In this document: positions 1-64,000 of the stretch, piece by piece
How the letters are laid out: every line of letters starts with the position of its first letter
How positions within the stretch are numbered: position 1 is the first letter of the stretch
Translations under genes and position numbers: made by a program
NCBI GenBank assembly: GCA_010356995.1
Contig: ML996688.1
Coordinates: forward strand, 372,001-436,000
Direction of reading: 5' to 3'
Length of the DNA stretch: 64,000 bases
From: Trichodelitschia bisporula
Taxonomy: Eukaryota; Ascomycota; Dothideomycetes; Phaeotrichales; Phaeotrichaceae
The notes under the pieces: model-generated
Database searches by the model: none
What the model was told of the DNA's origin: nothing
Seen by the model: only the letters and a program-made list of their open reading frames with translations

Positions 1-3000
1 CCGGGTGTTTCAATTCGTGTCAAAGGTGGGGGGCCTGCGCATTGTTTGGGTAGGTTACAAGTGAGAGGACTAACGATCGATCTCAGTGATAGAGGAACAC
101 AGCATTAACGTCAAGGCCTAGAGCTTTCACTTCAGCAAGCCTACGAGCTCTCTCCCGGGATTCAACGCCAGAAGCGTGTTCAACAACGCGGGCTCAACCT
201 GTGCAGCAGTGGCGGGTATGGAGTGAGGAGGCAAAGGCACCAGTACTACGTGCTGCAGAAGCCGTGTTCTCATAATAGTTTGATAGTGAGAGTGTAAGCG
301 AGCTGAGAAGTTGCTCTGGTGGACAGGAAAAAGGTTATTGGAAGCGGAGGTGGCAGCGCAGACGCTCCAGGTACGGGATGTCAGCGACGCACAAGGGAGG
401 GGTAAGGAGCTAAGGTGACGTTTCGTGCCTTCTCCCCAAACCCACTCCGAGAGGGAAGAGGAGCCTTGGAAGGTGTGACGACAGCCCCATGATGACTTCC
501 AAGACGCAATCACCCGTCATCGTCAACTTCATCTCTATCGCCAATTCTTCATCCGCAACCCGAACGCACTTCAATGCTCGCCTCTTTTCGCGCCTACCGT
601 CATCAATTGGTCAAAGCATCAAGTACGGACCCCCACCTGATGGAAGCAAAGTCCCAGCTTCTGCGACCTTGAGCCCGTTCTCCCGACGGACGGGGTCGGC
701 AAAAGTAATCCAATTCCCAGACCCCACGCAGACGAGTTCCTGGGCTTTAGGGCTATCATCGGGGGTCACCTTTAGCTGGCCGCAATAACCCAATGCAATG
801 GAGGTGCTCTCCCTCAGGGGTGGTTGTCGGGTCTGAGTGGACTGTGAGAGAGCCCGTGGCGTTGCCGTCTCAAACCGGGGAACCATTCCGCTGACATGGG
901 ACGGGTCGACAGCCTGACGGTGGCGTGCATTCTGAGCTCGCGCTCGTGCCGGGGAACGGGGAAGAGGATGCGAAAGAGGCACGGCCTGCGACGCGGACCC
1001 GCGCGCGCCTTGGTACTGCAACACGAGCGAGCTGATAGCGCCGCAACCTAGCGGTAGTGGTTCGGGACAACCTCCTAGTTGTGGTGTTGCGTGAATGCAC
1101 TCATTATCCGCCAGCATGCAGTAAAATTGCCCGGAAGAGGCGTAGCATTCGTCTTTCATCAATCGCTCACCGGACTCGAGGATCAAGACCAACTGGCTGT
1201 ACGGTAGCGAGAACGCGCGGGCCTAGAGCGGCTTCGTCTATACCGTACACTGCTGAACATCCCATTCTCCGCAACCACTGGCGCAAGGCGGTTCTAATTG
1301 CAGACGCCTTGTATACGGAGAATACGCCCGTTGCAACGCCAACTCTTTTCCCCGGCAATCCAACTCCCGGCTAATTCCATTGCGCTGGTACACGGGCGCG
1401 TTTGATGGTCGTTCCCTGTTCCCCATGACGACTAGCGAGATGAGCAGCAACAGGCCCTGGCAACAATCGGAGATTTTATGCCGTAAGTCAATGTTCAAAT
1501 GGTCCGCGCAGTGACAGTCAGCAGGGGGCATCACGGGCTCACTCGGTAGCGCAAAAGCCGAAGGCCATTGCGGTTTGTAAAGAAAGCTTCAACAAGTGTG
1601 CTGGACTACCCGGGACTCAACTGATGCTACGCTTCCCTGGTTTCTACTTCCATGCTGTACGGTTTCACAACCGGCCGTTGGCTGGGGTTGGTGGCATCGC
1701 TCTCGATGCCCGGGTGGACCATGCGAGCTTGTGTCCTTCCCCGCCTGCAACTGGTTGCAGCCCTTTCAACCTTGGCATAGCCGTCCGGGGCCTTCCACTC
1801 GGTCGGGACGCCATCAACAGCCAGCCGTGGATTGGGGTCGCCTCGCCCCAGTGGCTTGGTGTAGGTCAACAGGGTGTATCCTAGCGTAAAGCCCGTCTGG
1901 GGGCGTCCACGCCTAAGCTGGGGTCTTTACGGATTAGATTGGTCACCTTGCTCTTGTCAACGACGCCCATTGGATGTATTGGCCAGGTATGTGAAGCCTA
2001 ATGCAACGCTAATTGCAGGCTACGAACCAAGCTGGGGGATATTTACGAAGACTGTGATAGGCCCGGCTACTGAAAGGTAATTACTTCTTTCCATTATTCA
2101 CAACTGGCGCCCGATAGCCGTGCCGTCGGAGCAGCTCCCATCACGATATTCCGAATGGTTCCTGGGTGCCCTGGTGACTTTCCGACGATCATCCACGCTA
2201 CGGGTTAAATCTGCGAAGCTTATGATTCCGACTGGGTGGAATTGTAACGGATTTCACGGCACGCTGGAAAGGGTATCCCAACTTGCCTTCTGGCAGTATG
2301 CAACCTCCTCATAGATGTTGCATTCACTGGCAGCCGGAGTGGATACCGCGCGACAATTGAACTGAGAACATAGTTCACGGACTCGACCATTCCATGAACA
2401 CTCAACCGGAACGATCAGCGGTGCTTTCAAGGGCTGTGCAACAGATACTCCGTACTTTGGTCGCTGAATCGTAACCCGGAGGTCATCCGGTATGCGCACA
2501 AGGCTGCCACCGCCGCCTCTGCCACCAGACCCGAGAATCCGTTCAATAGGCCCTGGGCAAAGAAGAAAGAGCAGATCCTGCATTGCTGCAGCCTCATCGC
2601 CAATCCACCGCGGTTCGGGCTAGTGAGACTGATATGGCTTTGCCATCGTGACCCTTCGGGCACGGTTAACATCTCGCAGCCGCAATAACGTTGCCGCAAT
2701 TGTGCCGCAAGAGCGATGACGTTAACAGCGACATTCATATTTTCGTATCAGCCGGGGTCCATGAGCTGGAGTTGAGCACATATCCTGGCGCAAATCCACG
2801 CCAATATCATCCCGCGAGCAGCCCCGGTGTTTCAAGTGTTCCAGAATCACGGCCGGACGGGAAAGGGACGAAATAATGTCACCTTCCTCAGGCAAGTGAA
2901 AAGCTCGCTTGGCGGCTTGAAGCTGAAGACGTCCACATCAAGCCGGCAAGTAACGACTGGGCCACATGTCCTTACACAGAAAATAGGGCGAGACAAGCAG

Positions 3001-4350
3001 CAAAGTTAGGTTGACGATCCGGTTGACCCGCAACCTTAGTCTCAGCCTCCCGCCTCCGGGAGTGACTTCCAGGAGACTGCCAAGGCCGGGAGCGTTCCTG
3101 GTGCTGATCATTGCCGGGCTTGTGACGTAGCCTAATAGTCTCTGAAGGGGAAAATTAACACCTTTTAGACGAGGCCTCTTACTGACCACGGCGGCGGACC
3201 TCAAAGTGTGCGGCGTATCAGGTAATTTTGCGCTAAATGAAGGTCAACAGTTGAGGTTCGCAGCCGTTCGTCCCGTGAGCAGGTCAGAACACCAACGCTC
3301 AGACCCCATCGGCGCGGGGCGGGGCGCGGGGGTTGAGCAGCGGAATGGTAGACAAGGCTAGCCAAAGGTGGTCCGACGGTGGTTGACGTACTTTGCCTTA
3401 GGTAAAGGTGATGCCACTCAATCGAGTGAAGGGAGAAAGCGGTCGGGAGTTGGCGTGGGATGTCACTGTCGTTCGGGTCCGCTCCGACCGAAAACTTTGC
3501 CTCCGTGGCCATTGGGCGAGGCGGACGAGTTTGTTTGACTAGCCGTCCACTCTCCATCGCCACTGCTCACGGCCAAGAGTCTGCGGCGCGGAAGCATCCG
3601 CTGTGGTTGGACGACCACGGCACGGTAGACGTGCGGTTCGAGCTTCGCTGCATCACGGCCCGGCCTGGGGTTATCCGTCTGGGGTTAGCATTAAGCTGAA
3701 GGGTCTTGCCTGCGACCTCGCAATTGAAGCGATTCACAACCCCCTCCTTCACGCCTTCAGCTCGTCCAGATCAGTCACAAGTCACATCGCCGCGAATGTG
3801 ACCTGCCGCTCCAGGCACCTGAGGTTGTGGTGATGGGATTCTGGGGGACGTTTGAAGGCCCCCGATCCGATTTCCGCCCTGGATAGCGTCCTGAAAAGAG
3901 GGGTAGCTCGAAAATAGGGCGGTGTTTTGGAAGACGCAAGGGGAGGGGATAACTACAGTACGCGGTGTGAGAAGCGATCACGACGTCTGGAGGGGTCAAG
4001 ACCAGTAAGATGTCATACAGCGGCAGGCATTCTGTGCTCTCGAGATCGTCGTTAAAGTGACGTGCTTGGGTGCTGGGAGCCCTAGCTGGATGAGGGTGAT
4101 TCACGGCTGGGATGCAAAGGCGACGAGGTTTGCTCGTCGCACACGGTGATCGGAGCAGGGTCATCATCCTGAAGCCAAGGTGACGAGACTCCAAGAGATC
4201 ACTGGCTACCATGTGAGGCGGTGCTTCAGCGACTCACAAATCGCTACGGTCGGGTGGAGTTGCGAAGGAAGCTTTGAAGGAACAATGCTTTCGAGCTTAT
4301 CATAGCCGACCTGGTCACCTTTTGTGGTGTTCATTGGCTCCAGCGTCTGC
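1..4350. other. Gene-poor stretch, no supported gene
   Basis: About 4.3 kb of mixed composition. Every open frame is short, overlapped by others on both strands and of no recognisable family. There is no run of coding pieces joined by plausible introns. A minus-strand frame at about 2254-2583 and another at 1627-1869 have somewhat protein-like composition, so this could be an old decayed gene or element. I cannot name one. The sequence is not AT-rich, so classic heavy RIP is not evident. Confidence 0.5.
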
Positions 4351-4368
4351 CAAACGAGAGCACATTTA

Positions 4369-4881
4369 TCATATGCGAGCAAAGCATTTGCAAGTCAAAG
4401 AAGCAGGTCCCGTCACGATTTTCATCGCCTTCCCGCTGGCGAAGCGCGGGGTCGGTCGCGATGATCCCGAACGAGGCGACCATACGTCCTGTCGGAGGGC
4501 TGGCAATGGAGATGCGGGGAAAGTTGCCCCAAATGTCTCGAGACGGATACCGGCGACGGTGACGGGAACCTGCCACTCCGGACAAGCGCACAAAGCTGCT
4601 CGGGACCATCTGTAAGTTACTTGTCCCACTTCCTCTCCAAATACTCGTAACTCTACGCCGACAACATCTGTTTTCCATGGTACAACGAACTCGCTTATCA
4701 CCAGCAACGACGCATAGCCTTTGCCGTGATAGACAAAAGAGGTCAAAGAGATCGAATCTCGACCAAAAGCACCTTGTGCTGCATGCGCAATCCAGGAGTG
4801 CTTGTGGTCTCCAAGAGCCAAGTGCAACGAAAGGGCATCGGGAAGTGGGACTTGCAGGTCTGACAGTTCCGCAGTCGCCAT
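4369..4881 (-). CDS. Weak hypothetical protein
   Basis: A 170-codon open frame starting at an ATG whose complement lies at 4879-4881. The first 90 residues have plausible composition (a segment with SFVYHGKGYASLLVISEF). The second half is Ser/Pro-rich, and an overlapping minus-strand frame at 4331-4678 is equally protein-like. I recognise no domain. It may be a chance frame or a decayed gene. It is listed only because it is the best candidate in the first 6 kb. Confidence 0.18.
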   Translation of the reverse strand: MATAELSDLQVPLPDALSLHLALGDHKHSWIAHAAQGAFGRDSISLTSFVYHGKGYASLLVISEFVVPWKTDVVGVELRVFGEEVGQVTYRWSRAALCACPEWQVPVTVAGIRLETFGATFPASPLPALRQDVWSPRSGSSRPTPRFASGKAMKIVTGPASLTCKCFARI

Positions 4882-6337
4882 CGTGGTCTTTTGGCAGCTA
4901 AATGCTCTTCTTTTTTGTCTTGATGCTTTTAGGTCAAGATCCCAAAGTGGGTTAGAATGGCGTTAACCGCGAAAAGAAGACAGGCAGGCCACCAAGCAGC
5001 AATAGCTCGCCGGGCCGTCGAAGCCAGCGCCTCCGCCAACGACAGGCTCACAGGCCCGACACCCACAGACCACTCATGTACCGTAAAGAGCGCCACTGTC
5101 CGCCATAGCGGCGTACGTCCTTTGCGGACCCCGGGGATTGGGAGGACAGGTCTTCCTGCTGTCTGCTCGGGCACTCGGGGGAGATCCCCTACCCTCCATC
5201 TCACCTCTCTCTCCAACCCCCCCCTTCCCTTCCTGGATTGAAGGGCCTGGCCAATGTATGGGAAGTAGAGTCTCATCCCTCCCGGCCACCGATGCAGCAA
5301 CCCCAAGGGACGACGCCACTTTGATAACTGTCAACTGAGCGAATGGGATTCCTAGTTGCATCTTCGTACTGAAGCGGGTCCCCACAGCGAATGTGAGGGA
5401 AAGCCAGCGGCGTCCACGCTCCGTAACCCCAATCCCAAGTGGCCCTCGAGCATGCCCCACCCCCATCTTTTGCATCCCCATTGCTTCTCTTTCCTTTCTC
5501 ACTTCTATTGTCTACCCCTCCATCATGCTGCAAAGCAAATAAAATCAACGGGAGAACTGCAACATTTCTCAAAGAAAAGCTCAGTAATTGCCGGCTGTTG
5601 TGTGCTGCGCAGTCTGCGTGCTGTTGGTGCTGAGCCCCCCCCCCCCACCATCACCATCCCACTCTCCAAAGCAAGCCTTGCGCCGTCTCCCCCCCCCTCA
5701 GCACTTGGAGCTTGCTCGCCTGCATGGTCTCTCCCGCTGCTTCTGGACCCCTGCTCCTACTCCCGCCCTCGTTGCCATGCCGGGGAGGAGCGGGGGCCTT
5801 GGAGCCGGGGCTGGCCACCGTGCAGCTCGCGAGATCTCCGTGCGCACTCCAGCGGAGTACCCCAGGGTTTGGGCTTCCGTTAGCTGCCTCCCACGTCCCA
5901 CTCTGCGTGGACAGGCCTTGGTATCGCGGGTGGGATGTTTGGGAGCTGCCATCAATCCCCATGTGTAACATACCCTCTTACTCCTCCCTATCGCTCTCCT
6001 CCTTCGCTGCTGCCGAGAAAGCGCCTCTTATACATATCCCCTCCCCACGCCGAAACCCACCTGCCGACACCCACCTCCAGACTATCATCACCTTACCAGT
6101 CTCTTCACCTCCACCCCAATCCCTCTTCGCTGTGTAATATACCTCACCGTCGAGCCTCACTTCCATCCTCCCCCCGCCAAGGACCCCCGCTCCCCACGAA
6201 CCCGATCAGTGATATCCATTCGTTGAAGAGATATTCACGCACCCATTCCCCGCCTCACACTCCCCCGCCGATCTTCGCCCCCACTCGCAACTCGACATCC
6301 ATTTATTCCTCTCGGCTCCGTCAACCGAGCATTTGAC
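4882..6337. other. Upstream region and pyrimidine-rich leader of the C2H2 gene
   Basis: No supported coding region. From about 5440 the plus strand becomes strongly C/T-rich, with long CCCCC and CTCC tracts that continue almost to the ATG at 6338. C/T-rich tracts before the start codon are common in promoters and leaders of filamentous ascomycetes, so this is probably the promoter and a long 5' UTR of the zinc-finger gene. I see no clear TATA box. Confidence 0.4.
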
Positions 6338-7954
6338 ATGGCGGCCATGGTAGCACATTCATCTTTGGGCAGTCCCTGGCAGCAACAACAGCAACAACAG
6401 CAACAGCAGCAACGAAGACCATCCTTAATAATGCACATGCCCGGCCATAGCATGCCCGCAGGAATGCTCCCCACGACCACCACGGCAGGCCCCGCTCTCC
6501 CCGTTACGTCAAGGCCATACCAGCCGAGTCCAATTGAAATGATGTCCATGTTCCCGCCGACGAGCATGCCGAACCCCATGCCTTACCAGCACGGGTATGC
6601 CATCGACATGACCGCCTTCCAGCAGATGCCGGTGCAGCAGCCGTTCAGCATGGGATACCAGCAGTCGATGCCGTACCAGCACGGTCATGGCCATCCCCAC
6701 GGCCACCAGCATCCGCATGTCCACCAACCCCACCCCGCAACCTACGCCCCTACGACGAGCGATATGACGGCCACCGCCCACTCCATGGTCCGCGAGCAGC
6801 CCCGGCCGGCAAACCTGCAGACCCTCACCCGGAGCCCTTCGGTCAAGACGGAGATTCCTTCCCCGGTTTCGGACTTCACTCCCGTTCAGCCAGTCCGCCC
6901 TGAGGGCCCTGTGGCGAAGGGCGACACGGAGACCCCCGGTGGCATCATCTTCTCGACGGATGTGGACTGCCTGATGAAGGCCATTCAGTCTAAGACATCA
7001 ACGAAGCAGCTTCCGCTGCCCGAGGCACAGCCGGTGCAACCCCCCTCTCCAGTAGCCGTGGCCGTGGCCGTTCCCGTGGTCGAGCCCCCCACACGAATCA
7101 CCAAGTCTCGGAAACGGTACCAGTGCAGCATGGCCAACTGCAACAAGAGCTTCTCCCAGAAGACGCACCTGGAGATCCACACCCGAGCCCACACCGGCGT
7201 TAAGCCTTTCGTGAGTCGCACGTATGAAGAATTTGGACGAAGAGGCTAATCCCTCATAGCTCTGCAAAGAACCATCTTGCGGTCAGCGGTTTTCCCAATT
7301 AGGCAATCTTAAGGTTGGTCCCTCCTAAAGCGGAAACTTGGCCCGTGGCTAATGATCTAGACCCACGAACGCCGACATACGGGAGAGCGCCCCTACCAGT
7401 GCGACATATGCAGCAAGACATTTGCACAGCGCGGCAATGTACGGGCCCACAAGATCGTGCACCAGCAAATCAAGCCCTTCACCTGCAAACTCGACGACTG
7501 CGGCAAGCAGTTCACGCAACTGGGCAACCTCAAGAGCCACCAGAACAAGTTCCACGCCAACACGCTGCGCTACCTGACGCAGAAGTTCTCGCAGATTTGC
7601 GAGGGCGACTCCGTCACCGCCCAGGACAAGGAGCTCTGGGAGTACTTTGCCGATCTGTACAAGAACTCCAACAAGGGCATCAAGGGCCGCGGCAAGGACC
7701 GTCGCATTTCGGCTGTACCGATCAGCGCGAAGTCGAGCTTTGGCTCCGGGGGCTCCGAGACTTCGTCCACGACGTCGAACATGGGCCGCGTGGGCATTCA
7801 CAACGGCCCCGACAGCGACCGGTCGAGCCGGTCGTCGAGCTTCTCGTCCGAAGAAGGCGAGCACCACCGGGCGCCGGAGCAAGTGGTGTACCATCAGCAC
7901 TTCGAGGACCACGCAACTGCGGGCTATCACAATATGGTATTCCCGGAGCGTTGA
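6338..7954 (+). CDS. Four-finger C2H2 transcription factor (Azf1-like)
   Basis: Probable sequence-specific nuclear DNA-binding regulator. My model is three exons, 6338-7210, 7260-7313 and 7361-7954 (506 aa). The introns are 49 and 47 nt, with donors GTGAGT and GTTGGT and a GCTAAT branch-like site. Joining them makes four consecutive C2H2 fingers at about residues 261-374, each linked by TGxKPF/TGERPY-type linkers. Finger 2 (CKEPSCGQRFSQLGNLK) is created only by splicing, which supports the model. The N-terminus has a polyglutamine run after residue 14, a His-rich stretch near 110-130 and Pro-rich low complexity typical of activation domains. The C-terminus is Ser-rich, with an SSRSSSFSS cluster. 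Finger arrangement and the conserved block after finger 4 (LRYLTQKFSQI) resemble filamentous-fungal proteins annotated as Azf1-like. Exact orthology and targets are uncertain. A second ATG lies three codons in. Confidence 0.88.
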
Positions 7955-9739
7955 GTGGGCTGCCGCGGAGTTCGGCCCCACACATCGTGCATGCTGCCCA
8001 CCCCCAGCGCCGGACCCCGGACGCACAGCAGCGCGATGAAACACGGAACGATTGAGCCTTGCGTCCCGCTCTGGTCTATTCTTGCTTTTGGATCCCACTG
8101 CTGTCATTCCAGATGCGACTATCGCCCACATTTTATCCTGCGCAGCATCACCTCCTCTCCAGCATTACACTACAAAGTCCCTTGGACCAAGCGGAACCCG
8201 TGCCACTGCCGGGTCAAAAAGTTTTGCTTTCTTGCACAGTTATTTTTTATGTTGTTTAGTGAGCTTTGGCTTTTGGTTGGCCTATCTGTATCTTGCATTT
8301 CTTATCGCGCAGCACTTGTCTACCTCTGCCTGTTCTAGCGGGCGAACGGGGACGAACATATAACGTGGCATACCATTAACGTGTACATGCGATTTATGAC
8401 AAGGCTGGGATCTGGAGCAGGTTGTGGGTATTTGAAGGGGTGGGGTACGAGAAGGGGCGGTGTAGGGCCCCCCCCCTAGCTTGGAGGAGTTCTATATCCT
8501 GAGAATTGGAGTTGTCGAATTTCTTGCATATCATCAGGGGTCGGAGAAGAGCGGGGGTGGGGGGTTGTAGAGCGCGGTGTATCGCTGGGATCTGGGAAAG
8601 GATATCGCGGTGGGGGAGGGGTCAGAGGGACGGAGCGTGCCGAACAGACTGCTTTCTCGATGGATCTCCAGCTGTTTGTCCTTCCTCTATTCCGTTTTTC
8701 ATTTCCTTCTCACGGCTCGGACGTTTTTGGCCCGATGCACCTCTCTTGTTTATGGGATTAGCGGGTAACTGGCTGGGCGGGTTTTCGGGCTGCCCTGGGT
8801 TTGGTCTCGGGGCTGCGGTCTGCTTGCCATAGTGAGCAGGCGGACGCAGCTTCGAGAACCAGCGGCATTGCCAACATCTTTCAAATCTGGGAATCGGAGA
8901 ACATGGGATACGGGAAACAGGCGGGCGGGACTTGGGCAAGGACAGGGCGGCGGGTTCGGGGGTGCTTTGAATCATTTTATCGTCGACATTGTTCAGGCTC
9001 GGAGAGCAGATATTTCAGCAGTTTCGCGACATCCTCACGGGCGGTGTTTTCAACACGTTGAACGTTTTTGGGTATATCATTTTGGGGAACTCGGATCTCG
9101 AGATCATCACCCCCCCTCTTTCTACTACATTGTTTGAGCGTCATTGGGAAATACGTGGAGAAGAGCGTCGGGCCATCGCGGTTCCCGCGGGTGGTTCCGT
9201 AGTCGTTCGGTCTCGTCAGGGTTACTCCGTTTGGCATCTTCCCCTTCTCTCACATACTTAGCAAAGGAGCGTCTGCCTCGCCGCAGGCGCTCATAGAAAC
9301 TACCTCCCCCCCCTTCACAGGGGTATCAATGAATGTACATCCATACCTACCTCCTTACCTCCCTCCATCTTGACTCCGTCTCCCCTTCAAAACCCCTCCG
9401 TCACGCCCTAACGCAGAGCCTCCCCCCTCCCTCGCCTTAACCAATGGTCCCCCGCCAAAAAATCGCGTCACCTCAGCCCTGCGAAGCTGCGCATCCACGC
9501 GGGGCGAAAAAAACGCATAGCCAGCAGCGCAGCGCATGGTGCAGCGTCTGCGCAGCAGAGCGCAGTAGAACTAGACGGCGTAACAGCGTAGCAGCAGCAA
9601 TACGCAAGCAGGGAACCACCACCCCGCCGTGCGCTGCGCGAACCATAACTCCCTCACCTACCGCAGACAGGCCTTGCGGCTTCGCCAGATGCGCGCCCCC
9701 GCGCTGTTCTGCGCTGTCCTTACCCACGCCGTTGGCTCG

Positions 9740-9790
9740 TGGCGGGGGCGGGGGGTCTGGGGGGGGAACCAGGTGTACGAGGGGGGGTTT
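9740..9790 (+). other. Potential G-quadruplex-forming G-tracts
   Basis: Within about 50 nt the plus strand carries at least four runs of five or more G separated by 1-15 nt loops (GGGGG, GGGGGG, GGGGGGGG, GGGGGGG). This satisfies a loose G-quadruplex pattern. Any function is inference. Confidence 0.4.
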
Positions 9791-9831
9791 CCGGGTTAGC
9801 CGGCTAGTCTCTGACCTCTGGCCTCAAGAGC

Positions 9832-12325
9832 GGTACGTACCCGACCGCAGAGATTTTCACTGAACGGGTGCGGGACTTGGCGCGTGGGAATGTGGCGGTG
9901 GTTGGAGAGCGGTGGTTGCATACCGTTTGCATTGGAGCGGCGCCCGCGAGCTGCACTGGCCTAACAACGTACCGTACAGAAAGGCCCCCTTGGCCCCCGG
10001 CCCCGGCCCGACGCACGCTGCGGCACTTGCTACACCGAGAATGACGGCACCCCGCGCGTGGCGCGCGGATGCTGTTATGTAACCTCAACGACGGCGGTGC
10101 GGCGGTGCGGCGGGGCTGATAGCCTTGTTGGCCCCACGTTTCGTGGGCCCCGGCTCCGTCATTCGGCCTGCCGGGGGGGAAGCGAGGGGGGAGGGAGGGA
10201 GGTTTCTAGTTCTTTGATGGAAGGGCGGAGGAGGAGGGGGGTGAGGTGATAGGAGGATGGGGAGGGGTGGTAGTGAGGAGGGATGGCCAGCGGACGCTGG
10301 TTCTCCAGTACTTCGTACGCCTTCTTGGCGTCGCTGCGCTCCTCCGTCTGGGGGTGGTGGGGGGTGGGGTGCAATGACGGGGGTGGAATGGTGGAGGAAT
10401 ATGATGGCAATGCGGTGACGTTGCGCCTACGGGCCGGTCGGCATCCGCCGGAGGATGCATCTGGGGGCCCACGATTGGTCCTCAAAGGGAGCGTCTCGTG
10501 CGACTCTCTGTCCTCGACTAGCTATCATTGGCCAAGCACATGCAGCGCGAGCCTGTGGGAGGGTCGGATTTTTCTCATATTTTTGCACGCGCGGGATCGG
10601 GCGCGGTTTTCTTTTTGGGTGATCGAGGGTTTGAGGGTGTGGAGGGGGCCGGATGGGGAAGGTGGTGGCTGGGGGTTTGGGTTTTGCGAGGTTTAGAGAA
10701 TTGATGCAAGGAGGGGGGCAAGGCTGATCGTCAGTTTGCGGTGGGTTGGGGTCGCGATACGCGATGCCGGGTCCCCTCCCGACGCCGGGATATCGGCGTC
10801 GCAACACGGGCACGGGACATGCGTTGTGATCGTTGCGCGCGTGGGGAGGCCAGCGCCGCGGATTGGAACCAGTGCCGTAACCGCCATACCCCAGACCTCT
10901 TTCCCATCCAGCCCTCTGCCACTGTACGACCTCAATGACGCCTCCCGACCAAGATAACACACCGCAACCCCAGAAAAGATGAATCGCGAACAACTCGCCA
11001 ACCCCGGCCCTGCTACGATCCGCAATCCTGATCCTGATCATCCGCAAGGTCGCTTGCGTCGCATACCCCCAACCCACCATCGCTTAACCCGGCCGCTCGC
11101 CGGCGGCGGCACTGATGGCATCCGCGCCGCGCCTTGCGTGACCTGTGCGACCGGGCACGCATACGCGGCGCAGCGCAGCTTGCGCGGTCGCACACGATCT
11201 CGCGGAAGCCGGCGCCCGTAGCGATCGCTTCGTGCAACTCAAAGGGGGAGGCGGAGAGGGGCGTGGTGTGCATCTGCGAACGCTCCCCGCATCGCAGGTC
11301 CAGGCGCAAAAGGTCCGATGGCCAAAAGCAATTACCACATCGAATCCCCAGATTGAAAACTCTAAACGGACCGCAGGGCTAGGATCCCCGTTATCCGAGC
11401 ATGCAAGGTTCGCAGGCTCGCAACAGCCGAGCTGGCTAGGGACGAGATCTTAAACGGCTTATCGCGCGTCGTGCTGCGATAGTCGGTACGTACCTGCGCC
11501 GCGGGGCTGACCGCGATTTTATCTCGTGGGGATAAGCGCGGGGGCCCAAGACGCTGAGGCGGGACTGCGGGAGGGAGGGAGGGACGGGACGGACGGGGCC
11601 GGGGACTCGGTGAAGCAGCGGCGCACGTGGGCCCTACTCTCCGACATTTCCGCAGAAACTCTTCGCAACCTCACGGCGGAAAAATTGGCAAACCTCCGGA
11701 TAAAAACTGTTCGAACCGAACGCCCAACCGCGCGATGACAGCATCTGATGTTCAAGGTTAATGCGGTTGTCGCCCGTCCGCCTTACCCACGTTTGCGACC
11801 CAGCATTCCAGCGTGGGGATCCCGGCATCGACTCGCGGTTCGGAGGGGTGTAGCCGGCCCGGCCGCGTGGTTCTGGTGCTGGGCTAAAGCTTGGTTGTAA
11901 AAAGCAATATCGTGCGCGCGTGGCGGGGCGCGGGGTGTGGCTGGAGAATTTGCGTGGGGCACGACACGGCTACGTAACCAGAAGCCGGGGTCGGGGTCGG
12001 GTGGGAGGGGACGGACAACGGCGAGTGTGAAGGTCGAAAGAGATTGATAACGGCGAGGAGGGGTAGGGCGATGGAGGGAGCGTTGAGGGATGCGGCATAC
12101 CGGACTGTGTGGGTGTTAGTGGAGGCGCTGTTGGTGAGAATCCAGTAGGACGCTTCCGCATATCTTATCGCGAAGCGCGCCCGCCGCCGCGCCAATCGTC
12201 CCGCGAGCCTTTGTCCCGCTCTCCTACTGCTTTCGGTCGGGTGCGCGCGCGGATGTGGTTGGCGGGGTGGTGAATGGTGGTTGGAGGAGCAAGATGGCTC
12301 GAGGTGGGGTAAAAAGGTACGTACC
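9832..12325. repeat. Three copies of the 10-bp palindrome GGTACGTACC
   Basis: Perfect palindromes occur at 9832-9841, 11485-11494 and 12316-12325. They lie about 1.65 and 0.83 kb apart inside the gene desert. The flanks differ, so they are not parts of a longer duplicated block. They could be binding sites for a dimeric factor. Because the core contains GTACGT, they could also be splice donors of unannotated transcripts on either strand. Confidence 0.5.
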
Positions 12326-14855
12326 TAGACAACTCATCGCGGAAGACGTTCCGGGCGGGAGCCAGACCGCGCGGGACGGGAGAAGCAAGAAAAGCGTTCG
12401 CCTCATATGTGGCACATGGTGAACTGTAGGGTTTGGACTTTGTTCTTCCATATTTGCAGCGGGCCGTTGGTCTCTCCCATCCGCTTACCGACGGAGTTCT
12501 GCGGCCATACATCCTCTTCCATCACGGCTGCATTTGCCAGGCCGGGATTTCACCCTCCAGACCACGTCGCCAGCATGAATGCATGGTGCGGGTAAGCGCT
12601 TGTGAGGCCTGCTTTGGGCGTGGCGTGCGTTGGGTGGATGTTCTGGATGCATCCCGGCGAGATTGAGTTGGGAAAGGAGGGGCTGAAATCTGAGATGGCC
12701 GTGAACAGTGAGCCACAGTGGCGGTGCAAGATGATAATTTCGGTTTCGGATGATGTTGACATCTCGAGTTTTGTCCTGCTGTTGCGCATTTTCTTCGGTT
12801 CACAGCGTACGCAACGTACTTCTTCTCGTTTAACTAGCACTTAGCTCTTTCCGATCCCCCACTGCAAACACGGCCCAGCACTCCCCCTTTCACTGGTCGG
12901 CAAGTCCTAGGGCGAAAGACTTCGCTCTCGGCTGCATATTGCTGAATCACCACGGCGAGGCTAGAACGACCTCCGCGAGCCTTACCAAGCTGCGGGTGCG
13001 CAACATTACGGAGTGCACCGACCTCCATGTCTCAACGATGACATGCCCCACCACTCTCCGTCTCCACTCAGATCAACCACACTGCAGCATCTGCACCAAC
13101 TACCCAATCAACCCCTCTACCCGCTCGCCCACGCCTCTACGGAGCTCCACTCCCCCGGCTCCGCGGGATGCACCTCCCACTGCACTCTGCACATGTAGGT
13201 GCGAGTTGCGTAGCGCGCTGCACGCTCGCATGGCCGCATCGAGTCAAATCTAATGCCCAGAATCGCCTGGTCGGCCGCTGGGCCAGTGTGGAGCGGAGCA
13301 GGGCCGCGTGCGGGGGGTACATGCGGTGCTGGCACGGCGGGCGGATGTGAGAGGAGGGGATGGACTGTGTGTTTTACTGAATCTGCGATGGTGCATCCTG
13401 CGTGGTGCCCCTCACTTCGCAATGGCGTAATGGCGGGGTTGGGGGTTGGGGGAGAGCGGGAGGGGTTGAACGGTAGGTGTTGAGTAAGGTTGAAGTCGTG
13501 GTGGACGAGGCTGGCTGTTGCAATGATTGATGCTTTGACTCGAGTATAGTGGGGACGTACGGTAGACTACTGCCCGCGGCTTCACGTTCCGTAGCCGAAG
13601 CGCAGTCTGACCGCATCCATGAGAAAGTGACAGCTCAGACCGCTTCGATGCTCACCGCATCCGGAAACCCCATCTGCAAGTCACGTGTTCGCTAGTGGGG
13701 GATGCCGAGAGTGAGCGGTGACTGCCGCCCGCTGTGATGCTAACATAACCTGCAAAGAAGCTTGCTTGCCGTCACGCCGACGGGCATTCTGGGAGTGCAG
13801 AGCACATCTCGGGGCTCATAGGCCCGCACGACAGGCATCGTACGAGATCTGATGCAGAGGTGATTCACGCGTGCATGCATCGATGGCATTTGCGACGACC
13901 TGCAGCGGGGAAGGAGGAAGTGGACGAGGATTTCACATCGTACATATACGACATGTATCCCCATGTTGAAGCTGCTGAAGCTACTGCTGCCTCTGACGGA
14001 GGTGGAGTTTTGCATGCGAGCCCAATATCGTGCTGTGCGGCGAGCTTGTTCTCTCCAGCGCGGGGTTGTTCTGTGGAGCTGTTGACGTATTTGCTACTTG
14101 TCGTTCCCGAACGCCGGGAATCCTTTGCTGCGCTTTTACGCCCTGGGCAGCTACATGAACTGGGGGCTGCGTGCCCATTGTCAGAGAATTCCCGCAAATT
14201 CCCGCGTCGTCGCCGGAGGCTCGCGGTGGGATGCTGTTCGGAAACTGGCAAGCCGTTGTTGAGAGCTTGTCGTTTCATCCTTTGGGCTACCTCGATATCC
14301 CCTTTTGTTGGCTGTCACGTGATAATAACCCCTATTCATCTTGAGGCGATGCATTTGTTTACAATCAGCAGAAGCTCAAGCTGGACGCGTTGATGTGGGC
14401 ATTCTGACTCCTTGCCGCCACGGTACGGTAGTTACTCAATGCCGAAAAGATCATTCCATAGTTTGTCATTACCGTTTGTGCTTCCGAAATGTCAGCTGAT
14501 AGCGTAAATGGGGAGACTTCAACGGCGCCGGAGACGTCGCATCCGGCACGCGATCTAGGCCCTCCTATTGGTGGGCCGGCCATGAAATTTCCCAACTGCG
14601 AGGGTCTCCGCTTCCGCTTCGTAAGACCCTTAAACCCGCGTGCGAAAGGAGTCGGTGATAGTCCATAACCTCCTCTTCATCGCAATTGACGCGTCCTCTC
14701 TTTCTTCATCCCTCTGTGTCATTGCCATTGCCCTCGTCCTCAATCCACAAACTTTCGTCGCAGCTTCCTTCCCGCCGCTTCCGAGCCTTGATCTCCCTCG
14801 CCCCTGATACCGACTTCGCCCCTCCGTTCCCGCGCGCAAGCGGCCTTCAGCAGCG

Positions 14856-15990
14856 ATGGATATCGTTCTCGAGGTCTTCGATACCTTCGTATTCGATTAT
14901 GCGTACGCATCACTCGTCCCTGCGGCGCCGAATTGGAGCGGTCCCGGCAATGCGACGGCTGTGAACAACGGCTGGACCTTCAAGCCTGCCAGCGAGTTCA
15001 TATCGTTCGCCCCATCGAGCGCTGCGTATGCAAGTGCTTGGGCACGCGACAGCATCATACGGCAGTCAATAAGCCTGTACCTAATAACATGGTGCGTCCA
15101 ACCGGGGGACGATACTGATGCCGTAACTAACTCTCAAGGCTGTTCGGACTGGTCATATACTTCGCCTGCGCAGGCCTGTCCTACTACTTCATCTTCGACA
15201 AAGCAAACCTGCAGCACCCCAAATTCCTCAAGAACCAGGTCGGGATGGAAATCAAGCAAGCCAATATCGCCATGCCCATAATGGCTCTGGTTACGGCACC
15301 AATCTTCGTCCTCGAAGTCCGCGGTTACGGCTACATGTACGACACCACGGCGGATGGGCCGGGGCGGTGGTATGACTACGCGCAATTCCCCATCTTCCTC
15401 GCCTTCACAGATGCGTTGATCTATTGGATCCACCGCGGCCTGCACCATCCTGCGCTCTACAAGCACCTGCACAAGCCTCACCACAAGTGGATCGTGCCCA
15501 CACCCTTCGCGTCGCATGCCTTCCATCCGCTCGACGGCTATGCTCAGAGCCTGCCCTACCACATTTTCCCCTTTGTTCTGCCCCTGCAGAAGTACGCCTA
15601 CGTCATCCTCTTTGTCTTCATCAACGTGTGGTCCGTGCTCATCCACGACGGCGAGTACGCAACCAACTCACCAGTCATAAATGGCGCGGCGTGCCACACG
15701 ATGCATCACCTGTGAGTGGCCCTATTCCAGCTCGATTCCCTACTTTTTCCTTTGTTAATGTGACCAGTTACTTCAACTACAACTACGGCCAGTTCTTCAC
15801 CTTCTGGGATCGCCTTGGCGGCAGCTACCGCGCGCCGAACCCGGAGCTCTTCAACCACGAGACCAAGCTCAGCAAGGATGAGTGGACGCGTCAGTCGAAG
15901 GAGATGGAGAAAATAGTTGTCGAGGTTGAGGGCGAGGATGCTCGCTGCTATGAACCCGAGGGTGCCGTTGAGAGCAAGAAGGTGCAATAG
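14856..15990 (+). CDS. ERG3: C-5 sterol desaturase
   Basis: Introduces the C5-C6 double bond into episterol-type intermediates of ergosterol synthesis, in the ER membrane with cytochrome b5 as electron donor. The exons are 14856-15091, 15139-15711 and 15768-15990 (343 aa). The introns are 47 and 56 nt, with donors GTGCGT and GTGAGT. The fatty-acid-hydroxylase/sterol-desaturase histidine boxes are all present: HRGLHH near residue 177, HKPHH near 190, and HTMHHLYFNYNYGQ near 265. The last box is assembled across intron 2, which confirms that junction. Several hydrophobic segments precede and separate the boxes. Length is typical of the family. The ATG lies after a C/T-rich leader. The C-terminal tail is charged and lacks an obvious KKxx signal. 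Many ascomycetes have more than one ERG3 paralogue, and I cannot tell which copy this is. Confidence 0.94.
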
Positions 15991-16800
15991 GGAGTGATAA
16001 TCTAATCAGCGACCGTTGCGGGGGTGAGGAGCCGAAAGCGCTAACTGCATGTGTATTTTTGTAATTGATACGAGAATGGTCATTTTTGGGTGGTTCTTCG
16101 AGCATTAGGGGCTCCGCGAGGAGATAGGGCGGTGTTTGGTAATGGACTTTGTGTGGCATTTTGCATCTGGTAGAGGTGACGCGACGACATGGAGTGGAGT
16201 TGGAGCAGCATTATCAAGCAGTGGATTGATGGAGCGTTGTGTCCCTGATTCGTAAGTGACGCTCTACTCTGTTGTTGATCATCAAGCTAAGAGAAGCAGC
16301 ATAGCTACAAGCAATTGAAATACATTGCAACCGAATGCCAAAGCCTTCCCAAGGTTCCCTTTCTTGCATGACTGGTTTCATGTCGTCTTCGAAGCTCACA
16401 GCGGTGATAGTCACGTGGTATCGATATCACGCTTTTCTTGCTCTCAAAGTACTGGAGCACAGTGAGGAAGAAAAGCTTGTCTATTCTTGCTAGCTGTGGC
16501 TGGGCGCAGAGTATATCACTCTGTTGCTGCCTGAAAGCCCTAAGCAGCAAACCAAACCTGCTCGGAGGCTCACAGACGCTCAAAGAGGGTCATAGAGCAT
16601 CAAACAGCTCGCTGAAGTCCTCTAAAGCCCTCTAAAGCCCTCCGACAGCAACAAAGACTGCAGCTTGCCCAAACAAACCAGGCAAAATCACATGCCAAGC
16701 AGGGATTTGCATCAACACAAAGCACGGACCTACACCTGCCATCTCAACCTCCATCGAGCATCACCAGCCTTATCGATCACTCACAATCATACAGTAGCAC
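15991..16800. other. ERG3 3' flank
   Basis: No supported gene in about 800 bp. A short tandem of CTCTAAAGCC-like units occurs around 16616-16640. The sequence then turns C/A-rich leading into the accessory region. Confidence 0.4.
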
Positions 16801-16810
16801 ACTACCAGCA

Positions 16811-17285
16811 CTGGATTAACTATGCTCCGGTCATAAGCACCTTCACACCAACACCACGGGGTCCGTGCCCACAGATCCATCGACCAGGCTTCCAGGTGCT
16901 TCCCAAAATCCATTTTCTGACATCCACACCACACCACTCATCCACCGCTCTATATACCCTCCTCGGGGGAACAGCCTTCCTATACCCCACATCCCCTTCA
17001 ACCACACCACCAACTCCCAAAGCACGACTCGCTCCAGAATGGCTCGCAAGAAGCGTTCCAAGGGCGGCAAGAAGAAGAACAGTGGCAATGCTGGGGCCTG
17101 TGATCATGCCTAGCGTACCTGCCTCTGATGGTCATGCAAAATCACTGCCCTTACCACCGCCTGGAAAAATGATGCTCCGTTCACCAGCACATTCACGAGT
17201 TCTTTGAGGGCACGTGCCCACAGGTTCATCAACTAGGTTTCCAGGGGCTTCCTGAAATCCATTTCCTGACATCGACACCACTGCA
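16811..17285 (+). repeat. Imperfect direct repeat of a promoter-like block
   Basis: Two copies of about 120 bp, at 16811-16932 and 17161-17285, share blocks such as ATGCTCCG, CGTGCCCACAG, CTTCCAGG and CTGACATC in the same order at roughly 80% identity. A TATATA follows the first copy at 16951, and an ATTATACACGCC stretch follows the second near 17330. They look like duplicated promoters of small genes, in the manner of the array at 58-63 kb. Confidence 0.55.
17039..17113 (+). CDS. Very small basic peptide or first exon
   Basis: The ATG has a C/A-rich leader and lies 88 nt after a TATATA at 16951. It encodes a Lys/Arg-rich start (MARKKRSKGGKKKNSG) and stops after 24 codons. It may be the first exon of a family unit whose next recognisable piece is at 17398. 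I see no clear donor, so it may also be a remnant. Confidence 0.25.
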   Translation: MARKKRSKGGKKKNSGNAGACDHA

Positions 17286-17397
17286 TCCACCATCTTCCAC
17301 ACCACTCATACCACCCCACATCATTCAATATTATACACGCCAAAGCGAAGAGGTATCTATCTATATACCAACATCCGCAATTTGCGGAGACTTATAG

Positions 17398-17472
17398 ACA
17401 TTGGCTTCGGAGCCATTCTACCCTACTCGCAAGCGGTCTCACGATGCGATGGCAGTTGGAGAAAGAGGCTAA
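17398..17472 (+). pseudogene. Relic exon of the 58-63 kb Cys/His gene family
   Basis: After a CTTATAG acceptor-like site, the frame reads SEPFYPTRKRSHDAMAVGE and then a stop. Array unit A encodes AEPFYPGKRSHDAMAAGE in its third exon, and the decayed unit C the same with one change. The nucleotide match extends over about 60 bp (GAGCC.TTCTA.CCT through GATG..ATGGC.G.TGGAGA). This makes common ancestry certain enough to call, although the rest of the gene (the Cys/His exon) is not recognisable here. Confidence 0.6.
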
Positions 17473-18002
17473 GCGCCTAGGAGGCGAAGCGTCACTGTCC
17501 TATATACGCAGGTCGCAATCACCTGACGGAAGAGGATATTGAGGCATTCAGTCAGCTGCGCCTACGGGCACTTCATCCGCACAATCGTGGGTACTACGCC
17601 AATGTGGAGTGAGCAAGTCTCTCCGCATATCCTCACAAGAGAGTACGTTCTCATCCATTGATCAATATCACCGGTAACTAACTGAAGCGAAGAGAACCGT
17701 CGTGCGGCCCCTGCGGCGGATTATATATCAAGATGACGAGGATGACTTCGAACCCGTGGCCGCCGGTCCTCGCAATGGAACAGTTTGCACGCTTTGGCTC
17801 TGGTGCCCGCGACCCCCCTCGCCCTCGCGCTACGTCTCCGCCTCCGCGCCATGGACCTTCTGCCTTTATACGCCGAAGCCACCAAGAAGAATGGACGCAC
17901 ATATACAGTCAGCGCTGCGCAACCCCCAGCCCGTGTCTCGTTCGAGTGCTTTCTTCGCACCAAAACGCCAGAGTCTTCTCCGGCAGGCTGTTCTGAACAC
18001 AG

Positions 18003-18514
18003 GAGGAGCCTGAGCTGGAGAACGACATCATCCTACATTTGTCCATGAAAATCCCGGCAGCCATGCTTCTGCCAACGCGGTCGGTTTTACCGAAGTATAT
18101 GGTCCTGAAGGCTGGCAATGTCATCCTTCAGGGGACAGTCATGGGTGAATTCGCGGTCTACGCCCCGGGCCTGAGTCACTTATAGCTAACATCGTCTCCA
18201 AATGCCAAAGCGCTTGGACAGATTATAGAGAAGTTTACCTCGAGTGTTACCACGGTACGACCTGCTCCGGCAGCTCCGACTTCTGCTCCGGCTCCGGCAC
18301 CGCTCATCTCCGATCCCAACGCACTCCTGAATCTCGAGCGCAAACCTGGAAAAACTTTCCTCTAAGTCTATCGAGAACACCCTGAAGAAGTTCATTTCGG
18401 TGGTCGATGCCAAGAAACTTGCGACGGAGACCTCGACATCTGTTCCCGCGCCTTCGACTTCGACTTCTGTCTCTGCACCTCCGGTGTCTGCTCCTGCGCC
18501 TCTGTATTCATGAG
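18003..18514 (+). pseudogene. Decayed coding segment, family unknown
   Basis: One plus-strand frame reads convincingly as protein for about 60 codons (contains SVLPKYMVLKAGNVILQGTV). It meets a TAG inside the motif CACTTATAGC at 18183-18185 and then continues in the same frame as plausible protein (AKALGQIIEKFTSSV). After one change of frame near 18325 it ends in a helical piece (KSIENTLKKFISVVDAKK) with an Ala/Pro/Ser-rich tail. So the coding signal runs for about 170 codons with one stop and one frame change. I recognise no domain. TTATAG is what two TG-to-TA changes in TTGTGG would give, but the TAG could instead be part of a splice acceptor. Confidence 0.4.
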
Positions 18515-18559
18515 TATGGGTAAGCCTTCTCAAGTCCCTACCCCCCTGCTGCTCATGGT

Positions 18560-18600
18560 TTGGCAAGGCCGATGCCACTCCATCCCCTCCTTGCTATTGA
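18560..18600 (+). pseudogene. Short match to exon 4 of the Cys/His family
   Basis: The stretch GCCGATGCCACTCCATCCCCTCC (inside 18560-18600) closely matches the exon-4 region of array unit A at 59104-59128 (CCGATGCCACTCCCATTCCC). It supports the view that 16.8-18.6 kb derives from one or more old family units. The match is short and could be shared low complexity. Confidence 0.35.
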
Positions 18601-18621
18601 AGCTAACAACAGTTTAGTTAT

Positions 18622-18934
18622 ATAGCTTACGACCTCATTACAGCAGCAAAGAAGCTGCAGCATCTGCTTCTAGGCCACAAGGCTGCGACGCCTACCCAGG
18701 GCTTTTCACACCTACTCTCCTCCGTCCTTTTCGCATCGCAACATCGCTGTATACTCAGAGGTCGGCCACGTAGCCGTGCCTGAAGGTTATCAAAAATCAT
18801 CAAAAGTTATACTCGGTGCGGGTGGGACGAACGCTATAGTAGGTTTGCCTTACAACGCTCCAGCGTCAAAATTTTGTACTCTACTTCAATGGAGCTGTGC
18901 TCTCTCTTTTCGTCACCTGCGCGGCTTGACGTGA
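18622..18934 (+). pseudogene. Coding-like fragment, two frames
   Basis: A first frame reads YDLITAAKKLQHLLLGHKAA and stops at 18781-18783. The neighbouring frame from about 18736 reads plausible protein (VYSEVGHVAVPEGYQKSSKV, then ILGAGGTNAIVGLPY) to a TGA at 18932-18934. One frame change links them. I recognise no family. It looks like a continuation of the same decayed material. Confidence 0.3.
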
Positions 18935-19235
18935 CTCCACTTGTACATCTCCATGTGCGCCCGACACATCATCGCAGAACCATGGCTAACGGCGATAACT
19001 CAGTATTGAAAGGCAGTCAAGCCAGTGATCCGCGGCCGTCGTACTCTCAGGGTTCCGGTGACAATCTCAAATGGGCTGGGCGCAATCAGCAGCAGCTGTC
19101 GAACAACATCACCACCCTACCGAGGACTGCCGACACCCGAGATCATCAATACCCGGCGGCTAAAGGGCGTATGAACTTCCGCACCGCACAATTACTTCCC
19201 AGCCTTCTTGCCCTGCCCACGGCCCACCACTGCCG

Positions 19236-19850
19236 ATGTGCCGTTCCTCCGTGAGATGGCGGGGCGGGGCGCGCAGTCATCAAGCAGCGGATGCAGCTGC
19301 AAAACTCGGATCTCCCCTGCCAGCGCTCTCAGCAATTCCACCTCAGATCTCGGCCAGCGTAGCTTCCCCCCCGCCCTCACGTCAGACGTACCTCGTACCT
19401 CGCCTATATACGCCATCACTGGTTGTATACTCACCAAGCTCCGCAACCAACGGGTCGCCGAGGAGTGACGGAAAGTTTGATCCAAAGACGATGGCCAAAA
19501 GGCTACTGGAGCCGCGCAGGCTCTTGGAGGCGTTCGAATGGGGGGGTGAATGGCATCTTCGATGGCGTTCTCCACCCGTTCGTACCTCACAAACACCATT
19601 CCTCAATTCTTCACCAATAATCCCCTCACGGCAACACACCTGCTCGAAGCCGCCGCCATGTCTGCTCCCGAGAGTAACTGCTCCGCCTCTCTCTCCTTGG
19701 CTGCGAAGCCCACTGGCAGTATCGGTGGCAATATACCCCAACCATCAACACATATCGTTGCCGCATGGTTCAGTGGAAAAACAATGCGACCTCTACGGAC
19801 GCCACTATATACTTCGTCAAGGAGGTGCAGACGAAGATCAGACTAGTTGA
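19236..19850 (+). CDS. Hypothetical protein, possibly decayed
   Basis: A 204-codon plus-strand frame, long for this region. The part around 19470-19560 (FDPKTMAKRLLEPRRLLEAF) and the C-terminal part (LPHGSVEKQCDLYGRHYILR) have good composition, while the rest is Ser/Pro-rich. Two other frames overlap it with comparable quality: 19550-19846, and one through 19765-19880 reading IYFVKEVQTKIRLVDVSDI. The true frame is therefore undecided. Three TATATA-type motifs lie inside. No known domain. Confidence 0.25.
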   Translation: MCRSSVRWRGGARSHQAADAAAKLGSPLPALSAIPPQISASVASPPPSRQTYLVPRLYTPSLVVYSPSSATNGSPRSDGKFDPKTMAKRLLEPRRLLEAFEWGGEWHLRWRSPPVRTSQTPFLNSSPIIPSRQHTCSKPPPCLLPRVTAPPLSPWLRSPLAVSVAIYPNHQHISLPHGSVEKQCDLYGRHYILRQGGADEDQTS

Positions 19851-19966
19851 TGTCTCCGACATTCCAACGGCTCCGGCTCAACGGCTCCGGCTCTCTTGTT
19901 CAAGATCCAAAATGAGATGCTTCAGTGTGCAGAACCGACACCGAAGATGACACAAACATTATATAC

Positions 19967-20107
19967 ATGGTCCACGGTCCTCCTGGGCCTGTCTTCGGTC
20001 CACCTCCGGTCATTGTGAATGGTCCTATGTATGGTCCTCTTGTTGGTCCTGTGGGGCCTCTGGGTCCGTTTGGCATGCCGTTCCCGCATGAGGGTGATCA
20101 TGTCTGA
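19967..20107 (+). CDS. Small Gly-Pro repeat peptide
   Basis: Forty-six codons dominated by GP dipeptides (for example GPPGPVFGPPPV, then GPLVGPVGPLGPFGMPF), ending in TGA. The ATG lies four bases after a TATATA. The same frame is open upstream, so this may be the 3' exon of a longer gene. Gly-Pro-rich tails occur in fungal secreted and cell-wall proteins, but I see no signal peptide. Confidence 0.3.
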   Translation: MVHGPPGPVFGPPPVIVNGPMYGPLVGPVGPLGPFGMPFPHEGDHV

Positions 20108-20275
20108 TGCGCTGCTCATCCTGACGGGCGTCATAGTAAGTACTCCCTGAGCACCCTAGACACACGGGACCCTGGAAATCTTCAGACAAGCCAGGAAGCG
20201 CACGTAGCTAATACTCTCCAGTGCGGGGTCGGACTTCCCTGAAATTTTCTGCGGCATCAAGCGGAGTTTGGATGA

Positions 20276-20776
20276 TATATAAGGCGGCCTCGAGCTTCGA
20301 GCCTCCGAGTCCGTTCAATACGAGCGACGGCTTACCCCTATAATCACCCTCAGGACGGCACCGTTCCTATATACCGCCTGGTTCCAGCAAGCGGTTGCTG
20401 TCTCCCACCAACCTGCAACGCGCATCCTGCTGAGGAGGCCAACGACGCAAGCCTTGCCACTGGCGATTATTCGACCGACGACGCGCTCCCATCAATCGAA
20501 ATCAAGCAAGAAGAGGAGTCGCTCCCGCCATTCCAGTCACCCACGTACCCGGAGTACTCGTCGTCGCCGGAGATCAAACAGGAGCCACCGTCGCTGCCTC
20601 AATTCGTCTCGCCCACCTACCCGGATTATCCCTCCGAGAAGGACACTCCGAATTGGGACACCATGAGCCTTGTCGGCCCTCGATGCCGGCGTCCCCCCAA
20701 TCTGCGACACCTATGCAGAGTTCTATACGAATCCGACTCCGAGAATATATCGACTCCCTGCTCGAATAGAACATGA
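20276..20776 (+). pseudogene. Open frame with duplicated EIKQE motif, no start codon
   Basis: An open frame of 166 codons between a TGA at 20273 and a TGA at 20774. It has no early ATG, the first being more than 120 codons in. It contains a near-perfect internal repeat of about 26 residues, IEIKQEEESLPPFQSPTYPE followed by PEIKQEPPSLPQFVSPTYPD. Upstream, an adjacent frame reads SSFEPPSPFNTSDGLP, suggesting one frame change near 20335 or an exon boundary. IKQE is the shape of a SUMO acceptor site (hydrophobic-K-x-E), so the repeat might have been a sumoylated regulator tail. That is inference. I recognise no family. Confidence 0.4.
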
Positions 20777-21092
20777 CCGGCGGTGAAATGATGAAATATC
20801 AAGTGGCCGCCGTTGAGCTTGACTACCCACTAATATACCCGACCGCACTTGTTACAGCCCCCAAAACCACGGCATTCTGATTCCTTGATTCCAAAGCCAT
20901 CATCATGTCCCTGTTTTTGAGCCAGTGGCGGTGCCCCGAAGCGCCCTGCACATGGCCCTCAACCTCCTCTGGGGCGCAAGCTCGCGCGTATATTAACGCC
21001 CATCGAGAAGGCTGTATACATCCGCCATTCAAAGATGCACCTAGTCTCTTTGCAATCGGCCTTCATCGTCTGGGATATAATATACGTCTAAA

Positions 21093-21311
21093 ATGGCTGA
21101 AAGCGCCATCGAAGCTGAGGAAGCGGCCGTCGCAGCTCGTAAAGGGTGGACGACCGCGGCGAGAATGCGGAGATTGACAAACAAGCTCTGGTAGGTCACC
21201 CCAACGGAAGCCGGCGTATGAGATGTGCTGACAGCCGCTAGGATTGGATGCTCGAAGTTGTTTTTGAGCTCGGTGGCCTTCATGTCTACGTCGGCGATGA
21301 CGTTATATAAG
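21093..21311 (+). pseudogene. Two-exon fragment paralogous to 25330-25467
   Basis: An ATG at 21093 opens an Ala/Glu-rich helix (MAESAIEAEEAAVAAR). After one apparent frame change the sequence reads ENAEIDKQAL, followed by a 51-nt intron (GTAGGT...CTGACAGCCGCTAG, 21191-21241). The next exon begins DWMLEVVFELGGLHVYVG and ends at a TAA inside TATATAAG. The matching exon at 25409 begins GWKLIINFRPQGVEF. The introns of the two copies are the same length and about 70% alike, which supports true splicing in the ancestor. Confidence 0.45.
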
Positions 21312-21767
21312 ACAAGGGTACACGGTCGCCCTCGAAGCTCTGGCTCACGGAACCCTTCTTGATGCTCGTGGACATCGGCTTCTCGGAGACAGGGTACCAG
21401 CCACTTCAATGCACTCCGCATCTCCAGCACAGCCTGACAGGATCCTCGTATACGCTTCGGACTTCCATTCGACGGGCTGATATATTCTCCCCCGTATCTC
21501 AGCAACCAACCCGGAAAGTGTGCAAACCATTTCGACATCACCGCTTATCTCGCCTTACGCATTTCATGGCTTGGAAGACTTCCGGCAATCCACAACGCGC
21601 CATCACTACCATTTGGAATCCCAAAGCCATCACCATCACAATGGTGACTTCATATAGATCGGAGTGGCAAGGCTACGAATGTTTCTTTACCCGCGTCGCC
21701 ATCCTGGACTTCCTGGAGACCATTAAGTAGGACCAATATACCTTCGGGGGACAACAAAGCCTCAATC

Positions 21768-22415
21768 ATGAATGCGGACCGGAAGAGAAAGCACGCTGAA
21801 CAGGAGAATGACCAGCTTCGCCATGGCAAGAAAGCAAAGATGGGTATATTGTCCGTGGTGACTTTGCGGTTACAAGGGCGGCGATGCGGGACATATATCT
21901 GCTCGACATCTTGTTCCGGAAGCATGCTCGCGAAGGCGCCAACTTCACGTACAAGACTCTCGTCTTGGACATCAGCCAGAACGTGGTACAGCTTCCCCAT
22001 CATGGGCTGTCCCGCCAGAAATACCGACACCGATGATCAAGCGTCGCCCGCTGTGGATTGGCAGCTTCTCCCGGATTATTCGTTCGTCATCTCCCCGAAG
22101 CAGACCAGTCCTGCGCCAGAGGCGATTAAGCCCGCTCCAGAGCCGACCAAGCCTGCCGGGAAGCCGACCAAGCGCTCCTTGACTAAGGAATGTGAGGCTG
22201 TTGCTCGGAAGCCCACTAAGCGCTCCGAGAATAAGGACGTTAAGACTCCTGCTCCGAAGACAACCAAGCTCCTTAGGGACGATAAAGCTTCGACTCCCTT
22301 TCTGCGGCCGCCCAAGCCCGGCAGAGACCTGAGACGGGAGATGCGGAGCGCGCTTATCTTAAGCATTTGTAGAGTTGGGGGCAGCCTGATGCTTTCATTG
22401 GCGTTGGGGATTTGA
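21768..22415 (+). CDS. Lys/Pro-rich hypothetical protein
   Basis: An ATG-initiated frame of 215 codons. The N-terminus is basic and helical (MNADRKRKHAEQENDQLRHG), which looks like a nuclear-localisation or bZIP-like basic segment without a following leucine zipper. The second half carries repeated Pro-Thr-Lys units (EPTKPAGKPTKRS, RKPTKRSENK). Between them (about 21840-22030) the +1 frame reads more like protein (AMRDIYLLDILFRKHAREGA) than this one, so the gene may have suffered two compensating frame changes. The first 35 bp recur at 25096 without the ATG. Unknown function. Confidence 0.38.
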   Translation: MNADRKRKHAEQENDQLRHGKKAKMGILSVVTLRLQGRRCGTYICSTSCSGSMLAKAPTSRTRLSSWTSARTWYSFPIMGCPARNTDTDDQASPAVDWQLLPDYSFVISPKQTSPAPEAIKPAPEPTKPAGKPTKRSLTKECEAVARKPTKRSENKDVKTPAPKTTKLLRDDKASTPFLRPPKPGRDLRREMRSALILSICRVGGSLMLSLALGI

Positions 22416-22644
22416 AGACGAAACCTGTATACATTCGCCAGTCTACGTGTATATGTATGCCGCATCGCGGCCTATATCCTCACCAACTATTCCGGCAACT
22501 CAACATTTACCTTCCAACATCACCGCCCGCACCAACATCACTAAATATCCATCTCTGCTCCCATCAGCAAATTCATCGATCCTTCTCTTTAGATTTACTA
22601 CGGCTCGCATATAGTGTGCGCCAAATTATATAGCAGCCCAATCG

Positions 22645-23166
22645 ATGCGCGATCGCGCAACTCGCAGTGAATGGGGGTTTGTGGCTGAACTTCTTCTCGA
22701 CGCTGCCAGCCTTTCCGCACCTGCAAATCGTAAGTTGCTGGGAAGGCTGATATGCCTCGACTTTTACTAACCTTGTCTAGATACGCACGTCGCGCGAGTT
22801 TGCTTTGACAAGCAGGCTCTGCTCCGTCAAAATGCCTACCGGCTCAGAGGATTCCTCCTTGTCCCGATCGGAAAATGTCATCGTTGCGAGCGATATATAT
22901 GGCGATATAGCAGCCTCATTACCCGAGGCGCGCAGAGGGCCGAAAACCTCGTTGAATTTGAGCCGGACAGCGAGGCTGGAAATCAAACCTCTCCAACCTG
23001 CCGGCGCGGCGCCTGCTGCCTCTGCCGCTGCGCCTCTAGGTATAATCTCCCCTCACATATCTCGCCTTCCTCGTCTATTATGGCGACGCCCATTCCTTTG
23101 GGAAACATCCGACTCGGTGGAGTAATGGGGCCCCCCGATGTCCCCTATATACAACTGTATATATAG
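22645..23166 (+). CDS. Small hypothetical gene, frame uncertain
   Basis: A C/A-rich leader with two TATATA motifs precedes an ATG at 22645. A good intron (GTAAGT...CTAACCTTGTCTAG, 22730-22780) joins it to a frame that stays open to a TAG at 23164 and has a Cys-rich part (GKCHRCERY, then CRRGACCLCRC). A competing reading starts at the well-placed ATG at 22832 (CAAAATG context) and gives a 97-residue protein (MPTGSEDSSLSRSENVIVAS) ending at 23125. In that case the intron would lie in the 5' UTR. I cannot decide between them. No family recognised. Confidence 0.3.
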
Positions 23167-23701
23167 TCTTGAGTTTCTTGCGGTGTTGAGCTCCATATCG
23201 CTCGCTGCTAGTCTTCGCATCGACTAAAGCCTCTTTCTATCTCTTAATCTTCACGGTTCGATGTGACTCATGCTTCCGTATATTGATACATCCGCCCGGC
23301 GTGATATCGCAAGGCCATCGTCGGCAACGGCGGCTTATTTTCGAAAGTGGCATCCCGCTGCCTAAAGTACTCTCTTGGTCCAACGGCCCCAGGCTGGGGC
23401 TGCCCTGTCACTTCCTCCACGAGGATGGAGGAGCATAAGTGCCGTGCATGCACTGTTGAGGCAACTCGCAAGAAAATCAAGGAAGCCAAAAATCTCGCCG
23501 AAAAGTAGGTCTGCCTGCGCGCTTAGTGGCGTGTGTACAGTATTGGGAGCCTTCGGAACTTGCTAACGGCAGCAGGACTTCGACAACCGCTACTGAGGCC
23601 CGGGGTATATAGCGCGCGCCAGATTATCTGGTGCCGACCCGGCTGCTGCGAACGTATATACACCACACATCAACATCACTCCGCGCCTCGTCAATCAAGC
23701 G

Positions 23702-24186
23702 ATGGGCGCGAAGGCGCATATATACGCTGTCGCCAAACTGCTTCCACCTCTTCTAGCGGTGACAACATGCAAGGCACACATTGAGCAATTCTATCCATGG
23801 GCTACTACTTTTAGGCCGGACATGAAAACGGAAGGTCCAGAAGGGCCCATATCATATTCTCGACGCACTCAAGGCTCACATTGCGGAGCTTGAACGCATG
23901 AAAGACATGTCTCCTGCCTCAATCACCACGCCCTCCTGTCACCCTCAATCAGGCTGCCGATGTCAATCACAATGCCTGCCAGCAACGCGTCAAGAAGCTT
24001 GAGGGCTTCCTCAACGAAGCCAATGCCCGCATTGAAGAGCTGGAGAAGGAGGCCGCCACTGCAGACAATCGCATCCGTTTCACGAGGGAGATGATCGCCG
24101 CGAAGAACTGCGCTCAGATTGCTGAGAAGCAGGTCAGTGATGCTCACGATACTACTCAACGCACCGTCTTGCCCACTGACGACTAG
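23702..24186 (+). pseudogene. Coiled-coil protein fragment
   Basis: An ATG at 23702 follows a TATATA and a C/A-rich leader and opens a short hydrophobic frame (MGAKAHIYAVAKLLPPLLAV). Downstream, 23845-23930 encodes a helix (YHILDALKAHIAELERMKDM). After a frame change near 23935, 23941-24132 reads a heptad-like coiled coil (QRVKKLEGFLNEANARIEEL) that ends at a donor GTCAGT, with an acceptor at 24186. The pieces are probably one old gene, interrupted at least once. Confidence 0.35.
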
Positions 24187-25095
24187 GCTCACCTCAGGGC
24201 ATGATATTCATTACTGGGCGCCCTCTCCGCCATTATATAAGATCACTCGATCTGGGGGCAGCAGATGACGAAGGAGATTGGAGATCATTCCATTTCATTC
24301 CGCACCAGCCTATGCTGGGTCGGGGTGGTATAAGCACACCCCATCTCTCCCTGCTGAGCGGGACCAGCAGCGGCTGGCTGTGATCCGGCAGGCATTTGCT
24401 ACGTCGATCACGGATTCCGAGGACGAGGTGAAGCCAGCTAAAGCCACGACTTCCGAGGTCAGTGTTACCATCCCCCAGTCTACTCTTCACCAATCTAACG
24501 CTCACCAGGCGACCGGTCACCAAGGCGCCTTCTCCACCATTATATAGGAGCACCCTTCGGGCGAGTGCTAGCCCGCAACAGTCACGTCCGCCACCCCACG
24601 GTGTATATACCAGCGCACCCGGCGCCATATATCTCGCGGCCGGGGCAACCGGCCGTTGTACCTATATCTTCGCAGGTCCTACGAAGGCTGCCATTGATGC
24701 TGAAGAGTCAACACAACGTGCTGGAGCAGTCAAGACCAAGGGTATATACAAGGCCACTAGTATAACACATCTGTCATATCACTGCACATGCGGTTTCGAC
24801 GTCCCGCCCTAATCTTCGCGTCCTTTCTTACTGGGCACCATGCCTCACTTTCTCACTTTCTCACAGACGGAGACGGAGACTCGTCTCCTCCGGCGAGTCA
24901 GGACAATGGTCCTGGCACGCTCTGTATCCCCATCCCGCCCAGCCGTGCGCGCCCCGGCGGTGACACTCATATACCCATCGACATTCGGATATGACTTCTC
25001 CCAGTGTACTCGCGCCTATCGCAGCGAGCATCCGACGCTGGAGACAGGAGATGCTTCGGCATGCGCTCAGCGGCGCCGACCACAAAGCCTCCATC

Positions 25096-25470
25096 CTAAA
25101 TGCGGACCGGACGAGAAAGGCAGCTGCTGCTGAGGAACCCGTTTCTGCCCGGTTCTCCCAATACCCTCGGCTCGCCGCAATTCCAGAGCTTCGGCTTCGG
25201 CAACGGATATGCGCAGCAGAATCAGCGCGCTGGTCCTGGCGAGTATACTGCTCGGGCTATATACAGCTTTGCGGCGCGCTGACACGGATCTTTTGTTATG
25301 CTTCAAGAAAGCGGTCCTGTCTAAAAAATAAATTGCCCGGCCATGTGTATATGGGCTTGTAAGTCACCCTAGCAAACGACGACGTAGGAGACACGCTGAC
25401 AGTCGCTAGGGCTGGAAGCTCATCATCAACTTCCGTCCCCAAGGCGTCGAGTTCACCTGGACCGAGTAGG
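25096..25470 (+). pseudogene. Second copy of the 21.1-21.8 kb pieces
   Basis: Positions 25081-25120 repeat the 21760-21795 block (ACAAAGCCTC..ATC, then AATGCGGACCGGA.GAGAAAG), but the triplet matching the ATG of the first copy is CTA. A neighbouring frame reads GSPQFQSFGFGNGYAQQNQR. A 51-nt intron at 25359-25408 (GTAAGT...GCTGACAGTCGCTAG) leads into an exon reading GWKLIINFRPQGVEFTWTE and a stop. The order of the two homologous blocks is reversed relative to the copy at 21 kb, so rearrangement has occurred. Confidence 0.45.
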
Positions 25471-25851
25471 AGCGACAATTGGTCCTGCGGTGCTATGCGG
25501 CTTTATATATAAAAGGCCGCCCCCGGTGGGGTCAAAGTCCAGGCCCTTTCCCGCGAAGCGAACCGCGGGGCCGCCGGCCGGTATATGCAAGTCCTCTGCT
25601 GCAAGCATGCGCTCCAAGCTCGGGGCCATGCACGGCGACGGTGCCTCTTGAGAGATATAAAAAAATGGATGACGCGGCGGAGTTTGAGAACCTGAAGAAG
25701 AAAGAGGCGATGGCTAAGAAGACGGAGACTAAGGCGGACAGCGACGATGAAGAGAACTATGAAGACGAGGACTGCGATACTCTTGCACCCTCGTACTGTG
25801 GAGCAAACACCTGACTGCATACGCCCTCAATCCCCACTCGGACGGGGCGGA

Positions 25852-26150
25852 GGAATATATAGGGCTTTGTCAGAAGAATTTCCCATTCTCCTCACCACCA
25901 ACAGTAAGTCCTTCCCCTCTCCATACCTCTCCACCCCCTTCACCACTTCACATCCCAACGGCAAACTTCCTCATTACCACTCTACACCCCAGAACAGCCA
26001 GTTGCCACCCTAACATCGCCAGAAATGTCCGGTTCTGAAGACCAGGCTCGCCACTGGGTATAAAGGGTCGGAGGGTGGATGGGGTCTGAAGGATATGATT
26101 GTGTATATATGGAGTGCATGAAGCACACGGAGGATGGGTTTGGCATCCCA
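25852..26150 (+). promoter_or_regulatory. TATA box, C/A-rich leader and tiny open frame
   Basis: AATATATAGG at 25852 is followed by a strongly C/A/T-rich, G-poor leader (25880-26022) of the kind seen before small genes here. Then comes an ATG at 26024 opening a 12-codon frame (MSGSEDQARHWV). Another GTATATATGG follows at 26102. This looks like the 5' end of one more decayed small gene. Confidence 0.3.
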
Positions 26151-26199
26151 CGACCTAGAGTTTACTGAAAGTGAGGGAAAATATGAGCAAGGCCAGTGC

Positions 26200-29040
26200 T
26201 GCCGTTTCAGGGTTCAGCCTACGGTGTATGATAGTGAACATCTGTGAGGCAACAATCTATCACATCAATCTTGCATCACAGCATCGTGACTTAGCATATT
26301 TTCCCACGTCGTGATTTCCACTCACACAGTCCCGTTCCCATCCCTAACAAACCATCACATTAAAGGATCACTGACGCAGAGTATCACCACCGACCCAGCA
26401 TCCGCCGCACAGCCCACAGGCCCAACACCCCTACGACCCAGCCCAACTCAACTCACCAATACCAACCGTCTCCAAACGGCAATCCGGCACGGCCCCGTTT
26501 CCACCAAGCCGCGTTTACGCCTCGTGACCCTCGGGCGCCGTCCTCGAAGCATTCGAAGGCCACGTTCCGCTTCCAACGACGGCCGTTTGCCTTCGATTTC
26601 CAGTTTCCTCTAGCAGTTTCCCATTCCAGTTTCCCCCATTTACAGTTTCACAGAAGCGCAGAGTTTAGTCTGGGACCCACATAGCGGCTAGTTCTAGCAG
26701 TTTCGCAAGCCAACCCTTCTCACAGTCGTGAAGCGCAAAACAAGGAGATGCGCTTAATAGTGAAGCGCAAAAGAAGCGCAGCGAACCAACAAGACACATT
26801 AGCATAACCATTCACGGATCGCGGGCCCGTCTAACAGGCCCGCACTAGCCGCTCCCCGGACCAGTCTCGCGTGGGCAGCGCCTTCCTGAAGGAGGGCAGG
26901 GGACGGAAGGCGGAGGGCCCGGGCGCAAGGCGAGGCTGTAGGGCTGTCCCGGTCTGGGGATGCGGCGCACGGAGCCGTGGAATATTCTGCGCTTTCTTGC
27001 ACGCCATGTGCCAGATCGGCCTGGCGTATGCAGGGCACGCATGGACTCCCGCATAGGGGCGTTGGGGAGAGAGGACCGGAAGGAGGTTGATCGGGCGCCA
27101 CTATCGATATCGCGCGGGTGCTGGGGGGGTGAAACGGTTGTCAAACGGGGTTTTTGGGGGTTGACAGGTGTATCGATAAGAGACGCGGGGCTAGTGATGG
27201 GGGATATTTTGGCGGGGAAGGCGTTTGGATGGGAGATGAAGTGCTGGTGGGGTGTTTGTAGGGGCTGGTGGGTGTTGCGGGTTGGGTGGTATGGTGGGTG
27301 GGATGAGTGTGATGGATGTGAGGGAAGAGGATTTTACCGAGGAGGATTGGCGATAAATAGGTTTCTGGGCGTGAGGAAGAGGCTGAGGAGAAAGAACAAG
27401 CTTACATATAGAGCCAGAGACTCCCTTCTCTGCTCATCATTATACGTGAACGATGACTCTTCGTACGACTCCCACTCTTCAATCCCGCAAGGCACGCGAT
27501 ATACACAGCAAAGAAAACCACCAGACGTTAACACTTTCATGATACTTGGCACGTCCAAGCTGTCGGAAAATCTGCACAGCGCGCTCTAGCGCCCCCCGTC
27601 AAAAAAGGCTCCGACGCCAATCACGCGCCACACTGCGACGCGAGTTGAGACGCGAGAGCCCCGCGTGTCCGCGCAACTCCAAGCGGACCACCCCACCAGT
27701 GCACTCAAGCAGCCTACGCCAAAAACCTACAGTCCTAGGTCCACTCAGCACGTCGGCGCTGCGAGGAACTGCCGCAGAATTAGAGTCCGCGTCTGCATAG
27801 ACCGCGTTTTTGAGTCGAACACTGTTGCAGAGCCGCAGCGGCGGTGGAGTCTTCCGACCTTCGCGCGTCTAGGCGACGTGTGCGATGGGAGATCCCGCGT
27901 TCCCGATGGGGGTGACACTGCAGATCTTTTCGGGGAGACCTGCGGAATGCGTTGCGTATTGGGGGAGGGGGAGCCTGTGGAGTTGGGTGTCTGTGGGGCG
28001 GTTGACGATGCGGGCTGCTAACGACTTCATGCACCGCCTCATCCTACGCTCTATGTCTCTCGATATGAGGCGCTTGGTTGGGAGCTGGTGTTGGGGTTGA
28101 CTCATGCACAGCGGTTACGAGTACGGTACTTTGAGGCTCCGGGTTGTGGCGCTCCAACCCACGATCGCAATCCTCCGAAATGCGCTTCGGAGGGAATAGT
28201 CATTCAGTTACCGTACCCGCGATGGATGGCAATGCAGGCGGCTGCAGGAACGAACTAAAAGAGAAAGATGGTAGAGCTGCGACGTGTGGCAGAAAGAGTC
28301 CAACCAAGCAGCCAACTGGCCCCGTCCTGCCGGCGTTTCAACACCCACCAAGCCCGAGCGGCCGATTGGCCCGAGGCTTTCCTACTATTTTGACACAGCA
28401 GACCGTGTCAGTCGAGACAGCGACAGAGGAAAGTTGAGTTTCGGCGCGAAGATGGAGAAGAGAACGGTGTGTCCAAGTGTTGGCAGAGCGCTGGAGCACC
28501 GGAATGGTCTGTTGTACGAGGGTGCTTTAAAGATGAGAGCTCTTCTCCCTCCTCCTGGGCACTCCACCAAGATTCATTCTCACCGTCCCATGTCAGTTTA
28601 GCTTCCATTTGCCTTCTGGACAAGGCTGAGGCATCCATTCTCAACTACATCCCGCTGGAAACGACAGAGTGACAGGCGCACTCCGTCACGGGACTTCACT
28701 TCGACTTTACTTCAACACTATCTAATCGTTGGACAATCGCATTGTTGTTGCGCCAGTTCATTGTTCTCCCCTCAGTACTCACTCTATTGTCGCATACCTA
28801 TCACTTACTGTCCCGCCGGTTCACTATAGCGCTCGAGTGAGTCTCACAATTCACCCAACTCAACCCCAATAAAACTACCTCCGCCGCCTTCCAATTCTGT
28901 TTCTCTCGATCGTCCTTCTTCTTCCTTCGCATTCCACCCCCCGCAGTTCTCAGCATTCCACTGACGCGCCGCGCGACCAGTCTCTCTTCCAGTCTCACTC
29001 CAACTCCTCTTCAAAGCTTCTCCTCACAAACCAACAAACC
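26200..29040. other. Intergenic region, nothing supported
   Basis: About 2.8 kb with only short overlapping frames. It includes a GAAGCGCAAAA repeat pair near 26728 and 26763 and a G-rich stretch at 27110-27340. The last 400 bp are the probable promoter and 5' UTR of the secreted protein gene at 29057. Confidence 0.4.
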
Positions 29041-29056
29041 ACAAACTTCGTCAAGC

Positions 29057-30214
29057 ATGAAGCTCTCCGCTTTCCTCGCCCTCGCGGCGTCTTTTTCGAG
29101 TGCGCTTGCGCATTCCTGGGTCGAGCAGCTGAACGTCATCGACGACAACGGCACTTTCGTCGGCGCACCAGGCTATCCCCGCGGATACGTCCCCCGCACG
29201 AAGCCCGGTTTCGGCGATGCCTTGATGGTGCACCTCCTCCCCGCAGCATCGCGCTCCAAGATCGACGGCACAGATACCCTCTGCATGCCCTCCCAGCAGC
29301 AACCCGGCACCAACACACCCGACTTCCCCTCCCTCCGCGCCACCGCTGGTTCCTACATCGCACTGAAGTACCTAGAAAACGGTCACGTCTCCATGCCCCA
29401 GAACCCCCCGGGCAAACCAGAAGGCTCAGGCAAAGTGCACATCTACGTCACCACCTCCCCCTCACCAGACACCAAGCTCGTCGACGTCCTCAAATGGACA
29501 TCCACCGGCTCCTTCGCAACCGGCCGTCTCCTGACAACGCAAGACTTCGACGACGGCCGCTGCTACCAGCTCGCGCCCAGCGCGAAGAGCGTCCAGCGCC
29601 AGAAGGACTTCCCCGACCCGATCCCCGGCCAGACCGGCCCGCACGAGCAGTGGTGCGAGACGGACGTGCAGCTCCCCGCTGACACGCCGTCTGGCTCGCT
29701 GGCTATGTACTGGGTGTGGGAGTGGCCGACGATAGGCGCGGGCGCAAAGGACGAGACGTATACCACGTGCATGGATGTCGTCGTCGGCGATGCGAACGCC
29801 GTCAAGGCCGCGACGCCGGGCAAGGAAATCACGCCGCAGGACCCGCAGACCAAGGCCGTGCCGAGCTTCAAGCAGCGCGCTGCGGGCACGGATGCTGCTG
29901 CACCGCCGGCTGCGTCGGGTGCTGCTTCTGGTGCTGCTCCTCCTGCTGCCGCTCCGACAACGATGGTCACGAAGCCTGCGCCTGCTCCCCCTGCTGGCAC
30001 CCCCCCTGCTGCTCCTCCAGCTGCGCCTAATGCTCCTGGTGCGCCGGCCCCACCCGCGGGTGGTGCTGCACGCGCAACGGTCACAGTCACGCAGATGGTC
30101 ACAGTAACAGCCGGGTGCTACGGCGGCGGACGCACGGGCACGCCTCTCGGCCCCGTACCGCGCCCGACGGGTGCGGATGCGGGTCCGAGAAGATATAGCG
30201 AGTTCCGGGCCTAA
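29057..30214 (+). CDS. Secreted LPMO-like DUF7492 family protein
   Basis: Single-exon gene of 385 aa. Residues 1-18 form a signal peptide ending ALA, so cleavage would expose His19 (HSWVEQ) as the mature N-terminus. That is the hallmark of copper histidine-brace proteins. A second candidate brace residue is His110 (NGHVSMPQN). The segment MYWVWEWPTIGAGAKDETYT has the W-x-W plus E-x-Y spacing that precedes the axial Tyr in AA11-like lytic polysaccharide monooxygenases, here Tyr235. Cys76, Cys169, Cys200 and Cys238 could form disulfides. From about residue 276 an Ala/Pro-rich linker runs to a Thr/Val-rich segment (TVTVTQMVTVTAGC) and a basic tail. I see no CBM, GPI signal or membrane anchor. 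The family assignment is from memory of HSWVEQ proteins, and catalytic activity is inference. Confidence 0.82.
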   Translation: MKLSAFLALAASFSSALAHSWVEQLNVIDDNGTFVGAPGYPRGYVPRTKPGFGDALMVHLLPAASRSKIDGTDTLCMPSQQQPGTNTPDFPSLRATAGSYIALKYLENGHVSMPQNPPGKPEGSGKVHIYVTTSPSPDTKLVDVLKWTSTGSFATGRLLTTQDFDDGRCYQLAPSAKSVQRQKDFPDPIPGQTGPHEQWCETDVQLPADTPSGSLAMYWVWEWPTIGAGAKDETYTTCMDVVVGDANAVKAATPGKEITPQDPQTKAVPSFKQRAAGTDAAAPPAASGAASGAAPPAAAPTTMVTKPAPAPPAGTPPAAPPAAPNAPGAPAPPAGGAARATVTVTQMVTVTAGCYGGGRTGTPLGPVPRPTGADAGPRRYSEFRA

Positions 30215-31183
30215 ACAGGCAGACAGAGCGATAGAACCACGATAGAGTGCACTGCTTACGAACCTTGCATGATAGAAATGCGTAGCGGGTCTGCGCCGGC
30301 GTTTCGGGCTGGCTTTTCGGGTGGTGCATGGGCATGGGCGGACGGGTGGGAGTTCGGGAATGGATTTTTTTTACACGGATGGTGTTTTTGCGGACACTGC
30401 TAGATGGTGCGTCTCGGATACCCTTGTTCTACATTTTCTGCATTGTATGGCGTTTGTGTCGGCGGCTTTGTCCGCGGTACATACAAAAGGCAACGACAGC
30501 GCTGAAGCATTAGACTGAGCAATGAACAATGAACAATGAAATACAAAAATTGATAAACACACCCCTGAATCTATGACAACGAAGTGAAAGGTGCTATACT
30601 GTTTGAATCTACCACTGTGAAGTGAAAAATGAACTCTCGTGGCGCCCATTTCCCAATCCAACCAAATATATCCCCCCTGCTCTGCCATTCGCTAACCTCC
30701 AAGCGCCCGTATCCCCAGGCCGCCTGTCTAGCGTTCCCCTTCCATGTTCCGTCGCCACCTGTATAGCCGCTTCATGTAAAGTCACGCGATTATTCCGAGC
30801 CAGTCGTACCTGCATCCAATTCTGCAAATCGGAGGATGAAGCCAAAGACAATGGCGGCGCGTCGTCGTCTCATCGCGCCCGTGCGCAGCCTTGCGCTCTC
30901 GGGATCACATGTGGGTTCATGCGGGGACCAATCGGGGGGGGGACCAATCCCCAACTCACGGGTAAACCAAATCTCAATCAACCGCACGTCCACTCCATAG
31001 CCTACCGTAGATCACGGACCAAGCAAGACAGATTAAGAAGTCATCAATTGAACCACAAGAATCCGGGAGTATCTACAAACGCATCGCAAGATCGTAATGA
31101 AAACGCCACCAACCCCCGAGTAGATTCCGCCGACCGAACTCCGTGATGTACACTCTTTGAAAAAAAACCCGCCTGCATGTCGT
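30215..31183. other. Convergent intergenic region
   Basis: The 3' flanks of the secreted-protein gene and of the minus-strand deacetylase gene meet here. No coding region supported. Confidence 0.5.
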
Positions 31184-33301
31184 CTAAGCCGACTTTTCAG
31201 TCTCCGTCTTCGCACTCTCCTTCTCTGGCGTCGCAGCCTTTGCAGGAGCAGCCTCAGACTCCGCAGGCTTCGCCTCTGTGGGCGCAACATCCGGTGTCGG
31301 GGCCTGGGCTTCCGCAGCAGCTGGGCTATCGGCCATCTCCACATCTTCATCCTTGACCTTTTCCTTGATGACTTCCTCAATAGCGGGAACCTCCGTCGGC
31401 GGTGCAGGCAGCGTGGCGGCATCCGGAGACTTTTGGGTTGGAGCAGGCGGCGACGCGACGCCCTCGTCAAGAAGCACCTCAGGCTGGGGAGTGACACTCG
31501 GCTGAGCGGTAACGGGGGGTGACGTCTTGCTCGGTTCAGATGCGCTCGTTTCCATAGCATCTGCCTCGATGACAGGAGTCTCCACTGGAGCTGCAGCCTC
31601 CGGCTCTGGCTCCTCGTCAATGTCCATCTCGTCCATGTCCTCATCATTTTCATCATCCGCGGCCGCATGAGCAGGGCTGCTGTGCACCGAGTGCTCGACG
31701 CTCCCGTTAGCGACGCTGGTATTACTGGATGCAGACGCCGTGCCAGCGCGGCTGGAGTCCGGCGTGTGCACGGCGGCGAGCTTCACCGACTCCTCGCGTA
31801 GGCTGGTGACGGTGGTGGTGCCGTTGCGGGCGACGAGGTGGGGCTCGCCGTCTGCGTCGATCTCGACGTCAGGCTGTGCGTGCGGATTCTCGTAGTCCAA
31901 GATGCCGACATTGCGCTGCCGCCACTCGCCGGGCTGTGAGCGGATGCCGTTGGCGCCGTCCATTTCTTCGTCCTCGCTCTCTTCGAATTCATCATCCCGC
32001 TCGATGCGCTTGTCCATCCGGTGCAACGTGTTGCGAACGTCCGGATGCTCGTCGGCGTCCAAGTCGTCTGCTTCGTCTTCCGCGTCGCTGTCCATGCCGT
32101 TGAGCATCGGGTTGCGGGGCACATCGGTCATCTGTGTGGACGGTGCGGCAGTGCGGCGGAGGTTGTCGATGACCTGGTTCTTGATCTTCTCGAGATACTC
32201 CGGGGAGTTGGCGTTATCCATATTTGACGGACGGACGTTCAGTTCGTAGTCCGGACCAAAGTACTCGTAGTAGTCGTTGTACGGAATTGCCGGATTCATT
32301 TCAACGCCCACCAGCTGACCAGTCTCGTACGCCCACGTCCGGGCAACGTTGCGCATCGTGTAACCACCACCCCCAAGAACCAGTGTGGGAAGGCCGAATG
32401 ACTTGACAAACTTGACGCAGTTGGCGTGCCCGTGCATGCTGAGGTTGAAGCAGCCGAGTCGATCGCCGGACAGGCTGTCACCGCCGCACTGGAGAACCAC
32501 CGCTTCTGGCTTGTAGTACTCCATCACCGCCCCAATGACAGGCTCGAACACATTCTTGTAGGTCCGGTCGGTGATGCCGTCACGAAGAGGGAAGTTGACG
32601 GCGTAGTTCTTGCCGGGACCGATGCCGATGTCGCGGAGCTCGCCAGTGCCAGGGAAGTACTCGCCATATTTGTGGAAGGAGCAGGTCATGACGCGATCAG
32701 TGGTGTAAAAGGCCTCCTCAACGCCGTCGCCGTGATGGACATCGATGTCGATGTAGAGAACGCGCTTGTGGAAGCGCAAGAGTTCGATGATACCGAGGAC
32801 GATATCGTTCACGTAGCAAAAGCCACTGGCTTCGCTCTTCTTCGCGTGATGGAGTCCGCCGGCCCAGTTGATCGCAATATCGCATTTTCCGCGGTTGAGC
32901 CTAGCAGCTCCCTCCATGCTGCCACCAGCGCTGATGCCGCAGAACTCAAACAACCCGTCGAATACGGGACAGTCGTCGCCAACATTGTATTTGCTCTGCT
33001 CCTTGGAGAAGTTGTCCATGTTGTCTGGCGTCACCTTTTGAAGGAACTCGACGTATTCGTCCGTGTGAAACTGCGTCATCTCATATTTTGTGGCTGGCTT
33101 CGCGCGGTAAATCTCCATCTTCTTGTAGCACCCGTAATTCATGATGAGGGAGTGCGCAACCCGAATGCGGTGCGGCTTCATTGGGTGCCCGGCGACATAG
33201 GCATAGTTTCCCACGTCGCTGTCGTAGAAGTACGCGACTTTCTTGCTACGAGTAGAGCCATTCGTCGACGTCTCGTCGACAGGCGGTCCCAACTCCGCCA
33301 T
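31184..33301 (-). CDS. RPD3: Class I histone deacetylase RPD3/RpdA
   Basis: Zinc-dependent lysine deacetylase, catalytic subunit of the Sin3/Rpd3 co-repressor complexes in the nucleus. Single-exon frame of 705 aa. The class I catalytic domain covers about residues 20-390 and shows the motifs [33 protein letters not shown] (His151-His152) and [16 protein letters not shown] (Asp187 and His189 as zinc ligands). It also has [16 protein letters not shown] and the closing [19 protein letters not shown]. The C-terminal 270 residues are a long acidic, Ser/Pro/Ala/Glu-rich extension. Yeast Rpd3 is only 433 aa. An extended tail is characteristic of filamentous-ascomycete RpdA, where it is reported to be essential. 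The tail ends in a Lys/Glu-rich segment. The start is the first ATG in frame. Confidence 0.97.
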
Positions 33302-35039
33302 GATTGTTTTGCGGGCGGCGGGGAGACTGGTGAAGGTAAGGGTTTGCGAGTCTGAGCTTCAGGTGCTCTGTTGTAGTGCAGAGGAACCACAAAGTTGCTG
33401 ATGTCGATTTAGGTCAGGCGTTTGGGTACTGGTTGGCGAGGCGGGGAAGAAAGAGAGGTTCAAGATGCTCCACGAGCAGAACTTCGGGGAGCCGCAGAAA
33501 GTTTGATCCGAGAAGGCAGCTTGTTCGTATAAAAGTATTTCCGGGTTCCGAATTCGCCGCCAGCCACGCTTCATTTCGCCACATATATAGTCATATTCAA
33601 CTCCTGTTGAGAGGTACTCGTGGTACTGTAGAAAGCACGTATCACGGATATAGCATGGAAAGAATGGATGAATCGATTGATATACGGCAGAGAGAGAGAG
33701 AGTTCTGAGATCTATCCATGATGTGGACCCTAGGGTCTTGGCATAGCATTACGCCACTATGCTGCCTGCGCCACCTCTGCTGCCTGAGGCATACTACCCT
33801 TATAACCACGTCGTAGATGGCGGTTGACACGGTGTTGTTGTATATTGGGCTCATTGTACTAAACTTCGTCACTGCCAGATGCCTTTGATAGCTACATGTC
33901 AACTTGGAGCTCTCAAAATAAATTTTAGACTGGTGCGACATAATCAAGCAGCTCCACGTGCTCAAGGTGTCCACATTTCAACCTCGACCTGGCTCGATGC
34001 CATCTTGCTCATGCAGGTGGAGGCTGCATGCTGGAAGTACGTAGATGTATTTGCATAGTGTTGAATTTTGTACATTTGCCTGGCATCTTCGTACCCAGTT
34101 GTGAGGTAATAGAGGAAAGTAAGTTGGCATTGCGGGGTCGGTAAAGTCAAGCGATTCCGCAGACACCCCGCATTTTCCTTCCGGCTGAGAAAGCGCCACT
34201 GAAGACAAGCGGTGAGGATCTTCACTGCATTACCTGCGAGTTGCATCATACGAGAAAGAATCAGCAGTGCAGGGACAAGTGCTTGGAGTCCGTCTTTTTA
34301 CGTGCCAGGCACCTGAACTTTGCCCGCGCGAATTGGGCGACACCAAGCTTATGAAGTTGAAGTTCGGAGCAAAGGCGAAAACAAGCATTAAATAGCCCAA
34401 CCCACCTCACCTACCGTTTGCTACGCGATGCGGAAGTTCTGCTTCGTAACGCCGTCAAGCGTTTGAAAGCGTACAGAGAAGATGGCTTCTAGCCCCCCCT
34501 CACCCCCGCATTTGCCGCGTTCATGCAGGAGTATCAGCGCCGGCACGAGCTGGGCAATTTAAGGCGCAGAGAGGTCATCCAATGGCAAGGCAAGCAATAT
34601 GCTGACGGAGACCGATGTATCCCCATATCGAGACCCCCTCGCAGGTTTGCCTCACCATTTCTTTTGTACCGTACGGTAGTACTCAGCTCACGCGAGAAAC
34701 CCGTTGTGAACCCCCCACCGCCCCTTGGCCATTGTGATCGCTTCCGCTTCGGCCCCCTGGATCACTACGTTTACCGTTGACCGGACGACTGTCCGCCGCC
34801 TCCCAAGCCTTGCGTACTGTAACTTGTTGATACTCTCCGGGGCTGAATGGGCTTAGACTAGATGAGACAGCCTGTCCCTCGAACTGCCGAGCCCGGCCTG
34901 CTGGACTAAAAGCGTCCCCACATTAGCACATAAGCACCTCGTTCCCCCTCCTTCCCAGTGAAATATTTTCTCAGTGCTCTTCGTTCCGTCTTCGCTTGTG
35001 TTCAACTCGTTCTGGTCTTCTGTACTCTCAATCGCAACC
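33302..35039. other. Divergent promoter region between RPD3 and ALAS genes
   Basis: About 1.7 kb with no supported gene. The two genes are transcribed away from it. A purine dinucleotide run (GAGAGAGAGAGA) lies at 33690-33704, and a C/T-rich tract precedes the ALAS start. Confidence 0.45.
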
Positions 35040-36943
35040 ATGGAGGCTCTTCTCAGGCAGTCTCGCTCCATGTGCCCGTTCCTCAAGCGCACGTCTCCCG
35101 CCACTCTCCGCTCGCTGTCCACCACCACCGCCGCCCATAGCGCTTCACCCGGCGGCGGCAGCATGTCGAACTTGCAGGTCCTTGCGCGTCGCTGCCCAAT
35201 CATGGGCAAGGCTCTTGCCGTGCAGAGTGCGCGCTCCGGCAACGCTGCGCTCGCCGGCGCATTCGGCGGCGCGCGGGCCTACCACGCAAAAGTCGACAGG
35301 GCGCGGTTTCATAGCGCCACGCCGAAGGAGGCTCAAGCGGTTGACGTTCCAGTCGTTCGCAAGGAGTCAGGTGAGTCTGATGTTCCACGTTGCGAGTTTC
35401 GTGCCTGACGTCGCTCTTAGTTCCCTTCTCGAAGCCCTCGGTCGACCCACGAATGGTCGAGGCTGTTGCGGGGACGAAGCCTTCCGTCCCGCAGCCGGCC
35501 AAGTTTGATTACGAAGCCTTCTATAAGGCCGAGCTGGACAAGAAGCACAAGGACAAGTCGTACCGCTACTTCAACAACATCAATCGCCTGGCCAAGGAAT
35601 TTCCCCGGGCGCATCTGGCCTCGAAGGAGGAGCAGGTTACCGTCTGGTGCTCCAATGACTACTTGGGCATGGGCCGTAATCCGCAGGTCCTGAAGGCTAT
35701 GCATGAAACTCTCGACACATATGGAGCGGGCGCTGGTGGCACTCGTAACATTTCTGGCCACAACAAGCATGCCGTGGGATTAGAGCAGACGGTTGCGAAG
35801 CTCCATTCCAAAGAGGCAGCACTCGTGTTCTCCTCCTGCTACGTTGCGAATGACGCAACTCTGGCGACCCTGGGAAGCAAGATGCCGAACTGCGTAATCT
35901 TCTCTGACAGCCTGAACCACGCCTCGATGATTCAGGGTATCCGCCACTCTGGAGCTAAGAAAATGGTCTTCAAGCACAACGACCTCGCAGATCTGGAAGC
36001 CAAGCTTGCCTCAGTTGCGCCTGATGTTCCCAAAATCATTGCGTTCGAGAGCGTGTACAGCATGTGTGGGTCCATTGGCCCCATCGAAGGCATTTGCGAC
36101 CTTGCCGAAAAGTACGGTGCTATCACTTTCCTCGATGAAGTCCATGCTGTCGGTATGTACGGACCGCATGGTGCCGGTGTGGCTGAGCATCTTGATTACG
36201 AAGCCCATCTGGCTGGAAGGCCGAAGGGCACCATCATGGACAGGTGTGACATCATCACGGGCACGTTGGGCAAGGCATATGGCTGCGTTGGCGGCTACAT
36301 TGCTGGTTCTGCTAAACTCGTTGATGCCATCCGCTCCCTCGCGCCTGGCTTTATCTTCACCACCACTCTGCCTCCGTCCGTTATGGCTGGCGCGCAGGCT
36401 GCCATTGAATACCAAATGGAGTACCAGGGCGACCGTCGTCTCCAGCAGCTGCACACTCGCGCCGTCAAGGAGGCGCTGAAAGAAAAGGACATCCCTGTTA
36501 TTCCCAATCCGAGCCACATCATTCCTTGCCTCGTGGGGAGCGCCGAAATCGCCAAGCAGGCCAGCGATATCCTTCTCGAGGACTGGGGCATCTACGTGCA
36601 GGCGATCAATTACCCCACTGTGCCGGTTGGCCAGGAGCGCCTCCGTATCACGCCTACCCCAGGCCACACGCGCGAATACCGCGACCGTCTCGTCGAGGCT
36701 CTGGACACCGTCTGGAACGATCTCGGTATCAAGCGTACGTCGGAGTGGGCTGCCCAGGGTGGCTTCATCGGCGTGGGCGAAGCCGGAAAGGCTGAGGAGA
36801 CACCTCTTTGGACTGACGCGCAGCTCGGTGTCTCGGCTGTGACCGAGCAGATCAAGGCAGGGCAGGGTGCGGCACATATTTTGGAGAGCATTCTCGAACA
36901 GGAGCGGGCCCAGGCCGCCCCAGTCGTGGCGGCGGCAGCTTAG
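35040..36943 (+). CDS. HEM1: 5-aminolevulinate synthase, mitochondrial
   Basis: Condenses glycine with succinyl-CoA to 5-aminolevulinate, the first step of haem synthesis, in the mitochondrial matrix with PLP. The exons are 35040-35370 and 35421-36943 (617 aa), with a 50-nt intron (GTGAGT...CTCTTAG). The N-terminal 100 residues are Arg/Ser/Ala-rich, as in a presequence. They carry two Cys-Pro haem-regulatory motifs, SMCPFL near residue 11 and RRCPIM near residue 51, known to mediate haem control in this family. The core has [36 protein letters not shown] and [16 protein letters not shown], the last with the PLP-binding Lys near residue 394. The C-terminus is an Ala-rich tail after the transferase fold. 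Length is typical for ascomycete enzymes. Confidence 0.97.
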
Positions 36944-37565
36944 GGATGATATGGCTGCGATGTTGAATTGAGAGGTTGAGCTCTGCTCCCTCGCAGGTGT
37001 TTCTGGATGAGCGCAAAGGATATGAGAGGAATTGACGACCAAACACGCTCTTTACCATCTAGGCCGAATCAAATCTTAAGATTCTCGGGCTAAAAAGTTG
37101 CATGTGCTTATTGTGATTGAGAGATGAGATGAGCGTTTCTTGTGAAGTAGAAAACAGGTGGTTTGCGCCATGTCATGATGTCTGATATCTTGAGGTCGCC
37201 ACGAGCCGCATGCCAAGCTCCAAGCCCCAAGCCCAAGCCCCCCCATTGTCATTCACGACATGGTCCGTGCAGTTTGTCTGCGGCGACGGGAAATATCCGC
37301 ATTCAAGCCCCAGCATTCATACCTGCAACTACACGCATTTCATCACCGTCTTCGTTTCCACTGTGAATCGCCGTCTTCAACTATCGATTTACAGTTCAAT
37401 TACGACAGACGCGTCTGAATCCATCAAGCGACACTTTTCGCGCGTTTTCCACCCCTTCTTCGCTGCAAACCTCTCAAAACCTCTTGTCCCCACCCTTGGA
37501 TGACCAACAGCTTATCGCAGCTTCAGTGCCATCGTGGGCACAGTGTCTGGAGGAGCTAGGCCATC
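36944..37565. other. Intergenic region between ALAS and THO2
   Basis: About 620 bp holding the 3' flank of the synthase gene and the promoter of THO2. No gene seen. The two genes are on the same strand. Confidence 0.45.
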
Positions 37566-40500
37566 ATGGCGCCTGGCCATAAGCGGAAGAGAGGGGAGGT
37601 GACGGGCTCGCAGGATCATGATGAATCCCCTCATCGATCATCTCCGCATCGACCGCAGAACCTCCCTCTTGCGCGACAGAGTGCGACACCCAACGCAAAC
37701 CGCGGCGGTAGGAGAGCTAGTGGACGCGGCAGCAGCAGAGGATCCACTCCACGCAGTCCCATCTCCTCTAATCCTCCTTCGGCCGCAACTAACTCGGCTC
37801 CTAACTCTGCCATGCTCCCACCTGCATCCAACCAACCACTCGTGCGTGCGGGCAGGCCATCAACGCCTGCTCAGGCAGATACGGCATCTCAGCGTCGCGA
37901 CTCCATATCGAAGGATTCTACGTATCATTTCGAGTACCTTTCGCCGGATAGACTGAAGGCATGGGACGCCGGAGGTCGACGCGAGCTTGTCGACATGGCC
38001 ATCAAGTTGCAACAGGCTGGAGATAACACGCCCCCGTTGGAAATTCTCGAGGAACTCATCAAAGCTACGCTTGGTGGTCAACTGGATGCACGGGAAGCGG
38101 GTTCAACTGTCAACGAGATCCTGGCTTCATCGGTTGACGAGGTGCTCTCAGTTCTCTTCCTCGACTGCCTGTCTGTCCTCACGGAGAACGACGTCAGCAA
38201 CCCAACTGCCATCCGCAACCTCCTCGTCAGCAGCGAAATCTCACCCGAATTGATTCGCGAGGTATTGGAGGCCCCGTTGCTTGCTTCACTCAACCTCGTT
38301 CGCAACACCTTTGAGCGTATGGGCATTCGCAATTCGACCAACGTCCTCTATCGCCAGTCCGCATACAACCTCCTCCGTGAGGAGACGGAAGGTTACGCCA
38401 AACTTATGACCGAGTACTTCACAGTTACCCACAAGTCGTCTCCAACGAACGAAGTAGTCAAGGAGATCACCGAGCGCGTTAAGGCTCTCATTGGTGCTTT
38501 CGACCTGGATGTTGGACGGGTCTTGGACGTCACTCTGGACGCTTTTGCGAGCATGCTTATTCGGCATTTCCGGTTCTTCATCAAGTTCCTTCGTGCCAGC
38601 GCCTGGTGGCCGAAGGAGAAGGTGATCCCTGGTGTTGTTCGCGGAGGGGATGAGCACACGTACCTCCCTTTGTGGGCTTCACCCCAATACTCTGGTTGGA
38701 GCTACTCGGACGGTGAAAAACAGAGTATTCTCGCTCAGAAAGAGATTCGGGATGCATCCTTCTGGGAGCGCGTCAAAGAAATCGGCATGGGCGCTTACTT
38801 TGAGCTTGGTGGCCGCCGCATACTGCAGGACGAGGGCCTGATTGCTGAAGGCGCGCCGGATCGGGAATGGATCTCCGCTACCGGGACGTTTCCGCCTTCC
38901 GGAAATCCGACGGCGGCCCAGCTTCTCGGGTTCAAACTTCGGTTCTACGCCTCTTCTGCTCGCGACGCTACTGATACGCTGCCGGAGAATCTCATCTGGG
39001 TCGCCGCTCTACTCATCAAGATCGGGTTCATTTCTTTACGAGACATCTATCCTCACCTCTATCCGTCCGATGAAGACATGGTGTCGGTCAAAGAGAAGCT
39101 GGAGAAGGAGAAGGCCGACAAGCAGTTGAAGAATCGTCCAGGCGGAGGCATGAATGCCTTGATGATGGCTGGCGCGCTCACGGACGACACTGAAGGTCCG
39201 TCCTCGCGTCTTCGCAATCTGGAGGTGCGACCGACGGCAGCAAAACCGGTCACCACAGCCGAGAAGACTGAACCCAAGGAGGAAGAGAAGGAGGTGCTCC
39301 CTGAGCCTGCCGACCAGAAGATTCAACTCTTGAAGAGCTTACTGCTCATCGGTGCGATCCCGGATGCCCTGTTCATCTTGGGAAAGTTCCCCTGGCTCGT
39401 CGAGTTGCATCCCGAAATCCGTCCCCTCATTCACCGGATTATCCACCACTCGATCAGCAAGGTGTACGAAGGCCATCCCTTGAACTCCCGCGAATCTGTG
39501 CAGGATCCGAAGCCTACTCCCATCAGCCTCCCCAACCTCCCTAAAGGCGAATTGAAGCTTGCCCCAACGCCACCTCGCAAAGTCAAATGGTGGGCTAAGC
39601 TTGACACTATCGACGCCATCGATGGGACGGACTACAGGTTCTACTACGATGATTGGATCGACAACGTTCCAGTCTGCCAGACGGTTGACGACCTGTTTCT
39701 CCTTTCCGACAGCCTGCTGAACTTGACCGGTGTCAAGCTTGGAGAGGACCCTGAGTTGCTCGCTAAATTCTCACGCATCGGCAAGCGAAACCTGGTCGAT
39801 GACCCATCGCCTTCGAACCAAACGCGATGGGCCGCCCTCGCCAAACGCCTCTTGGTCCCTGCTCTCAGCTTCACCAAGTCCAATCCCGGAGTTGTCAACG
39901 AAGTGTACGACCTCTTGAAACTCTTTCCCATCAGCACCAGATACAACATCTATGCGGAGTGGTACACCGGCCAGATATCCCGCCTTCCTGAAATGAAAGA
40001 AGCCTTTGATCAAGCGAGGGCGGAGACCAAGGATGTTCTCAAGCGCATCAGCAAGACGAACACACGAACTATGGCGCGCGCTCTGGCTAAGGTCGCCTAC
40101 GCTTCACCAGGCGTTGTATTCAGTGTCGCTCTTAACCAGATTGAGTCCTACGACAACCTGATCGAAGTCGTTGTCGAGTGCGCCAGGTACTTCACGTACT
40201 TGGGCTACGACGTCTTGACCTGGTCGCTGATGAGTGCCCTTGGCGGATCTGGCCGTAATCGCATGCAAGGCGATGGCATGCTCACAAGCTCCTGGCTGAA
40301 GGCGCTCTCCACATTCGCGGGCAGAGTCTTCCGGCGCTACTCCACCATGAACTCCACGCCTATCCTCCAGTACGTCGCATCACAGCTCCAGCAAGGCATA
40401 TCTACCGACCTTGAAGTCTTAGAGGAAATCATCACTTCCATGGCCGGGATTCGCGCCGACAGCAATTACAGTGAGGAGCAGGTGTTTGCCCTTGCTAGCG

Positions 40501-43500
40501 GCCCGGTGTTGCGTGATCAGACGCTTCGCTCAGTCTTCGATAAGCGCCATGAAGCGAAGGTGCAGTCAAAGCGGCTTATCAAGTCCCTGCTGGATTCTGG
40601 CCTGGCCGGCCTGCTCCTGGTCGCCATTGCTCAGGAGCGTCAGTACTATCCCTTCCGCGAGGCCTCTGAAGACGCACCCGTCAAGGTCATTGGGAACAAC
40701 TTCGACAAGCTGCATCGGGCCTTTATGCAGTATCTCGACATGCTGCGTACCAACCTCCCTGCGAAAGACTTTGATCAGACAGTCCCGACTCTACCTGAGC
40801 TCATTTCGAAATATGCTCTTCAGCCCGCTGTCGCCTACACAATCATGCGGCCGAGCATACAGCATCAGTTGGACGAAGCTGCGAAGGCGGATGCGCTTGC
40901 GCGGAAGCAGCCCAAGGCCCCGAATGGCGATGTCGAGATGTCGGATGCCCCTGCCCAGCCCCCCAAGGATTCCACAAACGGTGTTACTGAGGACGTAGCA
41001 ATGGTTGATGCTGAATCGCCCAAGGAGCCAGATCCTTTCCCCGCCCCCCTCCGAGCGGTCATGGATAGTCTGAAGGATGTCATGCCCGAAGATTCCTTTA
41101 CTCCGGTGGAGTTCTACGTACGCTTCTGGCAACTCAAACTCTCTGACCTGGAAGCCGGACCGTACGAACCGGAGAGCAAGCGTGTCAGTGAGCGCTACGG
41201 CGTAGTTGCTTCTGATCGCAGTGACATGTCCCCTGCTGGAATTCGCAAAAAAGAGGCCGAGAAGAAGCGGCTGAAGCAAATTCAAGACGACTTGAAATCG
41301 GAACTCTCGGCCAATTTCTCGCACATACAGACTTTCAAGAAGAAGATGAACCGCGAGAAGGATCACTGGCTTTCTCATATCCCAAAGAACAAGCAAGGAG
41401 CTCTCGCCTACGCCATCATCCAGGAGTGTCTGCTTCCTCGCGCCTTCCTCTCAGCGGAAGATGCCTACTTCTGCTCCAGGTTCATCTTCTGGGCTCATGG
41501 CATGGGAACGCCCGGATTTCGGACTATGTTCATCTTTGACCGGCTGTTTCGTCAAAACCAGCTCGTTTCCATTCTCTTCCAGTGCACTCCCCGCGAGGTG
41601 GAGAACCTTGCTCGCTTCCTCGATAAAGTGCTCGGAGAGCTTCGCGGATGGCATGCAGAGTGTAAGATGTATGAAGTCAAGGCGTGGGGTCTGCGCAAAG
41701 ACTTCCAGGGCTTCGCCGGTCGACTCGGACCCGATAGTGTCGAAGGGCAGCTCAGCTACGAGGATTTCCGACGTGCCCTCTTCAAATGGCACCAGAACAT
41801 CCATCTCGCCCTGAAAACCAGCTTTGAGAGTGGAGAGTACATGCATATCCGGAACGGCATCATTCTTCTGAAGGGTCTGCACAAGACTTTCCCTGCCGTC
41901 ACCTTCCACGGTAATCAGATCACCTCGCTTGTCACGCAGGTATCCAAGGAGGATACGCGGGATGATCTCAAACTTTCCGCTCTGTCCTTGCTTGCAGACC
42001 TCAAAAAGCAGGAGAAGTCCTGGCTCATACCGCAAGCTTTCCGCATTGTACGTCGTCCTCACATGCCTTCTCAACGCACTGACACTTTCCAGAACGATCA
42101 GCCTTCAGCGCCTTCTCAGGCAAAATCCGTTACCTCTATTGGGGCTACGGGGTCTGGCACACCAAATGCCGCTGCAAAAGCAGGGGCTTCGGCATCCGTG
42201 CTGCCGGCTAAAGCTTCAGCAACGTGAGTTACTCATCAATCAGCAACCGAATCGTCTAACCCGAGTATAGCAACGGCGCTAAACCTGGTGCTACCGGCAA
42301 GGAAGTCGAAGACGGTGAAATCGAGGATGCTAAGAAAGCAGAGGCTCCGAAGATTTCCGTTACCCAAGCAACCGGTTCGCAATCTACCGACTCTCAAGCT
42401 TCGTCTAAACCGCCGCCAGGAACCGCATCGCTAACGGCGACTGCCCCGGAGTTTAAACCATCAAACGAGGTGACGGCACCACAGAAGTCGGCCCAGCAGC
42501 CTTCGACGGCTTCGCAACCTTCGCAATCCGTGAAGCGCAATTCTAGACAAGCATCGCCGAATCCCGAGCCACCGCCGACTACCGGAGGCAACGCACAGCC
42601 CCTCCCCCCTCGAGCCGAACGCACCCTTTCATCGCGTCAGCCGCACGGACTACCGAACCGGCCAGATGGACCTCTCCCCCGCGAGCGCATTTCCCATCGT
42701 TTGGGCGAACCTCCGACCACGCACCCTTATCGGCACGACACTCGGCCCAACGAGCAGTTCGGTAGACTGGAGCGTCCGGACTTGCCGCGCGAGACTAGGA
42801 GCCGACACGACGAATCGCCTGGACATCGTAGCCGGCCTCGGAGTCCTGATCGAGCGGTCACCGAACGCGAGAGGCGTGAGCCGGGATGGGTTGGTCCTGA
42901 GGGGGTGAGGGAGCGTTTGGAACATTCGGATGGCCGCGCGCCTCGTATGCCGCCGCCTAGGGATTTGCTTGCGAGGGACCTTCCTCGGGACTTGCCTCCT
43001 CGGGACTTGCCTCCCCGCGATTTGCCTCCCCGTGAACTGCCTCCTCGGGATATGCCTCCTCGGGAGCTGCCTCCTCGGGAGTTACCGCCTAGAGAGCTGC
43101 CTCGGGATATTCGTACTAACGGTAGGGGTCCAGAGTGGAGCGGTCCACGGGACAGACAGGCTTCAGATGCTCAAGTCGCCTACGACGCGCGCGGCCGCAC
43201 TGGCTCTTCGGCAATGAATGCGGAGCGCGTAGCTCAAATCCAGCAACCGGACCGCCTCGACCGCAACATGAACGCCGGCCGCGGGCCTTACGATCGTGAT
43301 CCTAGAGGTCGGCCTGAGCCATCCTGGCCCGAGCGGGATGGCGATCCTAGAGTTCGGCCTGAGCCATCCTGGCCTGAGCGCGACGGTGGAGGACAGCGGG
43401 GTTCGCGGCCACAATCTCCACGTAGGTTTGATGATCGTGCCCAAATTTCGTTGCCTTCTCGTTTGGAACCGGTGCGCGACGAGCGCGGCGGTGAGAGGCT

Positions 43501-45028
43501 TCTCCCCGAGCGGCCCCTGGCGCCGGAGTACCCGCCTGCCAGTCGCGATCGTCGCGACGACGGTGGGGGGCCGCCGTTGGGGCCGAGGGGCGATCGCCCG
43601 GGGAGGAACGATGGATACGACGCCCACCAACGCTTCCGGGATTTGATTCCCCAGTCCGCGCCTCAGCGCCCGCCGGATCCGAATCATGGTCGTCTTTCGC
43701 AGGATTTTGGTCTCCCGCCGAGGCCGCAGGATCCGAATTATGGTCGACTGAACGCTAATCCGGATATTCCCTCAGGCCCGCGCGCTCGTCCTGCTAATCA
43801 ACGCGGTGGTCGCAGTTTCACCGCCCCCACGCCGCACGGCGGTTCGCGTCTTGCTGAACCGGGTCAATCGGCAACGACGACTTCGGCGCAGGGCAACGAT
43901 CGGAGCACGACGGCGACGTCCTTTGGCGATCGCCGCGATCGTTGGCAGGCTAGTGGCGCCGACCAGCCTCCTACGGCGCCTCAGACATCTGGGCCGGAAC
44001 CACCGCCTACCCTTGATATGACGGCCGTGCACCCGAGCCGCCTGCAGCAAATCAGCCGCGCCCCACCGAACACAATCGAGTCGCCCACCGCCCCCGCCCC
44101 GAGCCAGTCCCACACCTCGGCCCCCGCGCCTTCGGGGCCTAGGAGCTCGCTCCGTGGCGCGCCGCCGTTGGCTACGAATCAACCCCCGTCCGGGCGCACA
44201 CCGCCCACTGGACCCGCGTCCGCGACGGACCGCCGCCCGCCGCCTGATAAGCGCTTCGCGGATATACAGAATGTATTGCAGGAGGGGAGGACGAGCTCGG
44301 GTCGTGGCCGGGGGCGCGCTACGCCGCTGGGGCAGCCGTCGAGTCCGGCGGTGATGCAGCCTGTTGATGTAGGCTCCCGTGAGGAGCCTAGGCCGGATCT
44401 GATGCATGAGCGCTCGGCGAGGTTTGCGGTTGAGACGGCGAGCCCGGCTGATAGTGGGGATAGTAGGGGGAGGAGGAGTGAGAGGAGTAGGCAGAAGGTG
44501 AGGAGTCGGAGTCCGAAGAGGGAGGAGCATGCTGGGAGGGGGAGGGAGGAGCAGCCTGTGAGGCAACGGGAGGAGCCTGTTGTGAGGCAGAAGGAGGAGA
44601 GGGGGGCGAGGGTTGAGGAGGGGAAGCATGAGCGACGGGAAGGGGGTGGGAGTGATCGGGATGGGCGGGAGAGGCGTGGGCGGAGTGGACGGGATGCTGG
44701 ACGGGATGCCGCGAGAGATGCGGCGCGGGATGCTGCGCGGGAGGAACATGGGCGCGCACGTCAGCACCGCGAGGATGTGCGCCCGCCGCCGGCGGAGGAG
44801 CACAGGCGCGCTCAACAGGAGCGCGAGCGCGGGCAGTGGGAAGCTCGTGGGGGCGGACAACCGCTGCCGTCTCCGCAAGGAGAAATGAGGAACGGAGAGG
44901 GACGACGAGGAGGCGAGAGGAGGGATGACCGCGAACGGCGTGATGGACGGGAAAGGAAAAGGGGGAGGGGGAACGAGGGTGATGTGCAGCAGAGCGAGAG
45001 TAAGCGGCCTAGACGGGGACAGGCTTAG
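37566..45028 (+). CDS. THO2: THO complex subunit 2
   Basis: Largest subunit of the THO complex, which couples transcription to mRNA packaging and export and limits R-loops in the nucleus. The exons are 37566-42223 and 42271-45028 (2471 aa), with one 47-nt intron (GTGAGT...CCGAGTATAG). Residues 1-115 are low-complexity Arg/Ser/Pro. The THOC2 N-terminal helical region runs from about 120 to 740 and the middle Tho2 domain follows. The conserved C-terminal Tho2 domain lies near 1240-1520 (LLPRAFLSAEDAYFCSRFIF, then KWHQNIHLALKTSFESGEY). Beyond 1550 comes a disordered tail of about 920 residues. It contains about ten PPR[DE]L-type pentapeptide units (42960-43110) and then Arg/Glu/Asp-rich and RD-rich sequence ending KRPRRGQA. 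Yeast Tho2 is about 1600 aa, so the tail accounts for the extra length. Confidence 0.94.
42960..43110 (+). repeat. 15-bp minisatellite encoding PPRDL/PPREL units
   Basis: About ten tandem, diverged copies of a 15-bp unit of the type GACTTGCCTCCTCGG, in frame inside the THO2 tail. They encode DLPPR or ELPPR repeats. Third positions vary while the peptide is kept, which suggests selection on the protein or a young repeat with some drift. Confidence 0.8.
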
Positions 45029-45386
45029 TAGGCTTGTTTCTTGCTTCTAGGGGCAGAGGGCGATCTTTGAGAGTTTTTCTTTTGTGCTTTTTGATTGTGA
45101 GAAGGGGCATGGCGGGAGCGGTAATCATAGGGCGGCGTTTAAGTGATTTGTCGGGCGTGGTTGCTCGTTGTAGACTTCTGTTCGATTGGAGGGATCTTCT
45201 CTTTCGTTGGGAGGTTCGTGTGTTCTTAATACTCTACTACATTGCAGGGCGGTTGATGGGGTGGGAAAAGATTGCGGATATGAAGTGTATAAATATTGTG
45301 CGAGAGGAGGGGGTGCAAAATTTCTATTACGGCACGCGCGATGAGGATGAGAATGCTTGCGATGCTTGATTTACAAGTGATCTACC

Positions 45387-48011
45387 CTACTCCTCGTCCT
45401 CGGAGTCCCGCAACACAAGCGGCGGAATCTCAAACTCGTCATCCGAATCCGACCCGCTGTCATCCTGCCCCGCAGCCGGAGCCGCTTCCTGCCTCGCAGT
45501 CGCTTCCAGCCTCGCAGCCGTAGCCGCAGCCGCAACCGCATCCAGCCTCGCAACCACAGCCGCTTGCCGCCTGGCATCCTCCGCTTCCTCCCTCATAGCC
45601 GCAGCCTTAGCCGCCTCCCGCCTAGCATCCTCCTCCGCCTCCTGCTCGCGGGCAATATCCGCTTCCATGCTCGCCCACCCGCCGCTATCCAGCCCGGAAG
45701 CCCGAGCCGCTTCCCGCCTCGCATCATGCCGCCTCGCAGTTTCCCGCCTCGCGGCCTTAGTCGCAGCCGCAGTCGCAATCCGCTCCTGCTCCGTGGCCCA
45801 AATCTCAGACGAAAGCTCCGCTTGCCTCTCGGCCCATGCCGCAGAGGCTTCCGGATGCGCTTGCCACTCCGCTTGTCGCCGGGCGGCCGCCGATGCTTCG
45901 GCTGTCGGCGGTGCTGCGCGGGCGTCGTCGTTTGTCGCTGGGGTTTCGGATGTGAGGCGCGGGCGCTTTGCGTGTGGCAAAAGCGGTATTTCTGCCTCGC
46001 GCTTCCCCTCGGCCTCGGCGCTGGGGGAGCGCGGCGCGGACACGGCGTGGGTCGGAACACCCACGCCCTTGATCAAATCACCCCCGTCGTCACGAGCCGG
46101 CCTCGCCGCGAAAATATCCCTCGACAACTCGACTCTGCGTCCCGCGGTCGGTGGCGGAGGGAGCTCGGCTTCTGCCCCATCCAGCATATCATCGTCACTA
46201 TCATCCTCATCCCCGCCCACTTGAGTTCCAAACCGAATAACCGGCATTCGCGGGCGGAGCACGCCTTCCACTTGCACAGCCTCAGGGAATAATCTTGCTA
46301 GGAAGGGGAGCACGCTCGGCTTGCCCGGTGCGGGATTCAGGGCACTGGCCGTGAGGGCGGCGCAGTCCCGCGTCAGCACGGCCACGCGGTCTAGATCTGC
46401 GCGCGCGGTGGCGGAGACGTGGTGCGGGGGGAGTTTGGCGAGGAGGACGGGGAGGAGGGCGCGGGCTGCGTGGTGTAGGCCTGCGTATTGTGCTTTGGGT
46501 GCTGAGGGGGCGCGGGGCCCGGTCATGGCGTCTGGGTTTGCGGTGGCGGGGCCTTTGCCGGTTGATGGAGCGGAGGTGGTGGGGGGGAGCAGGTCGCGGG
46601 CGACGGATTTGAGGATCGGGTCCAAGGACACTACGAGAGGTTTGGGGAGGGAGGGGCCGATGATTGAAAGGAGGGGTGCGAGGAGGGTGTAGATTGCTGT
46701 GCGGAGGGGGGGGGCGGCGGTGGGGAAGAGCCAGGTTGTTGTTTCGAGGAGCGGGATGCAGGTGGACATTGAGCCGCTGTTGAGGCGGGTGAGGAGTGCG
46801 AGCCAGACTTCGAGAGCGGCGATTTGGATGCGCGGGAGGACGGTCCAGAGCTCATCGCGTTCCTGGCGGGAGATTTGGTCGTTGGGGCGGGTGCCGGGGG
46901 TGTTCTTTGAAGGCTTTTGGATGGAGAGGATGCGGGTTAGGAGGTCGGCAATGACGCCGATATCGAGGCTGGTTGGGGTTGAGAGGGTAGTTGAGACGTA
47001 GGCTCTGAGGATGAAGAGTTGTGTTGCTAGTCTGTGGCCGCCGGAAAGTATACCGGTCCAAGGGCGGAGGTGGAAGGGAGCAGCGGGTATGTGTAAGGGC
47101 GCGTCGGAGAAATGATCAGTAATGCGAGTGGAACCGGGGGGTCGGGTTGTAGATTGCCAGTCTTCCACTATCCCCCGGAAGACTTCGCCAGCTGTATCAT
47201 GGGTGCCGGAAACGAGGCCGCAAAAGTCCTCGTGCCATTCAACTGCCGCACGGTCTTTGGGAGCACACTGATGTAGCAAAACGTACAGGCGCTGGGCCAG
47301 ATTGCAAATTTCCTGAGGGATTGTATACAGTTCCTTTACGTCCAAGTGGTATGTGCCCTCGGACATAACAGCAGCCAGGAGTTTACGAAGCTTAGACAGA
47401 GCCGTCCGGAAAATGGTGGGATGCCGAGGAACAAGATGGGTGAAGCTTTCGAGAATGGGTTGCAAGAGGGCCCTCTGCACGCTGGTTTCCTGGATATTTG
47501 CCGTTTGGTAGTGGTGTAGGCAATGGTCCACAAATGGCTTGAGGGAGGGCGTCGTCATCTCTCGAACCAGCGTAGGATAGTCGCGCGTCAGCATGAAGAT
47601 TCTGGTCAGCGTGATTATACACAGCTTCTTCGTCGTCGCGGGATCCGGCTTGTTTAAGATGCCAACCATTCCGCGGACCCAGGCGGCACATTTTGCGTCT
47701 TGGAGTATTTCCCATCCTCCCACCTCAACCGTGCTCTTGATAATGACCACTGCCGCCCAACGCGCCTCAACGGCGCGGTCCTGTAGCAATGTCGAGAGCT
47801 GAGTCTTGAACTTGTGCAACACCACTGGGGCATCTCCGTTTTCCTTTGCGAAAGCATTCTGGCCAGAAGAAAGGAGTTGTCCGCAGGTCACCAGCTGGGA
47901 TGCGATATGGGGTGCGAGTTGCGGGAGCTGTGTCGCCGGTGTAGAGGACAACCGGTAGGCAATTGCTCGCAAGGAAGACACCTCCGAGTCTATGGCGTGC
48001 GGAGGAGCCAT
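45387..48011 (-). CDS. RIX1: Pre-rRNA-processing protein RIX1
   Basis: Scaffold of the Rix1-Ipi1-Ipi3 complex that acts with Rea1/Mdn1 in late 60S ribosomal subunit maturation in the nucleoplasm and in ITS2 processing. Single-exon frame of 874 aa. The N-terminal 200 residues match the RIX1 domain (WAAVVIIKSTVEVGGWEILQ, then CAAWVRGMVGILNKPDPATT) and are followed by ARM/HEAT-like helices to about residue 560. A linker with an acidic patch (GGDEDDSDDDMLDGAEAE near 605) precedes a long Ala/Arg/Glu-rich region with repeated ARREAA-type units, probably one long charged helix. The last 25 residues are acidic (DSGSDSDDEF). Convergent with THO2, with about 360 bp between their stop codons. Confidence 0.9.
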   Translation of the reverse strand: MAPPHAIDSEVSSLRAIAYRLSSTPATQLPQLAPHIASQLVTCGQLLSSGQNAFAKENGDAPVVLHKFKTQLSTLLQDRAVEARWAAVVIIKSTVEVGGWEILQDAKCAAWVRGMVGILNKPDPATTKKLCIITLTRIFMLTRDYPTLVREMTTPSLKPFVDHCLHHYQTANIQETSVQRALLQPILESFTHLVPRHPTIFRTALSKLRKLLAAVMSEGTYHLDVKELYTIPQEICNLAQRLYVLLHQCAPKDRAAVEWHEDFCGLVSGTHDTAGEVFRGIVEDWQSTTRPPGSTRITDHFSDAPLHIPAAPFHLRPWTGILSGGHRLATQLFILRAYVSTTLSTPTSLDIGVIADLLTRILSIQKPSKNTPGTRPNDQISRQERDELWTVLPRIQIAALEVWLALLTRLNSGSMSTCIPLLETTTWLFPTAAPPLRTAIYTLLAPLLSIIGPSLPKPLVVSLDPILKSVARDLLPPTTSAPSTGKGPATANPDAMTGPRAPSAPKAQYAGLHHAARALLPVLLAKLPPHHVSATARADLDRVAVLTRDCAALTASALNPAPGKPSVLPFLARLFPEAVQVEGVLRPRMPVIRFGTQVGGDEDDSDDDMLDGAEAELPPPPTAGRRVELSRDIFAARPARDDGGDLIKGVGVPTHAVSAPRSPSAEAEGKREAEIPLLPHAKRPRLTSETPATNDDARAAPPTAEASAAARRQAEWQAHPEASAAWAERQAELSSEIWATEQERIATAAATKAARRETARRHDARREAARASGLDSGGWASMEADIAREQEAEEDARREAAKAAAMREEAEDARRQAAVVARLDAVAAAATAARLEATARQEAAPAAGQDDSGSDSDDEFEIPPLVLRDSEDEE

Positions 48012-48376
48012 GGCGATTGCTGTAAAGAAGAGGCTGTCGTGCCTCGTTTGGTTGAAGAAAAGGTCGTGAGGTCGTGATGTTCCCTAGAGCCAGACCCTTC
48101 AGGGTATCGACAAAAAAAATTATGGAGCGGTCCGAGCGTTTCAGACTGGGGTGGCGTGGAGTGCAAGGGCTGTTTGGTGGGGATCAACGGCGCCTTGTCC
48201 TCTCCTCCGTACAACAATTGATAGCTACGAATCCTGTTCGTGCATTCGCCCACAAGCCCATCTTTCCCATCCAACTTCTTCTGCAACACTCTCACTTCTG
48301 TATCCTACAGATAAATGATGCTATTCCGCCCCTCTAAGCTGTAACCAAGGCCTAGCTAACGCGCCAGACCGTCAAA
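48012..48376. other. Divergent promoter between RIX1 and YPP1-like genes
   Basis: About 365 bp separate the two start codons, so the genes probably share a bidirectional promoter. No other gene is seen. Confidence 0.5.
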
Positions 48377-51300
48377 ATGAGTGTTAGTTATTCCCCTCAC
48401 CCTCGCTCCTTTCGGCAACGTCATACACGTCGCCCTCCATTGCGCCGCTTCGCCCTGTTTTAGCCATGCTAACAAGTTCCTACAGACACGAGAGACCGAG
48501 AAAGCCCTTCGCTACATCAGCCAGCTAGATGCCGCCCGCTGTAATTCCCAATGGGACCAGGTGCCTGAGCTCGCTCGGAAAGTCGAAAAGCATGCGCCGC
48601 ACCGAAAAAGTACATTCTCCAGCTCAGGTTACTCGTCTAAGAAGGAACTGACATGTTCCCAGCCCTCATTCTCATTGCCAAAACCGAAGCCGCGGTTGCC
48701 AGCTATATCCCACCTCCTCGCCCGCAAACTGCCACGAACGAAACCACCGTGACGGCGCTGTCCAAAGTCATACCGCTTCTGCTCAGCGCAATTGACCAGG
48801 AGATTGAGTACCCCGAAGACCAGTTCCAAGCAACTATATGTCTAGGCTGGATACATTGGGTGCTGACTGAGCGTGGGCTGGCTGTTGCGCGGATGCCGAA
48901 GAGCATCATTGCGTCGCTGAGAGATGTCTCGAGTCGAAGCCATTCCTCGCCGCAGTGGGTGCAGGTATGCGCAATCAAAGGTGCATATATCAAGGGTATG
49001 TGAAGCCATGGTCGGCACTGGCAGAGGCTGTATTAAAGCGCACAGGCTTCTCCCAGGAAAAGACGGCTTCCGCTCTTGACGCGCTCGAAACATACAGCTC
49101 CATGCTACCCTTCCTTCGGTCCGTACCCGACTCTGGAGCAATGAGCCTGGAGTTCCGCACATGGACAGAGCGGCTACTCTCCCGTCTTTCGGCCGTCGCA
49201 ATGAAATCGCAACCGCTCGGCGAATGGGTCGATCTGAACACGATGCTCAGAGTCTTCCACCTGTGGACATCACTATTCCGTCACGTAAATCCCAGCTTGA
49301 AATCGCCAGTCCACGGAACAGCCTCTTCGCATCCTCCGGTAGAATTGGGACCTGAAGTCGAGTACTCAAGATGGGACGTTTGGATGGATTACTACACAAC
49401 TTTGTCTGAAATCCTACATCGCGGTTACACCTATTCGCCTTCTTACACGGAAATGGACCCGCAAATCCTGCGCTCTAGAGAAAATCTAAGTGACGAGGAA
49501 TTTATCATGGTCAGGCTGAAGCAGCGAACTGAAATAAAAAAGGTGGAAGCGAGCATAGAGGCCAAGCTGCTCGATGAGACGCGCTTCCCCAAAGCCAACG
49601 AGAGGAATTTCCGGGTTGAACGCTGGGTGGATGCAGTAATGCAGAACTGGCGCATTATGTGCGGGTCGACTTGGAAAGATGAAGATCTGGGCGAAGGTGG
49701 CACCAATGCCGTAGCTCGGGGGGTTCTTGACGTGCGAATTAGCTCCCATAGTTTGGATATGTCTCAATGCTGACTGCCTCAGATCCTCTACCGCGCAGCC
49801 ACCAAAACGTTCCACTCAACCCAGATCCTCAGATATCTCTTCAACGTCCACGCTTTCATTGCCGAGTTCGATCTCGCGATAAAAGCCTTCGATTCCTACG
49901 CCGAGCTCGTCCAGCAGGGCCACGACTGTGCCGAAAAGAGCGGCGAAATCAACTACAGCATAGATGACGACGACACCATTGTCCACACCGCATCCCAAGC
50001 CATCACCTTTCTCTGCCAGTTCGGATCCCGCAAGGAAGCAGAGAAAGCGCGCGAGATAGCCAAAAAGCTAGACCAGTGGCTCAAGCGGCGGAAAGTCATT
50101 CCACAGCATGATGCCCAATCCAAAGGCAAAGAAGAATTGACCGTCGATGCTGGCCTGACGCCGAACATCAAGTCCGCCGCATATCGCGCCCTGGGCATAA
50201 GTGAAGCGCAATGGGCACGGCTGACTTTTGATGCACCGGCGAGGAATGGCCACCAGGCGAAGGCAGTGGAGCTCTTCCGCGCCGCGCTGCATCCCAGGTT
50301 GGGTTGCCCATTCGATCTGGAGACGCTTTATCCCCTCGGCTTGGTGCTAGCTGAAATGCGGGAAATACCAGCAGCTATCAAGGTGGTCAAGCAAGCCATT
50401 GCCCACCGCGTCTCACATGCAGAGGCCGTCGCGGGCCACTCGGCCGACGGTTCACCCTTTGATCATCACAGTGGTCTGGAGTCTGCTGACTATTACCGCG
50501 AACGGAAACTAATCCGCTTTTGGCATCTTCTCGCGCTGCTTCTGACGGCTAAGTCCGATTTAACGACAGCTGCGAGATCGTGCAACGCCGCTTTTGAGCA
50601 GTTCCAGAGCAACACTGTCCTTTTTGGCGCTGAGAAGGAGTATCGCAGCGAACACTTGAATGAGACGGAGAAGCACAAACGGACATCAAAAGCTCTGGTA
50701 GATCGGATGGATCGCTACGAGAAGGAAAGCATTTTGCAAGTCAAACTTACGCAGGTTGCGCTGGTGGAAGCACTGGAGGGCCCTACCGCCGCCGTCGACG
50801 CAAGCACAGAACTCATCGCCCTGTATTCACGCTTATTCGGAGATCCACGGGCTGACCAGCCCAAGCTAAAGGCACCTGGGACCAGTCTTAAGCCGCCGAA
50901 GAGCGCGGGCGGCACCTTGCGCTCCAGCCTCATCGGACGGGCTCTGAGCAGACGAGGCGATGACAAAATGCGATCAGTGGAGTCCGCCCTGTCAAATCGG
51001 CCTTCGACGAGGGCAACCAACGCCACTGCTGCACCCACCATTCAAATCACAGATGAAAATGGAACTCTTCCCCGAGGACGGCCGAAAACAAGCTCGACGC
51101 TCGTTCCAGCCCGGAGTAGGACGCAAAATGGTGGCCAGGATGTTCGCCGGAGCCCGAGTCACAGGCTGCAGAAGCGTAGCGCGAGTATGAGGCGGCCGTC
51201 TGATGACTCTGCTCGCCCGGTGTCCGTTGCGACCACGAATGAAGGAGATTCCGTGTCTAAGAACGGCAGTGTTCGAACTAGTAATCGCGCCTCTGAGTAC

Positions 51301-52328
51301 TCTTTTGTCCGTCCCACCACCGCCGGTTCCGAGAAGGCACCGGGAAGTCCGGACAGCGGACTCAGGAAAATCCCGCATCATTTCCATCACACACAGCACC
51401 CACCGCCCTTGGGACATCCGCATCAGCCTCCTCATCAGGATACCCGACTGCCGACGCGCAGCTTGACGCCTAAGCCTTGCTTCCCCGTGATTCAGGAAAG
51501 GCGGCAGAGGGTATCGAGTCTTGTCGAGATCTGGCTGTTCATCGCCGGTCTCTACACCAGAGCGGCGCTGTTTGATGATGCTAATGCGGCCATCGGCGAG
51601 GCCGTCGAGCTCGTGAAGGCTCTCGAGCTAGAGATAGCGCAAGATGCCTCGACTGCGAAGGCATTTGCCGAAAAGGGCTGGGGCGGCGGGATAAGTATCG
51701 AGGAATTGTGGGGTGATGTTTGGGCCCAGGTAAGAGTCACCACATTACTTCCCAGACCCGCACTAACAGCTTATAGCGGGGAGAACTGGCTCGCGCGAAT
51801 TCAACCCCCTACGAAGCGCTCTCCAACTACGAAATGGCCCTCTTGCACTTCCAAAACCACCCGGCGGCTACAGTCGGCCTCTCCGAAATCCTCCTCGACA
51901 TTTACTCACAAAAAATCGAAGCCGAGCCCCCGGAAGCAACAACCTTCACCCCCCCCGGCCCCACAACCCTCTGGGTATCCCAGCGGGGCTTCAACACCGA
52001 GCTCTTCGAGGGTGAAAACGAGAAAGAAGCCGAAGCTCAGGGCAAGGCGGAGGCGGAGGCTGAGGCCAAGGCAAAATCCACTGAAGATTCACCTGAAGAG
52101 CTGAATCGACTTGCGGCGCGCGACAGGGCGTATAATATCCTGTCTTCGCTGACGAAGTTGGGGACTGGGTGGGATTATTCCGAGGCGTGGTTTGCGCTGG
52201 CGAGGGCGTATGAGGGGGGGGGGCAGGTGGAGAAGACGAAGGAGGTACTTTGGTGGTGTGTGGAGTTGGAGGATACGAGGCCGTTGAGGGGGTGGGGGGT
52301 GGTTGGGCCGGGGGGGTTTGTGCTTTGA
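48377..52328 (+). CDS. YPP1-like TPR cargo-transport protein
   Basis: Large TPR-type protein related to yeast Ypp1, which acts at the plasma membrane (Stt4 PI4-kinase anchoring and endocytosis). Related mould proteins are sometimes called filamentation protein Rhf1. The exons are 48377-48382, 48486-48609, 48663-48995, 49046-49731, 49783-51729 and 51777-52328 (1215 aa). The first coding exon is only ATGAGT. The splice choices restore the conserved path KHAPHRKTLILIAKTEAAVAS, KGAYIKGFSQEKTASALDAL and VLDILYRAATKTFHSTQI. TPR-like helix pairs occur in the first 700 residues and again near the C-terminus (YDYSEAWFALARAYEGGGQV-type sequence). A Ser/Thr/Pro-rich insert lies at about 830-1010, and a Glu/Ala/Lys stretch just before the last repeat. 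The micro-exon and the GTGCGA and GTACAT donors are the least certain parts. Confidence 0.85.
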
Positions 52329-52697
52329 GGGGGGGTGGTTTAGTGAGATACCCGACCCAGTATTGGGGCTGGAGTGTGGTTGACTTTGGGTTGTTCGTTC
52401 GTTTTGTGTTGTGCATTCTCAGGTAATAGGGGTTATATTCAGGCGGATGTCGCTTCTTGGTGCTGGTGATGGATGGGATGGGGTGTTATTGCTGAGCTGA
52501 CAGGTCAAACCCGTCCCTTCCCCATCCGTACCCGATCACCCCTTCGAAGGCCGTACCTTCCATTCCCACGTGGCCCCTCATTAAACCCTCACAGACCCCA
52601 AGATATATTTTTCGCCATGAACACCACACTCCACGGTCTTTACTTGCATTTCCCCCCAGCGGTCCCCACACTCGTTTATATTGCCTTACAATCCACC

Positions 52698-53522
52698 ATG
52701 CCGTCCCGTCTGCGGCCCCCAGTTACACCCCGGCCCGCGCCGTCCACGGCCTCTCAAACACCCGACGGAGCATCTTCCGAGGACTCGACCGGTCACCTCC
52801 TCTGGACCGTAGCCGGCACGCCGCTGACGCCGGATACGCCGTATACGCCTTGTCCGCCGTACACACCGGCCTCGCGCTCCGCACTCGCCGACATCACCAA
52901 CACCGCCAGCGCCAACAACAAAGAGAACACCGTCCCACCCACCTTCCTTCTAACCAGCACCGACAAAACGAACGCCATCCCACAAGCCCTCCCCCTGAGC
53001 AGCACCCCAAACCGCCGCACCCTCAACACCCCCTTCGAACACCAAACCCCCCTCTACAGTCCCAGCGCCATCTTCCTGCAAGTCCCCTGCCTGCAATGCG
53101 TCCTCAAGCGCCTGCCCTGCGACCAGCGGCTCCCCTCCTGTAGCCGGTGCAGGCGCGCGGGCGACGGCGCGGTGTGTCTTGTCCAACGCGTGATTACGCA
53201 TCAGGAGCGGGAGGATTGGGGGGTTGGGTTTGGGTTGGCGCGGTATGTGACGCTGGTGAGGTTGGGGGAGGGGGAGGGGGAGTGGGGGGAGAAGAAGGGC
53301 GTTGAGGAAGTGTTGTTGGAGAGACTGCAGGAGAGGCTGGATCGGGAGAATTGGGTCCTGCCGGTTAATGATGGGAGGATGGGGGCTTTCGTGCCGTTTT
53401 GTGGGGGGAGGGTGGTTGATGAGGTTAGGGGGGAGATGGAGAGTCGGTTGTATGGGCTTTTTGCGCCACGGAAGTCGAGTGGGTTAGTAAGAAATGCTTT
53501 CGTGAGGTTGGATGTTAGCTGA
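52698..53522 (+). CDS. Small Zn2Cys6-like protein
   Basis: Hypothetical fungal protein. I start it at the ATG in CCACCATGCC (52698), giving 274 aa. In-frame ATGs at 52617 and 52473 are alternatives, but the latter lies in the 3' flank of the previous gene. After a Pro/Thr-rich N-terminus, residues about 130-160 contain CLQCVLKRLPC, then CSRC, then a final Cys. The spacing is C-x2-C-x6-C-x6-C-x2-C-x8-C, which fits a Zn(II)2Cys6 binuclear cluster. Unlike standard regulators, the cluster is central and lacks the usual basic linker, coiled coil and fungal-specific middle domain. The C-terminus is amphipathic and acidic. A Ser/Arg/Pro-rich frame continues at about 53526-53777 (RPTTPDPIRTPNRKRS) and might be a further exon, but the only fitting intron would be 39 nt, so I leave it out. 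Confidence 0.6.
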   Translation: MPSRLRPPVTPRPAPSTASQTPDGASSEDSTGHLLWTVAGTPLTPDTPYTPCPPYTPASRSALADITNTASANNKENTVPPTFLLTSTDKTNAIPQALPLSSTPNRRTLNTPFEHQTPLYSPSAIFLQVPCLQCVLKRLPCDQRLPSCSRCRRAGDGAVCLVQRVITHQEREDWGVGFGLARYVTLVRLGEGEGEWGEKKGVEEVLLERLQERLDRENWVLPVNDGRMGAFVPFCGGRVVDEVRGEMESRLYGLFAPRKSSGLVRNAFVRLDVS

Positions 53523-54017
53523 CAGTGCTCAGCTTCTCGTAGGAGAAGCAGTCGTGATGTCGACCTTTACGATAGGTTGGCGTCACGTGGAAGGCTGCCT
53601 CCAAGCTCACCTCCTCCAGATCATGAAACACCATTTAACGAGCGAAGGCCAACAACCCCCGATCCGATTCGGACACCCAACCGAAAGCGATCCACAGACC
53701 AGCGACATGGATCTTTACAGTTCATTAGCATCGCTGCCAGCACCAGATCTAGCAACACCCCAGCCAAAGCAATATAAATCCACCGTCCAGATCCACCCCA
53801 TCACGTGCCCCGTTTCGACTCTGTGTCAGGATAAGGCCGTCTCGCAGCGCTGCCCAGCGATTAATATAGAGCTCAGGCAAATCCCGTCAATGCGCGTGGA
53901 TCTGGACATCGTGTCAAGTAGCCCGCCCCAGATGTAGTCTCCCAGCCCCAGATGTAGTCTCCCAATCCCACATCCCACCTTCCACCTTCCACAAACTCGG
54001 CTGCCATCAGCCTCACA

Positions 54018-55509
54018 ATGCGTCTCCACCTCCTCACCGCGGCCCTCCTCCCGCTCCTCGCCCTCGCCGACCTAGTGCCCAGCAATGGCTGCAAATCCGC
54101 CGACTCCTTCCCCGCGTCCCCCGGCGGCGAACCACGGGGCGTAGCGCTGGGGAACCGCAAGGCGTGGATCACGCTGCCGAAGAACTACGTCAGGGGCGCG
54201 CCGGCGCCGCTGATCGTGGCGTTGCACGAGAGTAACATGACGGCGCTGGAATTTGCGCGCGTGTCGCTGTTGAGTGATGGGCGGTATAATGAGGATGCTG
54301 TCGTGCTGTATCCCGAGGCCGTGGACGTGAGTACCCCCGAAATGGTAAATGGGGTGTGGTGCTGATGTGATGAAGTTGGTCTGGATTACGGACCCGCAGG
54401 TCAAGCACCCGGCCAAGGATAGGGAGTTTATTGGGAAGTTACTGGACCTGGCGACGTCCTCGCTCTGCATCGACACGGACCGGATCTACGCCGCGGGTCT
54501 CGGGTCCGGGGCTGGGCTGGCGGACACACTTGCCTGCCTACCGGAGTTCGCGTCGCGGATCGCGGCGTTTGCGCTGGTCAATAGTGCGACGTACCACGGG
54601 CCGCTCAATAAAGCGGCTATCAAGGACGAGTTCACGATGCAGTGGACAACGTGCAAGCCAGAGCGCGTGCCAATGCGGCTTCTCGAAATCCACGGTGCGA
54701 ATAACACCGTGTATGATTTCTTCGCCAAGGGGCGGGCGAAGAATCACGGGCGCAAGAGCGTGGTGGAGTGGATCGTAGACTGGGCGGTGCGGAACGAGTG
54801 CGGGGCTGCGCTGGGTAGGCCTGAGAAAATGGAGGACAGCGAGATGAGTCGGACGAAATTGCAGATGGGGACGTTGTTTGAGGGTGCTGTGCACCCTGGG
54901 AGGTTGCAGAAGGCGTATTATCGGTGTTATCAGCGAACGCAGGATGAACTTGCTGATGAGGTGATTAATTCGTTCCGGGTGCTGAAGGCGGAGGATATTG
55001 TGCGGGAGAGTGAGGAGATGGAGGAGAGGGAGGGGAGGAGGGCGGTGGGGGCGGTGGATCCGGAGGAGAGGAAGAAGTCGTGGGAGCGGGGGGAGGTGGC
55101 ACTCGTGCAGTGGTATGTTTATAATCATGGGCATGGGTGGCCGAGGGCGGTGTTGGGGGAGGGCAGAACGAGGCAGCTTGAGCCTGAAGAGGGGGTTCCG
55201 GAGACGGAGGAGCCGGTTTTTGACTCTACGAAGGAGGTGCTCGAGTTTTTCCGCAAGTTTAGGCTTTCGGATGAGCATCGGGTGCCGGGCGCGAATAAGG
55301 AGCCGGATTTTGATGAGGAGCATATTCAGAAGATTGTTGATAGGATTGGGCAGCAGGTTGAGAGTGCGACGAAGGAAGTTAGGGATAGGCAGGAGGCAGA
55401 AAAGGGGGAGAATGTGACGGAGGAAATCGATGCTGGGAGAGAGGAGGGAGAGAAGGGGAGCGAGGACAGGACTGAGGCTGCTTCGAGCTCTGTTAGGGAT
55501 GAGCTTTGA
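54018..55509 (+). CDS. Secreted-pathway esterase of the PHB depolymerase/feruloyl esterase type, RDEL end
   Basis: Alpha/beta-hydrolase. The exons are 54018-54326 and 54400-55509 (472 aa), with a 73-nt intron (GTGAGT...ACCCGCAG). A signal peptide covers residues 1-17 (cleavage after ALA), followed by a Cys-containing start (SNGCKSA) as in feruloyl esterases. The nucleophile motif is GLGSGAG with Ser139. The late motif HGHGWP (His346/His348) is the family's catalytic-His signature. A candidate Asp or Glu lies between them. After residue about 360 there is a charged Glu/Lys/Arg-rich extension of some 110 residues, unusual for a secreted esterase. The protein ends RDEL, a form of the Erd2-recognised K/H/RDEL signal, so the enzyme may be kept in the ER lumen. 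Substrate unknown. The catalytic assignment is by motif only. Confidence 0.8.
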
Positions 55510-56089
55510 GCGTCAGTGTTCGATTAGCACTATCCACCACAGTTTGGGAGTTCAGGCGAATTGAAGGTCATGGAGTGATGCCGTTTCCTTATCATATTTT
55601 GCTCCAAGTTGACTGCGCGTGTTGGAACTAAGAGTCCGTTCAATTCGGTGTATTCGCCATGAGGGCATCCACAGAGAGAGTCCACTATTACACGAGAGGC
55701 TTATATGTCCGCAAGTTGCCTCGCATGACTACACGACGCCCAGTCGTGAAGGCGAGATAGGTCTCTGGAAAGCCCATTAACATCCAAGCCCAACAACCGG
55801 AGGTCCCGAGTAACGTCCACGCTTACCAGATAGGTCATCCGACTAACTTATGGATATCTAGGATCCGCAGGCGACGTGAAGACGGGATGCCTGTATCGGA
55901 GTTACCAAGCTTCTGTGGCTCGGTTTCTGGCGTGATTTGACACGTGGCGGGCGTTTCTGCTCCAGAGGACTAGAGCCGGCATGGGCCCCTAACATCCAGC
56001 GGACGTTACCGGTTCTAGTGGAGATTCGTATATCGCAGCCCAAAGGACGTTTAGGATGCTCGCCCAACGGACAAGGTCCGCGGCGCCCA
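55510..56089. other. Convergent intergenic region
   Basis: About 580 bp between the esterase and the minus-strand acetyltransferase gene. No gene is supported. Confidence 0.5.
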
Positions 56090-56899
56090 TCACGGTGCTG
56101 ATGCCCCAACGCCAGCAGCATCCGCATCCGCGTCAGCATCCAGCAAATCCGTAACCCTCACCGGGCGCTCCAGAACCCATGCCCCACCCGGCCTCAGCTT
56201 TTTATAGTATTCCTCCTCAAAAACCGCCTTCGTGAACCCAAGCACCGAATACCACTCCCAAACCTCCACATTCCCCTCCCACACATGCGCCGACACCGTC
56301 GTAACGCCATATTCACGGGCCGCATGAGCAATGACACGGTGCAGCAGCGCACTTGCAATCCCATGCCCGCGGAACGGCGATAGCGTAGCTATAGTAGCCA
56401 CATAAAGCGAGGGCGCCGCATCCGCAACGGGCTGCCCAGAGCGCTTGCTCCGCACCTCAGCCGCGGGCGAGACCGCTAGCAGCCGGCAGCGGATGCCGGC
56501 GACGACGCGCGGCTTGGAGGCGGGTGTGTCGGCCCAGAGGGCCACCGCGGAGAGGCTGGCGACCACGGGGTCGGAGAGGATTTCGGCGTAGAACCGTTCT
56601 GAGTAGGGGACGGGGAGGATGACGCTGTTGAGGCGCCGGAAGGAGGTGAGGGTTGAGGGGGCTATGGGGGCGAGGGTGACGTTGGAGGGGAGGGGGCGGC
56701 GTGGTCGGTATGTGGTGGTGGGTTGAGGGGGGGGTTCTTGGGAGGGTGGAGGTGGCGGGGTTTGAGGCGGTGGTTCTGCTGCTGGTGCTTGTGGAGGGGA
56801 GCTGGTTTGCGACGCGCTTGGAGGTGGAGTTTCGGGATTCGAGGGAGGTATTGGCGGGTTGGCCTTTGAAAGCCATGATGTTAGCGAAGTCTGAACCAT
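56090..56899 (-). CDS. NAA50-like N-alpha-acetyltransferase (GNAT)
   Basis: GNAT-fold acetyltransferase, probably acetylating protein N-termini with acetyl-CoA. Single exon, 269 aa. The catalytic part (about residues 75-245) aligns by eye with human NAA50: RRLNSVILPVPYSERFYAEI corresponds to the NQVIFPVSYNDKFY region, LYVATIATLSPFRGHGIASA contains the RxxGxA acetyl-CoA loop, and WEWYSVLGFTKAVFEEEYYK matches the FYRKFGF...KKNYYKR end. The N-terminus differs. It starts MVQTSLTSWLSK, which resembles a PCNA-interacting (PIP) box (Q-x-x-L-x-x-W), followed by about 55 residues of Pro/Ser/Gln-rich linker. The C-terminus has an Asp-Ala repeat. Start codons of this gene and of MIC19 are about 230 bp apart and divergent. 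Confidence 0.82.
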   Translation of the reverse strand: MVQTSLTSWLSKANPPIPPSNPETPPPSASQTSSPPQAPAAEPPPQTPPPPPSQEPPPQPTTTYRPRRPLPSNVTLAPIAPSTLTSFRRLNSVILPVPYSERFYAEILSDPVVASLSAVALWADTPASKPRVVAGIRCRLLAVSPAAEVRSKRSGQPVADAAPSLYVATIATLSPFRGHGIASALLHRVIAHAAREYGVTTVSAHVWEGNVEVWEWYSVLGFTKAVFEEEYYKKLRPGGAWVLERPVRVTDLLDADADADAAGVGASAP

Positions 56900-57132
56900 T
56901 ATGCACTAAAGGAGTGTTCTGCTTGGTGAAGCTGGCGAAGCTGGTGCAGCTTTGAGCATGCGACGCGCACTTGCGCAGCCGACAAACAAGTGAAGTCAAG
57001 CAGCCTGTCGCGACGCGCCCCGGAGATTTTCGGACCGACGCCCAAAACGTCACCAACGACCAGCCAAGCCCGACCTCTACACAACTCGCCCGCACGTCAA
57101 TCCCGCACCATCACCGTCCGCAAGCGCCAGAT

Positions 57133-57774
57133 ATGGGTGCCGACCAGTCGAAACCGCTCGGGGAGCCGACGCAGCATGTCTTTGCTTCGTTCGTGATCCC
57201 ATTCCATGCGCAATGGGCACTTTTGCTAACTCGAGCGCAGAGAGACGCCGACTCGCTTTTCCGGAGAGCTCGTCAACAAGCTGCAGGAGAGCACGCAGGT
57301 CGGTTTTCACGGATATCTGGTTGCTCATGGAGCTGATTTTGATAGTCTGATGGCACGCGCTCCGCAGACCTGGAGCTGAAAATCCAATCGCGCGTCGCCG
57401 CTGAGCTCGAGCGGTTAGCCGACGAGGAGGCCCTCCGCGTCGCGGAAACGATATCAAAAGCCGACTCTGGATCATCAAGCGACACGTCCGTTTCCCTTCT
57501 GGACAAAGTCACGGGCGAAGCAGCGGAGAAGGAGCGTCGCGCGCAGCTGAGCAACGGCTCCGTGACTAAGGAGATCGAAGCGCTGAAGCAGAAACTAGCG
57601 CATCGGAAAAAGTTGGACAAGGTGGATCCCGCAGTTGAGAGCGCGAAGGAGGAGCTTGTGCTCTGCTTGCGCCTGAATGACCGCCGGCCGCTTGACTGCT
57701 GGAAGGAGAAGGAGGCGTTTAAGAAGGCCGTTGCGCGGCTGGAACAGGACTTTGTTGACCGGACCTTACGGTAG
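57133..57774 (+). CDS. MIC19: MICOS complex subunit MIC19
   Basis: Peripheral inner-membrane subunit of the MICOS complex that shapes cristae junctions, facing the intermembrane space. The exons are 57133-57188, 57241-57298 and 57346-57774 (180 aa). The introns are 52 and 47 nt with atypical donors (GTTCGT and GTCGGT) and a GCTAAC branch site in the first. Splicing gives the family sequence HVFASETPTRFSGELVNKLQ followed by SDGTRSADLELKIQSRVAAE. The start MGADQSK fits an N-myristoylation signal. The middle is a charged coiled coil. The C-terminal CHCH-like element CLRLNDRRPLDC (C-x10-C) within RRPLDCWKEKEAFK is the conserved signature. Length agrees with other ascomycete MIC19 proteins. Confidence 0.92.
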
Positions 57775-57779
57775 TTTGC

Positions 57780-58440
57780 GCCAAATTCTCCAGTCTGGAC
57801 ATACAACATAGAGTATTGTACAATATCATGACCGTCATACCCTGGGGTCTGTTCTGTCCGGCTTCGTCTCTTGTATTGCATTCACACCATTAGAGGCTAC
57901 TATACTTGTCTCTCATGCACGACCTTATTGCACCACCTACCCCCTATCTCATATCCCTTTGTATTTACAGTTATGCTAATGGTTTCGAAGGGCTTCGAAG
58001 GGATCGCTCCATTGTCATTCAGGGGGTATAGCAAAATTCTTGGTGGACCTTACTGCCTCTGGACGGTAAGTGGAAGCTGTGATGGAGCAAATTTTCAACT
58101 AATATCTGATAGCAGTGGCTCATGCTTTTGTCCCAACTCATCTCTGCAACACTTCGTATATGCTGAATGAGGTCGGCAAGGTATGACGGCTGCGTACCTT
58201 CCCCAAGGGCTCCCCCGGAGGACTGCATCGTACCTTCCCCCAACAACACACGCGCTTCTCCATATACCATATGTATACTAGCGCCGTCGGCTTCCACTTA
58301 GCGAGTCAAGTCACGGGCTTCCAAGTCGAGGAGTATAAATACCTTCAACTTCTCCTTCTTTTTACAACCTCCGTACATCTCCTACAGCGAACTCTCTCTG
58401 TCTTCTGAATTCCCCTGTCCCGCAGCGAAAAAAAGCACGA
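57780..58440 (+). promoter_or_regulatory. Leader and promoter region of array unit A
   Basis: From about 58085 this stretch repeats the sequence upstream of unit C (blocks GCTTTTGTCCCA, CATCTCTGCAACACTTCGTATATGC and GACTGCATCGT.CCTTCCC). It contains the ATACTAGCGCC box at 58276, an imperfect copy of the CTC..AGTCGAGG inverted repeat at 58318-58331 and the TATAAAT box at 58334. No coding region before 58449. Confidence 0.6.
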
Positions 58441-58448
58441 GAACAAAA

Positions 58449-59209
58449 ATGGGACCGAAGGGTAAGTCCACTCCCATACATTACCCCTTAATCATTCTCA
58501 CACTTACTCCAAAAGCTGCCAAGTTCGGGGCGGATCTCCCGCCGGACCTCGTCTGGCCTAAGGAGATAGAGCTCGGGCTCGGGCCCTGCCGGGTTGTGAA
58601 CGACATGGATGGTGTTGTCTGTAGCTGTATTCGCGGCTACAGCTCCGTTCGTCTGTCAACCAGCACCTCGACAACCCACCTGAGGCGCCGTTGTGATCAC
58701 TGCCAACACCTGATGGTCTGGCATAGGGAGCGCAGTAAGTCTCTCCCATATATTCATATTTCATCTCATGCCTAACTCTCGCAGCTGCCGACGAGAAGAC
58801 TGCGGAGCCGTTCTATCCTGGCAAACGCTCTCATGATGCCATGGCGGCTGGAGAGACAAGCCCGGATGACCAGGAGGCGAAACGTGTCTGTACTGATGGT
58901 GTCACTGGCAATGCCGAGGATGCTGGTCCTACGACTGATGATAACTGCAATGCCAACCTCACGGTGGATGGTGTTGATCAGGCCAATGCGGGCGCTCCTT
59001 CTGGCACATCTACAGATTCTCTCAACTTCTCTAGTTAGTACCTTCGCTATGCAATAGACGCCTCGCTGACGTGACTGCAGCTTCTGCAGTGTGTGACTCG
59101 CAAACCGATGCCACTCCCATTCCCTCCCGCAAGTACCCCTTTCCCCCTTCATAGATTCTTTTCTAAATTAACCATAGCTTCCCACGACACTTCGGCGACC
59201 GAGGGTTAG
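58449..59209 (+). CDS. Cys/His small-protein family, unit A
   Basis: Unrecognised family, largest member (186 aa). The exons are 58449-58461, 58516-58734, 58785-59033, 59081-59128 and 59178-59209. Every intron is phase 1. The last starts with GC (GCAAGT...CATAG), a GC-AG intron supported by the same arrangement in unit B. The core, encoded by exon 2, reads LGLGPCRVV, then VVCSC, then CDHCQHLMVWH. These seven Cys/His residues are mostly shared with the other units and could bind zinc. Exon 3 adds AEPFYPGKRSHDAMAAGE and an acidic Asp/Thr/Asn-rich segment absent from the other array units apart from C. No signal peptide or membrane segment. The promoter has a TATAAAT box at 58334, about 115 bp before the ATG. 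Function unknown. Confidence 0.68.
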
Positions 59210-59449
59210 AAGTTGGTGGAAGGGGCTTAGCAAAGCCGATTGCAACAAGCACCAACCCCTAGATAGTTTGTTCTAGCTTTCTCCAGCATGAATACAATCC
59301 TCTGTCTCTGACTCAACCATCTGCGACTGCCTGCGGTATTTAGCAGTGCCCCAAGGCCGTATCATTCCTTTCCCAGAGGTATCCCGCGCCCTTCTCTTCT
59401 ATACACATACTAGCGCCCTCCGCTTCTACTAACCGAGCCAAGACTCGAG

Positions 59450-59463
59450 CCTCGAAATCGAGG
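59450..59463 (+). promoter_or_regulatory. Inverted repeat upstream of unit B
   Basis: CCTCGAAATCGAGG, a nearly perfect inverted repeat. It is followed by AGAGATATTT, where the other units have a TATAAA or TATAAG box. It is preceded by the shared box ATACTAGCGCC at 59408. Probably a binding site for a dimeric activator at a fixed distance from the TATA position. Confidence 0.5.
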
Positions 59464-59589
59464 AGAGATATTTCCAACTTCTCCATTTCTCTACAACCAT
59501 ACATCTCGAACAACCACTTCTCCGCTCTCTACGGAAACCCGCCCGCCTAACACGAGAATAAGAGCAGGAAAACTAAAATTGCTGTAGAA

Positions 59590-60076
59590 ATGGCATCGAA
59601 GAGTAAGTCTACTCCCATACCTATCAACCATTCTCACCCCTACCCCAGAAGCGATCGAGCTCCCCACCGATTTCCCGAAGGACCTCGACATTCCCGAGGA
59701 GGTGGGGTTCGATCTGGGAGCCTGTCGGTTTGTGTTCCCCACGGGCGGTACCACTTACACCTGTAGTTGTGGTTACTGCGTCATCCCTCTGAACGATGAT
59801 ACATTGGCCGCCATCCTCGAGCACCACTGCTTGCACTGCGGTCATATGATGGCATGGTATGGCTCGCCCAGTGAGTACTTTCGCTATACAATAGACACTT
59901 TGCTGACTTGACTACAGCCTCCGCGGTACGCCACGAGCATACGCCGGGGGGTGCCACTCACCCCTCTTCTGGCAAGTACCCCTTTCCCCCTTCATAAACG
60001 CTTGGCGAACTTGACTATAGCTGTTCGCGACGCTTCGGTGAACGCTCCGAAAGCTAAAGAGCAGAATGGCCAGTAG
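59590..60076 (+). CDS. Cys/His small-protein family, unit B
   Basis: Family member of 114 aa. The exons are 59590-59602, 59649-59870, 59918-59971 and 60021-60076, all introns phase 1. The last intron has a GC donor (GCAAGTACCC...GACTATAG) at the same place as in unit A. The core reads FDLGACRFVF, then YTCSCGYC, then CLHCGHMMAWYG. It has one more Cys after the C-x-C than unit A. The long PFYPGKRSHDAMAAGE exon of unit A is missing, so exon 2 is spliced directly to the piece equivalent to exon 4 of A. The C-terminus ends KAKEQNGQ, resembling the Gln/Glu ends of units D and E. The acceptor before exon 2 offers two AGs three bases apart (CAG or AAG), both in frame. Confidence 0.66.
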
Positions 60077-60490
60077 TTCTAGGTTACGTATGATGTGAGT
60101 CATCTGCGTTGTACCGTAGATTGGGATGCGCTTTCTCCAACTCTAGCTTCGCGGATGCACATCGGTTAAGTTCTAGTCCTTCAAATGAAAAAAATGGTCT
60201 TTACTCTCCAGATGCTGATATGCCTTGTGCTTTGCCCATGAAATATATATAGGGAGCAAATCTTCAATTAACAACTGGTAACAACGGCTCGAGCTTTTGT
60301 CCCATCTCATCTCTGCAACACTTCGTATATGCAGAATAGGTTCTTGGCAAGGGACGGCCGCTGAAAAACATGCCCTGAAGACTGCCCTAAGGAACTGCAT
60401 CGTTCCTTCCCTAAGAACATCCTCCGCACTTTTACTCTTCCACATATATACTAGTGCCCGCCGCTTCTACTCACCGAGCCAGGCCCCGAG

Positions 60491-60514
60491 CCTCAAAGTC
60501 GAGAGGTATAAATA
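60491..60514 (+). promoter_or_regulatory. Promoter core of decayed unit C
   Basis: CCTCAAAGTCGAG (an imperfect inverted repeat) is followed at 60507 by TATAAATA. The box ATACTAGTGCC lies at 60446 upstream. The promoter is better preserved than the coding part. Confidence 0.45.
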
Positions 60515-60666
60515 TCTCCAACTTCTCCTTCTTTTTACAACCTCCGTACATCTCCTACAACCTCCGTATATATCTCCTACAACCTCCGTATATCTTCTAC
60601 AGCGAACTCTCTGCCTTTGAATTCTCCCACCCTTCAAACGCAATAACAAGAGCACGATCTATAGAA

Positions 60667-61122
60667 ATAGGGCCGAAGGGTAAGTCTACTCCTACACATC
60701 CCCCCTCGGGCATTCTTATGCTTACTCCACAAGCCGTCAAGTTCAAAGACGGATTCTCCCCGTGGACCTTATCTGGCCTGATTAGATAGAGATCGATCGG
60801 GCTCGGGGCCTTCCGGGTTGTTAACCCCATTGATGGTGCTGTCTATACCTATATACGCGGCCACAACACCGCTCCTCCGTCAACCGGCACCTCAGTAAAC
60901 CAACCAACGCGCCCTTATAAGTACTGCCAGCACCTATATAGTCTGGCATATGAAGCGCAGTAAGTCTCTCGCATATCTTCATGTTTCATCTCGAACCTAA
61001 TTGTCATAGCTGCCGATGAGATGGCTGCGGAGCCGTTCTATCCTGGCAAACGCTCTCATGCTGCGATGGCGGCTGGAGAGACAGGCCCGAATGGCCAGGA
61101 ACCGAAGACCGAGGGTCAGTAG
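60667..61122 (+). pseudogene. Cys/His small-protein family, unit C (decayed)
   Basis: Aligned to unit A, the 13-nt first exon (60667-60679), exon 2 (60734-60959) and exon 3 (61010-61122) keep their splice sites, but the gene is broken. The start ATG is ATA. The two cysteines of the VVCSC motif are Tyr codons (TAT), and the CQHLMVWH segment is shifted out of frame. Most of these changes are TG to TA, the pattern expected from RIP-like C-to-T mutation on the other strand. Exon 3 is intact in frame (AEPFYPGKRSHAAMAAGE) and runs to a stop after EGQ. Only about 40% of positions in exon 2 are unchanged, so decay is either old or clustered. Confidence 0.7.
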
Positions 61123-61358
61123 TTGGTAGAACGGGCTTAGCAAAGCCGATTGCACCAAACACCAACCCCTAGATCGTTTGTACTAGCTTTTGCCATCATC
61201 AATTCAACCCTATGTCGCTGACTCAGCCCATCTGTGATTGCCTGAGAACAGTGCCCCAGGGACTGCATCCTTCCTTCCGCAAAGATGTCCTCCGCACTTC
61301 TCCACTTCCATATATATATTAGCTCCGTCTGCTTCTATTCACCGCCCCAGGCCCCGAA

Positions 61359-61380
61359 CCTCGAAGTCGAGGAGTATAAG
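61359..61380 (+). promoter_or_regulatory. Inverted repeat and TATA box of unit D
   Basis: A perfect inverted repeat CCTCGA-AG-TCGAGG at 61359-61372, followed two bases later by TATAAG at 61375. This is the cleanest copy of the family promoter core. The diverged box TATTAGCTCC lies near 61316. Confidence 0.6.
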
Positions 61381-61499
61381 TATGTCCAACTTCCACATTT
61401 TCTCACAACCATACACCTTCCCACAACTCTCCACCGTCTCCATCCCCCGCTCCCCCATCACAAGCACCAAAGCACCGAAAACACAAAATCACCGCAGAG

Positions 61500-61982
61500 A
61501 TGGAAGCAACTGGTAAGCCCCACTCCCACCCACCCCCTGAAATCATTCTCACCCTAGTACCAGAAGCGCCCAAGCCCAGCACGCCCAACACGCCCGATAC
61601 GCCCAGCACCGTCGGCCCGGCCATGAACCTCGACCCCCCCGACAAGATGGAGATCAGCCTGGGAGCCTGTCGGGTGGTCGTCCTTACGGATGGTGTGGCC
61701 TGCACTTGTACCCGCGGCGTCTGTACCGCCCGTGTGGACACCTCGACGCTGGTGTCTATCCTGGAGGACTTCTGCATCAACCGCCATCACATGATAAAGT
61801 GGCATGCCTCACACAGTGGCGAGTATGGTGAGCATTTGTATATCTTTGTGTTAGCTTTCGTACTTAAGATTTATATGTGACTCCGGTACCTTCTCGGGCG
61901 TACCCCTTTCCCCCTGAATGGACGCTGAGCTGACGTGATCATAGGCTTCAAGGAACAGGAGCAGAAAGACCAGGAGCAGTAG
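61500..61982 (+). CDS. Cys/His small-protein family, unit D
   Basis: Family member of 104 aa. The exons are 61500-61512, 61564-61827 and 61945-61982, with phase-1 introns. The N-terminal linker is Pro/Thr-rich (PSTPNTPDTPSTVGP). The core reads ISLGACRVVVLTDGVACTCT, RGVC, then CINRHHMIKWH, so the second Cys of the last pair is Arg here, next to two His. The last intron is long (117 nt) and includes the region homologous to exon 4 of unit A. That region has lost its donor (GGCGTACCCC instead of GCAAGTACCCC) and contains stops, so the exon has been dropped. The end KEQEQKDQEQ is Gln/Glu-rich. Confidence 0.66.
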
Positions 61983-62507
61983 GGCCAGTAGCCTGGATGG
62001 ATTGACAGGTTAAGGCGCTGGGGCGTTGCTTGACCCGGGTTGCCAGTCCTTGTGAGGTTATGATGTGGTCCTGTGCGTTGCACTACGGGTGCGGATGCGG
62101 ATGCGGTTTACCCATCTCGGCGCCCTGGAATTGCACATCAGCTTGATTCTAGGCCTCAGAATAAACAGTGGTCTTGAATTGCTAGATGCTGATATGCCTT
62201 GTGCTTGTTAGACGATCGTGTAATGTGAAGGTATGGAGGCTTATCAAAGCTGAGTGCACCAAAACCGGACCCTTTGATAGTTTGTTCTAGCTTTCTCCAT
62301 CATCCATACAATCCACTACCTCTTGACTGAACAAGCTTCGATTGCCACAGCCCTTGCCAAAAAACGGCGGCTGCAAAACACTCCCCAAAGACTACCCCCA
62401 GGACTGCAACGTTCCTTTCACCAAAGGACATCCTCTACGCTTCTCCTCTTCTACATACGTACTAGCGTCCTTCGTTTCAACTACGTATTCACGAGCCAAG
62501 TCACGAG

Positions 62508-62531
62508 CCTCGACGAGTCGAGGAGTATAAG
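62508..62531 (+). promoter_or_regulatory. Inverted repeat and TATA box of unit E
   Basis: CCTCGA-CGAG-TCGAGG at 62508-62523, with the same arms as in unit D but a 4-bp spacer instead of 2. TATAAG follows at 62526. The box GTACTAGCGTCC lies near 62459. Confidence 0.55.
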
Positions 62532-62654
62532 TATATTCGACTTAATATTTTCTAGAACCAAACATCTTCGACAACAACTCATCCACCGTCAACATCCCCC
62601 CACTCCCCCAACAACAAGAACCAAAGCCGGCGAAAACGCAAAATCGCCGCAGAA

Positions 62655-63122
62655 ATGGAGGTGACGGGTAAGTCTCCTACTCCTATATATCCCCCTTAAC
62701 CACTGTAATTCCCTATCTCCAGACGCGTCCAAGCTCAACACTGGCGGCAAGCCCAACGCCAGCGGCCCGGCTAAGGATCTCAACCTCCACGACAAGATGG
62801 AGGTAAGCCTAGGAGCCTGTCGGGTCGTCGTCGTCACGAACGGTGTGGCCTGTGCGTGCACCCGCGGCCTCTGCTTCCCCCGTGTGAACAACAGCACCAG
62901 GGTGTCCATCATGAAGCACGTCTGTATCAACTGCCATCATATGATGGAATGGCATGACTTGTACAGTGGCGAGTATAGTAAGTATCTTTATATCTACATG
63001 TCAGCTTTTCGTATATACAATTCTAGAACTAACAAGTACCCACTTTCCCCCTGAATGGACGCTGAGCTGACTTGACTATAGCCTCCCACGCCTCCATGGA
63101 ACAAGGGCAGCAGGGCCAGTAG
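62655..63122 (+). CDS. Cys/His small-protein family, unit E
   Basis: Family member of 102 aa, closest to unit D. The exons are 62655-62667, 62723-62977 and 63082-63122, with phase-1 introns (GTAAGT...CTCCAG and GTAAGT...GACTATAG). The core reads VSLGACRVVVVTNGVACACT, RGLC, then CINCHHMMEWH, with the full set of Cys and His. As in unit D, the exon-4 equivalent is skipped. Its donor is ACAAGT where units A and B have GCAAGT. The end is SHASMEQGQQGQ. D and E are nearly the same length and share the linker pattern, so they probably arose from the latest duplication. Confidence 0.68.
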
Positions 63123-63922
63123 GTTGGGTGGATTTGACGAATCATGGCGTTGAGGCGCGATTACTTGCGGAGTGTGGCTTCTTAGACAGTGACCGTCATT
63201 TGGATGGCTTGATCTAGGTTGCGGGAATTCTTTGTGTGCTTTTGATGCGTGTGATGGTGTTGAAGGTGTTGCTAGACCTGAGCCGCCGGTGTGCGTGTGC
63301 TTATGAGGAGTCAGTTATGTTGCAACATGGATACGAATGCCGTTTACCCGTCTCCAGCGCCATAGAGACGCACATCGGTTAAGTCTTCAAAATCTCCGAA
63401 TGCTGATATGTCTTGTTTTTGCCCATGAAACACATGTAGTAGCTGCCGGCAGGTACGTGGAGTGATGTATCATTACTGATGTCAACATCAAGCTCGCTTG
63501 ACATGTTAGCCACTCCTTCCTAGCGTTCGTGGCGTCTTCCCTGCCCGTGGGTTAGGTATCCTTCCCAAAGCGAAGGACAACACCTGCCCCACGAACCAGC
63601 ACTCTCAGGCCCTCAAGCACTCGACCGCGGGACCAAAAATATACACAATAAGACCTGAATTTCAGAGTTGCACCTAGCCTTTGGGCCGCACCCTATCGTA
63701 GAGCGCTATATACAAAGCCGCCGCCCTACCAACCGTCAATTGGCAGACCGCGCAAGCTCACACTCAGCACAATCGCACATCTCGAAAACACGCAACACCG
63801 TCTACGCTATCCGCGCAAAAAACTTTTATCATCTTCCATCATCTCATCTCCGCTAATCACACAAAATTTCCTCCCAACAGTTACAATCCCCATCAAACGC
63901 CCCGCACCAATTCTCTCTGCGT
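63123..63922. other. 3' end of the array and flank
   Basis: Up to about 63445 the sequence still matches the 3' flanks of other units (blocks GTTTACCCGTCTC, GCACATCGGTTAAGT, GATGCTGATATG and TTGCCCATGAAA). Beyond it no repeat or gene is recognised until the partial exon at the window edge. Confidence 0.5.
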
Positions 63923-63978
63923 CTACTCCAGCGGAATGCCCTCATACTCACCGTACCCCAGCGCAAGATTCATATTCT
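63923..63978 (-). CDS. Possible last exon of a minus-strand gene (partial)
   Basis: On the minus strand, a GCTAAT branch-like site at 63990-63995 and an acceptor GGGCAG lead into a frame ending NMNLALGYGEYEGIPLE and TAG at 63923-63925. The peptide looks natural, but it is too short to name. The rest of the gene would lie beyond the window. Confidence 0.35.
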
Positions 63979-64000
63979 CTGCCCATCACATTAGCCAGCC

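Follow-up and report, generated by a model that had tools for sequence, protein, structure and literature searches.

A tandem array of small cysteine/histidine protein genes in a filamentous ascomycete, with a candidate zinc-ribbon-like exon

The plus strand of a filamentous-ascomycete contig holds five head-to-tail homologous units (U1 to U5) at 58084-63440 of the window, the 64-kb stretch of DNA analysed here. The array may be a tandem family, evolving by birth and death, of small intracellular proteins with one zinc-ribbon-like domain, encoded by exon 2, at their centre, a reading to which a probability of about 0.45 is given. Four units have open frames and the third is dead. The coding sequences diverge fast under weak purifying selection. 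Because the proteins match no named family, have a fast-changing, metal-binding look and share a promoter element, the array is probably a local unnamed gene family and no new kind of system. Small, fast-changing gene families without a name are numerous in fungal genomes.

Organization and Growth of the Array

Start codons lie at 58449 (U1), 59590 (U2), 60667 (U3, mutated), 61500 (U4), and 62655 (U5), giving start-to-start spacings of 1141, 1077, 833, and 1155 bases, and this bears out the first-pass annotation, which described five same-strand units every 0.85-1.15 kb. In its span of 57900-63445 the left edge is corrected, as homology starts at about 58084. The right edge is the end of the U5 3' flank (63393-63439, plus strand), whose homologue is the last part of the U2 flank (60205-60252). 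The upstream neighbour of the array presumably resembles the core gene MIC19.

All the gene models are on the plus strand. U1 (58449-59209; A type) has exons at 58449-58461, 58516-58734, 58785-59033, 59081-59128, and 59178-59209 and encodes 186 aa. The B-type genes are U2 (59590-60076; exons 59590-59602, 59649-59870, 59918-59971, and 60021-60076; 114 aa), U4 (61500-61982; exons 61500-61512, 61564-61827, and 61945-61982; 104 aa), and U5 (62655-63122; exons 62655-62667, 62723-62977, and 63082-63122; 102 aa). The last intron of U1 and of U2 is modelled as GC-AG because the tail homology is otherwise lost. All 11 introns of the four live units are in phase 1. The size range proposed earlier, 102-186 aa, fits the four spliced units. 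Profiles of the promoter, exon 2, and tail, built from the array's own copies, each recover all five units (E 2e-60 to 2e-66 for the promoter and 6e-51 to 9e-60 for exon 2) and nothing else below E 0.5 in the 64 kb; no promoter or exon 2 copy past the five units was found in the window by profile search. The earlier description gave each unit its own promoter, introns, and 3' flank; U2 has no TATAA. No Rfam family reached the gathering threshold in the 64 kb, and a non-coding RNA was rejected as an explanation. The minus strand has one weak SCARNA18-like match (62112-62189), which at 23.4 bits (E 0.11) stays short of the cut-off of 40.

The region from 58084 to 58881 (U1) matches 60253-61106 (U3) at 73%, and the U1 tail with the U2 promoter (59197-59506, plus strand) is homologous to the U3 tail with the U4 promoter (61107-61418, 77.7%). 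The array bears the marks of tandem duplication in which copies were both gained and lost. Judged from the flanking sequences, a two-gene block was duplicated, and then a single unit. An A-B block would have become A-B-A'-B' by unequal crossing-over, and a second duplication, of the spacer with B', would have produced B'', while A' fell into decay. The two-gene block had not been remarked on in the first-pass annotation. Repeated units with common flanks, and an extra exon copy at a distance of 41 kb, would also be expected if the units were cargo or a relic of a mobile element and not a host gene family. This is highly improbable, as neither a unit nor the array is bounded by terminal inverted repeats (8 weak pairs among the matches listed), the split genes have a single orientation and their own promoters, and unequal crossing-over accounts for the growth.

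U3 (60253-61122, plus strand) is a dead A-type copy. Its start codon has changed from ATG to ATA, its exon 2 carries three frame-breaking insertions (2, 4, and 1 bases) relative to U1 and a stop, and its core cysteines are replaced by Phe or Tyr; the frame of exon 3 is open. An excess of frame-breaking changes, together with missing transcripts, had been named earlier as a sign that the whole array is dead; U3 carries such changes, and the frames of U1, U2, U4, and U5 are open. Repeat-induced point mutation is not established as the killer of U3. Its signature, a C-to-T change preceding A or a G-to-A change following T, accounts for 23 of 62 changes in the U1-to-U3 direction and 10 of 47 in reverse (Fisher p 0.09).

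Coding Divergence and Selection

Over the six pairs of live units, dN/dS (NG86) ranges from 0.48 to 0.73 and never exceeds 1, so that positive selection was not found by this measure. The four spliced frames are all stop-free, whereas among simulated neutral copies 83-92% acquire one stop or more over the aligned codons (for U1 and U2, those of exons 1-2 alone). Identity of the amino-acid sequences exceeds the neutral expectation in four pairs (p 0.001, 0.0045, 0.026, and 0.044), and in the other two the protein divergence fits neutral change (p 0.135 and 0.193). Exon 2 is less alike than the flanks in U1-U4 (0.57 vs. 0.71, p 0.001) and U2-U4 (134/222 vs. 291/417, p 0.018), more alike in U4-U5 (0.76 vs. 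0.68, p 0.03), and not clearly different in U1-U2, U1-U5, and U2-U5. A general rule that coding sequence changes faster than flanks was therefore rejected, since it describes two of the six pairs and is reversed in U4-U5. The excess divergence of U2-U4 is not a pure amino-acid effect, because synonymous sites (dS 0.90) also exceed the flanks. Taken together, the dN/dS values and the exon-flank comparisons support the earlier view of a fast-evolving family.

The same figures can be read as the decay of a once useful family under relaxed selection, with U3 furthest gone and U4 next. The dN/dS range and the two neutral-compatible pairs would fit such relics, as would the death of U3, the loss from U4 of two signature residues, the CxxC cysteine among them, and another broken exon 3 at 17402. 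Four open, stop-free frames, four pairs above the neutral expectation, the greater likeness of exon 2 than of flanks in U4-U5, and the retention of splice sites and promoter speak against decay, which is a possible but doubtful account of the array.

Fast tandem families often have roles as effectors or in genetic conflict. Here, proteins of incompatibility, drive, or host interaction would be under diversifying selection, with gene conversion keeping the flanks alike. The low exon 2 likeness of U2-U4 and U1-U4 points this way, and in Neurospora lineage-specific genes are reported to cluster with HET genes (PMC10684091). Against this, half of the live pairs show no clear exon-flank difference and U4-U5 is reversed, the synonymous sites of U2-U4 have diverged beyond the flanks as well, dN/dS is never above 1, and neither a HET nor another conflict-type family is among the Pfam matches of nine window ORFs. 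The N-termini do not resemble the signal peptide by which secreted effectors are classically recognized: in a crude test, no strong hydrophobic stretch was found (over 11-residue stretches of residues 1-35, hydropathy peaks at -0.08 to 1.21). An effector or conflict role is distinctly unlikely; the birth-and-death family of intracellular proteins remains the preferred reading.

The Cysteine/Histidine Domain

The shared signature proposed earlier is partly upheld. The second knuckle, C-x2-C-x-H-x-M-x-W, is unbroken in three of the four proteins (U1, U2, and U5) and altered in U4 (C-x2-R-x-H-x-I-x-W), in which the second Cys of the CxxC is Arg. C-x-C occurs in all four, and in U2 it sits two residues later in ungapped alignment and shares one cysteine only. 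The first knuckle is thus not strictly conserved, and the metal-capable residues invariant in all four proteins are C, C, C, and H.

No Pfam family scored above cut-off for the array proteins, which agrees, as far as Pfam goes, with the earlier statement that no described family with this signature was known; nor did PDB profile searches or structure models with Foldseek give a confident match to a named domain. Among PDB sequences U2 scores best against archaeal Rpo12 (E 0.47), in a gap-free alignment of 30 residues that keeps the two knuckles in register. Of 20,000 shuffles that left the cysteines in place, a fraction of 0.0001 reached this score, in a test devised after the match was known, and the match is confined to U2 (scores of 6-11 for the other proteins vs. 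51). Further sub-threshold matches are those of U2 to a Cas12f1-like TNB (E 0.14 and 0.09) and of the family profile to bL31 (E 0.7 and 1.6). hhalign gave P 0.0006 and a probability of 28% against Rpb12-type sequences, two of whose three rows are provisional, and P 0.0095 and 4% against bL31. Two structure models, both poor (pLDDT 60.9 and 53.5), place the CxxC knuckle between two strands; their best Foldseek hits are non-significant (E 1.6 and 1.5), with the ZitP zinc finger ranked second for U2. The sub-threshold matches to Rpo12, Cas12f TNB, and bL31 and the low-confidence models suggest a zinc ribbon. The zinc-binding knuckle proposed earlier is plausible on this basis, with in-register matches and a CxxC between strands on its side, and the lack of a significant sequence or fold match and the EGF-like top PDB profile matches against it.

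Those EGF-like matches are growth factors, led by TGF-alpha (E 0.028 and 0.037), and would have C-x10-C-x-C-x2-G-[YVL] as half of an EGF-like domain with its cysteines in disulfides. The 10-residue spacing is the same in TGF-alpha (E 0.03) and betacellulin (0.4). The agreement with the six conserved cysteines of this secreted domain is only partial: of the closely spaced cysteine pair U2 is missing the first, the EGF fold cannot accommodate the CxxC-x-H-x-M-x-W half, no secretion signal or hydrophobic N-terminus appeared in the crude test, and no EGF family is in the Pfam listing to E 10, from which HMMER filters drop most rows above 0.1. The disulfide fold was rejected as very unlikely.

In the zinc-ribbon-like reading, exon 2 would encode a variable first cysteine knuckle, then a CxxC knuckle with a strand on either side, and H-x-M-x-W at the end. 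One zinc ion would be held by the invariant C, C, C, and H, with the second CxxC cysteine where present; the invariant set predicts a single metal site. By analogy with small zinc ribbons, the domain may be a nucleic-acid- or protein-binding adaptor whose partner would be chosen by the variable N-terminus and tail.

Pattern searches for relatives gave 10 matches in IMG/VR viral contigs and 6 in GTDB genome contigs, none of them confirmed, and no such family is described in the titles or abstract openings found by literature search, partly among the best 10-12 matches listed. The novelty of the family stands relative to Pfam, the PDB, and prokaryote and viral contigs.

A Shared Promoter Element

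The palindrome CCTCGA-N2/4-TCGAGG lies immediately 5' of the TATA region in U2 (CCTCGA-AA-TCGAGG, 59450-59463), U4 (CCTCGA-AG-TCGAGG followed by AG-TATAAGTA, 61359-61372), and U5 (CCTCGA-CGAG-TCGAGG followed by AG-TATAAGTA, 62508-62523), located by pattern matching without regard to strand. These are the only three in the 64 kb (60 simulations of this length give an expectation of 0.08), and they are not three independent events, because the copies were inherited by duplication. The left arm is changed in U3 and broken in U1, whose upstream region and promoter (58084-58448, plus strand, by promoter profile) carry TCGAGG-AG-TATAAATA from 58326. TATAA is found in four of the five units. One dimeric transcription factor on the palindrome beside TATA may switch the units on together, and the element predicts their co-expression. 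The palindrome went unmentioned in the earlier description. A bacterial promoter scan was disregarded as meaningless for a fungus.

A Conserved Peptide Exon in the A Type

A-type exon 3 contains a module encoding the peptide EPFYPGKRSHDAMAAGE (58785-58884, plus strand), delimited by profile search and U1/U3 comparison. Downstream of the core exon, the peptide is better kept than that exon: U1 and U3 are 90% identical in exon 3 (87/97 aligned bases) and 76% in exon 2 (165/218; Fisher p 0.004). The remainder of the 249-base U1 exon 3 has no counterpart in U3. The earlier picture of a constant core with diverging tails therefore holds for the far tails and not for this exon. A broken copy of the module occurs about 41 kb from the array (17402-17489, plus strand; nhmmer E 7.8e-12), with neither exon 2 nor promoter matched in its vicinity by profile search. 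It differs from the U1 module by 8 synonymous and 3 non-synonymous codons over 18 codons, a synonymous excess with a null p of 0.0006 or 0.002, depending on gap placement. The conserved EPFYP...KRSHDAM exon is absent from the earlier description.

In the A type, EPFYPGKRSHDAMAAGE may be an extra docking peptide, which the B type would be without. A bolder proposal is an undescribed modular fungal family with recognition-type diversification, in which a variable zinc-ribbon-like exon is joined in one subtype by an independently conserved exon for the peptide EPFYPxxKRSHDAMAxGE, which was also present in another gene at a distance of 41 kb, all under one palindromic TATA-proximal switch; we regard this as rather unlikely. 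The peptide may be a better marker of relatives than the core, which changes fast, and if intact relatives with EPFYPGKRSHDAMAAGE appear in other fungi, the family becomes searchable.

Comparison with Known Systems

The GRF zinc finger of NEIL3, APE2, and ZCCHC4, which we take to be PF06839, likewise has a Cys knuckle, a later Cys, and a W close to the end. The array proteins have no GR-x-F motif, and this finger was rejected (hhalign P 0.12, probability 0.5%, over a 9-column stretch; unlisted by Pfam).

The lineage-specific gene clusters reported in Neurospora (PMC10684091) are also clustered fungal genes with unassigned function and few recognizable domains. They gather near telomeres and HET-domain genes, whereas here the nine ORFs scanned contain no HET domain and the upstream neighbour is core-like.

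The small zinc ribbons (Rpb12/Rpo12, bL31, and the Cas12f-type TNB) are the nearest comparison for the domain itself. Unlike them, the array proteins have a first knuckle that varies among members, variable tails, an added LGxCR[VF]V before the first knuckle, and H-x-M-x-W after the second, and no score against them is significant. The likeness lies in two cysteine knuckles about 16-21 residues apart, the second of them CxxC-[GHQ], in predicted strands that flank the CxxC, and in the ungapped alignment of U2 with Rpo12.

Organization of the array and its surroundings

Self-comparison of the window detects five related units (U1–U5), arranged head to tail on the plus strand from 58084 to 63440, and thus bears out the five-unit array proposed in the first-pass annotation. 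U1 and U3 are of the A type, which carries an extra exon 3 module, and U2, U4 and U5 are of the B type. In the split genes predicted from the sequence, U1 has five exons (186 aa), U2 four (114 aa), U4 three (104 aa) and U5 three (102 aa); the first exon is 13 bases long in each model, all 11 introns are in phase 1, and a GC donor is found at the last intron of both U1 and U2. U3 is a dead copy: its start codon position reads ATA instead of ATG, its exon 2 has three frame-breaking insertions (2, 4 and 1 bases) and a stop relative to U1, and core cysteines are replaced by Phe or Tyr. A tandem repeat of ~20 bases (TACAACCTCCGTATATCTCC, 3.2 copies, 60536–60601) is expanded in the 5' leader of U3 and in no other unit. 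A weak minus-strand SCARNA18-like match in the 3' flank of U4 (62112–62189; E 0.11, under the gathering score) is probably due to chance.

A Pfam scan of nine ORFs in the window identified a DUF7492 protein (29057–30214, E 6.8e-85), a histone deacetylase (31184–33301, minus strand), THO complex subunit 2 (37566–42227), RIX1 (45387–48011, minus strand) and a GNAT acetyltransferase (56090–56899, minus strand). The DUF7492 protein has a hydrophobic, signal-peptide-like start. Short introns and this gene content mark the window as fungal, probably from a filamentous ascomycete. The array's immediate upstream neighbour is a plus-strand frame in two pieces (MGADQSKP... from 57133 and ...CLRLNDRRPLDCWKEKEAFKKAVARLEQDFVDRTLR to about 57774), and the stops between them would be in an intron. 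With its N-terminal MGADQSKP and C-terminal C-x10-C, this frame resembles MIC19 of the MICOS complex and may encode it. A coding-looking 48-base tandem repeat (ARKPTKRSENK-like, 22152–22269) lies inside an unrecognised ORF, and 63923–63973 may hold the C-terminal end of a minus-strand gene (MNLALGYGEYEGIPLE, then a stop) that continues beyond the window.

Growth of the array

U1 (58084–58881) matches U3 (60253–61106) at 73%, the U1 tail with the U2 promoter (59197–59506) matches the U3 tail with the U4 promoter (61107–61418) at 78%, and the 3' flanks of U2 and U4 (60089–60232 and 62059–62206) match at 70%. These matches indicate that an A-B two-gene block was doubled. The spacer before U4 is repeated before U5 (61134–61210 and 62238–62314, 79%) and the units themselves match at 71% (61254–62025 and 62396–63157), pointing to one further duplication of unit length as the source of the U4/U5 pair.

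When exon 2 identity was set against pooled flanks in the six live pairs, exon 2 was less alike than the flanks in U1-U4 (0.57 vs 0.71, p 0.001) and U2-U4 (0.60 vs 0.70, p 0.018). U4-U5 showed the reverse (0.76 vs 0.68, p 0.031), and U1-U2, U1-U5 and U2-U5 gave no clear difference. Because dS of U2-U4 is 0.90, flank conversion or promoter constraint is no less likely for this pair than diversifying selection.

Constraint on coding sequence, and a promoter palindrome

In keeping with the fast evolution first proposed, NG86 dN/dS ranges from 0.48 (U4-U5) to 0.73 (U2-U5) over six pairs, and YN00 gives 0.39 for U1-U2. In a neutral simulation with the same number of differences placed at random (exons 1–2 only for U1 and U2), identical residues were fewer than in the real pairs (p 0.0045, 0.001, 0.026, 0.044, 0.193 and 0.135), and stops arose in 83–92% of simulated copies and in none of the real frames. 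Selection on the coding sequence is therefore present but weak.

The conserved A-type exon 3 peptide, a feature absent from the first-pass annotation, lies outside the zinc-ribbon-like core. U1 and dead U3 are 90% identical across the 97 aligned bases of exon 3, against 76% for exon 2. A broken copy lies at 17402–17489 (EPFYPTRKRSHDAMAVGE; nhmmer E 7.8e-12). Compared with this copy across 18 codons, U1 shows eight synonymous and three non-synonymous codon differences; the first, second and third codon positions account for 1, 3 and 9 of the changes, respectively (null p 0.0006 or 0.002, depending on gap placement). The U3 comparison gives seven and four (p 0.004). This is the family's clearest sign of past protein-level constraint. 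Pfam returned no family over cut-off for it (HYR_4C, E 0.077, 13.6 bits vs 27). The broken module sits in a degenerate, gene-like region (17041–18600) that has no detectable promoter or exon 2 in common with the array.

Also absent from the first-pass annotation is a promoter palindrome. The 64 kb hold three copies of the pattern CCTCGA-N(0-6)-TCGAGG, compared with 0.08 expected per simulated 64 kb. They are at 59450, 61359 and 62508, have spacers of 2, 2 and 4 bases, and immediately precede the TATA region of U2, U4 and U5. In U1 and U3 the palindrome is mutated, and TATAA has been lost from U2. The palindrome is a good candidate for the site of a dimeric activator.

Resemblance of the core domain

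The proposed cysteine/histidine signature holds in part: the residues invariant in U1, U2, U4 and U5 include LG-x-C-R-x-V, a single C from the C-x-C region, and then C, H and W, but U4 has Arg at the second cysteine of CxxC and the C-x-C of U2 is placed two residues later than in the others. Three cysteines and one histidine capable of binding metal are kept in all four proteins (C37, C50, C72 and H77 in U5).

Domain searches and structure prediction gave neither a Pfam match over the curated cut-off for these proteins nor a Foldseek match under E 1, and left sub-threshold zinc-ribbon rows. The sub-threshold Pfam row for U1 was DUF6274 (E 0.048). Those for U2 were the Cas12f1-like TNB domain, at E 0.14 and, with exon 2 by itself, at 0.09, and DUF1390 (E 0.44 and 2.3). 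U4 and U5 gave no rows. A four-row profile matched eight PDB sequences at E up to 10, namely two of TGF-alpha (E 0.028 and 0.037), a metalloproteinase fragment, two of betacellulin, PEC-60, and two of ribosomal bL31 (E 0.7 and 1.6). U2 alone matched archaeal Rpo12 (E 0.47) and a dioxygenase (E 1.5). The Rpo12 alignment spans 30 residues without gaps and keeps the CxxC and CxxCG knuckles in register. Its score, for a pair picked post hoc, was equalled in 0 of 20,000 full shuffles and in 0.0001 of cysteine-fixed shuffles; other family members score only 6–11, vs 51 for U2. Profile comparison ranked the Rpb12 type (P 0.0006, probability 28%) and bL31 (P 0.0095, 4%) above GRF (P 0.12, 0.5%). Both structure models, with U5 first (pLDDT 60.9) and U2 first (pLDDT 53.5), place a strand on either side of the CxxC knuckle; the Foldseek list for the former consists mostly of antibody domains. 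A zinc ribbon is therefore considered the likeliest, though still putative, fold, with a probability of about 0.6.

The array is a genuine tandem family, unnamed, fast-evolving and ordinary in kind, which the promoter element and the conserved peptide make testable. Its members are probable zinc-ribbon proteins, and the novelty of the family is claimed only relative to Pfam, PDB, IMG/VR and GTDB contigs, and the literature searched.
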